NCBI GenBank assembly: GCA_014155875.1
Contig: JACEFZ010011721.1
Span: forward strand, 186,001 to 250,000
Direction of reading: 5' to 3'
DNA: 64,000 nucleotides
Source of the DNA: Cepaea nemoralis
Taxonomy: Eukaryota; Mollusca; Gastropoda; Stylommatophora; Helicidae
This document shows positions 1-64,000 of the stretch, piece after piece. A program made the position numbers and the translations under genes. Numbering within the stretch: position 1 is the first letter of the stretch; the number at the start of each line of letters is the position of its first letter. The notes below the pieces were generated by a model, which was not told where the DNA came from, did not search any database, and was given only the letters and a program-made list of their open reading frames with translations.

Positions 1-492
1 TCTTCTATCTCATAAGTGACCCACACACTGATATGTCACCTACAAAATGAGCGGTTGCTCCACATGAACACAAAACGTCACTGGCAAAGTCTATCAGGTG
101 ACTAAACACTTCACCTTATTTCCATGTCCTTGGATCAATAGATCTTCACACAGTACTATGTAACTACCCTGATCGATGGGTATCAAGCACAACCTAGCAT
201 ACACTGTCAACAGTTCACCATGTTGGAATGAGGTAGCTCCCTACCTTAACAAACATTGTCAACAGTTCACCACTTATGTAATCAATGTCTTAGGTCACTG
301 GACCACGTGTTGGCTTCATTAAGGTAAACCAATGTAGATATACTATTAAAGCACAAAATTATACACGGTGTCCCATGACAACCCAGCCGGACCGGAAGCA
401 TAGCACACAGGCCATGGTGACCGGTAACAATGATCACTTGGCTCAACTTGAAAGTTCACGACCTTGCAATCACCAAGGTGTACACTGAGGTT

Positions 493-1462
493 AGTTAGTT
501 AGTTAGTTAGTTAGTCGACAGATCATCCTCGTTGCACATCGAACCATTCAGTCCATAAGTGCTCGGATCCCCTCCTCAGCAAATCCCGCAGCGTGTAGCG
601 GCTAACGACGCCAGTTCTGTGTTGGTTTATCAATCTTCTTTGGCTTCCTGCGTAGTGTTCTTGTTTGGCCACCCCTCTTTTAATTTGCTGCTCCCGCAGT
701 CTGGCCATTGTTGTAGATTCACAGTCATCACTTGGTTCTTGCAAAAGTCTCACTTCTCGTAGAGCATTCAGAATGTCAGCCTGGTCCATGGCGCGTCCGC
801 CCTCCACAGTAGCCTCACCTGCGAGCTTGTCAGCCCGCTCATTTCATTGTACTCCCGCATGACCTGGCACGAAGATGAAACTAATCTTTGCCAGCCGAGA
901 TCGCTTCAGAGGCAGCAACCATTCTCTTCGGATCGACCCCTCCTCTATCCTCTTGATCATGTTCATTGAGTCGCTAAGGAAACAAGCCCTAGTTAATGTC
1001 TGTGTCTCGAGCCATGTTATTGCTTTACTTACTGCCATGACTTCCATGGTCAGGCTACTTGTGGTTTCAGTGAAAGCACCAGAGTCCTCCTTCACAATTC
1101 TCCCTCCGGCCCGAGCTGTAAAGGCCCATGAGCTTCTCACATGTCGGACCCATCTGTGTAGATGACCGCGTCACCGTCTAGCGAATTCTCGAAAATCAAC
1201 GCTTGTACTTCAGCCTCCACAGAAGCCGGATTTTCTTGTCTGCATTTTCTATCTAGTTGGATGCAAACTGAAAAGGATGTGCAGAAGTCTGTTGGCACTT
1301 GCACCCACTCCTCGCCAGGTTCTAAGTCCTCAAGTGAACACACCTGTTGAAGAATGTCTTCGGCTTGACCCATCCACGACCGTCCTCTTTTTAACCTGCT
1401 GCCCTTCACCTTCCTAATTTCACTATGCAGTGGATGTTGTGTGTTTGCGTTAATTCTGAACT
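493..1462 (-). mobile_element. 5'-truncated LINE insertion inside the LTR, with target duplication
   Basis: On the minus strand the fragment carries RNase H coding sequence and ends in a short (TAAC)n tail (plus strand 486-512, GTTA repeats), the type of simple-repeat tail seen on I-like LINEs. The 9-mer ACTGAGGTT occurs just left of the tail and again at about 1462-1470 on the other side, consistent with a target site duplication. It is an RNase H-bearing LINE, probably I-like; the clade is inferred. Confidence 0.7.
523..1409 (-). pseudogene. LINE RNase H domain, broken
   Basis: Read from 1409 down to 523 this is a ribonuclease H domain of a non-LTR retrotransposon, which degrades RNA in RNA-DNA hybrids. 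Visible landmarks in order are YTDGS (first catalytic Asp), a Glu in TMEVMAV, SDS (third acid), then PGHAG and NERAD (His and final Asp). About 60 residues of linker from the end of the RT precede it. There are two lesions: a small indel near 1140 after YTDGS shifts frame, and a nonsense codon at 844-846 replaces the residue between PGHAGVQ and NERAD. The frame ends at 523, about 15 bases before the simple-repeat tail. No RT is present, so it is 5' truncated. Confidence 0.8.
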
Positions 1463-2318
1463 GAGGTTGAATTTCACCAGTGCTTCACTAGCTAGAATCA
1501 CCAGATGTTTCAGTGTTGGATCCTCTCGGGATCGGATGCCACTCGTCGGACTCTTGGCGGAGGTCCTAACCTAGACCTACCGACATATTCAGCACTCAGC
1601 TCCTTCCAACATTGATCTCGCAGAGTCAGAAGACCACTCCCAGTATGGCCTCAATCAACTTCTTGATAGGCACTGGAATGAGTGGGCCCATAGAGCTCAT
1701 GGTGAAGCTCTTGAATCTTCTTCAGTATAGCAATAACAGATCCTGAAACACGGAGAGGTTGGTATGAGTACTCAACTACAACAAAGACTAACAGCATCTC
1801 CACCATGTCACCTGCCTCTCAGTCATTCCTCAGGTCTACCACCATGAGTATGAACTCATCACATCATCGATCTTCTATTAACCATAATGTATAGGCATAC
1901 TGATGTTAGAGAAAGCAATAGCCCACCTGTTCAGTCAAGTAACACTTCTGGGCTACAAATAACCCCTAGCACCAGAGTCGACTGTATGACTCTGTCAAAG
2001 CATCTTCCGCCTGGTGCCAGCCCAATCCGGTTTCATCTACCATCATCAATCAACATATACACCTACTTCCCTTTCAGTGTAGTGATTACTTTATCGAGAA
2101 GGTGTCCAGCCGGACATCTTCTTCCTGACAGACTCATCAATTCACCAATCCGTTAACCCATGGACTGATCAATTACACACCTTAATAACTATATGACCAT
2201 AATAAATTATACTCCTGATAATTCATTACTATAGTATTAACTAAGGAGAACTCATGAATTGTTACACTTAAATAACAAACTCATATCACAGCCATAGTGT
2301 CTGTTCTGGGATCCCTGT

Positions 2319-2878
2319 TGCCATATGACGGTACACTCCACAAAAGTCATCAATGGGATTTTCCCAGTTCTGCACAAAAATGGACAAATAGGAAAGGAAG
2401 ATACCATTGGAAACGAATATAGCGTCACAGAACAACAAAGGACTTTCTCTGTGTGTGATTCGAAAGGAAAGGACGTGTCTTCCAGAGAGCCGTGTGTGAA
2501 GCGCTGTATGCGACTGATTCCGAGCTTAGGCGAATAGAATTCAGGAGGAAAGATCGATTGGCAAATGGATACTTAAGACAGGACTCGAAAACCCTAGACG
2601 CGCTACAACTCTGAACTGTGAAATGGCAAGTTTGCACATCAAAGAGGACATTGGGGCAAGGCAGGGAGTTTCGTGTGAAACATTTACTAATTAAACGCCG
2701 CTCCTACATCTCGGGGGCAGTTTAATATCACCCGATAACTGTTCGCTGTTATTTGTTCCGCTCGACTTGAAATAAAAGAGTGAGTATCGTTTTCATTTGG
2801 AGTCGCTTAATCATTCGTCACATTGTTCAAAGCGTAACGAGTTGTTTATAAGTCAATGAGAGAAATTACCTATTGGCA
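2319..2878 (+). repeat. 5' LTR, 560 bp
   Basis: Starts TGCCATATGACG, ends CTATTGGCA. An AATAAA at about 2770 is a candidate polyadenylation signal in the R region. It matches 9098-9657 except at 2351 and 2638. Confidence 0.95.
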
Positions 2879-3112
2879 TGAAGATGGGATGCTCGCCGGT
2901 TTTTAGGATCCAATTGTCAACAAAGATTTCCCGCGAAAGTTATTAGTAAACAAGAAATGCGCACGAACGAAACATAAATAGCGCACCGGAACACACGGAG
3001 TCGCATCGGAAGAACGTCAAGAGTGTGGAAAGTAAAAATGTCGGCTTCATACAAAATTGTTGGAACATCGTAAATGAAGCATTCATAAGATCAACTTGTA
3101 AAGGAAGGTAGG

Positions 3113-3170
<58 letters not shown>

Positions 3171-5427
3171 ATATGATAGAGAGTATTTATAACGAACAAT
3201 CATTATGCTGAACGTTAAGAAAGAACACAACCATTTATTATACATATGCACATCAGCAAGCAAAAGGCAAAACGCACACTGGTGCACATAATGAACACTC
3301 AGTAGAGAATGATCAACGTTACAATATAAATTGTCACAATGGTCACAACTACAAACGATCTTTTCTTCGTTTTAATTTGAAGAATATTCAGTGACAGATC
3401 TGCAGTAAGTACATTTAATGCACAAAATAATGCTCTCCGAAATGTCTATTTTTCATAGACGTATTACAAGTACCTATACTTATGATTTCATCAGAACTGA
3501 CTTCGACATGTGTTGAGATCGAACATAGTCCACAGTGAGTCTCCATTTGCAAATCATACTAGACGCGTGAACATTACTTTATTATACACAGTCAACACCG
3601 CACACGTTATCACGGACAAATTGTAGAACATTACGCTGAACTGACACCTCACTCGCTCAGGATCAACACAGTTGTTGTCTACATGGAATGTTACCCTTGA
3701 TATTCTCCAACGGGACACGAGTAGACAGTACATACGCATCACACAACAAACAACAGGAGGACTTGGAGCTTCAACTACTGGATAGATACGTATTGTAAAT
3801 ACAATATACGTCACAAGACTGAACATTTTGATTACGTGTTGGATGATTTTATGCTGCAACACTCAGAGATTTTACGGACATTGTTACACTGCAAGCAACG
3901 AACTTGTGGACACTGATAACGTTATGAAAGATATCAACACACATCGGAGACGGACACTACATTCCACCACATCAATGTTGCACAATATATTGCACTAAAA
4001 ATACCTGATCGGACATTTAATTGACATAATATTGACTTAATCGCATTAAAGTATAGACACGCCGGACTTATGATGTGTCGGCCTTGGGTACATCGTCTTC
4101 CAACAAGGAATATTATTAATTAGCCACTGGCGCCAGTACTAACGTCATTTGCACTGGCCAGGAAGACATCAAGAACCCAGTCACAAGATATTTATTTAGA
4201 TTCGTGGTGCATATCATAGATTCGTGTCTGCCACCAACTCTACATCATTACTATATCGACTGCACATGTTGGGACGTCCCTTCCACACTTTTGCCGTCCT
4301 CAACATAATATAGTCAAGACACTAGTTCACAACGACATTTACCCCAGAGACTTCATGCACGCCTTTTCAACTTTATCACCAACGTTCGCACAGGAAGCAA
4401 TGATGGTCATTTTCAATGAAGTAACTCAAACCAGGGAACTGGATCATTACGCTTTTCGACGCCATACATAGGAGTCACGCTGTTAGTCAGCGTCGTTTCC
4501 AGTTATTCAAGGGTCGTCGATGGTACCACAGCCGACTAAGTTTCGCTGAAGCCGGCCACGAACCGCGTGGGTTCAGGGTACTAGTGCAAGTTTATTACAC
4601 TATCGTCATACGCAAACAGGAGCAACTAACACGGAGACACCGTTTAATTGTTCTACTCATACGTCAATCGATCGGACAGCAAATACTAGTTACGTCAATA
4701 CAGAACATTATCGTCAGTCAAATCAACAGTTTACATTCATGGGACACTGGATGGATTTGGAAACTCGTTAAGGCCAGTATTGTTTATTGTGGTCGATTGT
4801 CCAACATCTGTTGTATATTAATAAGGTGCTGATTATAAATGTTAACAAAAGCAATTACAAACTAGCAATGCGGGTGGTTGGAATGGATATTTCTAAAGTG
4901 GTTAAGCACGCTTGATTACTTTAGAAATCGTTTGTGTTAACTATTGTCAGGTCAATACGAAGTTGTTCGTGTTGATCTTGCGTGTGATAACACACATTGT
5001 TGGTATCGTAATTGTAAGTAGTATATAAAGTGTTTATCGTGTTGTTACTTAAAATTTTTTAGGAGTAATAATTTTGTCTGTTGTGAATGAAAATATGTAT
5101 TGTCATCTTGCGTCAATCGTCTTTTGTCAATGTTAGTATTGTGTCGCTGTACTTATACATATATATTCTTTATATTGAATATATATTTTTACTACTAATT
5201 TCTAGTGCTTACGTTTTGTAACGGTTAGGACGTTATCTATCTTGCGCCGAGTTACTATTCTTCTCGCGTGTTTATACTCTTCTATATTATTGATTTCGAT
5301 TTGACTTCTCATTCAACTTGCGTATATATATTTGAATACGCTTGTCATTGTCTACCTACGCATTCTATCGGCTGTGTGTCACATATCTACTATTGTGGCG
5401 GTATAATTTACAGATCATTAAGACAAC
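2879..5427 (+). other. Long untranslated leader of the nested LTR element
   Basis: About 2.5 kb between the 5' LTR and the gag start with no frame that looks like a gene. It contains a (TA)n tract at 3117-3167. This is unusually long for an LTR-element leader; it could hold packaging sequence, a spliced intron or captured host DNA, none of which can be told apart here. Confidence 0.5.
3117..3167. repeat. (TA)n microsatellite
   Basis: About 50 bases of uninterrupted TA inside the leader of the nested LTR element. Confidence 0.95.
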
Positions 5428-6636
5428 ATGTCAACACTTCAAGACTTCATGGACATGGGTGAAAGGTCTGGTTTGACCGGTGCAGACCTCAGGAATTGGG
5501 CGAAGCAAGAATTGAAAGATTTTCAGACACAGCAACGTGAAGAGAGAGCTGAAAAATTGGCAGCAGAGAAAGAAGCAAAACAGCTTCAAGCTTCACATGA
5601 GAAAGAGTTAAAAGAAAAAGAGATAGCGTTGGAACGTGACAAAATTGCCGCTAGAGAAAAGGAATTAACGCTGGAACGGGAGATGAAAGATAAGCAACTG
5701 GCATTTGAGAAAGAAAAACTTTTGGCCGAACAACTTCTTAAGGACAAGGAAGTTGAAGGTAATTTGAAAGTCAAGTCATTGGAAATGGATCGTGAAGCTG
5801 AGATGGAACGAGAAAGAATTCAAGCAAAACATAATGATCCAGTGAAAAAGTATCAAGGTCTTTTTCGCAATTTCCAGCAAGGTGATTCTGTCAGTTCTTG
5901 GATTACCAATTTTGAAGTGCTTGTAAAGTACTACAAGGTACCGGAACTAGACGTACCGATTCTGTTCCACAGACATCTCGCATTGGAGCCTTTAAAGGTA
6001 ATCGAGTTAATACCTGAGGACTTACGTACCAACTACAAATACATGAGAGATCGTGTTTTGGCACACTTTAGTTTAGATGAATCGGGCTTACGTACTAAGT
6101 TTAAAACACTTACTCCGAAATCTAACCAAACTTTTCTTGACTTTGTTTCTGAGTTAACCTCATCTTTTGATAAATGGACTAAAGCCGCTGATATTGGGTC
6201 TGATTATAATAAAATCCGAGACTTAATAATTAGAGATAGATTACTGTCTGCGGTACCAGAGGCCATGTCTATATTTCTAGTGGAGAATAAATGCAAAGAT
6301 CTTAAGGAAATGGAAACGAGAGGAGAATCATATTTAAATGCACATCGAGACATATTCGCAAGTTGTGCACAGCCAGAACTGGTAATAGGAGCAAGTGCTA
6401 GATTCCAGAAAGGCAATGGCAAATTTAGACAATTTAGTGGTAATAGGAATAGAAATAGTCCATACCAGTATTCTAACAGAGAGGGAGACAGACCAAGAAA
6501 AGGACACCTATCCAGATGTCAGTATTGCAAATTGTCTCATGGACATTTGGAAATGTGTGATCGACACCCTGGATATTTAGATTATTTAAGGGACATCACA
6601 GCAAAGAAAAAGAGTAAGTATGACTCATTCAAGTGA
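5428..6636 (+). CDS. gag: Gag-like protein of the nested LTR element
   Basis: 402 residues from the ATG at 5428, the first good start after the leader. Residues about 28-130 are a long charged coiled coil (repeated E/K-rich heptads). Residues about 135-300 look like a retrotransposon capsid region (Trp-containing start, then helices ending in a YLNAHRD-like segment). The C-terminus holds a Cys/His cluster (CQYCKLSHGH...C) and a basic tail. Gag would assemble the cytoplasmic particle that packages the RNA. The frame stops at TGA 6634-6636, but the same frame continues directly into a canonical zinc knuckle and protease, so this may be the first part of a longer Gag-Pro interrupted by one stop codon. 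Confidence 0.8.
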   Translation: MSTLQDFMDMGERSGLTGADLRNWAKQELKDFQTQQREERAEKLAAEKEAKQLQASHEKELKEKEIALERDKIAAREKELTLEREMKDKQLAFEKEKLLAEQLLKDKEVEGNLKVKSLEMDREAEMERERIQAKHNDPVKKYQGLFRNFQQGDSVSSWITNFEVLVKYYKVPELDVPILFHRHLALEPLKVIELIPEDLRTNYKYMRDRVLAHFSLDESGLRTKFKTLTPKSNQTFLDFVSELTSSFDKWTKAADIGSDYNKIRDLIIRDRLLSAVPEAMSIFLVENKCKDLKEMETRGESYLNAHRDIFASCAQPELVIGASARFQKGNGKFRQFSGNRNRNSPYQYSNREGDRPRKGHLSRCQYCKLSHGHLEMCDRHPGYLDYLRDITAKKKSKYDSFK

Positions 6637-7737
6637 AGCATCAAATGTTTCTCGTGTCGGGCGTACGGGCACACTAGCAAGTCTTGTCCGATGAAGAATA
6701 CGTGGAAAGAGGCGAGTAATGCATATGTGTTGTCTAGTAGTAGTAGCGATTCAGATGATATAGAGGACACACACGCAGCCATTATAGAGTCATATAATAA
6801 CAGAACAGGTAAGGAATGTCATATTAATGGTGATGACCTCACATCAGCCCACAAGAGGCATATTCATGAAGCAAACGCAGCATGCACTCGTCAAGGTACT
6901 CTGATGATACACCAAGCGGAGGTTAATGGGTTACCAACAAACTGTTTTAGAGACACAGGTTCGGATATTACAGGTGTTAATCACAAACTCATAAAAGAAA
7001 GTAATTATACAGGTAAAAGTATTGAGTGCAGAACATTTGGTGGTACAATAGAAATGTACAAAACCGCATGGGTCAGCATAAAATGCCCATATTATGAAGG
7101 TAAAGTATGCGCAGCAGTACTACCAAACCCATGTGCTGGGTTGATAATTGGTAACATCACTGATGTTAAAGATTACGTTCAAACTGGAGAACGCAAACTT
7201 GATGTGATACGCACAGAATCACAAACCCAAGTATCACAAGAAGAAGGAATTACACATTCATTAAAAGTTCAACCGACTGTTAATAACAACAGAGTAGCAC
7301 ACAAGAAGATAACAAAAGTTAAACATAATGGTTACAAACAACAGACGACATGGGATATTGTAACCATATTTATTACAAACATTTTGATATGGCTGAAATT
7401 GACCTTATCTCAGGTAACATCCATAGTCAGGAACACATCCTCACAAACAAAAGCATATATTGATGATATTGTGAATAAAAATACAGTCATTCAGTCACTC
7501 AAGGAAATTTACACACAAGTCAATAATAACAAACAAATTTACAATAAACAAAATGCATTGATTAATGCATACTGTATTTACTTGGCGTTTGTCTGCTGTA
7601 AAGTAATCAAACATACTCTATTGTCAATATATATACAAGTGAAAAGTATGACAGTGTTCAATTCAACAAAGTTGAAAAGTACAAATATTAGCAGGCATAC
7701 AGTACAGAAACACCATAAGTATAGAAGAAAGAAATAG
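6637..7737 (+). CDS. pro: Zinc knuckle plus aspartic protease region (Gag-Pro continuation)
   Basis: In frame with the upstream gag across a single TGA. Within 15 codons of the stop it has a perfect retroviral-type CCHC knuckle, CFSCRAYGHTSKSC (spacing 2-4-4), which falls before the first ATG at 6691. From 6691 the 348-residue frame has an acidic Ser-rich stretch, then CFRDTGSDITG, the DTG active site of a retropepsin, and about 60 residues later a GLIIGN segment like the protease flap/C-terminal region. The last 150 residues are basic and Asn/Thr rich with a hydrophobic stretch (ITNILIWLKLTL), and match no RT or integrase feature. Translation would need stop readthrough, internal initiation (which would lose the knuckle), or the TGA is a recent disabling mutation. 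Confidence 0.7.
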   Translation, partial: SIKCFSCRAYGHTSKSCPMKNTWKEASNAYVLSSSSSDSDDIEDTHAAIIESYNNRTGKECHINGDDLTSAHKRHIHEANAACTRQGTLMIHQAEVNGLPTNCFRDTGSDITGVNHKLIKESNYTGKSIECRTFGGTIEMYKTAWVSIKCPYYEGKVCAAVLPNPCAGLIIGNITDVKDYVQTGERKLDVIRTESQTQVSQEEGITHSLKVQPTVNNNRVAHKKITKVKHNGYKQQTTWDIVTIFITNILIWLKLTLSQVTSIVRNTSSQTKAYIDDIVNKNTVIQSLKEIYTQVNNNKQIYNKQNALINAYCIYLAFVCCKVIKHTLLSIYIQVKSMTVFNSTKLKSTNISRHTVQKHHKYRRKK

Positions 7738-7740
7738 AAT

Positions 7741-9083
7741 GAAAGAAATAAATAAAGAAAAATAAAATGGGATGAAAGTGTTAGGTTCATATCAACACAT
7801 AATACACTACAGACACATTAGAGTCTTAGGTCTGATTACTTGTTTATGCCAGATATCACTTGTCAGAATTGTTCACACTATCTAATAGTTCTATAATTCA
7901 TCTTAAAAATAGTTTGATTCTCTATTCTTTGATAATTATGTCTATAATAGAGAACATTACTAAATTTATATAGGATTCTTCACAAGTCTATGTCTGCAAG
8001 ATTTTAATCAGTCAATCATATCATATGAGACATTCTAAGTCGATTGTAGTATATAGTAAGACTAATATATATTATAATTTATTCAGTTATAGTTTATTGT
8101 ATCTGTTCGGTTCATAAATTGTTAGGAAATTAAAAAGTCAATCAAATAGCACCTAATTAATAGACAATGTTGATACAATCGGTGACTTTAAATTAATACT
8201 GTTAGTAATACATAGTATAATCAAATAGATACATGTGTGGTTAATTTACATTTATTGACAGAGAATATACACGGATGCAATGGTCCAATAATATGTCTTG
8301 CACATTGGATGGATGTTTGACCGTCATTATTTTACGTGGAAAACTGCGGTCAAGTATTTGTAGATTGTGTTGTGTAATCTTATTGGTTAATTCCAATTGA
8401 ACAATTACTTAGTTAATTAGAATTACTTAGTTAATTAGTTTGAGTTAATTTGTTATATTAATAAGTTACGTAGATAAGTCAATACTTTAGAATATGTATG
8501 TTGATAATTATTATTCAATTGTTCATTGTGATGGAGTGAGTGGTTTTTAGCTGAATGAATTTTGGGAGAGCGAACTATTTTGCCAATCGATCCATTAACA
8601 TTTACGGAATCGGCTGATAGTTTAAAGATATACACACACGTATTGGACAGTCGTACATAGCAAATGGCTCCATAAAGTCTCGCAAGACATGGATAGTTAC
8701 GTTTACCCTACCAACATATAAATATACATGGATTATATAGAGGAACAACAACAACGACCAACATGGAATACTGGGAAACCCATTATTGCTCTCGTCCAAA
8801 ACTTATGGTATTACCAAGAGTGAGGACACACTTGTTTATTAAGACAAGGTAGGGACTAATATGGTTATTAGTTGGTATGATCTACCATGATCAGCCACAC
8901 GACGTCTAATGGGGTATTAGACAGGTGGGCGTGCCCGTCATATGACAGTATTATTTTTTTTGAGAGTAGATAAAGGGGGAGACTAGGAATTTTCCAGGTT
9001 TCGTTGTTAAAGGTTAATGCATATATTTGCAAAGTACTACATATATCCATAGGAAAAAAAATGAAAACATTTTTTTTTTATCT
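7741..9083 (+). other. AT-rich noncoding tail of the nested LTR element
   Basis: The space where RT and integrase would normally lie. It is about 70% A+T by eye with frequent stops in every frame and no RT motif (no YxDD) or integrase HHCC. I see no gene. Confidence 0.6.
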
Positions 9084-9092
9084 AGGAGGGGG
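9084..9092 (+). other. Polypurine tract of the nested LTR element
   Basis: AGGAGGGGG lies five bases before the 3' LTR, the position where plus-strand DNA synthesis is primed in LTR retrotransposons. Confidence 0.6.
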
Positions 9093-9097
9093 CATTA

Positions 9098-9657
9098 TGC
9101 CATATGACGGTACACTCCACAAAAGTCATGAATGGGATTTTCCCAGTTCTGCACAAAAATGGACAAATAGGAAAGGAAGATACCATTGGAAACGAATATA
9201 GCGTCACAGAACAACAAAGGACTTTCTCTGTGTGTGATTCGAAAGGAAAGGACGTGTCTTCCAGAGAGCCGTGTGTGAAGCGCTGTATGCGACTGATTCC
9301 GAGCTTAGGCGAATAGAATTCAGGAGGAAAGATCGATTGGCAAATGGATACTTAAGACAGGACTCGAAAACCCTAGACGCGCTACAACTCTGAACTGTGA
9401 AATGGCAAGTTTGCACCTCAAAGAGGACATTGGGGCAAGGCAGGGAGTTTCGTGTGAAACATTTACTAATTAAACGCCGCTCCTACATCTCGGGGGCAGT
9501 TTAATATCACCCGATAACTGTTCGCTGTTATTTGTTCCGCTCGACTTGAAATAAAAGAGTGAGTATCGTTTTCATTTGGAGTCGCTTAATCATTCGTCAC
9601 ATTGTTCAAAGCGTAACGAGTTGTTTATAAGTCAATGAGAGAAATTACCTATTGGCA
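9098..9657 (+). repeat. 3' LTR, 560 bp
   Basis: Matches 2319-2878 at 558 of 560 positions by eye. It is preceded by a purine tract at 9084-9092 and followed directly by the duplicated CCTGT. Confidence 0.95.
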
Positions 9658-11328
9658 CCTGTCCCAGATCCTGAGTTGCCCTTTTATTCACTGACTATCT
9701 TCCAGGTCAGTCATACCTGTGCCGGTCGAGAACAGCTTTGGTGGCCATCCACCATTACACTTTCCCACAGCTACTGTGGGTCCCGTGTACCTTGTCCTGT
9801 GACGACTGAAGTCACGTCATCCAATGTAGCAAGCCTCCAGACTCTCCACTACCAAACTCTGGCTCCACCTTTTGGGGGAGGGGGGGGGGGTTATTCCCCG
9901 CACCTACTACTACTTCACGGCAGTACTCCCAGTACTCCATGAACAGAGTCAGGTTTCCAGAAGAGTAGAATATTAGAGACAGAAACGGTTAGGTTCACCT
10001 CCTAGATCTATCTAGACACAACGGCCTCGAATTACGGAGTGCCGCATCACCCTCGATCGGGTATGTTCAACCATCGGATATGCACGATCGCTTTGGGTCG
10101 GACCTGTAACCTAACGGGTTGGGCGTACCGGCCTACCTCCCAGTCGGCTGCCTAGACAAACGTAAGATGGAACACGCACGGTCATTCTAGCGGACGCACA
10201 TGAAAACAAGCAGTAACAATAGTATCATAAATACTTCCTATCAACTGTTATCCTACCGATGTAACACCATTCTGCTTACGCGGAATAACACTGCTATCTT
10301 CACACAGCAAACACACCACGGCCGCTCTCACCTTGATTCCTCGAAAAATCACCACCACTGATAGAACAAGTAAGTTACCATTCTAATGTCACGAAGCACA
10401 TTACACATCTATAATAATAAGATCTACATTATTATTTACAGCGTCTAGCATATCGCTGTAATGACTGACAAACTTCCTGCCTTGCATGCGTAATTAATAA
10501 ACCAAACAAGTAACTACTACACACTTTGTAAAGAATCGGGATCTCCCTAGCACAACGCAGTAATAATATACATATCACGGTCCCTGCAACTTATTTGTAA
10601 ACAATCAGTTAACAAATATATCTATCTAAACACATGTGATTTTCACCAGTCCTCGAAAGTACATAGTTCGTCCTATTTTATTTACACACCACTCGCTGTG
10701 GAATGAGGCTTGTTCCGTCAGGTAACACATTACGTCGCCGATAGATAAAGGCTAATTAAATATGCAGACAGCCTGCTGTCAATTGTAACGCTACGCGACT
10801 ACTCATTTCCGACGACAATTAATTCGTTCGGGGAGGTCGGCACGGCTTAAAGACAACAGTTAAACAATAGAATAAGTATTCAACTAACCTGTGATTTAAC
10901 AATCACAAACTTGACTGCAGATGTCCGCTCTGGCCGCGCACATTGACATCAACATTACAGCAGCCCTGTGGCTGTGATCTGTCTTACGCTGAGGTCCGGC
11001 TGGCGACTGATCACGACTAACTCAGTGCTCCTTCAACTTGCCTACACGGGCCGCGTGAATTCCATGATCCATGGAGAAAACCAGAGTCACGATAAGTTCT
11101 ACCAACCCGTGCTGCACGAAGCACTCGTGAACCTAGAGATCTCGACCACGTACGCACTTGGGGGAACATTCTAGATTTCTCTATAAATAACTAGTATAGC
11201 GCCGCCACGCACTACTTCAGATGGGAAATCCCCTATTAATTGATATTAAATTCAAGGGAGACCAACGCATCGCCCTCCCTTCAAAGGGATATTATGCAGA
11301 GATCTGCCGATCTGTAGGCGTTTCGTCA

Positions 11329-11345
11329 CAAAGGCCCCCACTTAA
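11329..11345 (-). other. Polypurine tract of the Gypsy element
   Basis: On the minus strand AAGTGGGGGCCTTTG directly precedes TGACGAAACG, the LTR start. This fixes 11328 as the LTR boundary and confirms minus-strand orientation. Confidence 0.65.
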
Positions 11346-11515
11346 GATGGTCGACCCGGTCGAACTCACTAGACAAAGATCGGTCTGAACTCTGAACCTC
11401 TGCTCTTTCAAGATTGGATTTCCAGGAAATGACGTTCCATAACGTTCACTTTCCCTGGGGAGATCTACCAGAATGGTATGGATGCTGACCCACCAACCAC
11501 CGCCTCAAACATACG

Positions 11516-12367
11516 TTATCTCCAGCGATTAGGCCCGAAACGTAACGGCCTGGTGATTGGCTTGCAGGATCTGTCCTCTACACTGGACTGTTCCGCATCC
11601 ACCTGGTGTAGGCCATCGGTTACTTTACTGAAGATTCGTTCGTCCCTCCCGACAATAGGATTTTTCCTATCCCGACTCGGCATCACCCTCGTGGACTGTT
11701 CACGGATGTCGACCGAAATGAATGGTCGCTTACTCCAGGTTCGTCTGGAGTACCCTTGCTCCTGCCTTCTCTCCCACGAGTAAGGACAGTGAGCCTGTCG
11801 GCGTATCGAGTCACCCGACGTTCCCGTCGTGCCAGATGTGACTTCGCCTGTCGGACCTCGATTCCCAGTGTGCTTAACACCAAGGGCCTCTTCCCGACGG
11901 AGCCTGTTCGCCCTATCTACGGTTGAACGCTCAGGAGACCGCAGACCCTCCCCACAGGATGTACTGCGTAGGACTGAGTCTTCCTCGCCCTCGTCTGGAC
12001 CCCGAACCGAATCTAGCGCGATGGTAGTCGCACTACCATGTGGAGAAACTACCTTGGACCTCTCCAAATTCTGAAGGAGAGTACAATGGAACTTGTGCAA
12101 TTCCCCGCGGACCTTCACCTCATACGTGGATCGGGACATTATCCGTTCCACAGGAAAAGGGCCCTGCCATCCGAGTTCGAATTCCGCCCCCTCGATTGGG
12201 AGAAGCGCGAGAACCCTATCTCCAATCTGCAGAGATAAACCGTTTCTGGTCCTGTGCTTTGGTGCTGCCATACAACACGTTGGGCACGACCGGATATATC
12301 TCCGCACGTCGCCTGTCATTCCAGGCCAGTGGTAGTGGCTGGAAAGACACTGGACCGTTGTCCCCAC
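11516..12367 (-). pseudogene. int: Integrase remnant: zinc-binding domain joined to C-terminal domain
   Basis: Starting in the other frame at the end of the gag-pro frame, this reads HWPGMTGDVRRYIRSC then PTCC, the second half of the HHCC zinc-binding domain of Gypsy integrase. Within about 15 residues, near 12236, it jumps to GDRVLALLP and a WQGPFPVERI segment, the SH3-like C-terminal domain. The roughly 200-residue DDE catalytic core that belongs between them is missing. The remaining 170 residues are polar and unrecognised. The His pair of the same domain sits at the end of the neighbouring frame, so a frameshift near 12370 also splits it. It cannot catalyse integration. Confidence 0.8.
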
Positions 12368-14178
12368 ATCCTTATGGTTAAGGATAAGGTATGCCCTCTA
12401 TGTATCAAGTGGGATCTGTAGTCAGTAGGGACTACCATCTGACCGTACTGGCTATCCCCTTGCCCGGCTTTTCGATAAAGCAACCGGTTTTCTACATAGA
12501 ACTGACCCGGAGTTGGCGGGTCAGAACTTTGGGACACCTCCAGTAAGTAATGACGCAAAGTCTGGTCCCTACTTTGAGCACTGCTCACTAACCTCGCAAG
12601 AGAATGGTCTATCAACTTACCACACTGCCTTTCTCCATCCTTAGCCCTGGCCTGCCTAGCGCTCACTAGACAATGTTCCCTGGGGTCCCCCAGGGATACA
12701 TGTGGACGACCGAGGATTAAAGGGTAAATAGGATCAGGCAGCACAGCCGCCTTGATGCTACCCGTAACATACTTGCACTGAATGTCAATCCGAGCAATCG
12801 GCAAGTTCATAGCTACGGAGCTCTTCATGGCCAGCTGGAATTCTCTTGTCTCGCCGGTGAGCTGCCCTGGGCTCACAAGGTGGGATGAGATTACAGCTTC
12901 AAACTGCAATCCTGTATCGTATAGACATTCCACCTGCTTCCCATTCACCTCTATCGTTTCGACCTCAGGTGATTTCTCAGACTTTGGTTTCTCCCGACCC
13001 TTAGGTATGGTCTCGCTAGGTCTACCCCTATTAGAGGCAAGACACGCAAAGTGCAAGTCCTTTGGCTTCCTCAAACAATCTATAGTATTATGGGAAGGAG
13101 ACTTACAGTTCTTACACCACCTCTTACTCCACTTCCGTTTTGGGGAGGCGGGAGGGCTTTGCTTATCGAGTGTCTTACCAGAGTCTTTTACCACAGGATC
13201 TGCTACATTGGATGATTCTTTGGGACCTTTGGTCTTGGGCTTCTGATCAAGCCCCTTCTGCCTTTTCTGTGAATCAGTCTGACTGGAATCCCCAGTCTCA
13301 CCATAGACTTCCACATACCTTTCAGCTAACTTATTTACTATGTCTAGCCCTTCCGCCCCATTTTCCCCTAAGAAATTCCTTAAATGCTTGGACATCTGCA
13401 TTTTCATTTGATCCACCACCATCAACTCTCTCAGACTCTCATACTCCTCTTGGAAATTAGCCAGCGCCATCCATTTCAACAGGTATGAGTTCAGCCTCAC
13501 ACTATAGGCCGAGAACATCTCACCTGGTTCTCTCTTGGGCGTTCTGAACCTCCGCCTGTAAGCATGGGCTGTCATTTCGAATCTTTTCAAAAGAGCCGAT
13601 TTCAGGGTTGGATAATCATTTTCCATCCCTGGGGGAAGACGCGCATACACTTCGTACGCGGTGCCATGGAGTCCTTGTGAAAGCTTAAGATTCCAACGCT
13701 CAGGCTCTAAGCCCATAGCTTTACACATTGCCTCGAACTTCTCTAAGAATTGGTCTATCTTCTCTTGGTCCGGTTCAAATGGTGGAAACGGCCATTTCAT
13801 AGCATGGTAAGCTGGTCTGCTGGCTGCTGATGAGCTAGGTAAAGCTACTCCACCTACTGCTCCCTCAGAATCACCAACAGATTTAGCCTCTACCTCAAGT
13901 TGCTTCATACGGAACTCATGTTCCATTTCCAATCTCCTAGCTTCTAATGACTCTAGGTCAGCTGCAAGTTTTTGTGACTGTTGGTCTGCCACCAACTTTT
14001 GCTCTTCAAGTGCTACTTTTCGAGCCTCAAGCTCAATTTCTGACTTTCTTCGCTCCCTCTCTTCTGCTCTGAAGTTTCTCTCTACTTCCAGTACATAGGC
14101 TTTGAACTCCTCACCTTCCAATCCCATCTCAGTTGCCAATGCCCGCACCTTAGCTAAATCTAAAGTACAAGTAGCCAT
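12316..14178 (-). CDS. gag-pro: Gag-protease fusion with appended integrase N-terminus
   Basis: 620 residues from the ATG at 14178. Residues about 30-105 are a coiled coil rich in E, K, R and L. Residues about 125-310 are a capsid-type region (MKWPFPPFEPDQ start, then FSAYSVRLNSYLLKW and related helices). A CCHC knuckle CKNCKSPSHNTIDC has perfect 2-4-4 spacing near residue 365. A retropepsin-like YDTG sits near 415 with an ILGRP segment about 80 residues later. The frame then runs directly into LLYRK...MVVPTDYRSHLIHRGH, the region before and including the His pair of the integrase zinc domain. RT and RNase H, about 800 residues in a full Gypsy polyprotein, are deleted in frame between them. 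The architecture resembles the gag of the nested element, suggesting related lineages. Confidence 0.85.
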   Translation of the reverse strand: MATCTLDLAKVRALATEMGLEGEEFKAYVLEVERNFRAEERERRKSEIELEARKVALEEQKLVADQQSQKLAADLESLEARRLEMEHEFRMKQLEVEAKSVGDSEGAVGGVALPSSSAASRPAYHAMKWPFPPFEPDQEKIDQFLEKFEAMCKAMGLEPERWNLKLSQGLHGTAYEVYARLPPGMENDYPTLKSALLKRFEMTAHAYRRRFRTPKREPGEMFSAYSVRLNSYLLKWMALANFQEEYESLRELMVVDQMKMQMSKHLRNFLGENGAEGLDIVNKLAERYVEVYGETGDSSQTDSQKRQKGLDQKPKTKGPKESSNVADPVVKDSGKTLDKQSPPASPKRKWSKRWCKNCKSPSHNTIDCLRKPKDLHFACLASNRGRPSETIPKGREKPKSEKSPEVETIEVNGKQVECLYDTGLQFEAVISSHLVSPGQLTGETREFQLAMKSSVAMNLPIARIDIQCKYVTGSIKAAVLPDPIYPLILGRPHVSLGDPREHCLVSARQARAKDGERQCGKLIDHSLARLVSSAQSRDQTLRHYLLEVSQSSDPPTPGQFYVENRLLYRKAGQGDSQYGQMVVPTDYRSHLIHRGHTLSLTIRMWGQRSSVFPATTTGLE

Positions 14179-15062
14179 GCTTAGTGTAACTTAGTATCAG
14201 TATAGATATGCAATACCCAATCACAATGCTAACTGTACTCCAACCAACACTGTAACTATGTATCTATACTAAGTTAACTAAATGTCTGTCCACGTCGAAG
14301 AGAAAGGTATCAGTAGCCCTACTCGTCAAGTAGACAATAGGTATAGGACAGATGACACTATAACCTATTCCTACGAGATGTCAGAACAAAGAGAAGATCC
14401 CGGACGATCCCCCACTCTATCTAGTGACAAGACCGCCGGGGCTTGGACTGGTTTGCCATGATAGATATTATCCCCAGCCTTTGCTCCAACTACCTCAATA
14501 GCACTCTACATCTACCAGGCCCCACACAAGCCGGGACAGCTGGACCTCCCCTCCCTCACCTAGGGTTCCCTACCCCAAGGGGGCTCGGACAAGACACCAG
14601 TCATATCACTGCACAAAGTCATAGCTAAGAGAACAAAATTTTAATTCTGAACTAAGTCAACCACAACACAGAGAAGGATGGCTGAAAGCCAGACTAGAAG
14701 ATACTATGTACAAGATCAGATATGCAGATGAGTATTCTTCATCATGGAGGCGGACGATAGCTCGTGCGGTTGTCCAGCCGTGGTAGCGACTCACCCAGGC
14801 TCCTCCAGTGGACCGGAACTCCAAGGTCTGCTGCCTCTCCAAAGTTCCCTCTTCACACAGAGAACCAATCACGGGCTGATCAAGCGCAGTACCACTGCCT
14901 GACTGACACTGCACCGATGAACAAGGATCCTTCCTTGCTGTTGTACTATTTCACTCGTCACACTCCTGATGAAGTCTGGGCCGACCCTAGAACATTAGCG
15001 GTCTCCCACTTGCAGAAAAAGTACACGTAGCACCGTATCAAAATACACAAGAGCCTGGTCTC
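14179..15062 (-). other. Leader between gag and the 5' LTR; LTR inner end unresolved
   Basis: No gene is seen. The primer-binding site and the inner LTR end must lie here or just beyond. A TTTGCCA/TGATAG junction near 14454 has the right shape (minus strand ...CA then TGGCAAACC) but does not match a tRNA 3' end I recognise. Confidence 0.4.
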
Positions 15063-18000
15063 TCTTCTATCTCATAAGTGACCCACACACTGATATGTCA
15101 CCTACAAAATGAGCAGTTGCTCCACATGAACACAAAACGTCACTGGCAAAGTCTATCAGGTGACTAAACACTTCACCTTATTTCCATGTCCTTGGATCAA
15201 TAGATCTTCACACAGTACCATGTAACTACCCTGATTGATGGGTATCAAGCACAACCTAGCATACACTGTCAACAGTTCACCACGTTGGAATGAGGTAGCT
15301 CCCTACCTTAACAAACATTGTCAACAGTTCACCACTTATGTAATCAATGTCTTAGGTCACTGGACCACGTGTTGGCTTCATAAAGGTAAACCAATGTAGA
15401 TATACTATTCAAGCACAAAATTATACACGGTGTCCCATGACAACCCAGCCGGGCCGGAAGCATAGCACACAGGCCATGGTGACCGGTAACAATGATCACT
15501 TGGCTCAACTTGAAAGTTCACGACCTTGCAATCACCAAGGTGTACACTGAGGTTGGATTTCACCAGTGCTTCACCGTCTAGCGAATTCTCGAAAATCAAC
15601 GCTTGTACTTCAGCCTCCACAGAAGCCGGATTTTCTTGTCTGCATTTTCTATCTAGTTGGATGCAAACTGAAAAGGATGTGCAGAAGTCTGTTGGCACTT
15701 GCACCCACTCCTCGCCAGGTTCTAAGTCCTCAAGTGAACACACCTGTTGAAGAATGTCTTCGGCTTGACCCATCCACGACCGTCCTCTTTTTAACCTGCT
15801 GCCCTTCACCTTCCTAATTTCACTATGCAGTGGATGTTGTGTGTTTGCGTTAATTCTGAACTGAGGTTGAATTTCACCAGTGCTTCACTAGCTAGAATCA
15901 CCAGATGTTTCAGTGTTGGATCCTCTCGGGATCGGATGCCACTCGTCGGACTCTTGGCGGAGGTCCTAACCTAGACCTACCGACATATTCAGCACTCAGC
16001 TCCTTCCAACATTGATCTCGCAGAGTCAGAAGACCACTCCCAGTATGGCATCAATCAACTTCTTGATAGGCACTGGAATGAGTGGGCCCATAGAGCTCAT
16101 GGTGAAGCTCTTGAATCTTCTTCAGTATAGCAATAACAGATCCTGAAACACGGAGAGGTTGGTATGAGTACTCAACTACAACAAAGACTAACAGCATCTC
16201 CACCATGTCACCTGCCTCTCAGTCATTCCTCAGGTCTACCACCATGAGTATGAACTCATCACATCATCGATCTCCTATTAACCATAATGTATAGGCATAC
16301 TGATGTTAGAGAAAGCAATAGCCCACCTGTTCAGTCAAGTAACACTTCTGGGCTACAAATAACCCCTAGCACCAGAGTCGACTGTATGACTCTGTCAAAG
16401 CATCTTCCGCCTGGTGCCATCCCAATCCGGTTTCATCTACCATCATCAATCAACATATACACCTACTTCCCTTTCAGTGTAGTGATTACTTTATCGAGAA
16501 GGTGTCCAGCCGGACATCTTCTTCCTGACAGACTCATCAATTCATCAATCCGTTAACCCATGGACTGATCAATTACACACCTTAATAACTATATGACCAT
16601 AATAAATTATACTCCTGATAATTCATTACTATAGTATTAACTAAGGAGAACTCATGAATTGTTACACTTAAATAACAAACTCATATCACAGCCATAGTGT
16701 CGGTTCTGGGATCCCTGTCCCAGATCCTGAGTTGCCCTTTTATTCACTGACTATCTTCCAGGTCAGTCATACCTGTGCCGGTCGAGCACAGCTTTGGTGG
16801 CCATCCACCATTACACTTTCCCACAGCTACTGTACCTTGTCCCGTGACGACTTAAGTCACGTCATCCAATGTAGCAAGCCTCCAGACTCTCCACTACCAA
16901 ACTCTGGCTCCACCTTTTGGGGGAGGGGGGGGGGTTATTCCCCGCACCTACTACTACTTCACGGCAGTACTCCCAGTACTCCATGAACAGAGTCAGGTTT
17001 CCAGAAGAGTAGAATATTAGAGACAGAAACGGTTAGGTTCACCTCCTAGATCTATCTAGACACAACGGCCTCGAATTACGGAGTGCCGCATCACCCTCGA
17101 TCGGGTATGTTCAACCATCGGATATGCACGATCGCTTTGGGTCGGACCTGTAACCTAACGGGTTGGGCGTACCGGCCTACCTCCCAGTCGGCTGCCTAGA
17201 CAAACGTAAGATGGAACACGCACGGTCATTCTAGCGGACGCACATGAAAACAAGCAGTAACAATAGTATCATAAATACTTCCTATCAACTGTTATCCTAC
17301 CGATGTAACACCATTCTGCTTACGCGGAATAACACTGCTATCTTCACACAGCAAACACACCACGGCCGCTCTCACCTTGATTCCTCGAAAAATCACCACC
17401 ACTGATAGAACAAGTAAGTTACCATTCTAATGTCACGAAGCACATTACACATCTATAATAATAAGATCTACCTTATTATTTACAGCGTCTAGCATATCGC
17501 TGTAATGACTGACAAACTTCCTGCCTTGCATGCGTAATTAATAAACCAAACAAGTAACTACTACACACTTTGTAAAGAATCGGGATCTCCCTAGCACAAC
17601 GCAGTAATAATATACATATCACGGTCCCTGCAACTTATTTGTAAACAATCAGTTAACAAATATATCTATCTAAACACATGTGATTTTCACCAGTCCTCGA
17701 AAGTACATAGTTCGTCCTATTTTATTTACACACCACTCGCTGTGGAATGAGGCTTGTTCCGTCAGGTAACACATTACGTCGCCGATAGATAAAGGCTAAT
17801 TAAATATGCAGACAGCCTGCTGTCAATTGTAACGCTACGCGACTACTCATTTCCGACGACAATTAATTCGTTCGGGGAGGTCGGCACGGCTTAAAGACAA
17901 CAGTTAAACAATAGAATAAGTATTCAACTAACCTGTGATTTAACAATCACAAACTTGACTGCAGATGTCCGCTCTGGCCGCGCACATTGACATCAACATT

Positions 18001-18372
18001 ACAGCAGCCCTGTGGCTGTGATCTGTCTTACGCTGAGGTCCGGCTGGCGACTGATCACGACTAACTCAGTGCTCCTTCAACTTGCCTACACGGGCCGCGT
18101 GAATTCCATGATCCATGGAGAAAACCAGAGTCACGATAAGTTCTACCAACCCGTGCTGCACGAAGCACTCGTGAACCTAGAGATCTCGACCACGTACGCA
18201 CTTGGGGGAACATTCTAGATTTCTCTATAAATAACTAGTATAGCGCCGCCACGCACTACTTCAGATGGGAAATCCCCTATTAATTGATATTAAATTCAAG
18301 GGAGACCAACGCATCGCCCTCCCTTCAAAGGGATATTATGCAGAGATCTGCCGATCTGTAGGCGTTTCGTCA
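15063..18372 (-). repeat. 5' LTR of the Gypsy element (right copy), at least 3.3 kb
   Basis: This is the direct repeat of 1-11328 without the nested element. On the minus strand it starts TGACGAAACG at 18372, directly against LINE sequence. The inner end is not fixed, because the partner copy runs off the window: it lies somewhere between 14180 and 15063. The copy holds an uninterrupted CCTGT target at 16714-16718, the site that is duplicated around the nested element in the left LTR. It lacks most of the LINE RNase H core found in the left copy. Confidence 0.85.
15591..15809 (-). pseudogene. Residual LINE linker upstream of RNase H in the right LTR
   Basis: This repeats 1191-1409: the region between RT and RNase H, ending just before where YTDGS should be. 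The RNase H core is missing. To its left, at 15553-15590, the sequence instead reads like the unoccupied LTR site (GATTTCACCAGTGCTTCAC) joined to LINE sequence at a shared TCAC. It is therefore a rearranged or deleted copy of the LINE insertion, not an independent gene. Confidence 0.7.
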
Positions 18373-18600
18373 AGTCCCTCAACCTTGCCTTCCAGTATGG
18401 TTTTCATAAGAGTATCATGTCTTTTAACGTGGCCAAAATATTTCACTTGTCTCCTCTTTATTTCCTTCATCAACTCTCTCTTCATTCCCAGTTTTTCTAG
18501 GACCTCTGCATTTGATTGTTTTTATTTCCATGAAATACGACCTATTCGTCTGTATATCCACATCTCCAGGACTTCTGTGTATTTATAAGTATGTTTCAAT
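18373..18600 (-). pseudogene. LINE reverse transcriptase C-terminal fragment
   Basis: On the minus strand an open segment reads NAEVLEKLGMKRELMKEI, KRRQVKYFGHVKRH and TILEGKVEG, the conserved stretch after the RT thumb in endonuclease-reverse transcriptase LINEs (compare ITNTEVLERS and RLRWIGHLRR in the LINE at 33723-34306). It is cut at 18373 exactly where the Gypsy LTR begins, so the Gypsy element inserted into this older LINE. The rest should lie left of the window. Confidence 0.75.
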
Positions 18601-20250
18601 TAAAATAAATATGTATGTTGGTTAAATTTCTTTGTCTATCACGTAGCATCAAGTATATTTGTTGCTATAAGTGACCAATGTATTGCTGTCTCTTCTCCTT
18701 TAGTGACATACTTTGCGTGTTATTTACACTATAGTTTATATCCATTTTGGATATCTTGAATATCCGAGTTTATAACCATATGATAAAATATTTAACGATT
18801 ATTTACTTCGTTATCTTACCCTTGTATCCAAGCTTTATGTTTGGGTGTGCAACTGTTTTTCCATTACATCTAGCATTCCAGTAATATATGCAAAGCCTGG
18901 TAAAATATTTAACAATGACTAAGTAATGTACTGGTATTTATGCTTGCATGTATACATTGTGTTAAAATATGTCATAGTATTTGTATTCATTGTCATTGAT
19001 GTATTTCAAATATTTGCTGCCAAACATGTAATCCAAAAGAATTGTAACAATGATTAACTAAGGTATGGAAGTAATACAAATTCAAGCAACAAAGGTATGT
19101 CCCTTTGCTTTAAATATTATCTAATGAAATGAAAGCTTGGTAGTGATAATTAGCTTTCCAGAGATAATGCACAGTAAATTATTGATTCAATTTGTCACTG
19201 TCGATCATTATTGTTTCAGTTTTTTTTTTCTTTCTTTTTGTTAGGTCTCTTGACTGGTGTCTTGTAACATTTGTCAAAGGTGTTCATACTATATTTTTGT
19301 CAGCGTGTTTGCTTCTCCGTCTATTATGTGCTATGTCAGTTGATTCAGTGTTACTGTCGATCATTATTATTTCAGTTTTTGTGTGTGTTAGGTCTCATGA
19401 CTCGAGTCTTATAACCTTTGTCAAAAGTTTTCTTACTATATTTTTGTCAGTGTGTTTACTTTTCCATCTAATGTGCGCTATGTCAATTATGGTTTACCTT
19501 TCGCAATCAAGAGTCTATAATCCATTGGTCAATCATTGTTTAATAATGTCACTCGTTTAACTGTCATAACATGGTGTTTAGTCTTGTTATTGTCTTGATA
19601 TTCACATAGTCTCTTGTGAAAACAACAGAAGCTTGGTGTCGTTTGTCGATTTCTGATGTGTAATTCTTAAGAATTATTGTCATTCTAAAGTATAAAGTAT
19701 TGTAATGACTAAACAGAAGTTAGTTAATATAATTATATTGAGTCGTCGATCTGGCTTGTGTATCCATCGATGTATGTTTCTTTGATGGAGATTTTGTGAT
19801 CTTTTAAGCACATCAGATTTTGTAAGTCTTTCCAGCACATCAGATTTTGTCAGTCTTTCAAGTACATCAAATACAATCCATTGTCTGACAGAAAAATTTG
19901 GAAACGTAAGTTAGAATGTGTAATATTTGTAAAATATCAAAATCAACTGTAAAATAGATTTTAATTACAGTAATTAGATGTGTCAAGTGCATTGAATCTA
20001 GTTTGCACGATATCCTATCCAATGGCCCAAAATATGTCAAATATCCAGGCATACTTCATGACAATGATTGTATGACATAAAGTGATCAATCTGTGTTGTT
20101 ACGTAGAATTATTTTCTTGTTTTGTACCTATCTGTTGTTAATTTTAGAGTACTGCATGTTTTAGCGTTATAGTCTGCTAATTCTACTCAATTATTGTCTT
20201 TGGTCTGGTTGTCAAAATATTATCTGTAATTGCTTATCATTATTTTCTAT
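18601..20250. other. AT-rich spacer with two small tandem duplications
   Basis: No gene seen. A 156-bp imperfect tandem duplication runs from 19197 to about 19500 (each unit starts ACTGTCGATCATTATT). A 32-bp duplication lies at 19809-19866 (CACATCAGATTTTGT). The 122-codon frame over the first is an accident of the duplication. Confidence 0.6.
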
Positions 20251-20264
20251 TGTATATAAGTGGA

Positions 20265-20691
20265 CGCTCAGATGGCGGCCTCTACAATGCTCAGAGATTG
20301 AAGGCTAAGACCAAAATTAGGAGGGTACTGATCAGAGAGTTGCTTTTTGCAGATGATGCTGCAGTTACGACCCACTCTGAGGAAGAATTGCAATGTCTAC
20401 TATCTGCATTCTCCAATGCTTGTTCTGAATTTGGTTTAACAATTAGCAAAAAGAAGACACAGATTATGTCACAAGGTGCACATGGGGTACCATCAATCTT
20501 TATTGACGACGCCGAACTAGAGATAGTAGACCATTTTACATATCTAGGATCAGTGGTAAATAGCAAATTATCCCTAGATCAGGAAATCAACATCCGGATT
20601 GGTAAGGCAGCAACAACAATGAACAGGTTAAGAAAAAGAGTCTGGGAGAACAGGAAGCTTACTGCCAAAACAAAAGTCCTTGTCTATCAAG
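20265..20691 (+). pseudogene. LINE reverse transcriptase, palm to thumb part
   Basis: The frame contains RSDGGLYN, then ELLFADDAAV, the catalytic FADD box of a LINE RT, then ISKKKTQIM and FTYLGSVVN, which follow it in RT family proteins. It is truncated at the 5' end by the insertion process. The coding sequence is interrupted at codon Q by the palindromic element and picks up again at 33717. The endonuclease and earlier RT boxes are missing, so it was dead on arrival. Confidence 0.85.
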
Positions 20692-20995
20692 AGTAGTGTA
20701 AGTGGGGCTCCATCCAGCGCATTTTTGAGGTGGGAATCGATATTCCACCTCAAAGGGCGATAACTCTTTTTTCCCCAAAAATGTAGGCGTGGTCTAGTGA
20801 CTCATCATAAGTGGCGTGTTCTAGTGACTCATCAGAGGTGGCGTGGTCTAGTGACTCATCATAGGTGGCGTGCGTGGTCAAGTAATTATAGGTACGACAT
20901 AAAAAATACGACATAAAACATCAATAAAGAAAACAAACGACTCAAGTAAGGTATATAATAATTTTATTAAATCATATATAGACAAACAATACATA

Positions 20996-21663
20996 TTAAA
21001 TAAGTAATGGCATAGTCGAGATATTATCACTGTCAACCTTTCTTTTTATATAGAGATATGACAGTGAATTACGATGTTGTGTGTATGTATATACAGAAGA
21101 GTCTTGTGTTTTGAAGCCTATATTGGTTCCCCCACTCGGTGTTTGTGTGTTTAATACTTCCAAAAACTGTGTCCTTGTTTAGATGCGTGTTGTGGTGTTT
21201 GGTCAGACCTTTGGTACTGATTTTATCATAATCACCCACACAAATATACTGTCTTACTACACAATGAGACCATCCCCTCCCCTTCGTACTCTAGTTTGAA
21301 AAGCCCGGGGGTTCTCTTTTCATAGGCTTTGATAGTCTGGCAATCCTGACAGGTATCAGTACTAGGGGTAATTCTATGAACAGGGCAGGTTTCAGATGGG
21401 AACCAGTGATTATAGACTCTGTCATACTCTGCTCTAAGGTGTGGTCTAACCACCTCAGAGAGTGAGGCGGCGCTAAGGGCCAAATAGAGAGAGTCAGTGT
21501 CCATTTCAGTGAGTTGGTAGTCTTCTTTAGCGATAAAGTTGTCGAGAAAATCGTAATAGAAAGCTAGCATGCGCAACTTGGCATACTGGTAGACAAAGAA
21601 CCCAATCTGTAGAGGTAGATCCCAGACAGTTTTCTTTTTTAGGGTTTCTACAGTAAGGTACAT
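20996..21663 (-). pseudogene. polB: Polinton DNA polymerase B, C-terminal fragment (left arm, frameshifted)
   Basis: Mirror copy of 32747-33412. It keeps EMDTDSLYLAL but has a one-base insertion at about 21250, in the codons after MVSLCSKT, which shifts the frame and ends it at 21232. A few substitutions follow (for example around 21150-21185). The two arms have therefore diverged independently since the palindrome formed, with more damage on this side. Confidence 0.85.
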
Positions 21664-21744
21664 AATAATGTTAATAAAATATATATATAGAAGGAAAAAA
21701 AAAAACATAGTAAGTGACCGCTTATAGTTAAGGGTGTGCGATGA

Positions 21745-22505
21745 CGTGCTCAAGTGGTGGTCAAGAGGTGGTCAAGAGGTGGTCAAGCGGTCAAGAGGTG
21801 GTCAAGTGACCCCTTAAATTGTATGGGATGGTACGTGTAGTGACGTGGTGATGATCAAGAGGTGGTCAAGTGGTGGTCAGGGTGTGGTCAAGTGGTGGTC
21901 AAGAGGTGGTCAAGTGGTCGAGTGACCACTTAAATTGTCGGGGAAAGTAGGTGTAGTGATATGGTGATGATTAAAGGGTGGTAAATTAGTGGTCAAGCGG
22001 TGGTCAAGTGGTGGTCAAGTGAGGAAAATTTTAGTGGAAAGTAGTTGTAATGATATGGTGATGATTAAAGGGTGGTAAATTAGTGGTCAAGCAGTGGTCA
22101 AGCAGTGGTCAAGTGGTCGAGTGACCACTTAAATTGTCGGGAAAGTAGTTGTAATGATATGGTGATGATTAAAGGGTGGTAAATTAGTGGTCAAGAGGTG
22201 GTCAAGCGGTGGTCAAGGGGTGGTCAAGTGGTTAAATGACCCCTTAAATTGTTGGGGAGAGTACGTGTAGTGACGTGGTGATGATCAAGAGGTGGTCAAG
22301 TAGTGGTCAAGGAGTGGTCAAGGGGTGGTCAAGTGGTCAAGTTACCCCTTAAATTGATGGGAAGAGTACGTGTAGTGACACGAAGATGATCAAAATGTAG
22401 TCAAATAGTCGTCAAGTGGTGGTCAAGTGGTCGAGTGACCACATAAATTGTAGAGGAGAGTAGGTGTAGTGACATGGTGATGATCAAGAGGTGGTCAAGT
22501 TGTTA
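21745..22505. repeat. GTGGTCAAG minisatellite, left arm
   Basis: Runs of the 9-mer GTGGTCAAG alternate with a spacer (GTGACCACTTAAATTGT... GTGATATGGTGATGAT), giving higher-order units of about 100-150 bp. Confidence 0.9.
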
Positions 22506-23022
22506 GGTCTAGAGGTTGGGGTGTCTCAGTCATGAAGTATCAAACTGTCTGCTCTGGGAAGGATGTCGCTGATCAGGGCGAGTAGGTTCTAATACGTTTA
22601 TCGCTATTGTCTATAATTGGCGTGGTTGTATAGTAATAATAGTAGAGTTGTTTCGTAGTAATGTTAGTCATCATTATCAAGGGGTATGTTAGGTGATATT
22701 TATAACGGTAGTAGTAGTACCAGTAGTAACAATACCAACAATAGTACTAATTATCATCATCATCACGTGTCTTACCAACGGACGTACCACCCACACATTG
22801 CGATCTCCAACACCATTGAACAATTCCGAGGTTGACTCACAATACAGAAATCCCCAATTAACGGCATTACCTTCATGTAATGGTGGTACTCATAGTACCA
22901 ATAGCACCAGTAGTAATAGTCACCAACATCAGCAAGAGACTTATCGCCTGACATTGGTCAGTATGACACTCCATAAACTATGATCTCCGACACCATGGAT
23001 ACAAATAGTAATAATATTGGTA

Positions 23023-23142
23023 ATAGTAGTAGTGGTAGTAGTAGTGGTAGTAGTAGTAGTAGTAGTAGTAGCGGCGGCGGTGGTGGTGGTGGTGGTGGTG
23101 GTGGTGGTGGTGGTGGTGGTGGTAATAGTAGGAGTAGTAGAA
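23023..23142. repeat. AGT/GGT trinucleotide tract, left arm
   Basis: (AGT)n running into (GGT)n. It carries one more AGT than the right-arm copy. Confidence 0.9.
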
Positions 23143-23559
23143 TAGCGAGGGTGCTTGTTGTTTCACTAAGTATTTGTATATCGTATGTAGTATAAAGCTA
23201 GTTTGTGTTGTATGCCATGTAAGGTGTTACTGAAATATCTGTATTTTATACTTCTAAGAGGTGATGACGTCATAACCCACCACTCTATCATCTTATTGAT
23301 AGTGTCTCCAGTGCCACGAAAAAGGCTCATTGTGAGATATCGATCATTTCTCAAAGCGACAGCATCCGGGGTGCATGCCCATTACGAGCAAACATCGATA
23401 CGCCACTTAAAAGGCAACGACAAGACAAAATGGCGTCGAATACAGTGTAACGTACAAAACTTATGAGGTCATCGGTTGTCCATTCCATCATGGTCGACAA
23501 ATAGGCGCTCACTAACTTCACAATAGGCTCACTCAAATAAACATATAGGATGATAAGGC

Positions 23560-26320
23560 ATCGACCCAAATGTGAAAAATGACTGCCAAATACAGAAATA
23601 GTTCGTCCACATGTATGCAAACTAGGAAAATTTGTTAGTCGAACGGGACATATATTGACCAAGTAGGGAAATTTGAGAGCCATAAATGAAAAAATATAAT
23701 CCAAAGAGAGGAATATCTCATTCCAACTTATAAAAAGAAGGAAAATTCTCAACCAAATGAGAAAAAGTTAGACCAAGTATAGTAACATCGCAACCAAACT
23801 TATGAAAAGTAGGAAACTTTGTTACCCAAAGCGAAAAAACCTAGGTCAAGTAGGAAAATCTGTTAGCCAAATGTAAAAAATGTCGGTCAAATACAGAAAT
23901 AGTTCGTCCACACGTATGCAAACTAGGAAAATGTGTTAGTCGAACAGGATAAAATATTGCCCAAGTAGGGAAATTTGAGAGCCATAAGTGAAAAAATATA
24001 ATCCAAAGAGATGAATATCTCGTTCCAACTTATAAAAAGAATGAAAATGCTCAACCAAATGAGAAAAAGTTAGACCAAGTATAGTAACATCGCAACCAAA
24101 CTTATGAAAAGTAGGAAACTTTGTTAGCCAAAGCGAAAAAACCTAGGTCAAGTAGGAAAATCTGTTAGCCAAATATAAAAAATGTCGGCCAAATACAGAA
24201 ATACCTCGGCCGCACGTAGGCAAACAAGGAAAGGTTGTTACCCAGATAGGAAAAATATTGCCCAAGTAGGAAAATTTGATAGCCAAATGTAAAAAAAAAA
24301 AAAAAAATATCACCCAAAGAGAGGAATATCTCGGCCAGACTTATAAAAAAATAGGAGAACTATGTGCCAAATGGGAAAAAGTTAGGCCAAATACAGAAAT
24401 ATCTCAACCAAACATATAAAAAATAGGAAAATTGATAACCAAACGGGAAATATATTGACCAACTAGGGAAATGTGTTACTCAAAGAGGAAAAATAATGAC
24501 CAAGTAACGAAATACATCGCTCAAGCTTATGAAAACTACGAAACTTTGTTAGCCAAATGGAAGAAACCTTGGTCAAGTAGGAAAAATCTGTTAACCAATT
24601 GTGAAAAATGTCGGCCAAATGCAGAAATAGTTCGGCCACACGTATGCAAACAAGGAAAGGTTGTTAGCCAGATAGGAAAAGTATTAACCAAGTAAGAAAA
24701 TGTGATACCCAAAGGTGAAAAAATAGCAGACAAAGAGAGAAATATCTCATCCAAACTTATAAAAAGAAGGAAAATTCTCAACCAAATGAGAAAAAGTTAG
24801 ACCAAATATAGTAACATCTCAACCAAACTTATGAAAAGTAGGAAACTTTGTTAGCCAACGAGAATAAAAACCTTGTTCAAGTAGGAAAATCTGTTAGCCA
24901 AATGTAAAAAATGTCGGCCAAATACAGAAATACCTCGTCCGCACGTATGCAAACAAGGAAAGGTTGTTAGCCAGATAGGAAAAATATTGCCCAAGTAGGA
25001 AAATTTGATAGCCAAATGTAAAAAAAAAAATATCACCCAAAGAGAGGAATATCTCGGCCAGACTTATAAAAAGTAGGAGAACTATGTGCCAAATGGGAAA
25101 AAGTTAGGCCAAATACAGAAATATTTCAACCAAACATATAAAAAATAGGAAAATTGATAACCAAATGGGAAATATATTGACCAACTAGGGAAATGTGTTA
25201 CTCAAAGAGGAAAAATAATGACCAAGTAACGAAATACATCGCTCAAGCTTATGAAAATTACGAAACTTTGTTAGCCAAATGGAAGAAACCTTGGTCAAGT
25301 AGGAAAAATCTGTTAACCAATTGTGAAAAATGTCGGCCAAATGCAGAAATAGTTCGGCCACACGTATGCAAACAAGGAAAGGTTGTTAGCCAGATAGGAA
25401 AAGTATTAACCAAGTAAGAAAATGTGATACCCAAAGGTGAAAAAAATATCAGACAAAGAGAGAAATATCTCATCCAAACTTATAAAAAGAAGGAAAATTC
25501 TCAACCAAATGAGAAAAAGTTAGACCAAATATAGTAACATCTCAACCAAACTTATGAAAAGTAGGAAACTTTGTTAGCCAACGAGAATAAAAACCTAGGT
25601 CAAGTAGGAAAATCTGTTAGCCAAATGTAAAAAATGTCGGCCAAATACAGAAATACCTCGTCTGCACTTATTAAAATTAGGAAATATTTGTTAGCCAAAT
25701 AGTAAAAATATTGCCCAAGTAGGAAAATTTGATAGCCAAATGTAAAAAAAATATCACCCAAAGAGAGGAATATCTCGGCCAGAGTTATAAAAAGTAGGAG
25801 AACTATTTGCCAAATGGGAAAAAGTTACGCCAAATACAGAAATATCTCAAACAAACATATAAAAAATAGGAAAATTGATAACCAAACGGGAACTATATTG
25901 ACCAACTAGGGACATGTGTTACTCAAAGAGGAAAAATAATGACCAAGTAACGAAATACATCGCTCAAACTTATGAAAACTAGGAAACTTTGTTAGCCAAA
26001 GTGAAAAAAAACCTTGGTCAAGTAGGAAAATCTGTTAGCCAAATGTGAAAAATGTCGGACAAATGCAGAAATAGTTCGGTCACACATATGCAAACTAGGA
26101 AAAGTTGTTAGCCAGATAGGAAAAGTATTGGCCAAGTAGGAAAATTTGAAAGCCAAATGTGAAAAAAGATCACCCAAAGAGAGAAATATTGCGAACAATG
26201 TCGGCCAAATACAGAAATTTCTCAACCAAACTCATGAAAAGTAGGAACAACTTGTTACCCAAATAGAAAAAATATTGGTCAAGTAAAGAAATAGCGTGGT
26301 CAAACCTATAAAAACATACC
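23560..26320. repeat. CCAAAT-type tandem array, left arm
   Basis: Degenerate units with GTTAGCCAAATGTGAAAAA and AGTAGGAAAATTTGTTA. A 722-bp higher-order unit repeats almost exactly (24471 and 25193), and a unit of about 302 bp lies near 23580 and 23885. The short frames here are phase-locked to the repeat and are not genes. Confidence 0.9.
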
Positions 26321-26329
26321 AACATTTGT

Positions 26330-28080
26330 TAACACAACTTGGTCACTTGTTCTTACAAACTTGCTCGCTGGCTCAAACAATCTGTCCTCTTGCTATTACA
26401 ATCGGTCGACCTATCCTATCAACTCACACACTTACCATAACAACTGGCCCTTTTTCCCAACAACGTGTCCACCGACTCTCTCATATTAGCGACTCGCCCT
26501 ATCAACTTACCCACTGACTCTAACAACTTCCCCAACAGGGGCTCACAAAATTTCCACTTGTTATTACAAATTGTCGACAGTCTCGCCCAAATTACCACTT
26601 ACTCTTACAAACTGTCCCAACTGCGCGCACAAAGGTGTCCACTTGTGATTTCACGGCCTCCTCATCACATAGATAAGTAGCCCTTATAAAATACAAATGT
26701 ATCCCACAAGTCATACAGAAGTGTCCCCCATATTGTCATAAAAAAAAATATTTGTGTGTGTAGGTAAGTTCATGTCTTTGGCAGTTCATATTTTGTAAAT
26801 TCATTTCTTCAGCATAAGATTTGTGTAAGTTCACACCCTCAGCATAAATTTTGTTGTGTAAGTTCATGTCTTCGACAGTTCATGTTTTGCTAAGGCTTAG
26901 TTTTAGTGAAAAGGCAGAAGTCTATTGGCTAGAATTTCAACCTGAGTGGTCAAATACTAACACTGCCTGTGGACAGCTATTCTTACCCATGCGCTAAAGT
27001 TGAGAAAATGAACTTCCGTTGAATGGAAGCTACCGCAGACTTGACTTATTAAACCCCTCTGGAAGAAGTAGCGGCAGCTTAACCAGGAAAAGATCGAATT
27101 AGTTATCCCCCTTAGTCTGGGAATTATGAAAATATATGCTCACACAAGCGATATTACTCATGACGTCATATAAAAAAAATATAAACGATAACAAATGAGG
27201 CAGAGCCACAATTGTTATCGTTTATATATTTTTTATATGACGTCATGAGTAATATCGCTTGTGTGAGCATATATTTTCATAATTCCCAGACTAAGGGGGA
27301 TAACTAATTCGATCTTTTCCTGGTTAAGCTGCCGCTACTTCTTCCAGAGGGGTTTAATAAGTCAAGTCTGCGGTAGCTTCCATTCAACGGAAGTTCATTT
27401 TCTCAACTTTAGCGCATGGGTAAGAATAGCTGTCCACAGGCAGTGTTAGTATTTGACCACTCAGGTTGAAATTCTAGCCAATAGACTTCTGCCTTTTCAC
27501 TAAAACTAAGCCTTAGCAAAACATGAACTGTCGAAGACATGAACTTACACAACAAAATTTATGCTGAGGGTGTGAACTTACACAAATCTTATGCTGAAGA
27601 AATGAATTTACAAAATATGAACTGCCAAAGACATGAACTTACCTACACACACAAATATTTTTTTTTATGACAATATGGGGGACACTTCTGTATGACTTGT
27701 GGGATACATTTGTATTTTATAAGGGCTACTTATCTATGTGATGAGGAGGCCGTGAAATCACAAGTGGACACCTTTGTGCGCGCAGTTGGGACAGTTTGTA
27801 AGAGTAAGTGGTAATTTGGGCGAGACTGTCGACAATTTGTAATAACAAGTGGAAATTTTGTGAGCCCCTGTTGGGGAAGTTGTTAGAGTCAGTGGGTAAG
27901 TTGATAGGGCGAGTCGCTAATATGAGAGAGTCGGTGGACACGTTGTTGGGAAAAAGGGCCAGTTGTTATGGTAAGTGTGTGAGTTGATAGGATAGGTCGA
28001 CCGATTGTAATAGCAAGAGGACAGATTGTTTGAGCCAGCGAGCAAGTTTGTAAGAACAAGTGACCAAGTTGTGTTAACAA
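26330..28080. other. Inner region of the palindrome, no gene seen
   Basis: The innermost 870 bp of each arm. It holds a TGACGTCA octamer near 27160 and its mirror near 27240, and a short AAGTTCATGTCTTC direct repeat. No protein is recognisable. Confidence 0.6.
27195..27211. other. Palindrome centre, 17-base spacer
   Basis: ATGAGGCAGAGCCACAA separates CGATAACAA from its inverse TTGTTATCG. This is the only part of the 13-kb element not mirrored. Confidence 0.9.
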
Positions 28081-28084
28081 ATGT

Positions 28085-30845
28085 TGGTATGTTTTTATAG
28101 GTTTGACCACGCTATTTCTTTACTTGACCAATATTTTTTCTATTTGGGTAACAAGTTGTTCCTACTTTTCATGAGTTTGGTTGAGAAATTTCTGTATTTG
28201 GCCGACATTGTTCGCAATATTTCTCTCTTTGGGTGATCTTTTTTCACATTTGGCTTTCAAATTTTCCTACTTGGCCAATACTTTTCCTATCTGGCTAACA
28301 ACTTTTCCTAGTTTGCATATGTGTGACCGAACTATTTCTGCATTTGTCCGACATTTTTCACATTTGGCTAACAGATTTTCCTACTTGACCAAGGTTTTTT
28401 TCACTTTGGCTAACAAAGTTTCCTAGTTTTCATAAGTTTGAGCGATGTATTTCGTTACTTGGTCATTATTTTTCCTCTTTGAGTAACACATGTCCCTAGT
28501 TGGTCAATATAGTTCCCGTTTGGTTATCAATTTTCCTATTTTTTATATGTTTGTTTGAGATATTTCTGTATTTGGCGTAACTTTTTCCCATTTGGCAAAT
28601 AGTTCTCCTACTTTTTATAACTCTGGCCGAGATATTCCTCTCTTTGGGTGATATTTTTTTTACATTTGGCTATCAAATTTTCCTACTTGGGCAATATTTT
28701 TACTATTTGGCTAACAAATATTTCCTAATTTTAATAAGTGCAGACGAGGTATTTCTGTATTTGGCCGACATTTTTTACATTTGGCTAACAGATTTTCCTA
28801 CTTGACCTAGGTTTTTATTCTCGTTGGCTAACAAAGTTTCCTACTTTTCATAAGTTTGGTTGAGATGTTACTATATTTGGTCTAACTTTTTCTCATTTGG
28901 TTGAGAATTTTCCTTCTTTTTATAAGTTTGGATGAGATATTTCTCTCTTTGTCTGATATTTTTTCACCTTTGGGTATCACATTTTCTTACTTGGTTAATA
29001 CTTTTCCTATCTGGCTAACAACCTTTCCTTGTTTGCATACGTGTGGCCGAACTATTTCTGCATTTGGCCGACATTTTTCACAATTGGTTAACAGATTTTT
29101 CCTACTTGACCAAGGTTTCTTCCATTTGGCTAACAAAGTTTCGTAATTTTCATAAGCTTGAGCGATGTATTTCGTTACTTGGTCATTATTTTTCCTCTTT
29201 GAGTAACACATTTCCCTAGTTGGTCAATATATTTCCCATTTGGTTATCAATTTTCCTATTTTTTATATGTTTGGTTGAAATATTTCTGTATTTGGCCTAA
29301 CTTTTTCCCATTTGGCACATAGTTCTCCTACTTTTTATAAGTCTGGCCGAGATATTCCTCTCTTTGGGTGATATTTTTTTTTTACATTTGGCTATCAAAT
29401 TTTCCTACTTGGGCAATATTTTTCCTATCTGGCTAACAACCTTTCCTTGTTTGCATACGTGCGGACGAGGTATTTCTGTATTTGGCCGACATTTTTTACA
29501 TTTGGCTAACAGATTTTCCTACTTGAACAAGGTTTTTTATTCTCGTTGGCTAACAAAGTTTCCTACTTTTCATAAGTTTGGTTGAGATGTTACTGTATTT
29601 GGTCTAACTTTTTCTCATTTGGTTGAGAATTTTCCTTCTTTTTATAAGTTTGGATGAGATATTTCTCTCTTTGTCTGCTATTTTTTCACCTTTGGGTATC
29701 ACATTTTCTTACTTGGTTAATACTTTTCCTATCTGGCTAACAACCTTTCCTTGTTTGCATACGTGTGGCCGAACTATTTCTGCATTTGGCCGACATTTTT
29801 CACAATTGGTTAACAGATTTTTCCTACTTGACCAAGGTTTCTTCCATTTGGCTAACAAAGTTTCGTAGTTTTCATAAGCTTGAGCGATGTATTTCGTTAC
29901 TTGGTCATTATTTTTCCTCTTTGAGTAACACATTTCCTAGTTGGTCAATATATTTCCCGTTTGGTTATCAATTTTCCTATTTTTTATATGTTTGGTTGAG
30001 ATATTTCTGTATTTGGCCTAACTTTTTCCCATTTGGCACATAGTTCTCCTATTTTTTTATAAGTCTGGCCGAGATATTCCTCTCTTTGGGTGATATTTTT
30101 TTTTTTTTTTTACATTTGGCTATCAAATTTTCCTACTTGGGCAATATTTTTCCTATCTGGGTAACAACCTTTCCTTGTTTGCCTACGTGCGGCCGAGGTA
30201 TTTCTGTATTTGGCCGACATTTTTTATATTTGGCTAACAGATTTTCCTACTTGACCTAGGTTTTTTCGCTTTGGCTAACAAAGTTTCCTACTTTTCATAA
30301 GTTTGGTTGCGATGTTACTATACTTGGTCTAACTTTTTCTCATTTGGTTGAGCATTTTCATTCTTTTTATAAGTTGGAACGAGATATTCATCTCTTTGGA
30401 TTATATTTTTTCACTTATGGCTCTCAAATTTCCCTACTTGGGCAATATTTTATCCTGTTCGACTAACACATTTTCCTAGTTTGCATACGTGTGGACGAAC
30501 TATTTCTGTATTTGACCGACATTTTTTACATTTGGCTAACAGATTTTCCTACTTGACCTAGGTTTTTTCGCTTTGGGTAACAAAGTTTCCTACTTTTCAT
30601 AAGTTTGGTTGCGATGTTACTATACTTGGTCTAACTTTTTCTCATTTGGTTGAGAATTTTCCTTCTTTTTATAAGTTGGAATGAGATATTCCTCTCTTTG
30701 GATTATATTTTTTCATTTATGGCTCTCAAATTTCCCTACTTGGTCAATATATGTCCCGTTCGACTAACAAATTTTCCTAGTTTGCATACATGTGGACGAA
30801 CTATTTCTGTATTTGGCAGTCATTTTTCACATTTGGGTCGATGCC
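28085..30845. repeat. CCAAAT-type tandem array, right arm
   Basis: Inverse of 23560-26320, with the same 722-bp higher-order period (28987 and 29709). Confidence 0.9.
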
Positions 30846-31263
30846 TTATCATCCTATATGTTTATTTGAGTGAGCCTATTGTGAAGTTAGTGAGCGCCTA
30901 TTTGTCGACCATGATGGAATGGACAACCGATGACCTCATAAGTTTTGTACGTTACACTGTATTCGACGCCATTTTGTCTTGTCGTTGCCTTTTAAGTGGC
31001 GTATCGATGTTTGCTCGTAATGGGCATGCACCCCGGATGCTGTCGCTTTGAGAAATGATCGATATCTCACAATGAGCCTTTTTCGTGGCACTGGAGACAC
31101 TATCAATAAGATGATAGAGTGGTGGGTTATGACGTCATCACCTCTTAGAAGTATAAAATACAGATATTTCAGTAACACCTTACATGGCATACAACACAAA
31201 CTAGCTTTATACTACATACGATATACAAATACTTAGTGAAACAACAAGCACCCTCGCTATTCT

Positions 31264-31385
31264 ACTACTCCTACTATTACCACCACCACCACCACCACCA
31301 CCACCACCACCACCACCACCACCGCCGCCGCTACTACTACTACTACTACTACCACTACTACTACCACTACTACTATTACCAATAT
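31264..31385. repeat. ACC/ACT trinucleotide tract, right arm
   Basis: Inverse of the left-arm tract and one triplet shorter. Confidence 0.9.
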
Positions 31386-31904
31386 TATTACTATTTGTAT
31401 CCATGGTGTCGGAGATCATAGTTTATGGAGTGTCATACTGACCAATGTCAGGCGATAAGTCTCTTGCTGATGTTGGTGACTATTACTACTGGTGCTATTG
31501 GTACTATGAGTACCACCATTACATGAAGGTAATGCCGTTAATTGGGGATTTCTGTATTGTGAGTCAACCTCGGAATTGTTCAATGGTGTTGGAGATCGCA
31601 ATGTGTGGGTGGTACGTCCGTTGGTAAGACACGTGATGATGATGATAATTAGTACTATTGTTGGTATTGTTACTACTGGTACTACTACTACCGTTATAAA
31701 TATCACCTAACATACCCCTTGATAATGATGACTAACATTACTACGAAACAACTCTACTATTATTACTATACAACCACGCCAATTATAGACAATAGCGATA
31801 AACGTATTAGAACCTACTCGCCCTGATCAGCGACATCCTTCCCAGAGCAGACAGTTTGATACTTCATGACTGAGACACCCCAACCTCTAGACCTAACAAC
31901 TTGA

Positions 31905-32665
31905 CCACCTCTTGATCATCACCATGTCACTACACCTACTCTCCTCTACAATTTATGTGGTCACTCGACCACTTGACCACCACTTGACGACTATTTGACT
32001 ACATTTTGATCATCTTCGTGTCACTACACGTACTGTTCCCATCAATTTAAGGGGTAACTTGACCACTTGACCACATCTTGACCACCACTTGACCACACCC
32101 TGACCACCACTTGACCACCTCTTGATCATCACCACGTCACTACACGTACTCTCCCCAACAATTTAAGGGGTCATTTAACCACTTGACCACCCCTTGACCA
32201 CCGCTTGACCACCTCTTGACCACTAATTTACCACCCTTTAATCATCACCATATCATTACAACTACTTTCCCGACAATTTAAGTGGTCACTCGACCACTTG
32301 ACCACTGCTTGACCACTGCTTGACCACTAATTTACCACCCTTTAATCATCACCATATCATTACAACTACTTTCCACTAAAATTTTCCTCACTTGACCACC
32401 ACTTGACCACCGCTTGACCACTAATTTACCACCTCACGATCATCACCATATCACTACACCTACTTTCCCCGACAATTTAAGTGGTCACTCGACCACTTGA
32501 CCACCTCTTGACCACCACTTGACCACACCCTGACCACCACTTGACCACCTCTTGATCATCACCACGTCACTACACGTACCATCCCATACAATTTAAGGGG
32601 TCACTTGACCACCTCTTGACCGCTTGACCACCTCTTGACCACCTCTTGACCACCACTTGAGCACG
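31905..32665. repeat. GTGGTCAAG minisatellite, right arm
   Basis: Inverse of 21745-22505, with local unit rearrangements relative to the left arm. Confidence 0.9.
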
Positions 32666-32746
32666 TCATCGCACACCCTTAACTATAAGCGGTCACTTAC
32701 TATGTTTTTTTTTTTCCTTCTATATATATATTTTATTAACATTATT

Positions 32747-33412
32747 ATGTACCTTACTGTAGAAACCCTAAAAAAGAAAACTGTCTGGGATCTACCTCTA
32801 CAGATTGGGTTCTTTGTCTACCAGTATGCCAAGTTGCGCATGCTAGCTTTCTATTACGATTTTCTCGACAACTTTATCGCTAAAGAAGACTACCAACTCA
32901 CTGAAATGGACACTGACTCTCTCTATTTGGCCCTTAGCGCCGCCTCACTCTCTGAGGTGGTTAGACCACACCTTAGAGCAGAGTATGACAGAGTCTATAA
33001 TCACTGGTTCCCATCTGAAACCTGCCCTGTTCATAGAATTACCCCTAGTACTGATACCTGTCAGGATTGCCAGACTATCAAAGCCTATGAAAAGAGAACC
33101 CCCGGGCTTTTCAAACTAGAGTACGAAGGGGAGGGGATGGTCTCATTGTGTAGTAAGACGTATATTTGTGTTGGTGATTATGATAAAATCAGTACCAAAG
33201 GTCTGACCAAACACCACAACACGCATCTAAACAAAGACACATTTTTGGAAGTATTAAACACCCAAACACCGAGTGGGGGAACCAATATAGGCTTCAAAAC
33301 ACAAGACTCTTCTGTATATACATACACACAACATCGTAATTCACTGTCATATCTCTATATAAAAAGAAAGGTTGACAGTGATAATATCTCGACTATGCCA
33401 TTACTTATTTAA
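32747..33412 (+). pseudogene. polB: Polinton DNA polymerase B, C-terminal fragment (right arm)
   Basis: An open frame from ATG 32747 to stop 33412 (about 221 residues). Visible: PLQIGFFVYQYAKLRML, then EMDTDSLYLAL, the DTDS motif C of family B polymerases that binds catalytic metal; then LFKLEYEGEGMVSLCSKTYI and, at the end, SLSYLYIKRKV, as in the C-termini of Polinton protein-primed polymerases. A full enzyme exceeds 1,000 residues, so exonuclease, motif A and most of the palm are missing; the frame starts at the edge of the minisatellite. The natural C-terminus is kept. Upstream codons from 32657 are a low-complexity extension. It cannot polymerise DNA; its interest is as a marker of ancestry. 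Confidence 0.85.
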
Positions 33413-33716
33413 TATGTATTGTTTGTCTATATATGATTTAATAAAATTATTATATACCTTACTTGAGTCGTTTGTTTTCTTTATTGATGTTTTATGTCGT
33501 ATTTTTTATGTCGTACCTATAATTACTTGACCACGCACGCCACCTATGATGAGTCACTAGACCACGCCACCTCTGATGAGTCACTAGAACACGCCACTTA
33601 TGATGAGTCACTAGACCACGCCTACATTTTTGGGGAAAAAAGAGTTATCGCCCTTTGAGGTGGAATATCGATTCCCACCTCAAAAATGCGCTGGATGGAG
33701 CCCCACTTACACTACT

Positions 33717-34306
33717 ATCAAGCCTGTGTCCTTAGTACTCTTCTCTATGGCAGTGAAACCTGGACAACTTACTCACACCAAGAGAACAACTTAAACAGCT
33801 TTCATATGCGGTGTCTGCGAAGAATTCTTGGTATTAAGTGGCAAGACAAAATCACAAATACTGAAGTATTGGAAAGATCAGGTTGTGTGACAGTTTATTC
33901 CATGCTCAGTCTTCGTAGACTTAGATGGATAGGACATCTTAGGAGGATGGATGATGGTAGAATACCAAAGGATATCTTTTTTGGTGAATTACAGATGGGT
34001 AAGAGATCTCAGGGTCGGCCTCTACTACGATACAAAGATGTGTGTAAGCGGGACATGATTGATACAGGCATTGATAATGCACATTGGGAGCAAGTCGCCG
34101 CTGAACGTGTTGCATGGAGGGCAAATATCAGAAATGGAATAAAGTCAAAGGAGAAAATTATTGCAGAAAAGTCACACACCAAGCGTGTGAGACGTAAGAT
34201 GGTGCATGATGGTGGAAATGACCACGTGTTCACATGCACCCACTGTGAACGGACATTTACAGCGCAAATTGGCCTTATCAGTCACACTCGCTACCGCCAT
34301 AGTTAA
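33717..34306 (+). pseudogene. LINE RT C-terminal part with C2H2 zinc finger
   Basis: Continues the frame of 20265-20691 from the duplicated ATCAAG: ACVLSTLLYGSETW, MRCLRRILGIKWQDKI, TNTEVLERS, RRLRWIGHLRRMDDGR, RPLLRYKD, ending with CTHCERTFTAQIGLISHTR and two final His residues, a C2H2 zinc finger typical of the C-terminus of this LINE group. The frame has no stop until 34306. The apparent ATG at 33686 lies in the palindrome end and is not the native start. Confidence 0.85.
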
Positions 34307-34460
34307 AAGTTATTATGCCTTTTTAAAGCACAAACTATCGTCTGTCAAGACGGCAAGGTGCCAATGTATATAAGTGGATATCGTTTTGAATACACTTCTG
34401 TTGCATGTCTTAAGGATTTATTTTGTCAGTCTAGTAATTTCTGTTGCTCAAATTATATCT

Positions 34461-34706
34461 TTAAAAAAGTCGCTTAAAAGTCGACAGGATCGACTTCATT
34501 GCACCGGGTTTTATCCCATATGGCTCAGTCTCTTTCCGCAGCACGGAAAGCGTCGCACAAAGCACGAACTCCGTAGCTTTTAGTGACGACCCACAGGAGT
34601 CTCCGAAACATTTAACTCGTAAACCGAAGGGTGTGGCCCGGAATCGAACCCACAACCTTCAGAGCACGAGCCAAACGGCTTGACCACTTCGCCACAGAGA
34701 CTCCCA
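34461..34706 (-). mobile_element. tRNA-derived SINE with perfect target duplication
   Basis: TCAAATTATATCT flanks both sides (34448-34460, 34707-34719). On the minus strand the head resembles a Ser-type tRNA, with box A TGGCGAAGTGG and box B GGTTCGATTCC, the internal promoter of RNA polymerase III. A non-tRNA body of about 150 bases follows. It is not a functional tRNA gene because the acceptor stem does not close. Confidence 0.85.
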
Positions 34707-34719
34707 TCAAATTATATCT

Positions 34720-35500
34720 ATTATTTATTTCAATAAATTCTTTTGTTTAACTGATTCTTTGATCAAATAAATAATTTGAGTTTGCAATGTGGTATTTTTC
34801 TTGTTACTTTTTGTTATTCTAAGGTCTTAAGCAAGAGAAAAAATGTTTTGAATGCGTTACATCCCCCCCCCCTCCCCCCCCCCCCCCCCCCCCCCCCCGC
34901 TTTTCCATCCTATTTCAGGATATTGCGGTCAGCATCAACATCTTTCAGCTGTATGTTGATTCCTTGGCTAAGTTTACGCTCATCAGCACGCCACGACTTT
35001 CTGAGCGACCGGCTCCATACTCTCATAAGTCACTGGTGCGACTCGAATTACTTCCAATTCTCGTGCACTCACGTCAAGCACGAGAGTATTCGGGGAGACC
35101 GGCTAATGCGTTACAAACGTAATTTAAATTCTCAAGCGTTGGATGTTAACTTTTGGGTATTTTCTTGCCACATTGCAACCTTTTCTGATATTTCACCTTT
35201 TCTTTTAAATCAAAAATGTTTTACTGATGAGTATGGCCGAAATTTATTGAAGTTTATGGGTTTTACAGAGTTGCTCATCATGCAAGGCATAGTGGTTTTT
35301 GTAATAATTTGTTCAAGGCTTTGAGTAAAATTGTGTATTTCTGCTTGCAATAGTACTTAGTTTACCCATATTGATTGTCAGTTGTCAGCAGTGTTTAACC
35401 ACAGAGGTAGGCATTTGTTGAGGAATAGCATCTTCTTGTTTGTTAATGAATGAAATCAACGGTGCAGTGCAAATACTGGGTTGTCTCTCAGTCGCTATTG
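34720..35500. repeat. Spacer with poly-C tract and a dispersed repeat (family R)
   Basis: Poly-C at 34863-34898. Then 34918-35090 matches 63297-63480 (AACATCTTTCAGCTG, GAGCGACCGGCTC, CGACTCGAA), a dispersed repeat also related to the minisatellite at 45290-45935. No gene seen. Confidence 0.6.
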
Positions 35501-35529
35501 TGTCAGATTGTCTTTTCCTAATAGGCTTT

Positions 35530-35943
35530 GGCATATTGATGAACACAATATACGATATTGGAGATATACCTCATGAATTATGTAATTCTATATTTATTGC
35601 ATTCCCAAAGAAATTAGGAGGAGCCTTGGAATGTGATCAATATTGAACAATTAGTATAATGAGTCACATCACGAAGATTTTGCTGCGAATTATCATGCAA
35701 AGAGTGAGGAAGAAATTACAACCTGAAATAGGGGAAGAACAATGTGTGTTTGTAGAAGGCAAGGGTAAAATAAATGCTGTGTATATGCTACTAACAGTAA
35801 GTGAATGCTCTATAGAAGTATACAAAGATCTACATCTTTGCTTTATTGACTACACAAAGGCTTTCGATAGAGGAAGACATGCCAACATGATAGAAATGCT
35901 TGCAGATCTACAAATTGATGGGAAGGACCTTAGAACACTTTGC
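35530..35943 (+). pseudogene. LINE reverse transcriptase N-terminal boxes
   Basis: One frame reads FIAFPKKLGGALECDQY, a TGA at 35644-35646, then TISIMSHITKILLRII and LCFIDYTKAFDR, the motif A region of a LINE RT carrying the first catalytic Asp. The stop most simply reflects a CGA-to-TGA change in the usual QYRTIS sequence. It ends abruptly at 35943 after DGKDLRTL. It could be the same LINE group as the split element upstream, but the two pieces do not overlap. Confidence 0.8.
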
Positions 35944-36196
35944 TGACCAACTTCGACGCTCTGCGAATTTCCGGCTATATGGCTTGGTGACCAACTTCGA
36001 CAGTCGCCGAATTAGTGACATGCGGATTTCAAACAAATGGCTTTATCGATAGCCACCGAATCAGGCGTTATCTAGTTGTTTCCCTTATTTCAAAATGGCT
36101 GTGCTATGCGTGATATCGATTTGAGTGAGTTTCAGCGAGTTTTTTGTGTGAAATTGTGTTAATTTTTGTCAGAATTGAAACTCCAGCATCTTCATC

Positions 36197-37062
36197 ATGT
36201 CTGATGATGAAGAACATGCTCAAAATATAGAGGATTATGACTCTGCCAGCGAATTTGGAGCTGAAAGTGATGTTTTCTGGCTAAGCTGAGATGCTGAAGT
36301 GAATGATATGATAGTGTGAATGAAAGTAGCGACAACGATGTAGAAGTTGGTCGTGGAGGTGATGAAGGTACTTCTGAAGAAAGAAGTAGACGTGGCACAA
36401 GAGATCAGAACATTTCTACAGCTGAAAATTATGTTTGGAAATTGAGAAAGGCTCTTCAAAATGAACTTATTGAGCTTGACAATCTTCCTCCATACAAAGA
36501 ACAACAGGCTGTTGACACAACTGGGTTTATGCCCATTGATTTTTTTCAAGATTTTTTTCCCACTGCCATAGATCTGATCATATGTGAAGTCAACATGTAT
36601 GGTGAAAATCACCTCTCTCAGTACACAGGAAAGAGAGTTAACTTTATATATACGGTTCACTCCAATGAAGTTATGGACAAGACAGGAAAAGGGGAATTCC
36701 TGAGGGCAGAATAATAAACAAGCCAGTGCTTGCAGAAAAATACAACAAAAGTATGGGCGGTGTCGATCACTTCGGCCAACTGAATGCAAACTACCCCTAT
36801 CTACATAGATCCTATAAATGGTACCTGCCATTATATCATTGTTTAGTTGAAACTGCTCTGGTCAATGGGCATATAAGCTACAACACTGCCAACTCTACAA
36901 ATAAGATCACAGCAAAGAAGTTTAGGCAGGATGTCAGTCTTGCTCTTATTGGACCTGCTGTTCTTTGGCGCATCACGACTTACTGAGCACCATTTTATTC
37001 AAAAATATGAAAAGCAGAGGTACAAACCAGACTGTGAAGTGTGTAAGGCTGCAGGTAACCTA
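36197..37062 (+). pseudogene. piggyBac-type transposase relic, catalytic core deleted
   Basis: An acidic start MSDDEEHAQ at 36197 stops after about 30 codons; the frame resumes, and at 36500-36640 FFQDFFPTAIDLII resembles the piggyBac N-terminal domain. It then jumps to VNFIYTVHSNEV and, after a frameshift near 36700, KYNKSMGGVD, the conserved motif just after the DDD core, followed by a C-terminal Cys pair CEVCKAAGN near 37045. The catalytic Asp region is therefore lost. At least three frame breaks are seen. The 3' end is cut by the fold-back element that starts at 37056. Confidence 0.75.
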
Positions 37063-37521
37063 ACAATACTAGTGTAATACAAGGGATATATGGTGCTAGA
37101 CGCATATATCTGAAGAGACAAGCCATATGAGTATTAAAACACCTACATAAAAAACAAGATGGTTGTAATATACTTACATTCATGTCTTCAATAGCTGACC
37201 AGTCCTCAATATGAAGAAAACTACAGTGGGTGTGAGGAAACTGTATATGTATACCACTGTTATTCTGACTTCACAGACTGTAGCTCACAGTGACTACAAT
37301 GCAAATAACGCGGCGCCCTCTACGCTATCTATTTCATCATGGTTAGAGGGCATGGGGCGAACATGACCTGCATTCCCCAACCCAGCTCAAACATACAACG
37401 GGTCAACGAGCGGGTAGTAGAACGCGTAGTCGCACCATACGAACAGCCACGCCAACGTAATCTGAACCGCTTGACCTAAGAAACTGACTGAAACCGGTTT
37501 TACGCGTGGCTCAAAAACTAG

Positions 37522-37529
37522 TATATAAA
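37522..37529 (+). promoter_or_regulatory. TATA box of the PC4-like gene
   Basis: TATATAAA 38 bases before the ATG, inside a block (AGTATATAAACCCGAGGCTGG) kept nearly unchanged in all three copies of this gene, which argues for a real RNA polymerase II promoter. Confidence 0.65.
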
Positions 37530-37566
37530 CCCGAGGCTGGTAACACTCAAGCATTGTGATCAGAAG

Positions 37567-38467
37567 ATGACTACAGACCTCAAGACTGTACTTGCTAACT
37601 GGGTCTTCATGACTCGTAGTGGTGAGACTATTAGACCAGTGGGCGATGGTGATAAGGCCGTGTTTGTCTCATCCTACAGAGGAACGAGCACGTTACACAT
37701 CCGAAGACTTTACGGTGAATCCGACCAGAAATTCCCGACTAAGATGGGTATGACACTTACTCGGCAAGAATATGAACAGATGAGCGCCATGCATCGCGAG
37801 ATCCTAGCTGACTTTGACAGACTCAACCAAGTTAACCAAACCAGTAATGAAGTCAAACAAGGTACTAACACAGTAAGTCAGTAAGTCAGAGCAAGTCAGT
37901 AACCAAAACATTCAAGTCAGTGCTCATGTCAAACAAGGCACTACCAGAAGCAATCAAGTCCAAAACACTCAAGTCAGTGCTCAAGTTAAACAAGGAACTA
38001 ACCAAAACCACCAAGTAGACGCATACTATACCGCCAGTTTTCAACCCAGCTGCAGTCAGATGTGTGATGACCCCAGCAACCAGATGTGTGATGTGCAACA
38101 AGACACCAACCGAAGCAATCAAGTCCAGCACACTCAAGACAGTACTCAAGTCAAACAGGGTACTACACGAAGCCACCAAGTAGACACATACTACACCGCC
38201 AGTTATCAACCCAGCTACAGTCAGATGTGTGATGACCCCACCAGCCAGATATGTAAAGAGCCCAATAGCCAGATGTTTGATGTGCCCGACACTCAGATTA
38301 TTGATGCCCCAGTTGTCTACAATACTCAGATGTCAGCCCACCAAGCAGGAGACCAGTCTTATGACTACATACCAAGTGACATATACATACTAGGCTACCA
38401 GCCGGAAAAACCAACCTACCCAGACAGTGGTGTGAAGAAACCCAGAAACAACATACAATTTGTATAG
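37567..38467 (+). pseudogene. PC4/p15-like domain protein with Gln/Asn-rich repeats
   Basis: Begins MTTDLKTV at 37567. Residues about 25-85 fit the shape of a PC4 (transcriptional coactivator p15) single-stranded-DNA-binding domain: a VFVSSYRG strand, an LHIRRLYG strand, PTKMGMTLT then a helix beginning RQEYEQM, comparable to the VSEFKG, IREYW, KGISLTPEQW elements of PC4. Then come NQV and KQGTN repeats, two MCDDP blocks and a Tyr/Pro-rich tail ending NNIQFV. The first frame stops at 37884, where GTAAGTCA is duplicated; the rest (38060-38467) is in another frame. AATAAA lies at 38483. The domain call is by eye. Confidence 0.55.
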
Positions 38468-38659
38468 CTCTATATGTGAAAATAAAATGTTTTGATGGTA
38501 CTATGTATACCGGCTCATATCACATCATCCATTTCGTATAATGACATTATGCATGTAAAATGTACTGAAATACTGTAAATAAACAGGTATATAGATTATA
38601 ATTACGTTTTGGTTGTTGAATATTTAGTGTTTACGGTGTATATAGTTTTCATAAGGTGA

Positions 38660-39815
38660 GAGAATGAAGGGCAAAAATCTTGGTCAAGTAATAAAATTTG
38701 GTAGCCAAATGGGAAAAATTGTGGCTACATTTCAACCAAAATTATAAAAATCTCAGTCAAACATATGAAAAGTAGGAAAATTTGTTAACCAAAGTGAAAA
38801 ATGTTGGTCATATTTCAACCAAACTTATAAAAATCTCAGTCAAACTTATGAAAAGTAGGAACATTTGTAACCAAATGTGAAAAGGTTAGCCAAATTTCAA
38901 ACCAACCGTATAAAAATCTCAGTCAAACATATGAAAAGTAGGAAAATTTGTTAACCAAACGTGAAAAGTTTGGCCAACTTTCACCCAAACTTATGAAAAG
39001 TGGGAAATTTTGTTGTCCAGATGTGAAAAGTTTAACCAAATTTCACCCAAACTTATGAAAAGTAGAAAACTTTGTTAACCAAATGGCAAAAATCTTGGCC
39101 AAGTAAGAAAATGTGTTAACCAAATGTGAAAAGGTTAGCCAAATTTCAAACCAAACTTATAAAAACCTCAGTCAAACTTGTGAAAAATAGGAAATTTTGT
39201 TGTCCAAAAAAAAAAAAATTTCAACAATAAAATTGTAAAAAAAAATTAACAAGTACATTTCTCTTCATGTTTCCAAGTTGAATTTTCATGTAGGAATTTA
39301 CTTGTTAATTTTTTGTACAATTGTTGAAATTTTATTTTTTCATTCAATCATAGTGATTTATTACATAAGATACATTTAATTTTCTGAAATACTGCTGTTG
39401 TTTGCATAGGGGACAGGCGAATATCTCTAGTAGGTTGGGATGTAAAATGAGAACGTGAGATATTTTTTCCCCTTTGGTTAAGGAATGCTGAAATTTGGCT
39501 AAACTGTTTCTTATTTTGTTAACAAAATTTCCTACTTTTCATAAGTTTTGCATGAAATATTTCTTTACTTGTTCAAAAATTCTCACATTTGGTTAACAAA
39601 GTTTCCTACTTTTTATAAGTTTCGATGAACTTTGGCCAAACTTTTCACATTTGGTTAACAAAGTTTCCTACTTTTTTATGAGTTTGTTTGAAATTTGGTC
39701 AAACTTTTCACATCTGGACAACAAAATTTCCTATTTTTCACAAGTTTGACTGAGGTTTTTATAAGTTTGGTTTGAAATTTGGCTAACCTTTTCACATTTG
39801 GTTAGCACATTCTAA
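38660..39815. repeat. Inverted tandem arrays of the partial fold-back element
   Basis: Units of about 95 bp with AAACTTATGAAAAGTAGGAA and GTTAACCAAATGTGAAAAG, inverted after the centre at about 39285. Same family as the arrays in the 13-kb and 8.8-kb elements. Confidence 0.8.
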
Positions 39816-40724
39816 ACAAAAGACATCGCAAATTTCCAATCATCTTCTTTCCACCTCCCAATTTTCGCATACTTAGTTACTCTATCCTCCACGAAATCAC
39901 CAGTATGCTTTATCAGCGTCACTATTCAGCAACTCTTCACATATTCGCACGGCAGTCGTACTTTATGCTTCTCATATGCACTGAGCATTGTATACAAACA
40001 ACCTCGTTCTCATCTCATCATTATTCTCGTATCACTACATCCTGACGTGCCTATACTATTACTTCTAAGAAAACATATTAGACACGAATTCAACATTCTA
40101 CCAGTTACTCACCACAGCCTAAGCGTGTCGATCGCTTCCACACACAGTGACACAAGATATACCAAACGCCTTGTACATGCATGCGCTACTACTACTAATC
40201 ACCTGACATCGTTCTATCCATGCACTCCTGCTTCAACCTCACTCCTGCTTCACCAGCGACGAACACATGTTTGTCTATACTTATACTCACGCACGGACAC
40301 CCCATAACCAGACGAATTACTTCAATACTCAACATGACTTTCACAATTCGACTGCTTTCTTATTTCCGCTTTTCTCAATCATCACAACCAAACACTACTC
40401 TCCGTCCTAGCTAATTTTCACATCAAACCACTCCGACAGTCAACTATTCCCTCACTTTATCTTAACCTCCTCATCACTTCATAATAATGATCTACTTCTT
40501 CGCGCTATTTTCAGGCTATATCATCCGCCCTACCCAATCGGTGACTATTCTATGACTACTTTATACCCCAAGACAACCTACCATTACATCAGTTCTCGAC
40601 ATCACACATCACTTGCAGTGATTCTCCACTGTTTTCCACTTTAATCCTCTCCACAGCAACGCAACCTTTGAGCCGGTATAAGCCTCATCATAGTTGAATT
40701 ACCCCAAGCTCAGTTACAAAATGC
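39816..40724. other. Spacer, nothing recognised
   Basis: C- and T-rich sequence; short plus-strand frames show no domain features. Confidence 0.5.
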
Positions 40725-41897
40725 TCAAATCTGCTCGTATCGGTTATTTAAATATAACCATGGTCTTATCGATTTCATGAGACTTCTAGCTTTGTCCAGC
40801 GACGCTTCAGCCTTCTGCTGTTTTAGTGTTCTACTTTCTAATAGATAAACATCTTTCTCTATAAAAGTATCATTCTCTCCCATCTTTGGAAATCTTCTCT
40901 TGGCTTTTACTACTTTTCTACCATATATACTGTTATCTTGTTCCAAAGAGTTACTAACTAAAAATTTGTCTGCCTGCCTGCCAGCAATCATACCATACGA
41001 GGAAACATCTCGCTTCGAGTCAGGATCTGCTCGTAGTGCAATCCTTTCGTTTCCATTCATTCCTTTTAAATCCCTGTCTGGTGTATATTCTATACTAAAA
41101 TCTGTGAGGTCTGAAGATTCTGATTCTAAAGACTCAAAAGATTCTTCGGTTCTATATCCATGATTATATATGCACAAACTTTTTTCATTTCTAGTCTTAA
41201 CACTCTTTCTAATTTTCTTTCTGCTGTCTTTTGTCTTTGGTTGTCTAACCTCTGTACCAGTGTCTTTCTTTAATGCAACGGTGTCTCTCTGTGTCACTTT
41301 CAACTCAGTGGGTTTTGATTGAGTTTTTCTTTCTACTTTATCAATCGGTGTCTGAGTACTATTCTCCACACTACTGACTGTCTGCGTCTGTGTTTCTCTT
41401 TCTTGTCTGACACTAAAGACTGAAGATACCTCCTGACTACCCAAAATCTTGTCTGTGTTTTCTTCTCTGTTTTTCAACCTTGCTACCGAATATCGCAACT
41501 GTCTGATCTGAAACCAGTTCTCTCGCAAGGCTCTTGCGTTTTCACTATTTGAAGGCCAAGACCACTGTTTCTTATACCAATTCCTTTTCTGGCTATTACT
41601 AATTCCTAAATTTTTGTGTTGATTCATTATATATCTTTGTGTCTCTCTCTTATCTGGTTTCGTATGTATATGGTTGATAACTTTAGAATTGTAACCATAC
41701 TGGTTATCGTTCCTATTAATTGACTGCCATCTATTGGGCTTGTCTACATCAAAACATCTCATATCTGTCTTGTGCTCTGTTCGTTCGAGCGTCTGTTTCT
41801 TTATCAGTCCTATCATAGATGAAATTCTGTCTACGCCCATCCTTAAGCCGTCCATTAACTCCGTCACACGTTCTAACTTTCTATAAAAGATATCCAT
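40725..41897 (-). CDS. Unidentified 390-residue protein
   Basis: An uninterrupted frame from ATG 41897, long for a repeat-rich window full of broken genes. It is very polar and basic. The N-terminal 35 residues form an amphipathic helix (MDIFYRKLERVTELMDGL), then an Asn/Arg-rich part with RNWYKKQWSWPS and RENWFQIRQLRYSVARL, a Thr/Gln stretch (ERETQTQTVSSVENSTQT), a Lys-rich middle (KDSRKKIRKSVKTR), a Ser/Glu stretch (EESFESLESESSDLTDF) and a basic end. There is no signal peptide, membrane segment or Cys cluster. It shares strand with the Polinton capsid fragment 1.6 kb upstream, so it could be an unrecognised gene of that element, or the gag of another retroelement. I do not recognise it. Confidence 0.45.
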   Translation of the reverse strand: MDIFYRKLERVTELMDGLRMGVDRISSMIGLIKKQTLERTEHKTDMRCFDVDKPNRWQSINRNDNQYGYNSKVINHIHTKPDKRETQRYIMNQHKNLGISNSQKRNWYKKQWSWPSNSENARALRENWFQIRQLRYSVARLKNREENTDKILGSQEVSSVFSVRQERETQTQTVSSVENSTQTPIDKVERKTQSKPTELKVTQRDTVALKKDTGTEVRQPKTKDSRKKIRKSVKTRNEKSLCIYNHGYRTEESFESLESESSDLTDFSIEYTPDRDLKGMNGNERIALRADPDSKRDVSSYGMIAGRQADKFLVSNSLEQDNSIYGRKVVKAKRRFPKMGENDTFIEKDVYLLESRTLKQQKAEASLDKARSLMKSIRPWLYLNNRYEQI

Positions 41898-43500
41898 ATT
41901 AGTTCACCACGCCGTTATGATATGTTGTTTTCAATACGTAGGCAACTTTCCTATCGCTATTCTATACTCTGCAAAAAGGTTATTCAAAGAACAAATCTTT
42001 AAAAACATGCATCAAGTTTACAATTCTTCAATATCCTACAACTATTAATTATACATACATGCCTACTTCTTGCTGTTTCATTGCGGAGTTGAGTCTGCCT
42101 ATTGCCGTGCCTACTCCAGTTAACACCTATGTTAACGAAACCTGTTCCTCTGCCATGCTGAAATATGCTGAAATACTATACTATCTATATAACTAAATTC
42201 ACAATTATAATTAATAAATATCAATAAGTATCTCACTATATCTAAATTATACAAGGGACGTAAGCAATTATTTTTCTTCTTAAAAAGATAAAGTGTTTCA
42301 ATTAATTAGTCAATTTTATCTAACACACCATGTTATTTTATATTAGTTAAATCTTACATTAATTTAATAACCAGTTATAGCTGAAATATGTCTTCCACGG
42401 TTCCAACAGCAACAGGAAAGTAAGTCCAAACACGCCGATTGAGGATTATGCTTGACAACTGTAGGCTTCGCAGAAAAAAAACGAGCGTGTCGTGTTCCTC
42501 TATTCCATCATAACGAAAGGAGAACTTCTGAACTCTTGATTTCACCCATTGGCGGGCACATCGGAATTGTGACTTCTTTTCACCCGAAAAAGGGCACTTC
42601 TGGACTTCACCCGAAAAAGGGCCCGTCTGGAAACGGCTCTAGCTTAATGAAGCGATTTAAATAGGGTCTCTTCTTCAGCAGGACGGCAACCCACTATGCC
42701 CACCCGCTTCCGAAGATTCAACATTAACGATATCGCTTTGCTTGAGTGTCATTTTGATGAGCTGTAGTTTTTCCAATTCTAACTTAGTTGCGACTGATTT
42801 ACTTGACAAAGCGGCTCTCACGTACGACAGAGCCCAGAGGAGACTTGACAACGAGCTCTGTAAGCAACGGAGTTCAGGCTTAACTTGACAGCGAGCTCTG
42901 CAACGAACGGAGCCCAGGATTACGTAGCAAGGATTTGATCAGTGGCGCCTTTATAAGCTCCCCACAAACGACAAATTCATAGAATGGCCATGTTAAAACT
43001 CCTTGCAAACGACAAATTCAGAGAATGGCCATGTTAAAGATCCTCGCAAACGACAAATTCAGCTGATACCAACTTTACGCCGCTGGTATTGAAGAAACAG
43101 CCATCTTTTTGTCGCAGTAGTCCACTGATGGTTTCATAGCGTGCCCTTGGAGAATTTCTGTTCATGAAGGCAAATTTCAATTCCGCGACATCCCATGACT
43201 TGAATCCTAGTCACTGACAACATTTCGCCTTGTATAACAGGGCTGGTGGCGAATGTGAGGTGGTGCGAATAGATCAACTCGAAGGCATGGTAATAGTTGA
43301 GTTCTCTTTTATTTTCTCATTCGGTAGATGTTATACATTAGCGACCAGATGTCAACAGTACGTCTTGACTGCAAGTTAATCAGTTGGTAACTAACTTCCC
43401 TAACCCCCCGCGTCACGGCTTGAACGTCCTTAGTTACGTTTTCATAGGATGCTCAACCGTGCCTAGTCTTCGCACATCATCCCCTCCTAAGCTATTAACA
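41898..43500. repeat. Spacer with short tandem repeats
   Basis: AT-rich to 42400. Duplicated HSPKKG-type units (TTCACCCGAAAAAGGGC) lie at 42579-42625, two GCGAGCTCTG units at 42830-42925, and three units of about 52 bp (CAAACGACAAATTCAGAGAA) at 42956-43060. No convincing gene. Confidence 0.6.
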
Positions 43501-43514
43501 GAGATGGTGCTCTG

Positions 43515-44208
43515 TTACATCAGCACTGAAGTCCCGGTATTGAATGAGACCTTTGTGCTCGTATCAGTGGTTAGAAGTATTTCCACCGTGTTGAAATAGT
43601 AGCGACTCAGCGGTATGTAGTGAGGTTTGTCATAGGCGCGAAACACTGAGGTCGAGCGCTGATTCATGAAAGGAACCGTCCTTAGTAGTGGGACGATGAC
43701 GTCTCCGACTGGTCTCGCCGCAATGATATCGCAGTAGACATAGACATTTTGCAAGTCGTTATTCTGGTATATCGCCCATTCACCTTCAATTGTATCTAGT
43801 ATCTCTTGCAACTTCTCACTAAATGTAATAGTGGCCCCGGGTTCGAGTATTTTCACGATGACTTTCTTTGATGCATTGTTGAAATGGAATAGAACACAGA
43901 GTTGATTGTCCACCTTCCGATCTTTCATTAGTCGATTCAGTGCAGCTATAAAACGCGTCTGGTGAAGTGTATAGGCCCGGTGGACACGCCTTTCTTATCA
44001 CTCTACCGTTTGGTGGGATGTATCTTAGCCATACTTCATTCTCAAGCACATTGCAGTAGTAGTTGGGGAATTGAATTTCGGCCAGACCCACTTCGAAATG
44101 TTGACTCACCTCAATAGTCTGTGGTAGCTTGACGAAATAGTGACCTGGTGAGTTCTTGGGAAACATGTTCGGCGACGCATTATTCGGTAATGTCAGGTAG
44201 AAGCTCAT
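43515..44208 (-). pseudogene. Polinton penton-type minor capsid protein, frameshifted
   Basis: From ATG 44208: MSFYLTLPNNAS, FPKNSPGHYFVKLP, then HFEVGLAEIQFP, the signature N-terminus of the Polinton/Maverick minor capsid (penton homologue, jelly-roll fold), which would form the particle vertices. An extra A in the run at 43949-43952 shifts the frame after GLYTSPDAF; the remainder continues in the next frame (NRLMKDRK... to the C-terminal YIPLSRYYFNTVEI and VSFNTGTSVLM). The C-terminus stops at 43515, slightly short of the usual basic end. It belongs to the Polinton virion gene set together with the small gene overlapping it. No major capsid, ATPase or protease is seen beside it. Confidence 0.75.
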
Positions 44209-44390
44209 ATTTTAGGGTTTGGTAGCATGTAACCCAGACAGCTGCTTAGAAGAGCTATCCACAACTTGCCCTCGACTGTGTCGACGCTGTCTCGAGACAG
44301 ATTTAATAGTGACACGCCAATGACTGTGTATATAGCGACCAGTTGACAGAAGAAGACAATCTCTAGTTGCGGCATTCGCCGACCACACAT
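44205..44390 (-). CDS. Small Polinton-type membrane protein
   Basis: 61 residues from ATG 44390 (a second ATG at 44375 may be the real start, giving MPQLEIVFFCQLV). One strong membrane segment (IVFFCQLVAIYTVIGVSLL), a short polar link, then a hydrophobic ALLSSCLGYMLPNP end. Short hydrophobic proteins with an SSxGYxLPNP-like end accompany the penton gene in Polintons. Its stop overlaps the penton start as ATGA (44205-44208), so the two are tightly coupled. The frame is intact. Confidence 0.6.
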   Translation of the reverse strand: MCGRRMPQLEIVFFCQLVAIYTVIGVSLLNLSRDSVDTVEGKLWIALLSSCLGYMLPNPKI

Positions 44391-44639
44391 GCACCAGAAC
44401 GACTTTCTTTCTCCTCTTGGCTATTTTGTGGGTTAGTTTCCACGTTGGTTTCTTCCATTACCTCTGTTTTTGACCTACTGGGTCATTACACTCGTGTCTC
44501 GGCTGTATCAGTAATTGCTATTGGCAAATGCAAAAATCAGTTGGGACATTACCGGTACTAAGGGCACTACTTTCTGTATGCAGGCTTGATGAATCAGCCA
44601 TGTGCACGTGTTGATTGGTGTCGCAGCCAGCAGACCACA

Positions 44640-44900
44640 TACTCCAGTTATATGTGATTAGCACCATATATCTCTTTATTATACTAATATTGTTAGGTTA
44701 TCTGTACGCCTACTTGTAGAAACACAACGAAAATGTGAAAGATTTATAAAAAAAAAGCCATCTTACCATTAGAGACTTGTAACATTGTGAGCTGGTTGCT
44801 GTCCACTGAGACCGGTACTTCTAGACGGTTAATGATGGTCGTCTTATAAATGTTATTTGCTGACGTAGAATGACTCAGCAGAATATTGTCTGGACATATC
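44640..44900 (-). repeat. Fragment homologous to the leader of the 8.8-kb fold-back element
   Basis: On the minus strand it matches 56595-56875 in order: GACAATATTCTGCTGAGTCA, CATAAATCTTTGACATG-like text, GTAGGC, then CCTAACAATA and GATATATGGTGCTA. It stands just upstream of the small membrane protein and penton genes, linking the fold-back family with a Polinton that carried capsid genes. Confidence 0.7.
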
Positions 44901-45289
44901 TGACCTTGATGTATTCACACGCTGAGGTCGTGGTCTATCACCACGACATAGTGTAGTATCCTTTTTATCCACGTGTTCTAGCTGTAACATTACATCTGTA
45001 CCCGACTGTGACACCATTTTTACCGGTTTTAGCTGGTTAGCATGTAGTCTGGTTGTATACTGCAAACTTGCCCAGGAAGCACGAATGCTGGGTCTGACTG
45101 TGATGTCCTGTAAATGCAATGCGTTAAAGCTTGACTGCAATATGTAATATATATTTTCTCTGCTTCACACCCCTGCAAGAGATGATAATGCTGATTTTCA
45201 TGTCTCCACTTGACAACGACGGCGGAAGACGTGATGATGATGATGCTGGTAATCATGATGACAGACACTACAGAAGATCATAGGTGCCG

Positions 45290-45935
45290 GCGGCTCAGAA
45301 AGACATCTGCAAACTTGCCCAGGAAGCATGAATGCTGGGGCTGACTGCGATGTCCTGTAATTGATAGCACATACCCACACGCATGTATATATATACACAC
45401 ACACACACGCACATGACATGGCCACCGTTCGTTCAAAATGACAATTGCAATCTTGCCCCAGGAAGTCTGATACTTCACAGAATGCTGAGGTTGACTGCAA
45501 TGTCCTGTAATTGATAGCACGCACACACACGCATGTACATACACACACACGCACATGACATGGCTGCCGTTCGTTCAAAATGGCAATTGCAATCTTGCCC
45601 CAGGAAGTCTGATACTCCACAGAATGCTGAGGTTGACTGCGATGTCCTGTAATTGATAGCGCACACACACACGCATGTACACACACGCACATGACATGGC
45701 TGCCGTTCGTTCAAAAAGACAACAGCAATCTTGCCCAGCAAACATGACACTCCACATAATGCTGAGGTTGAGTGCGATGTCCTGTAATTGATAACACACA
45801 CACACACACGCATATACATACACACACGCAATGACATGGCTGCCGTTCGTTCAAAATGACAGTAAAAGGCGATTAACAAAGGTTGCTCTGAGTTTGGCGA
45901 TCTCAACAATGTTGGGGCTGACTGCAACGTCCTGT
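45290..45935. repeat. Minisatellite, about 140-bp unit
   Basis: Five imperfect units, each with GACATGGCTGCCGTTCGTTC, CTTGCCCAGGAAG, AATGCTGAGGTTGACTG, TGTCCTGTAATTGATAGC and a CA-rich stretch. A diverged unit lies at 45050-45125. The overlapping Cys/Val-rich frames come from the CA tracts. Confidence 0.9.
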
Positions 45936-46780
45936 AATAGCTAGACATCTAGCTGGTGATACTTCCTCTTCACACAGAGCGCTCTCAAGATATTCCCGGG
46001 AAAGATCGGATAGACCGCTTGTTGTACATTCCTTGCACTGCAAAACATTGAATGAAAGCCGTGCGGTCGGCATGGCACACGCCGCTGATGCTGGTTTATC
46101 ATTACATTACATTACATCAAGCGCCATTAGTTAGCGGTCCAAACATAGTACCTTACACTGTTTGTTTACACCTTCGACGGTTTGCCAGCAGCATAATGTT
46201 TTATACATAAGGCAACTACGGTAAAATATAAGCAGATTTGTCAATCTTCACACATTTTCTGAGACTATTTGTTGATTTTTCTGTTCGCATTTCCGGTCTT
46301 CTGTCTGGGGCAAAACGAACATCTTAACCTGCACAGTTCGCGACGACTGCACGTGTCAGGTGGCCTTAATTCCTCAGGCTGAAAGACCCCACTGCCATAC
46401 ACCGCAAGGTACTATATTGGCAGTAAAGGACAGTTGCTATATCCGGTCTTTTTCGTATTGTTTACATAATTAGCACCCACGCATAGTACCTTCCACTCTG
46501 TGTTTACATCTTCGGCGATGTGCTCAATCGATTTAGCGTCATTTATAGCCGCTATATATCAAAATTCATTATCAGGCATTAATTCTAAAGCAAGATATTT
46601 TCATTAGTCGTTCTCAGTTATGTAAAATACTGCCATTTCCTGCAGACATCAAGGGACACGATTATTTCCAAAATAAACAAGGGAAGTAACTGGCGTAAAA
46701 TTAGGAAATTATTATTTTAATGATTAATTTGGAGATTTTACTGATTATGTTAAGTTAATTGAATGTGTACTATTGAGACT
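45936..46780. repeat. Spacer with remnants of the 8.8-kb element's outer arm
   Basis: 46450-46570 (TTTACATAATTAGCACC, GTTTACATCTTCGGCGATGTGCTCAAT) matches 62696-62790 and, inverted, 55010-55085. A weaker piece lies at 46145-46190, and AAGGGAAGTAACTGGCG at 46681 resembles the outer motif of that element. No gene seen. Confidence 0.55.
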
Positions 46781-46811
46781 GGTCTCTAGTGGTATGTTTT
46801 CTAGAATTAAT

Positions 46812-48260
46812 CACTATCTATATGGTATTCTTCCGGCTCACAAGATCGGTGAGACAAGGATGTCCTCTGTCGCCGCTCCTATATGTGCTGGGTTTAGAAC
46901 CACTACTGGAAGCAATCAGACAAGACACCAACATCACAGGCACATTCATACCAGGCGGAGGAGAGCGGAAGTTGCTTGCATACGCAGACGACACCGCTTT
47001 CTTCCCCACCAACAAAACATCCGTTACAAATATACTTTACACCTTTACACAGTTTGGTAAGGGGAGTGGGGCAAAATTAAATAAACATACAAAAATCACA
47101 CATAATGGGTCTCGGTAAGTGGCGAAACAAAACAGACTTCCCTCCCGACTTAACAGCCACAGACAACATCAAACTATATGGGATAACATTTCCTAATAAC
47201 TCCCGACAGATGCACGCACAGACATGGCAAAACCTCACACAAAAAATTATAGACATGCTGCACAGATACAGGTATAAGACATCCACAATATTTGGTAGGA
47301 GCATCATAGTTAACACTTTCGTCATTCCCAAAATAATATATTTAGTCACAGTGCTAGACCCTCCTAAACAGACAGTCACAGACATCAACAAACACATCAG
47401 ACGTTTCATCTTTGGCAGCACAATCTATTCCATCAAACATAAGACACTCATACAGGACAAACGAAAAGGAGGAATAGCACTACAAGACATAGATACAAAA
47501 ATACAAGCGCTTAGAATCCAACACATAGGACATATCCTCAATCAACCTGAAAAACACCCACTAGCACTCTATTACATAGAACTCAGACTGCAACACCTTA
47601 GAAGAATACAACATTAATTCACCACACCATTTTGGAACACTACCCGCTTTCTACAAGACATGCATACACGCACTTCAAGGACGCGAGCATTTACTACACC
47701 AGACAACAAACCAGATTTACAAATATCTAGTCAATCAACAAGCACCCCCACTACGACTCAGAATAAAAAGGGGACAAAAATACTACATACAAGACTACAC
47801 ATGTACTTTCACTAATCTCCACAATCCGCACATCAAACCCAAAGCCAGAGAAATTACGTACCGTTTAATCTTTAACATGTCACCTACTACGGAAAAACAA
47901 GCACGCAGGGCAAAACAAATAACACAATGTCAGCTCTGCAGACGGAACATACAGGAAACCGAAGATCACATTTATTACACTTGTCCAACAGTCCAAACCG
48001 CACTAGACACGCTGAGACAACTCATTGAAACATTTACTAAAAAGAAAACAGATATGTGTAAAGCAGTTTTTTTAAACACTTTACCCAAATCTTCCAAAGA
48101 CAACCACACGAAATTGCTGATTTCTCTAGCAGAATACAGGTACCTAGTATGGTCCTGTAGAAACGCCGCATTTTACAAATACAAAACGTACAATTCACGT
48201 TTAATACTGCATATTTTCCAAAACAAAATAACACAAATATTCACAAACACACAGACATAA
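46812..48260 (+). pseudogene. L1/Tx1-type LINE ORF2, RT palm to C-terminal zinc knuckle
   Basis: Starts in FRLTRSVRQGCPLSPLLY (RT box with QGCPLSP), then KLLAYADDTAFF, the catalytic YADD. A frameshift near 47100 leads to MGLGKWRN, LYGITFPNN, FGRSIIVNTFVIPKIIY and RKGGIALQDI, the usual thumb and post-RT text of L1/Tx1 elements. After a break near 47617 the frame resumes and ends with CQLCRRNIQETEDHIYYTCP, the C-terminal Cys/His knuckle, and stops at 48260. Endonuclease and early RT boxes are missing (5' truncation). AATAAA follows at 48264. Confidence 0.85.
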
Positions 48261-49019
48261 CGAAATAAAACCAGTTTATTTGTTTACTCAATTGAATATC
48301 CATAATATGTATGAATGTGGACATGCACGCATATATGTGTACATGCACACATATAGGTGCATGCTTGTATGGTAGAATGTGGAACATAGAATATGGATAT
48401 ACATGTATTATCTCAGAGGGCTATCATATAATACCGACACCCGGTCGTTTTGACTAACAACAGTGCAGTTTGAACGGGAGCGTCCCAGACCAGTCACTGT
48501 TGCGGACATTTTAGAACGTGTGTGCGCCTCGCGACGCGAGCCCTGTGTGCGGTTTATTTTGTAAATACTTTGGAACACTTCTTACTAGGTGGAAACAAGC
48601 ATCGGAGAGCACAGATATTACTATTAATACACGCCTCTGGCCTAGGGAAACAACGGCTTTGTAGAAAACTGGCTGCGTGTCCTTTGTAAGACCCGGCCAC
48701 CGGCTTTGTGTGTCTAGTGGCGGCTGGTCACTAGGCAATTTTGCGTTCAGCGGTTTGCTCTTTGCCTATTATTTTCAACAGGATTTCCCAGCACGAATAC
48801 ATAGTTGTAGAATACCAAGGCCAACATGTATGGTATTTGTATATGGGTAGCCAAGTATGGGTAATTCGTGTAGGTATCTAGGTAAATATAACTATTGCTT
48901 TGGTTGATACACAGGTAATTATATTAATATATGCACATGGAACCCCACCCCCCCCCCCCCATACACACAATTTAAATAGAATGAGACTGTTAAGTCTATT
49001 GCCCTAGATCACTGAAATC

Positions 49020-49081
49020 CATGCACTATCATCTATAAAAAGCAAGAGAATGTTTGTGTGGGTGTGTGTGTGTGATAGAGA

Positions 49082-49175
<94 letters not shown>

Positions 49176-49420
49176 CAGGGGTAACATGCATTCCACGTGT
49201 GAATATGGAAATGAAACGAGGAATGTGTGTTTACATGCACTATACCATAAATGTTATATTATCATAACTGTATATGCATGTAATTGTTTTTAACGCATGT
49301 GACACGTAACACTAACAAACGGCAACGCTCTGTAATATACACAAACAAAGAAACACGCATTACACCTTGTAAATATACATTGCTTTGTATGAAATAAACG
49401 TTGAAAAAAAAATATTTGAC
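49020..49420 (+). repeat. Repeat K, copy 1 (poly(A)-ended), with GT/GA microsatellite
   Basis: (GT)n at 49062-49074 and (GA)n at 49090-49172, then ACACTAACAAACGGCAACGC and TTGCTTTGTATGAAATAAACG followed by A-rich sequence. The AATAAA plus A tail indicates a retroposed 3' end. Confidence 0.75.
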
Positions 49421-50044
49421 GCTTTAAAAAAAAATAAAAAAAAAAAGTATGGCGCGTTCCTGGTCTCAACCCACCCCACCACAAGCAAATCCTGGGCACT
49501 CGCGATTAAGTCGAGGGCTGTCATTCAGCAATAATATTGAATCCAGATTACGGATCTTGAGCATAGCCTACGATGGGTAGCATTGTGATGTTCTGTTGTG
49601 ATAATTTGGTGTGTCCAGTGTGTGCCGCGTGGTTACACACCCGCTTCACACGCGTGATCCGGGACTGTTTCCGGATCCGGTCAGGGATATGCACTACTGA
49701 AGAGCTCAAATGAGGGCGAAACTCGAGTATAGTGCTTCCATATTGACGTGGATAGGCCTTAGGTTCATACCAGAATGTGATCAGCGTTGCCAGTAGTGGG
49801 TTGTGCTCAATATTTAAATATTGAATCCACTTACAGGAAACTAAGCTTGCATGAGACTGCCTGCAGTGTAAAACGTGGGGCGGCTTTTGCCGTTTCGACC
49901 TTGACACCAACATTTCCTTTAATGTATATATTGTCGGTGTGGAAGAGAACGCGTGATGTGTGTTGAAGGTTTATAAGCGTGTGAGAATGATGGGTTTAGA
50001 ATGAACGAGGGGAAGGAACCACATCATAGTCGTTGTTGTCTCCG
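49421..50044. other. Spacer, nothing recognised
   Basis: A 121-codon minus-strand frame at 49548-49913 has no recognisable features, and no copy is seen elsewhere in the window. Confidence 0.4.
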
Positions 50045-50127
50045 TCATTATCATCACCATTATCATCACCATTACCATCACCATTATCATCATCATTATC
50101 ATCACCATTATCATCACTATTACCACC
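50045..50127. repeat. ATC/ACC-type microsatellite
   Basis: Repeating ATCACCATT and ATCATC units. Confidence 0.9.
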
Positions 50128-50154
50128 AATCACGTTAGAATGGGATGACTGAAA

Positions 50155-50330
50155 GCGTACGTCATTATCATAACTGTATATGTATGTTTTTGTTTCATTA
50201 ACGCATATGACATAACACTAACAAACGGCAACGCTCTGTAATATACACAAACAAACAAACACGCATTGCACCTTGTAAATATACATTGCTTTGTATAAAA
50301 TAAACGTATTAAAAAAAAAAAAAAAAAAAG
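50155..50330 (+). repeat. Repeat K, copy 2 (poly(A)-ended, short)
   Basis: Matches the last 170 bases of copy 1 (ACACTAACAAACGGCAACGC... AAATAAACGTATT) and ends in about 19 A. Confidence 0.8.
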
Positions 50331-50689
50331 AGTATGGGAAAATCCATAATCCTGGTCAGCCATACTTTCTTGTCTTAATTTATTGCTAATACTTTATGCA
50401 TATTAGGTACGTATACTTTGTAATTTGATGTTGAAGCGCATTTGTACACCAATTTGACACGCACAAACGCATGTTTAAACAGATCTTCACGAATACCATA
50501 CACACAGCACGCCTGTTAAAATACTAACAATACAAATGCAAATGTTTCTTAACACTCAATAAAGGTGTAAAAAAAAAAATACTCCTTTTAGAAAAAGTGA
50601 ACTAAAATAAATGTTATGAAAGGGAAAAACAACAAATACTCCTTTTGGTCTATCCAAAGGCCTCACTTGACCATCACTATTTCCATTTC

Positions 50690-50790
50690 AATGAGAATTT
50701 TGATGGCCCTCCCCTGCGGAGGGCAAAGGATAATATCAGGGGTAGGGGCCTAATCCATCGGTCCCCTCACACATCGGCCTACCCCTACCC

Positions 50791-50826
<36 letters not shown>

Positions 50827-51125
50827 CGCATACCCACACACTGGGACTTGAACCCAGGTGTCCGGCGACTTGTTGGTCTACTTATCCATATAAGTATTCC
50901 ACATGCCCGGGGCTTGTCTCGCTGTCTTTGAATGGTCTCAGGAGCGGTCGGGGGAAGCCGAGGCGGTCGGCGGAGGCATCTGGGGGTACCGTGGGCGGGT
51001 ACCCAGGTGCCCGGCGACTAGTTGGTCTACTTATCTATATAAGTATTCCACATGCCCGGGGCATACCTCGTTGTCTTTGAATGGTCTCAGGAGCAGTCGG
51101 GGGAATCGGAGGCGGCCGGCAAGGG
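50690..51125 (-). repeat. tRNA-like SINE fragment with internal tandem duplication
   Basis: Minus strand: GGACACCTGGGTTCAAGTCC holds a box B-like GGTTCAAGTCC. Beside it are a (CA)n tract at 50792-50824 and a GGCCTACCCCTACCCCT block related to 63540-63655. A segment of about 148 bp is duplicated in tandem (50855-50980 and 51003-51125, both with GGCGACTWGTTGGTCTACTT). Confidence 0.6.
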
Positions 51126-51531
51126 CACCTGTACGGGGCAGTCGGTAGGGGGTACCCAGGGACCGGAAGTAATCACCCAGACCCATGAAAATAACCGCCA
51201 AGTTCAAATATTGAGGTCAATTGAGGTCCGCTTTTATGACGAAACAAGATGGCGGGATAACCCCGTGAAGAAGGATTTATCGGGGGTTTGAACCCCCATT
51301 TACTAATTAGTTACAACGTCCCGTACTACTTGGGTGCGTATTTGGGTTGGTAGGTGATTTGGATTTGGGTTGGGTTTTGCTGTCTAGTTCCTTTTGTTGA
51401 TTTGTTCTTTGTGTTGTAATGTCGTTTGTGGCCAAGGTATTAGTGATTTCAGTCTCGAATGGTGTTGGTACTGGCGTGGGCATTAGTGTTGTCTACGGTG
51501 CTGTGGATTCCACTGTGGTTTCCACTTGTTC

Positions 51532-52232
51532 TTATGATTGTGTCGGTGGCTGATGACTCTTTGCTTCTACCAGCGGTGGAAAGTTTTCCACCGTGTTTTC
51601 ATCAATCTTTGGCCGCGGTCTTCGGCTCGGGCACCTGTTGGCCCAGTGGTCGTCCAGACCACAGTTTGGGCACGTTGTTCTGTGCCCTGGCATTGTGAAG
51701 AGGATACAGTGGTTGTTACCGGTTATTCCAGGGATGTTTAACCTAGCATAATGCGGCACTTCTTGAGTTGGGTTGTACAAAGCACCCCACTTCCCCGCAC
51801 CATATTTCAGTCTGATTACTTCATCGTCTTTGTCGCCTGTTGCCATTCCGACCAACTCTGTGACTGCTTCGCGGCTCATGGTATTCGGCAACCAGTGGAT
51901 GGTCACCCGCTCTTTTTCCCTTTCCACGTGCTGGATCTCTATTTCAAGATCGCAGCTCGCGACCTTCAGTTTCATTCCATGTAGTTCTTGATATTTTTGG
52001 TTGTATGCTACCTGGGTTAGGTTCACAAACCAACGTGTAGGTATTTCGAAGCGGTATATGTCCGTATGTCCCCCTCGAGTACACCAGCTGGGCCCAACAA
52101 AGAGCTGGCGATTAGAGTCGGGGTGCATTTTACTGCCGCTCCCGGCCCTGTTACAGACAGCACGAGGGTATCTGAGCTGTGTAGCTTACCGTGTACTGCG
52201 CTGGATGTAAAGTTGTAGGCTGGTTGGTCCAT
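51532..52232 (-). pseudogene. LINE ORF1 (L1/Tx1-type) with CCHC zinc knuckle
   Basis: Native start MDQPAYNF at 52232; a frameshift near 52125 joins it to MHPDSNRQLF. Features: RRM-like middle part (FEIPTRWFVNLTQVAY, VTIHWLPNTMSREAV), and a CCHC knuckle CPNCGLDDHWANRC (spacing 2-4-4) after LFTMPGHRTT, typical of nucleic-acid-binding ORF1 proteins in Tx1-like LINEs. The tail is Pro/Arg-rich and stops at 51532. ORF2 is not found downstream. It may be the same family as the ORF2 relic at 46812-48260, on the other strand. Confidence 0.7.
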
Positions 52233-52334
52233 GTTCTCAGGTAACACATGTCACGTAGTTGAAATAACCACACACACCGCACACGTAAACTTTCCTCTAC
52301 TGAACGTAAACTTACCAAGATATCACCAGTAAAT

Positions 52335-52587
52335 ACTACTATTTTTTTAAACGTTTATTTCATACAAAGCAATATATATTTACAAGGTGTAATGTGTGTT
52401 TCTTTTGTTTGTGTATATTACAGAGCGTTGCCGTTTGTTAGTGTTAGTTGTCACATGTGTGAATAAAACAAATACATACATATATACAATTATGATAAAA
52501 TGAAATTTATGGCATAGTGCATGTAAACACACATGCCTTGCATATGCTTCATTTCCACTTCCACAAGCGGAATGTATGTAACCCTTG

Positions 52588-52669
<82 letters not shown>

Positions 52670-52674
52670 ACTCA

Positions 52675-52714
<40 letters not shown>

Positions 52715-52800
52715 TTATCTTGATCTATCTCATGCTTTTTTGGAGACAGCAGTACATTGAATGCCGTGAGCTTGGGCAATAAACTTTAAATTATCATTCC
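52335..52800 (-). repeat. Repeat K, copy 3, with CT/CA microsatellite
   Basis: Inverse of copy 1; (CT)n 52592-52666 and (CA)n 52676-52712. On the minus strand it ends AAATAAACG then seven A. Confidence 0.75.
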
Positions 52801-52901
52801 CATTAAAATGTGGCTTCTTTGTAATTTCTGGGTCACTTAGCTACCGAGGTGACGGTTCACATTGTTTGTGTTGTTGGCCTGATGTAAAATTACAGGATGA
52901 C

Positions 52902-53333
52902 TTTTTTTTCATATTCAAAATATCTTTAATGGTGACAAAACAGGGTGAACATAATAAATTCAATAAACAAACAAGCAATGATAGTTCACAACAAACAAAT
53001 CACCATTTTATTGTCTTTGGTGTTTTCTCCACTCTCTTCTTAATCTTCATCATCTTCAACTTCTGCCTTTGCTTCCTGACTGCTCGTTTATTCATCCATT
53101 CTGGGTAGTGACCATTTTCGTCTTGCAACGTTTTATGTCGTACACTTTGGCCACCTTTTCTACCTCCATTGTGGAATCCTGTTGGCTTTGAACAACTGTC
53201 TGTTCTTTAACTTCTTTCATCTCCTCAACAGATTTCATTGTGACAATATCCTTCAGTTCTGAAGACTTGGCGGCTAATCTCTTCAGACGTTCAAGATCTC
53301 TCTTGGCATAATGCTGTCGTTTAATACGCTCTT
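52902..53333 (-). pseudogene. LLPH: LLPH-like (LAPS18) retroposed pseudogene
   Basis: The minus strand encodes KRQHYAKRDLERLKRLAA, a Glu/Lys/Val-rich middle, then after a small indel near 53128 GHYPEWMNKRAVRKQRQKL and a basic end closing in TIKW before TGA at 53000. This matches the layout of the LLP homolog protein (a small basic nucleolar protein; Aplysia LAPS18), whose C-terminus has YPIWMNQRQRKR and ends AW. The first exon or so (about 20-25 residues) is missing. A 3' UTR follows with ATTAAA (minus strand, 52930-52925) and eight A at 52909-52902, the mark of a processed transcript copied into DNA. It could be a true 3' exon, but the indel and flanking repeats favour a pseudogene. Confidence 0.6.
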
Positions 53334-53337
53334 ACTG

Positions 53338-53581
53338 CTTTTTTTTTCTTTTCCCCAAACGTTTATTGTATACAAGGGCAATGTACAAGGTGTAATGTGT
53401 GTTTCTTTGTTTGTGTATATTACAGAGCGTTGCCGTTTGTTAGTGTTATGTGTCACATGCGTTAATCAAAACGAGTACATGCATATAGTTATGCTAATAT
53501 GACATTTATGGCATAGTACCTGTAAACCACACATTCCTCGTTTCATTTCCATCTCCACAAATGGAATGCATGTTACAACTG

Positions 53582-53636
<55 letters not shown>

Positions 53637-53800
53637 GCACTCACACACGCACACACACACACACCCACACCCACACACATACACACATTCTGTCTTGATC
53701 TATCTCTTGCTTTTCTGTAGATGATTGTATATGGATTTCCGTGATCTTGGGCAATAACCTTTACATTCTTATTCTATTTAAATTGTGGGGGGGGGGGGAT
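53338..53800 (-). repeat. Repeat K, copy 4, with CT/CA microsatellite
   Basis: Inverse of copy 1 and part of the right inverted repeat; (CT)n at 53587-53634. On the minus strand it ends AATAAACGTTTGGGG and nine A that abut the LLPH-like pseudogene. Confidence 0.75.
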
Positions 53801-54749
53801 TTCTATGTGCATATATTAATATAAATACCTGTATATCAAAACAAAGCACTGATTATATTTACATAAATACCTACACGAATTACCCATACTTGGCTACCCA
53901 TATACAAATACCATACATGTTGGCCTTTGGTATTCTACAACTATGTATTCGTGCTGGGAAATCGTGTTGAAAATAGGCAAAAGGCAAAACCGCTGAACGC
54001 AAAAATGCCTAGTGACCACCATGCCACTAGACACACCAGGCCGGTGGCCGGGTCTTACAAAGGACACGCAGCCAGTTTTCCACAAAGCCTTTGTTTCCCT
54101 AGGCCAGAGGAGCTGCGGCGTGTACCATCTGTGCTCTCCAATGCTTGTTCCACCTAGTGAGAAGTGTTCCAAAGTATTTACAAAATAAGCCACACACAGG
54201 GCTCGCGTCGCGAGGCGCACACACGTTCTAAAATATCCACAACAGGGACCCACCTGGGACACTCCCGTTCAATCTGCACTATTGTTAGTCAAGACGATCG
54301 GGTGTCGGCATTATATGATAGCCCCTTAAAACAAACCTGTATATTCATATTCTATATTCCACATTCTACCATACAAGCATACACATATATGTGTGCATCG
54401 AGTAAAATCGGACATTGTCAACTTTAGGAGATAGACTGAGGCCAGATTATGGTTTTTAATTAATAACGAGGCTTACACTATCATAAATAATACACGTAAT
54501 ATCATATATAATTGATTTATTTTCAGAGAATATAACATTAAATATTAGTCTCAAAATTATACAATCTATTTAAATAACAAACCTATTAAATTTTGTAGAA
54601 TAAATGATATATTATACAATCAATATAATAACGCGAGTTATTTCCCTTGAAGATTAGATTTAATTGCCTCCCCTGAATATCTCCGGTAGTCACGCGTGCC
54701 CAATCGAACCAGGTAATGAACAGCCCGCCCGTGAAAACTAAATTGCATG

Positions 54750-54750
<1 letters not shown>

Positions 54751-54828
<78 letters not shown>
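54751..54828. repeat. (CT)n microsatellite, left arm
   Basis: Mirrored by (GA)n at 62948-63028, with GCATGAGCTC / GAGCTCGTGC at the edge in each arm. Confidence 0.95.
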
Positions 54829-54831
<3 letters not shown>

Positions 54832-55089
54832 GTTTATGCACGCCGCATGTTTATATACTTACTATTCGCGCGCAGCAGTGGGCCTTTTAATTGTTTGCGG
54901 ACTGTAATTTTTTTTCATCGTTTTCTTCGTAGTCGTTAATAACGTAACACGCTTTATAATTAAAGCCCGATAGTGAAAATTGGAATATAGCGGTTTTTAT
55001 TGGTGGTGAATAGATTTAGCACATCGCCGAAGGTGTAAACAAATATTCTAAGACACTTTGCTTCGGTGCCAATTATGTAAACATGGGGA

Positions 55090-55199
55090 AAAGCAAGGTT
55101 AAAATTTAAAAAATCTCAGAAAGTCATAAAACATTCAGAAAGTTAAAGTGTAAGAAGTTATCAGGTTAAAAACTTTTAAAATGTAAGATTTGTTTTTTA

Positions 55200-55230
<31 letters not shown>

Positions 55231-55750
55231 TTTAAAATTCTAAAAGTTTCAAAATGTTCAAAAAGTCATAAAACATTCAGAAAGTTAAAGTGTAAGAAGT
55301 TATGAGGTTAAAACCTTTAAAAATTTATGTTTAAAAAAATGTTAAACAAGATTAAATATTTAAAAAATGTCAACATGTTCAAAAAGTCATAAAACATTGA
55401 GAAATTTTAAATGTAAGAAGTTATAAGTTAAAAAAAAAAAAACTTTACAAATTAACTATTAACAAAATTGTTTTAAATTTTAAAAATTTCAAAATGTTCA
55501 AAAAGTCATAACACATCCAGAAAGTTAAAGTTACAGAAGCAATAAGTGTAAAGACTTTAAACATTTAATATGTAAAACATTAAAAAAATTTTTTGTAAAT
55601 TTAAAATGTTCAAAAATTTCAAATTGGTTCAAAAAGTCCTAAAACATTCAGAATGTTAAAGGCAAAGAAGCAATAAGTTTTTAAAAAAAACTTTAAAAAA
55701 TTTAAGATTTAAAAATTGTTTTAAAATTTTAAAAGTTTCAAAATGTTCAG
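55090..55750. repeat. A-rich tandem array, left arm
   Basis: About six units of roughly 120 bp containing TTCAAAAAGTCATAAAACAT and CAGAAAGTTAAAG. Mirrored at 62285-62660 with fewer units. Confidence 0.85.
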
Positions 55751-56324
55751 AAATAGGTTCTTAGTACTTGCAATGTCCCAGGCAGGAGAGTCTCTAGCAC
55801 TGATTTTGCCTCTGTTAATTGACCTAATGGTACAGCCGAGACACGCGGGAAATGAGTACGAGTGGTCAAAGATGGCGTCACATCAGATCACAAGTAGTGG
55901 CTACAACCACTACGTGCGCACTGGCTAAAACTGATCAAATCGCAGAAGTCGGATGTGTCGGCCTAACGGCGCAAGAACGCAGCTCTGCTATAAACAGGCA
56001 CAACGCAATCACATCCGAAAAAAAACTCCGGATGAACGCAGCAGAAGAAGAAGAAACTGATCAAAGATGGCGCTGCATCCGTTCACATGTGGCTAATGGT
56101 CACATCCGATCAAATATGGCACTGCTTCCGGTCACATGTGTAATGCCTATAACAAGACTACGTGCTCACTGGCTAAATTCGGTGAAAGATGGCGTCGCAT
56201 CCGGCCATTTCATAAAGGTACATCCAAGACACGTGGTTAAGAGGGGTACTACAGGAAAAGGGTGTCTTTTAGTGTGTCGAATCACGGGACCTACCTCGGC
56301 GTGATCAGAAGTAAACAGTAAAAA

Positions 56325-56326
56325 AT

Positions 56327-56360
<34 letters not shown>

Positions 56361-56364
56361 CGAG

Positions 56365-56420
<56 letters not shown>
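56325..56420. repeat. (GT)n(GA)n microsatellite
   Basis: Compound tract in the left arm. The right arm has only a short (CA)n near 61820 at the matching place. Confidence 0.9.
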
Positions 56421-56423
<3 letters not shown>

Positions 56424-57167
56424 GCCATTTTCTGCTGAATACTGGCCAATGCGTAACTGCAACAATGAATCTATAGAGTAACACATACTCAGAAGACCGG
56501 ATGTCGTGACCGAGACGACCCTGAGGTGACATAAAAACAATTCCACAAGCGACTATGTCGCATTGATAGGCCACGACCTTAGCACATGATTGTATCAAGT
56601 TATGACATGTCCAGACAATATTCTGCTGAGTCATGATTCTACGTCAGCAAATAGCGTGTATGAAACGGCCAGCATTCGTCGTATAGAAGTATCGATCTCT
56701 GTTAGCAGCAACCAGATCACCATGTGGCATGTCGCTAAAGGTAATTTGGCTTTTTCATAAATCTTTGACATGTTCGTTGTAGTCCTCCAAGTAGGCATAC
56801 GGTTAACCTAACAATACTAGTATAATAAGGGGATATATGGTGCTAGACGCATATAACTGAAGAGACAAATCATTTCGTAATATATCACAGTAGACTGGGA
56901 ATAGAGTTGGCTTTAACACCTTTGAACTTAGCGCTATGGTGCTACCGTAATAATATAGGTAGTAGTGTGTATTCCTAGGGGAAGGTGAAAGTGTCTTGCG
57001 GGGTCTATATACCCATTATAGATAGTAATATATGGACTGTTTAAAAGAGAATGCATGTCAGATACAGATATATTATTTATAATATGTATTTCTATAACGC
57101 TGTTATAGTACCTTATTCTTATATGTTTTACAGATACCGATGCCCACGAAAAACTAATTAGGGAACT

Positions 57168-57457
57168 GTGGATCATACCAAGAGCGGAACCATACAGCTA
57201 TTGCATATCTTAATGTCCCACCCAATCAAGAAGCCGAAAATCCATTCATTCATTCTTGTGATAATGGTGATGATAGTAGTTTTGCGGACCTAGTAACGGT
57301 TCGACTGCAGGATATACTACAACAGAAGTACATCAAAGAGGAAATAATCATATTAAGCCTCAGTAGAATTGAGGAGTATATCCTCGACTATAATCGTCAA
57401 CAGGATACTCCAGAACCATCCCCGCGCAACGTAGAGCGATCATCGTCAACGACATAA
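57168..57457 (+). pseudogene. Small frame conserved between arms (left copy, broken)
   Basis: Matches the right-arm frame at 61186-61530. NVPPNQEAENPFIHSCDNGD and FADLVTVRLQDIL are kept, but a four-base difference near 57200 shifts the frame at the start, and it ends early. No ATG opens it. A TTTTACAG stretch at 57126-57133 could be a splice acceptor. Function unknown. Confidence 0.4.
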
Positions 57458-57866
57458 TTAACCTTTAGTCAATCCACACTAGCAGATGATTATTAAAGCA
57501 CCTACATAAAACAAGATGGTTGTAATATACTTACAGTCAAGCCTTCAATAGCCGACCAGTCCTCAATACGAAGAAAACTACAATGGGTGTGATGAGACTG
57601 TATATGTATATCATTGTTATTCTGACTTCACAGACTAGCTCACAGTGACTACAACGCAAGTAACACTGCGCCCTCTATGCTATCTATTTAATAATGTTGA
57701 GAGGTTAGATGGCGAGAATGACCCGCATTCCCTAACCCAGCTCAAACATACAACGGGTCAACGAGCGGGTAGTAGAGCGCCATACCGACAGCCGCGTCAG
57801 CGTAATCTGAATCGCTTTTCCTAAGAAACTTGCTGAAACCAGTTTTATATGTGACCCAAAAATTAG

Positions 57867-57874
57867 TATATAAA
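57867..57874 (+). promoter_or_regulatory. TATA box of PC4-like gene, left arm
   Basis: TATATAAA 38 bases before the ATG at 57912, within the block shared with 37500-37550. Confidence 0.6.
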
Positions 57875-57911
57875 CCCGAGGCTGGTAACAGTCAAGCATT
57901 GTGGTCCGAAG

Positions 57912-58656
57912 ATGACTACAGACCTCAAGACTGTGCCTGCTAACTGGATCTACATGACTCGTAGTGGTGAGACTGTTAGACCAGTGGGCGCTGGTGATAA
58001 GGCTATGTTTGTCTCATCCTACAGAAAACGAGCACGTTACACAACCGTAGATTCTTTGGTGAGTCTGACAAGAAGTTACCTTCTAAGATGGGAATGCCAC
58101 TGACTCGGCAAGAATATGAACAGATGATAGCTATGCAGCGTGAGATCCTATCTGATTTTGACAGAATTAATCAAGTTAAACAAGTCATTAACGAAGACAA
58201 ATAAGGCACCAACAGAGGCAAGCAAGTCAGTTACCAAAACACTCAAGTCAATGCTCATGTCAATCAGGGCACTGACCGAAGCAATCAAGTCCCAACCACT
58301 CAAGTCAGTGCTCAAGTCAAACAGAGTACTAAACGAAGCCACCAAGTAGATGCACACTATACCGCTAGTTTTCAACCAAGCTACGATCAGATGTGTGATG
58401 ACCCCTGCAACCAGATGTGCGATGAGCCCAATAGCCAGCTATATGATGTGCCCGACACCCAGCTGTTTTATGTGCCCGACACTCAGATGTGTGAGGCACC
58501 CTTTGCCTACAATACTCTGATGTCAGCCCAGCAAGCAGGAGACCAGCATATGACTACACGCCAGTTGACAGATACATACCAGGCTACCAGCCGGAAGAAC
58601 CAACCTACTCAGACAGTGGTGTGAAGAAATCCAGAAACAACATTCAATTTGTATAG
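57912..58656 (+). pseudogene. PC4-like domain gene, left arm copy (frameshifted)
   Basis: Starts MTTDLKTVPANWIYMTRSGE. The frame is lost within the domain after VSSYRK (single-base change near 58022), so the strands that follow appear in other frames. Downstream repeats (KQGTN, MCDDP, VPDTQ) and the closing NNIQFV before TAG at 58654 are still recognisable. An AATAAA lies near 58672. Compared with the 37567 copy the tail has extra VPDTQ units and one fewer MCDDP block. Confidence 0.55.
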
Positions 58657-58838
58657 CTCTGTATGTGAAAATAAAATGGTGTGATAATACTATGGATACC
58701 AGCTCATATTGCATAATCCATTTCGTATAATGATATTATGCGTTTTTAAAAATTATTCTGGTAAAATGCACTGAAATACTGCAAATAAACAGGTATATAA
58801 TATAATTACGTCTTTGTTGTTGAATTTTTAGTGTTTAC

Positions 58839-58840
<2 letters not shown>

Positions 58841-58934
<94 letters not shown>
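58841..58934. repeat. (TA)n microsatellite
   Basis: About 94 bases of pure TA. The mirror position near 59780 has only a short TA run, so it expanded after the palindrome formed. Confidence 0.95.
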
Positions 58935-58935
<1 letters not shown>

Positions 58936-58937
<2 letters not shown>

Positions 58938-59830
58938 GCCATGTGGTGAGAGAATGATACATATTGATGACAAATTCAAGAAATATTTCAACAAAACTAA
59001 GGAAACGGGTTAACCAATGTAGGAAACTTTGTTAACCAATTGTGAACAAATTATTGCGAAATGTCAACCACACTTATAAAAATCTCAACCATCCTATTTC
59101 CATCCTACCAGAGATAATCATCTGTCCCCTATGCAAACAACAGCTGTATTTCAGAACATTAAAAGTATATTATGCAATAAATCACTGTCATTGAATGAAA
59201 AAATAAAATTTCAACAATACAATTGTACAAAAATTAACAATTAAATGTCTCTTTATTGTTTCCAATTTGAATGTTTCATGTAGAAATTTAATTCACTTTT
59301 CACTTTGGTTAACAAAGTTTCATTTTTTATAAGTGTCTGTTGAAATTTGGCCAATCTTGTCACATAACAAATTTTCCTACTTGTTATAAGTTTGGCTGCG
59401 ATATGTTTAAGTTTGGTTGAAATCTGGCTAAACTTTCACATTTTGGTTAACAAATTTTCCTACTTTTCACAAGTTCGACTGGGATGTTTATAAGTTTGGG
59501 TGAAATTTTGCCATCAGTTTTCATATTTGGTTAACAAATTTTCCTACTTGTTATAAGTTTGGCTGCGCTATGTTTAAGTTTGGTTGAAATTTGGCTGAGA
59601 TTTTTCACTTTTGTTAACAAAGTGTCCTACTTTTTATAAGTTTCGTTGAGATATTTATTAGTTTGGTTGAAATTTGGCTAAAGTTTTTTTCACATTTGGT
59701 TAACAAAGTTTCCTACTTTGGTTAACCCGTTTCCTTAGTTTTGGTGAAATATTTCTTGAATGTGTCATCAATATATATATATAAAAAATAATTTCTTACC
59801 GCATGACAACAATATATACCGTAAACACTA
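58936..59830. repeat. Centre of the 8.8-kb element
   Basis: CCAAAT-type units run inward from both sides (58990-59080; inverse 59290-59740). The unmirrored core near 59110-59260 contains CAACAATACAATTGTAC and matches, inverted, 39200-39430 of the partial fold-back element. Confidence 0.7.
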
Positions 59831-60011
59831 TAAATTCAAAAAAAAAAAAGATGTAATTATAATATATACCTTTTTTTTTTTTAAAACAATATTTCAGTAC
59901 AGTTTGCAAGAATAATTTTTAAAAAAGCATAATTTCATTATACGAAATGTATGATGCAATATGAGCTGAAGTAGATAGTATTATCACACCATTTTATTTT
60001 CACATACAGAG

Positions 60012-60758
60012 CTATACATATTGTATGTTGTTTATGGGTTTCTTTACACCGTTGTATGAGTAGGTTGATTCTTCCGACTGGTAGCCTGGTATGTATCTGT
60101 CACTTGGCGTGTAGTCGTACGGCTGGTCTCCTGCTTGGTGGGCTGACATCTGAGTATTGTAGGCCAAGGGTGCCTCACACATCTGAGTGTCTGGCACATC
60201 AAACAGCTGAGTGTCGGGCACATCATACAGCTGGATATTGGGCTCATCTCACATCTGGTTGCTGGGGTCATAACACATCTGACTGTAGCTGGGTTGAAAA
60301 CCAGCGGTATAGTATGCATCTACTTGGTGGCTTCGTTTTGTACTCTGTTTGACTTGAGCACTGACTTGAGTGTTTGGGACTTGATTGCTTCGGTTAATGC
60401 CCTGTTTGACATGAGCATTGACTTGAGTGTTTTGGTAACTGACTTGCTTGTTTCTGTTAGTGCCTTGTTTGACTTTGTTACTGACTTGGTTAACTTGATT
60501 GAGTTTGTCAAAGTCAGCTAGGATCTCGCGCTGCATAGCTATCATCTATTCATATTCTTGCCGAGTAAGTGTCAACATAATCTTAGTAGAAAACTTCTTG
60601 TCGGACTCACCAAAGAATCTACGGATGTGTAACGTGCTCGTTCCTTTTTAGGATGAGACAAACACGGCCTTATCACCAGCACCCACTGGCCTACCTGTCT
60701 CACCATTACGAGTCATGTAGACCCAGTTAGCAGGCACAGTCTTGAGGTCTGTAGTCAT
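60012..60758 (-). pseudogene. PC4-like domain gene, right arm copy (stop codons)
   Basis: Starts MTTDLKTVPANWVYMTRNGE at 60758. At 60650-60648 a TAA interrupts VSS | KGTSTLHIRRFFGES; a TAG precedes MIAMQREILADFDKL (60545), and a further stop splits the MCYDP block (near 60248). The final segment to 60012 keeps VPDTQLFDVPDTQMCEAP and ends NNIQYV. The TATA box is at 60803-60796. Every copy of this family in the window is damaged, but at different places. Confidence 0.55.
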
Positions 60759-60795
60759 CTTCGGATCACAATGCTTTACTGTTACCAGTCTCAGG

Positions 60796-60803
60796 TTTAT
60801 ATA
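60796..60803 (-). promoter_or_regulatory. TATA box of PC4-like gene, right arm
   Basis: Minus-strand TATATAAA, 38 bases before the ATG at 60758, as in the other two copies. Confidence 0.6.
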
Positions 60804-61185
60804 CTTGTTTTTGAGTCACGCGTATAACCCGTTTCAGCCGGTTTCTTAGGTCAAGCAGTTCGGATTACACTGACGCATCTGCCCATATGGCGTGACTAAG
60901 CGCTCTACTACCCGCTCGTTGACTCATTGTATGTTTGAGCTGGGTTGGGTAATACGGTCATGCTCGCCCTTTAACCTCTCAACATGATGAAATAGATAGC
61001 ATAAAGGGCGTAGTGTTACTTGCGTTGTAGTCACTGTGAGCTACAGTCTGTGAAGTCAGAATAACAACGATATACATATACAGTCTTCTCACACCCACTG
61101 TAGTTTTCTTCGTATTGATGACTGGTCAGCTATTAAAGACATGACTGTAAGTATATTACAATCATCATGTTTTTATATAGGTGTT

Positions 61186-61530
61186 TTAGTACTCGTCTGC
61201 TAGTGTGGATTGACTAAAGGTTAAGGATCTCGGTGACGATGATTGCTCGACGTTGGGTGAGGATGGCTCTGGAGTATCCTGTAGGCGATTATAGTTGAGG
61301 ATGCAACCCTCAATTCTACTGAGGTTTAGTATGATTATTTGATGAAGTATATCTAGTATACTTGTGACCCTCTGTAGTATATCCTGCAGTCGAACCGTTA
61401 CTAGGTCCGCAAAACTACCGCCATCACCATTATCACAAGAATGAATGAATGGATTTTCGGCTTCTTGATTGGGTGGGACATTAAGACATGCCACGCAAAG
61501 CTGTATGGTTCCGATCTTAGTATGATCCAC
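61186..61530 (-). CDS. Small frame conserved between arms (right copy, open)
   Basis: About 114 codons open from a GTG at 61530; there is no ATG, so either an upstream exon supplies the start or the gene is decayed. An amphipathic helix VRLQDILQRVTSILDILHQI and a Ser/Pro-rich tail (QDTPEPSSPNVEQSSSPR) are visible. It lies 430 bases upstream of the PC4-like gene on the same strand in each arm, suggesting both came from one ancestral gene cluster. No family recognised. Confidence 0.35.
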   Translation of the reverse strand: MDHTKIGTIQLCVACLNVPPNQEAENPFIHSCDNGDGGSFADLVTVRLQDILQRVTSILDILHQIIILNLSRIEGCILNYNRLQDTPEPSSPNVEQSSSPRSLTFSQSTLADEY

Positions 61531-62284
61531 AGTTCCCTAATTAGTTTTCCGTGGGAATCGGTATCTGTAAATCATAGATAAGAATAAGGTACTATAACAG
61601 CGTTATAGAAATACATATTATAAATAACATCTCTGTATTTGCCATGCATTCTATTTAAACAATCCATATATTACTATCGATAATGGGAATATGGAATTGT
61701 TTTCAGGGTAACCCAGGGTTGCCTCGGTCACGACATCCAGTCTTCTGAGTACGTGTTACTCTTTAGATTCGTTGTTGCAATCACACATAGACCAGCATGC
61801 AGTAGAAAATTGTGATCACACACACACACACATTTTTTACTGTTTACTTTTGACCACCCCGAGGTAGGTCCCGTGATTCAATACACTAAAAGGTATCCTT
61901 TTTCTGTAGTATCCCTGTTAACCAAGTGTTTTGGATGTACCCTTACAACATGACCGGATGCGACGCCATCTTTCACCGGCTTTAGATAGTGAGCACGTGG
62001 TCTGGTTGTATGCGTTACACATGTGGCCGTAAGCAGTGCCATATTTGATCGGATGTGACCATTACCCACATGTGAACTGATGCAGCGCCATCTTTGACCA
62101 GTTTTAGCCAGTTGGCACGTGGTCTGGTTGTAGCTATTACCTACGTGTGACCGGATGCACCACTATCTTTGACTACTCGTAGTTGTTACCGCGTGTCTTG
62201 GCTGTACCATTAGCTGCAATTAACAGAGGCAAAATCAGTGTTCGAGATTCTCCTGTCTGGAAAATTTCAAGAACTAATGACCTA

Positions 62285-62660
62285 TTTCTGAACATTTTGA
62301 AAGTTTTAAAATTTTAAACAATTTTAAATCTTACATTTTTAAAGCTTTTTAAACTTATTGCTTCTTTACCTTTAACATTCTGAATGTTTTATGACTTTTT
62401 GAACATATTGACATTTAAAAAAAGAATTTTAATCTAATATTTTTTACAAAATATTAAATTTTTAAAATCTTTAAACTTATTACTTCTTTAACTTTAACTT
62501 TCGGAATGTTTTATGACTTTTGAACATTCTGAAATGTTAAAAATTTTTAAGCTTTTAAAACATTTTTAACATCTTAAATCTTTAAAGTTTTTAACCTTAT
62601 AACTTCTTCCACTTTAACTTTCTGAATGTTTGATGACTTTTTGAGATGTTTGAAATTTTT
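62285..62660. repeat. T-rich tandem array, right arm
   Basis: Inverse of 55090-55750 with about half the units. Confidence 0.85.
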
Positions 62661-62947
62661 ACCCAGCTTCTCTTCCCCCCCCCCCCCCCCCCAATGTGTA
62701 CATAATTGGCACCCAAGCAAAGTGCCTGATAATATTTGTTTACACCTTTGGTGGTGCACTCAATCTATTCACCACCATTTCAAACTACTATATTCCAATT
62801 TTCACTATCTACTTTCACTAACTATAAAGCGTGTTACGTTATTAACGAGTATGAAGAAAACAAGAAAACAATTTACAAAGTCCACAAACATTGAACAGAT
62901 ACACTGCAGGGAGTAAGTATATCAATACGTGGCGAGCATAAACAACG

Positions 62948-63028
<81 letters not shown>
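62948..63028. repeat. (GA)n microsatellite, right arm
   Basis: Mirror of the left-arm (CT)n tract. Confidence 0.95.
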
Positions 63029-63029
<1 letters not shown>

Positions 63030-63296
63030 CGTGCAGTTTAGTTATCACGGGTGCGCTGTTCGTTACCTGGGTTGGTTGGGCTTGGGTGACTTACCAGAAA
63101 CATTCAGGGGAGGCAATTAATTCTAAAGTAGAAGGGAAATAACTCGCGTTATTATATTGATTGTATATTGTATCATTTATTCTACAAAATTTAATAGGTT
63201 TGTTATTTCAATTGATTGTATAATTTTGAGAATGATATTTAATCTTATATTCTCTAGAAATAAATCAATTCTAGATGTTATTGTTTTGCATATCCT

Positions 63297-63500
63297 TTAC
63301 AGGACATCGCTGTCAACAACAGCATCTTTCAGCTGTACGTTGATTTCTTGGCAAGATTGCGCTCAGTAGTTTACCATTGCTTTCGGAGCGGCCGGCTCAC
63401 ATACCCCGTAAGTTACAGAGGCGATTCGAACTACTGCTGATTCTCACCACCGCCACGTTACCTATGAGAGTATACGAGATTACGGATCACTTGGTCTGGT
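63297..63500. repeat. Dispersed repeat, family R
   Basis: Matches 34918-35090 (AGCATCTTTCAGCTG, GAGCGGCCGGCTC, CGATTCGAAC). The opening GGACATCGCTGTCAAC resembles the inverse of the 45290-45935 minisatellite unit. Confidence 0.65.
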
Positions 63501-64000
63501 CAGGGGTCTCACAGATCATCAAACTTCACATCTCGGTGTGGATTTTATGGCCCCCTCTGGGGGTAAAGGCTAATAGCAAGGGTAGGGACCCATTCCCTCG
63601 CACCCCATACATCGGCCTACCCCATACACAGGCGCGCGCACACACACACACTTAATTTTGCTTAAATTCGTAAATTATTTACTTTTAAAAATAACGTTTG
63701 ACTTTTTACACGCCCAACACCGAAGCGTGCCCGGAAGATATTGCCACCCATGACCGGTAGTAGTCAACCGGAATGACACCAGAAGTACCCAAAAAACCCG
63801 TCATATTCAAATATCTGCGTCAAATCTTGTCCGTTTTGGGGATGGTCCGCTGGGGGTGGTATAACAAACATAGAAGGAAATACGACCACTGGATCATCGA
63901 GGCGGGCCAGATTTGCGCCTCCATTGCCACTTGAGGTACTACTGAGATTCATCCCCTACACCGGACAGCTGGGCTAAAATGTTGACCTTTCGTCCTTGAC
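63501..64000. other. SINE-like block and featureless end
   Basis: 63540-63655 (GGGGGTAAAGGCTAATA, CATCGGCCTACCCC, (CA)n) is related to 50700-50824. Beyond 63656 I see nothing. Confidence 0.5.

Follow-up and report, generated by a model that had tools for sequence, protein, structure and literature searches.

Palindromic fold-back elements with Polinton tips in the genome of Cepaea nemoralis: candidate products of snap-back copying

Introduction

The closest described systems to the element reported here are Polintons (Mavericks) and adintoviruses, and we know of no direct observation of Polinton replication, which has been inferred from genes. The element lies at positions 20692..33716 of the window, i.e. 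the stretch of 64,000 nt of contig JACEFZ010011721.1 (Cepaea nemoralis, assembly GCA_014155875.1) that was analyzed, and it has the same tips, 6-bp target duplications and end-B/polB segment as conventional Polintons of the same genome. Unlike them, it has arms of 6.5 kb instead of terminal inverted repeats (TIRs) of about 250 bp, it contains only the tail of PolB, and a tblastn search with 13 frames taken from a conventional copy, among them the rve integrase, ATPase-like and protease frames, gave no match in it at E 0.01. With a PolB tail only and without the rve integrase, it is a Polinton derivative rather than a full member.

Defective adenovirus genomes have long inverted repeats of one end, i.e. 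palindromes formed from protein-primed linear DNA; unlike Polinton fold-backs, they are not known to be integrated or to have spread as a family of transposons. Foldback (FB) and other long-inverted-repeat transposons are almost all arm, with tandem repeats inside the arms, and the window element resembles FB transposons in having long inverted arms that contain tandem repeats. However, FB elements have other target duplications and no known link to Polintons, whereas the tips and the 6-bp duplications of the window element are of the Polinton type; moreover, the Polinton fold-backs have known tips, known autonomous relatives and several known turn points. The Tetrahymena rDNA palindrome and similar ones start at a short inverted repeat in a programmed chromosomal event. 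They share a short inverted repeat at the turn with several of the fold-backs described below but, unlike these, are not mobile.

The snapback defective-interfering genomes of AAV are self-complementary, contain one end only, may be symmetric or asymmetric and may derive from either end (PMC8235507). Among the elements described below, those closest to them in shape are C2133 and C15194 (symmetric) and C3600 and C10923 (asymmetric). AAV snapbacks depend on parvoviral hairpin replication and are found in virions, whereas Polinton fold-backs are integrated, have target duplications and include one lineage that multiplied in the genome.

Structure and insertion site of the window element

The palindromic insertion of 13,025 bp was confirmed to be genuine. 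A preliminary description, made from the sequence alone, had reported two inverted arms of about 6.5 kb around a spacer of about 17 nt, ATCAAG on both flanks and a LINE frame that becomes continuous after excision, and our analysis bears out each of these observations. The left arm (20692..27204, + strand) and the right arm (27205..33716, - strand), as defined by their alignment to each other, are 99.3% identical (6482 of 6525 columns), with 18 substitutions and 25 gap columns. They meet in an asymmetric, poorly paired centre of about 17 nt (~27195..27211), which is common to other copies of the family. The element does not have a TIR of the usual size and a unique interior, its whole length being arm. 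The target duplication ATCAAG is found at 20686..20691 and at 33717..33722, in agreement with the 6-bp duplication that is a Polinton trait. The LINE open frame upstream of the insertion (20181..20691, +) continues past it (33723..34306, +) and, when the element and one ATCAAG are removed in silico, it extends over 341 codons to its closing stop.

When up to 3 mismatches were allowed, the tip AGTAGTGTAAGTGGGG gave two matches in the window, at 20692 (+) and 33701 (-), each of which proved to be exact; in the control at that tolerance, 4 of 100 shuffles gave at least two matches. The termini are of the AG...CT type, another Polinton trait, with AGTAGTGTAAG at each tip. Each arm contains an outer tandem array, made of 11-bp GTGGTCAAG-type units inside longer units (21746..22516; mirror counterpart at 31899..32668), and inner tandem arrays with various unit lengths up to 419 bp (23566..25873; mirror counterpart at 28532..30836). 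Scanning the window for Rfam families and for tRNAs gave no matches, and a search of viral_contigs found no relative.

Conventional Polintons and shared tips

In the host genome, the 16-bp tip has 551 exact matches, as compared to 1 for the reversed control. Thirty pairs of facing tips were listed and the sequence was fetched for 24 of them: nine are conventional Polintons of 14.0-15.3 kb with a TIR of about 250 bp, and 14 have inverted arms longer than 700 bp. Two classes of elements, conventional Polintons and fold-backs, have these tips in common. Exact 6-bp duplications were observed in 28 of the 29 elements with readable flanks, the exception being C2707. Two of the checks proposed in the preliminary description gave a positive outcome: the genome contains further copies whose ends are precise and flanked by 6-bp duplications, and it contains full Polintons sharing the polB end.

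In the conventional copy C500, Pfam profiles matched an rve integrase (L066:2-703, E 8e-12), a Chromo domain (L017:4770-5201, E 1.9e-9) and an adenovirus-type cysteine protease (Peptidase_C5, E 4e-6); the adenovirus-type protease was matched in all nine end-A pieces. Packaging-ATPase profiles gave weak matches that fall short of the cut-offs (Adeno_IVa2, 0.0019; Pox_A32, 0.0051), and a 257-aa frame of end A may, by its appearance, be minor-capsid-like. PolB is located in end B, which encodes homologues of proteins annotated in their sources as DNA-directed DNA polymerase; on the other hand, a 1124-aa open frame of C3049 gave no Pfam match at E 0.01, and a search of PDB sequences at E 0.1 returned no polymerase for it.

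Because its tips and 6-bp duplications match those of the conventional copies, the window element is assigned to the Polinton derivatives, and its interpretation as a transposed, non-autonomous, all-arm derivative, already advanced in the preliminary description, is supported. The "giant TIR" of that description reads better as the product of snap-back copying, because fold-backs seem to recur, from both Polinton ends.

The PolB tail of the window copy

The outermost 958 bp of the right arm and 960 bp of the left arm correspond to a Polinton end B (tip and polB C-terminus). The right-arm segment (32759..33716, -) is 93.7% identical to end B of one Polinton copy, C3049, and the match stops at arm position 958; the left-arm segment (20692..21651, +) is identified through the match of this counterpart. 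The C-terminal tail of PolB has an open reading frame in the right arm (32759..33412, +; 67% identity to P0001), with DTDS and KTY motifs that we take to be PolB motifs. In the left arm the homologous frame (20999..21651, -) is interrupted by single-base differences. A Pfam search with the window tail gave no match, and a PDB search gave only weak polymerase matches (23, best E 0.13).

PolB C-termini had been described in each arm, and homology is indeed present in both; the tail, however, is no mark of the family, since a search of 26 arm pieces from 13 further elements of the family gave no PolB match, and polB was dropped as a family hallmark. Judging from these alignments, the window copy acquired its polB tail later, by grafting of a Polinton end B. 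The graft sits in both arms: end B with its polB tail would have been joined to one arm and then, most simply, copied to the other.

Fold-backs and their turn points

As far as comparison with intact copies can tell, the formation of fold-backs seems to be a recurrent event that involves both ends of the Polinton. Both arms come from end A in C2133, C10923 and C15194, and from end B in C3600. The arms of C2133 measure 3.43 kb and are 96-98% identical to Polinton end A, whereas in C10923 and C15194 the turn coincides exactly with a hairpin present in intact end A, GAGGTTG...CAACCTC, so that these three elements have two turn points. In the end-A tree they fall on separate branches among Polinton copies (supports 97/93, 94/91 and 84/98), the arms of C15194 being unseparated from C2707. 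C18, C4431 and C5633 have end B at both tips, and C596 shows a second turn, inside a family arm. In the window element an end-B origin is seen only for the outer 958-960 bp; the search for an unfolded ancestor of the inner arm of its family found none, and for this reason the original turn of the family is not traceable to a hairpin.

Short hairpins are present at four of the five turns that are comparable with intact sequence (C2133, C10923, C15194 and C596), while the turn of C3600 joins sites about 3.7 kb apart, without a clear stem. Equally tight stems occur at random positions with frequencies of 0.13-0.15 (3 bp), 0.013-0.015 (5 bp) and 0.001-0.002 (7 bp). With respect to the intact copy, C2133 lacks 6 loop bases at the turn; in three of the nine conventional copies, a base is changed in the hairpin at which C10923 and C15194 turn.

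Proposed origin

We propose, with a probability of roughly 70%, that these elements are copy-back (snap-back) Polinton derivatives, reintegrated by the Polinton integrase, and that one lineage became a multi-copy hyperparasite. Linear extrachromosomal Polinton DNA would be copied from a protein-primed tip, and a strand that is growing or broken, and that carries the tip at its 5' end, would detach and fold back at a short inverted repeat. The folded strand would prime its own copying back to the tip, giving a hairpin. Opened in the next round of replication, the hairpin would become a perfect palindrome that ends in the same Polinton tip on both sides. Insertion of the palindrome, presumably by the Polinton integrase, would then duplicate 6 bp of the target; both the duplications and the tips are observed. 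A lineage in which the 17-nt centre is fixed and tandem repeats act as filler would have multiplied to about 204 exact centres. Arms that end at the tip, together with hairpin turns, imply a linear free molecule copied from the tip, and the polarity of the turn indicates which strand bore the free 3' end.

The apparent recurrence of fold-back is indirect evidence on the mode of Polinton replication; if the proposal is true, fold-backs would form a fossil record of Polinton replication that was extrachromosomal and primed at the tip. They also resemble defective-interfering genomes preserved in a chromosome. We also favor, somewhat less firmly, the view that they represent a new kind of mobile element, i.e. 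self-complementary Polinton copy-back genomes that would form recurrently at hairpins and re-enter chromosomes with exact ends, one lineage being a hyperparasite whose arms would be rewritten from each other every generation. Among the listed titles and abstract openings of the Polinton, Maverick and adintovirus literature, and of that on protein-primed hairpins and on adenovirus and AAV snapbacks, none names a palindromic or copy-back Polinton, which is weak evidence of novelty, considering that subscription papers are poorly covered there.

Fold-back during the repair of double-strand breaks is a known route of palindrome formation in other systems. Here, the resected 3' end of linear Polinton DNA would self-anneal at a short inverted repeat; fill-in and, later, replication would follow, and the polymerase would not have to switch strands in the course of protein-primed copying. 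Strand polarity and the use of short inverted repeats would be identical in the two processes. Nevertheless, a free linear Polinton end is still required, because in the elements read the arms extend no further than the tip, and the use of one 7-bp stem twice, on different branches, fits a polymerase pause site at least equally well. We regard this route as unlikely, albeit the best of the alternatives.

Relationships between arms

According to the snap-back proposal, the arms of the family would be re-copied from each other around each transposition, by hairpin copying or by repair of the folded strand; the two arms of a copy would therefore begin identical, as LTRs do, and their divergence may serve as an LTR-like clock. 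The two arms of an element are sisters in all eight family elements included in the arm tree, from which six others were left out because one arm had only part of the segment or none of it. In six of six elements compared near the centre, the closest arm was the element's own other arm, alone or in a tie. For C410 and C1995 one between-element distance is slightly lower than the own-arm distance, but in the tree the two arms of each remain paired (88/88 and 67/67). The arms of C2405, on the other hand, are closer to C121 (95%) than to one another (88%), and the right arm of C121 is slightly nearer to the left arm of C2405 (96.8%) than to its own left arm (96.0%).

Arm likeness could also be maintained by chromosomal gene conversion. 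The window element might be a giant-TIR element moved by cut-and-paste or in the manner of MITEs, with arms inherited unchanged and later homogenized, as happens to long palindromes of chromosomes. The fixed centre in 204 places indeed shows that a palindrome moves as one unit, and a few elements, such as C2405, defy the rule of sister arms. Arm differences are also clustered in seven of the eight elements with at least 10 substitutions (variance/mean 3.1-48 per 250 bp), although this test, in which substitutions within 5 columns of a gap were excluded, is blurred by the alignment of tandem arrays, which may account for part of the effect, and was given little weight. In C1055, instead, 22 substitutions are evenly spread (variance/mean 0.73). 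Moreover, this explanation does not account for new fold-backs with different hairpin turns, and it leaves unexplained the pattern of conventional TIRs, which differ by 0.4-1.8% within an element (gaps uncounted) but, in six of nine copies, by 7.3% or more from those of every other element. It appears improbable to us, slightly more so than break repair.

Copy number of the window family

The window element is not a one-off, as the family centre (a 27-base pattern) has 204 exact matches in the genome and the control has 0. It belongs to a multi-copy, gene-poor, all-palindrome, non-autonomous family with some 200 matches to its centre, which is probably parasitic on the adintovirus-like Polintons of the same genome. 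Long-read libraries are known to yield near-perfect palindromes as artefacts, but an assembly or sequencing fold-back is contradicted by the 28 of 29 exact 6-bp duplications, by the centre in 204 places and by arm divergence of up to several per cent, and can be practically dismissed. Just as implausible is a chance head-to-head arrangement of two Polinton fragments, or a nested insertion: repeated and inverted blocks are common in the window, but a single 6-bp duplication encloses the whole unit, the arms are equal in length and nearly identical, and the same layout recurs at many sites.

A parasite of a parasite may influence the Polinton load, and annotation pipelines that require an interior gene are expected to overlook such elements. 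The Polinton end-A marker has 160 genomic matches, and the centre is therefore at least as frequent (204), with the qualification that the two patterns may differ in copy detection. The common centre is present in six family elements, C2448 having a version with one base missing, and is absent from the fetched middles of C121 and C1741. C3263, C3845 and C5355, which have small spans, were considered as end-A or end-B fold-backs and rejected as such; they are rearranged members of the family, and C3263 retains arms of just 297 bp.

Structure of the window element

The palindrome was recovered at 20692-33716, with arms at 20692-27204 and 27205-33716 (6482 identical columns of 6525 in the alignment) that both contain tandem arrays. 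The preliminary description had claimed a 17-base spacer, an ATCAAG duplication and an interrupted LINE, and all three were borne out: about 17 poorly paired nt lie at the centre, ATCAAG is present on both flanks, and removal of the element and one ATCAAG restores a frame of 341 codons and a stop, read through the site. The element is, as proposed, a non-autonomous Polinton derivative and not itself a Polinton.

The polB that had been assigned to each arm is there, but it is no family trait. The arms of the window copy begin with approximately 958 bp of the polB-side end of conventional Polintons (end B), including the PolB tail; the comparison with full Polintons of the same genome gave 93.7% to copy C3049 over this stretch. 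PolB had no match in the family arms of 13 out of 13 elements other than the window copy. Apart from its PolB tail, the window element gave no match at E 0.01 to any of 13 frames taken from a conventional Polinton. In the right arm, the end-B stretch is followed by a match to TIR position 261-296 (36 columns, 86%) and then by family sequence. The end-B stretch is a graft, and the simplest account of its presence on both arms is that one of them passed it to the other by copying.

Copies in the genome and conventional Polintons

The window corresponds to G000:C10853:186001-250000 in a genome of 3.47 Gb and 26,579 contigs; all copies come from this one assembly and are named by their contigs. 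Genome pattern counts are of exact matches only, with positions known for no more than the first 100 places per pattern. The 16-bp tip was found at 280 + 271 places (reversed control, 1), and the first 100 listed contained 30 facing pairs, spaced 5.2 to 15.8 kb. End sequences were read for 24 of 30 pairs, leaving out C3882, C4497, C4504, C4609, C4569 (679943-693661) and C5233. C3882, C4497 and C4504 carry one end-A and one end-B marker apiece and look like conventional copies; C4609 carries the family centre pattern. Inverted arms longer than 700 bp were present in 14 of the 24, nine were conventional, and the remaining one, C3263, is a family member with arms of 297 bp.

The search for other copies with precise ends gave exact 6-bp duplications in 28 of 29 elements: 19 of 20 pairs, then 4 of 4 further pairs, the window element, C10923, C15194 (with a variant tip, AGTAGTATATAGG), C18 and C4431. 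The sole failure was C2707; C5633 stands outside the 29, its left tip lying beyond the piece read.

The nine conventional copies measure 14.0-15.3 kb, with TIRs of about 250 bp and unlike ends A and B; in each of them the coding sequence for the C-terminal part of PolB lies in end B. Pieces of C500 matched rve integrase (8e-12), Chromo (1.9e-9), adenovirus-type protease (4e-6), ATPase (weakly), Bcl-2 and PC4. The Bcl-2 family protein lies inside this copy (L066:3645-4088, E 7e-10), and related frame pieces occur in end B of C3049 and in family members C1741 and C3263. Among 120 listed of 738 PolB homologues, the closest with organism names were from the gastropods Littorina saxatilis, Elysia chlorotica and Nucella lapillus; the brittle star Amphiura filiformis was also among the 120.

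A palindrome family with one centre

One asymmetric centre, in either direction, is common to the window element, C122, C1782, C1055, C410 and C2448 (one base missing). C1995 aligns through it in one piece at 94%, the centre motif itself having no match within 3 substitutions, and in C121 and C1741 the centre was absent from the middles read. A 27-base centre pattern occurs at 93 + 111 genome places (control, 0), counted by pattern alone. The common centre and these places point to a single origin of the family, which would then have multiplied as a unit. In the outermost 0.3 kb of its left arm, C1782 is slightly closer to end B than to end A and matches it over a greater length (87.6% over 250 columns vs. 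85.2% over 203).

At 27170-27240 of the window, and at other family centres, ATGACGTCATATAAA-like sequence lies on both sides and is kept between the printed copies. We take it to have a CRE-plus-TATA look, and the centre could be a two-way promoter.

Fold-backs of both Polinton ends

C2133 (6856 bp) consists of end A twice, with arms 99.8% alike and 96-98% to Polinton end A; it turns at ATTTG...CAAAT, where the loop is 12 nt in intact sequence and 6 nt of it are gone in C2133. Within end A, C15194 and C10923 both fold back at the stem GAGGTTGG...TTCAACCTC: past CAACCTC, which is intact in 6 of 9 conventional copies and has one base changed in 3, they read as the reverse complement of the sequence before the stem, where intact copies continue into TCACTAATTTT. 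Their junction pattern occurs at exactly 2 genome places, at these two elements; an inner piece is absent from one arm of C10923. In the tree built from a 1.5-kb end-A segment, C10923 grouped with C500, C2336 and C3174b (94/91), C15194 with C2707 (84/98) and C2133 with C3049 (97/93). Own arms were paired in C10923 (92/88) and C2133 (100/100), and those of C15194 were not separated from C2707. Since the three elements fall on different branches, they probably represent three events, with a single hairpin used in two of these. No other facing pairs occur among the 100 end-A marker places listed.

For end B, the first 100 places contained 10 facing pairs, four of which were read: C3600, C18, C4431 and C5633. 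C3600 (5958 bp) folds end B back asymmetrically: it runs about 4.5-4.7 kb inward and returns as far as 980, and its turn shows no clear stem; in C18, C4431 and C5633 both ends are end B over about 1 kb or more. In C596, a second turn lies inside a family arm (AAG...CTT, loop 9 nt). Equally tight stems occur at random positions in 13-15% (3 bp), 1.3-1.5% (5 bp) and 0.1-0.2% (7 bp) of cases.

Genome marker counts were 317 for end B vs. 160 for end A (controls, 0), although detection efficiency may differ between markers. Many two-B elements would fit this excess, a sign weakened by C2540 (G000:C2540:156250-167699), where one strand carries 7 end-B markers at a spacing of about 1.9 kb, a tandem array of a Polinton end.

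Likeness of the two arms of an element

The tree of family elements, drawn from 1.06 kb of non-tandem sequence, paired own arms as sisters in 8 of 8 (support 67/67 to 100/99); six others, with the segment incomplete or missing in an arm, were excluded. Near the centre, own arms were 0-1.3% apart, and in 6 of 6 elements no other arm was closer. C2405 and, by a small margin, C121_R are exceptions to this likeness, and the distances of C410 and C1995 to own arm and to other elements are marginal. Arm substitutions were near zero in C122 (1 in 4953), C2133 (2 in 3404) and C3600 (1 in 1031), and numbered 13 in 4893 in the window copy; the 22 of C1055 are evenly spread, and in other elements they are clustered, in part at tandem arrays. 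This pattern suggests that the two arms evolve together in most elements. Chromosomal gene conversion may contribute to arm identity.

Conventional TIRs show the same behaviour: in 6 of 9 copies, the divergence is 0.4-1.8% inside an element (gaps ignored), against 7.3% or more to the TIRs of every other element. In this comparison C2336 and C3174b form a pair of near-identical sisters, and the TIRs of C2707 do not fit the pattern. Over the terminal 245 bp most elements differ from one another by at least 7%, against a likeness of mostly 89-99% for the 5-kb end pieces (95-99.8% for end A), which argues that tips turn over faster than genes.

Proposed mechanism

Palindromic fold-backs are a real, recurrent phenomenon. 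Their tips are exact and come with 6-bp duplications, both Polinton ends are represented among them, and within most elements the arms are alike. The turns of C2133, C10923, C15194 and C596 coincide with short inverted repeats. The substrate would be linear DNA whose tip was free, because a chromosomal fold-back would carry host flank. The 5' end of the priming strand would lie at the tip, as in a protein-primed nascent strand, and a stalled polymerase or a break could supply the free 3' end; the next copying round would open the hairpins, and the Polinton integrase would insert the product. By analogy, the window element would work like a snapback defective genome, but one adapted to chromosomal life, with putative helper dependence and interference.

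Other features of the window

An older inverted repeat at 54498-63282 has arms about 80-87% alike (57004-58847 with 61695-59812, plus outer pieces). Its inner arms carry PC4- and protease-like end-A frame pieces directed to the centre (about 57667-58273, plus strand, and 60995-60429, minus strand); clean tips were sought at this repeat and none found. Judged by these centre-pointing pieces, the repeat holds an older Polinton relative with its tips inward, in opposite orientation to the window fold-back. Another older inverted repeat occupies 48343-54398, with an arm identity of about 83% across 1.1 kb.

Polinton end-A gene remnants were located at 37124-39811 and 43521-44414, including a PC4-like piece (about 37567-37872, plus strand) and a relative of a 257-aa frame (43521-44211, minus strand; DNA 73-75% to end A). 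The tandem repeats between these two are related to those of the palindrome (65-75% over longer stretches), and a 392-aa frame at 40725-41903 had no Pfam match.

Within 1-18372, direct blocks are about 99% identical (1168-2318 with 15568-16718, 9658-11328 with 16714-18372 and 2319-2878 with 9098-9657), and the region has frames that carry a SCAN-like domain; this arrangement may be read either as a recent duplication or as LTR retroelements.
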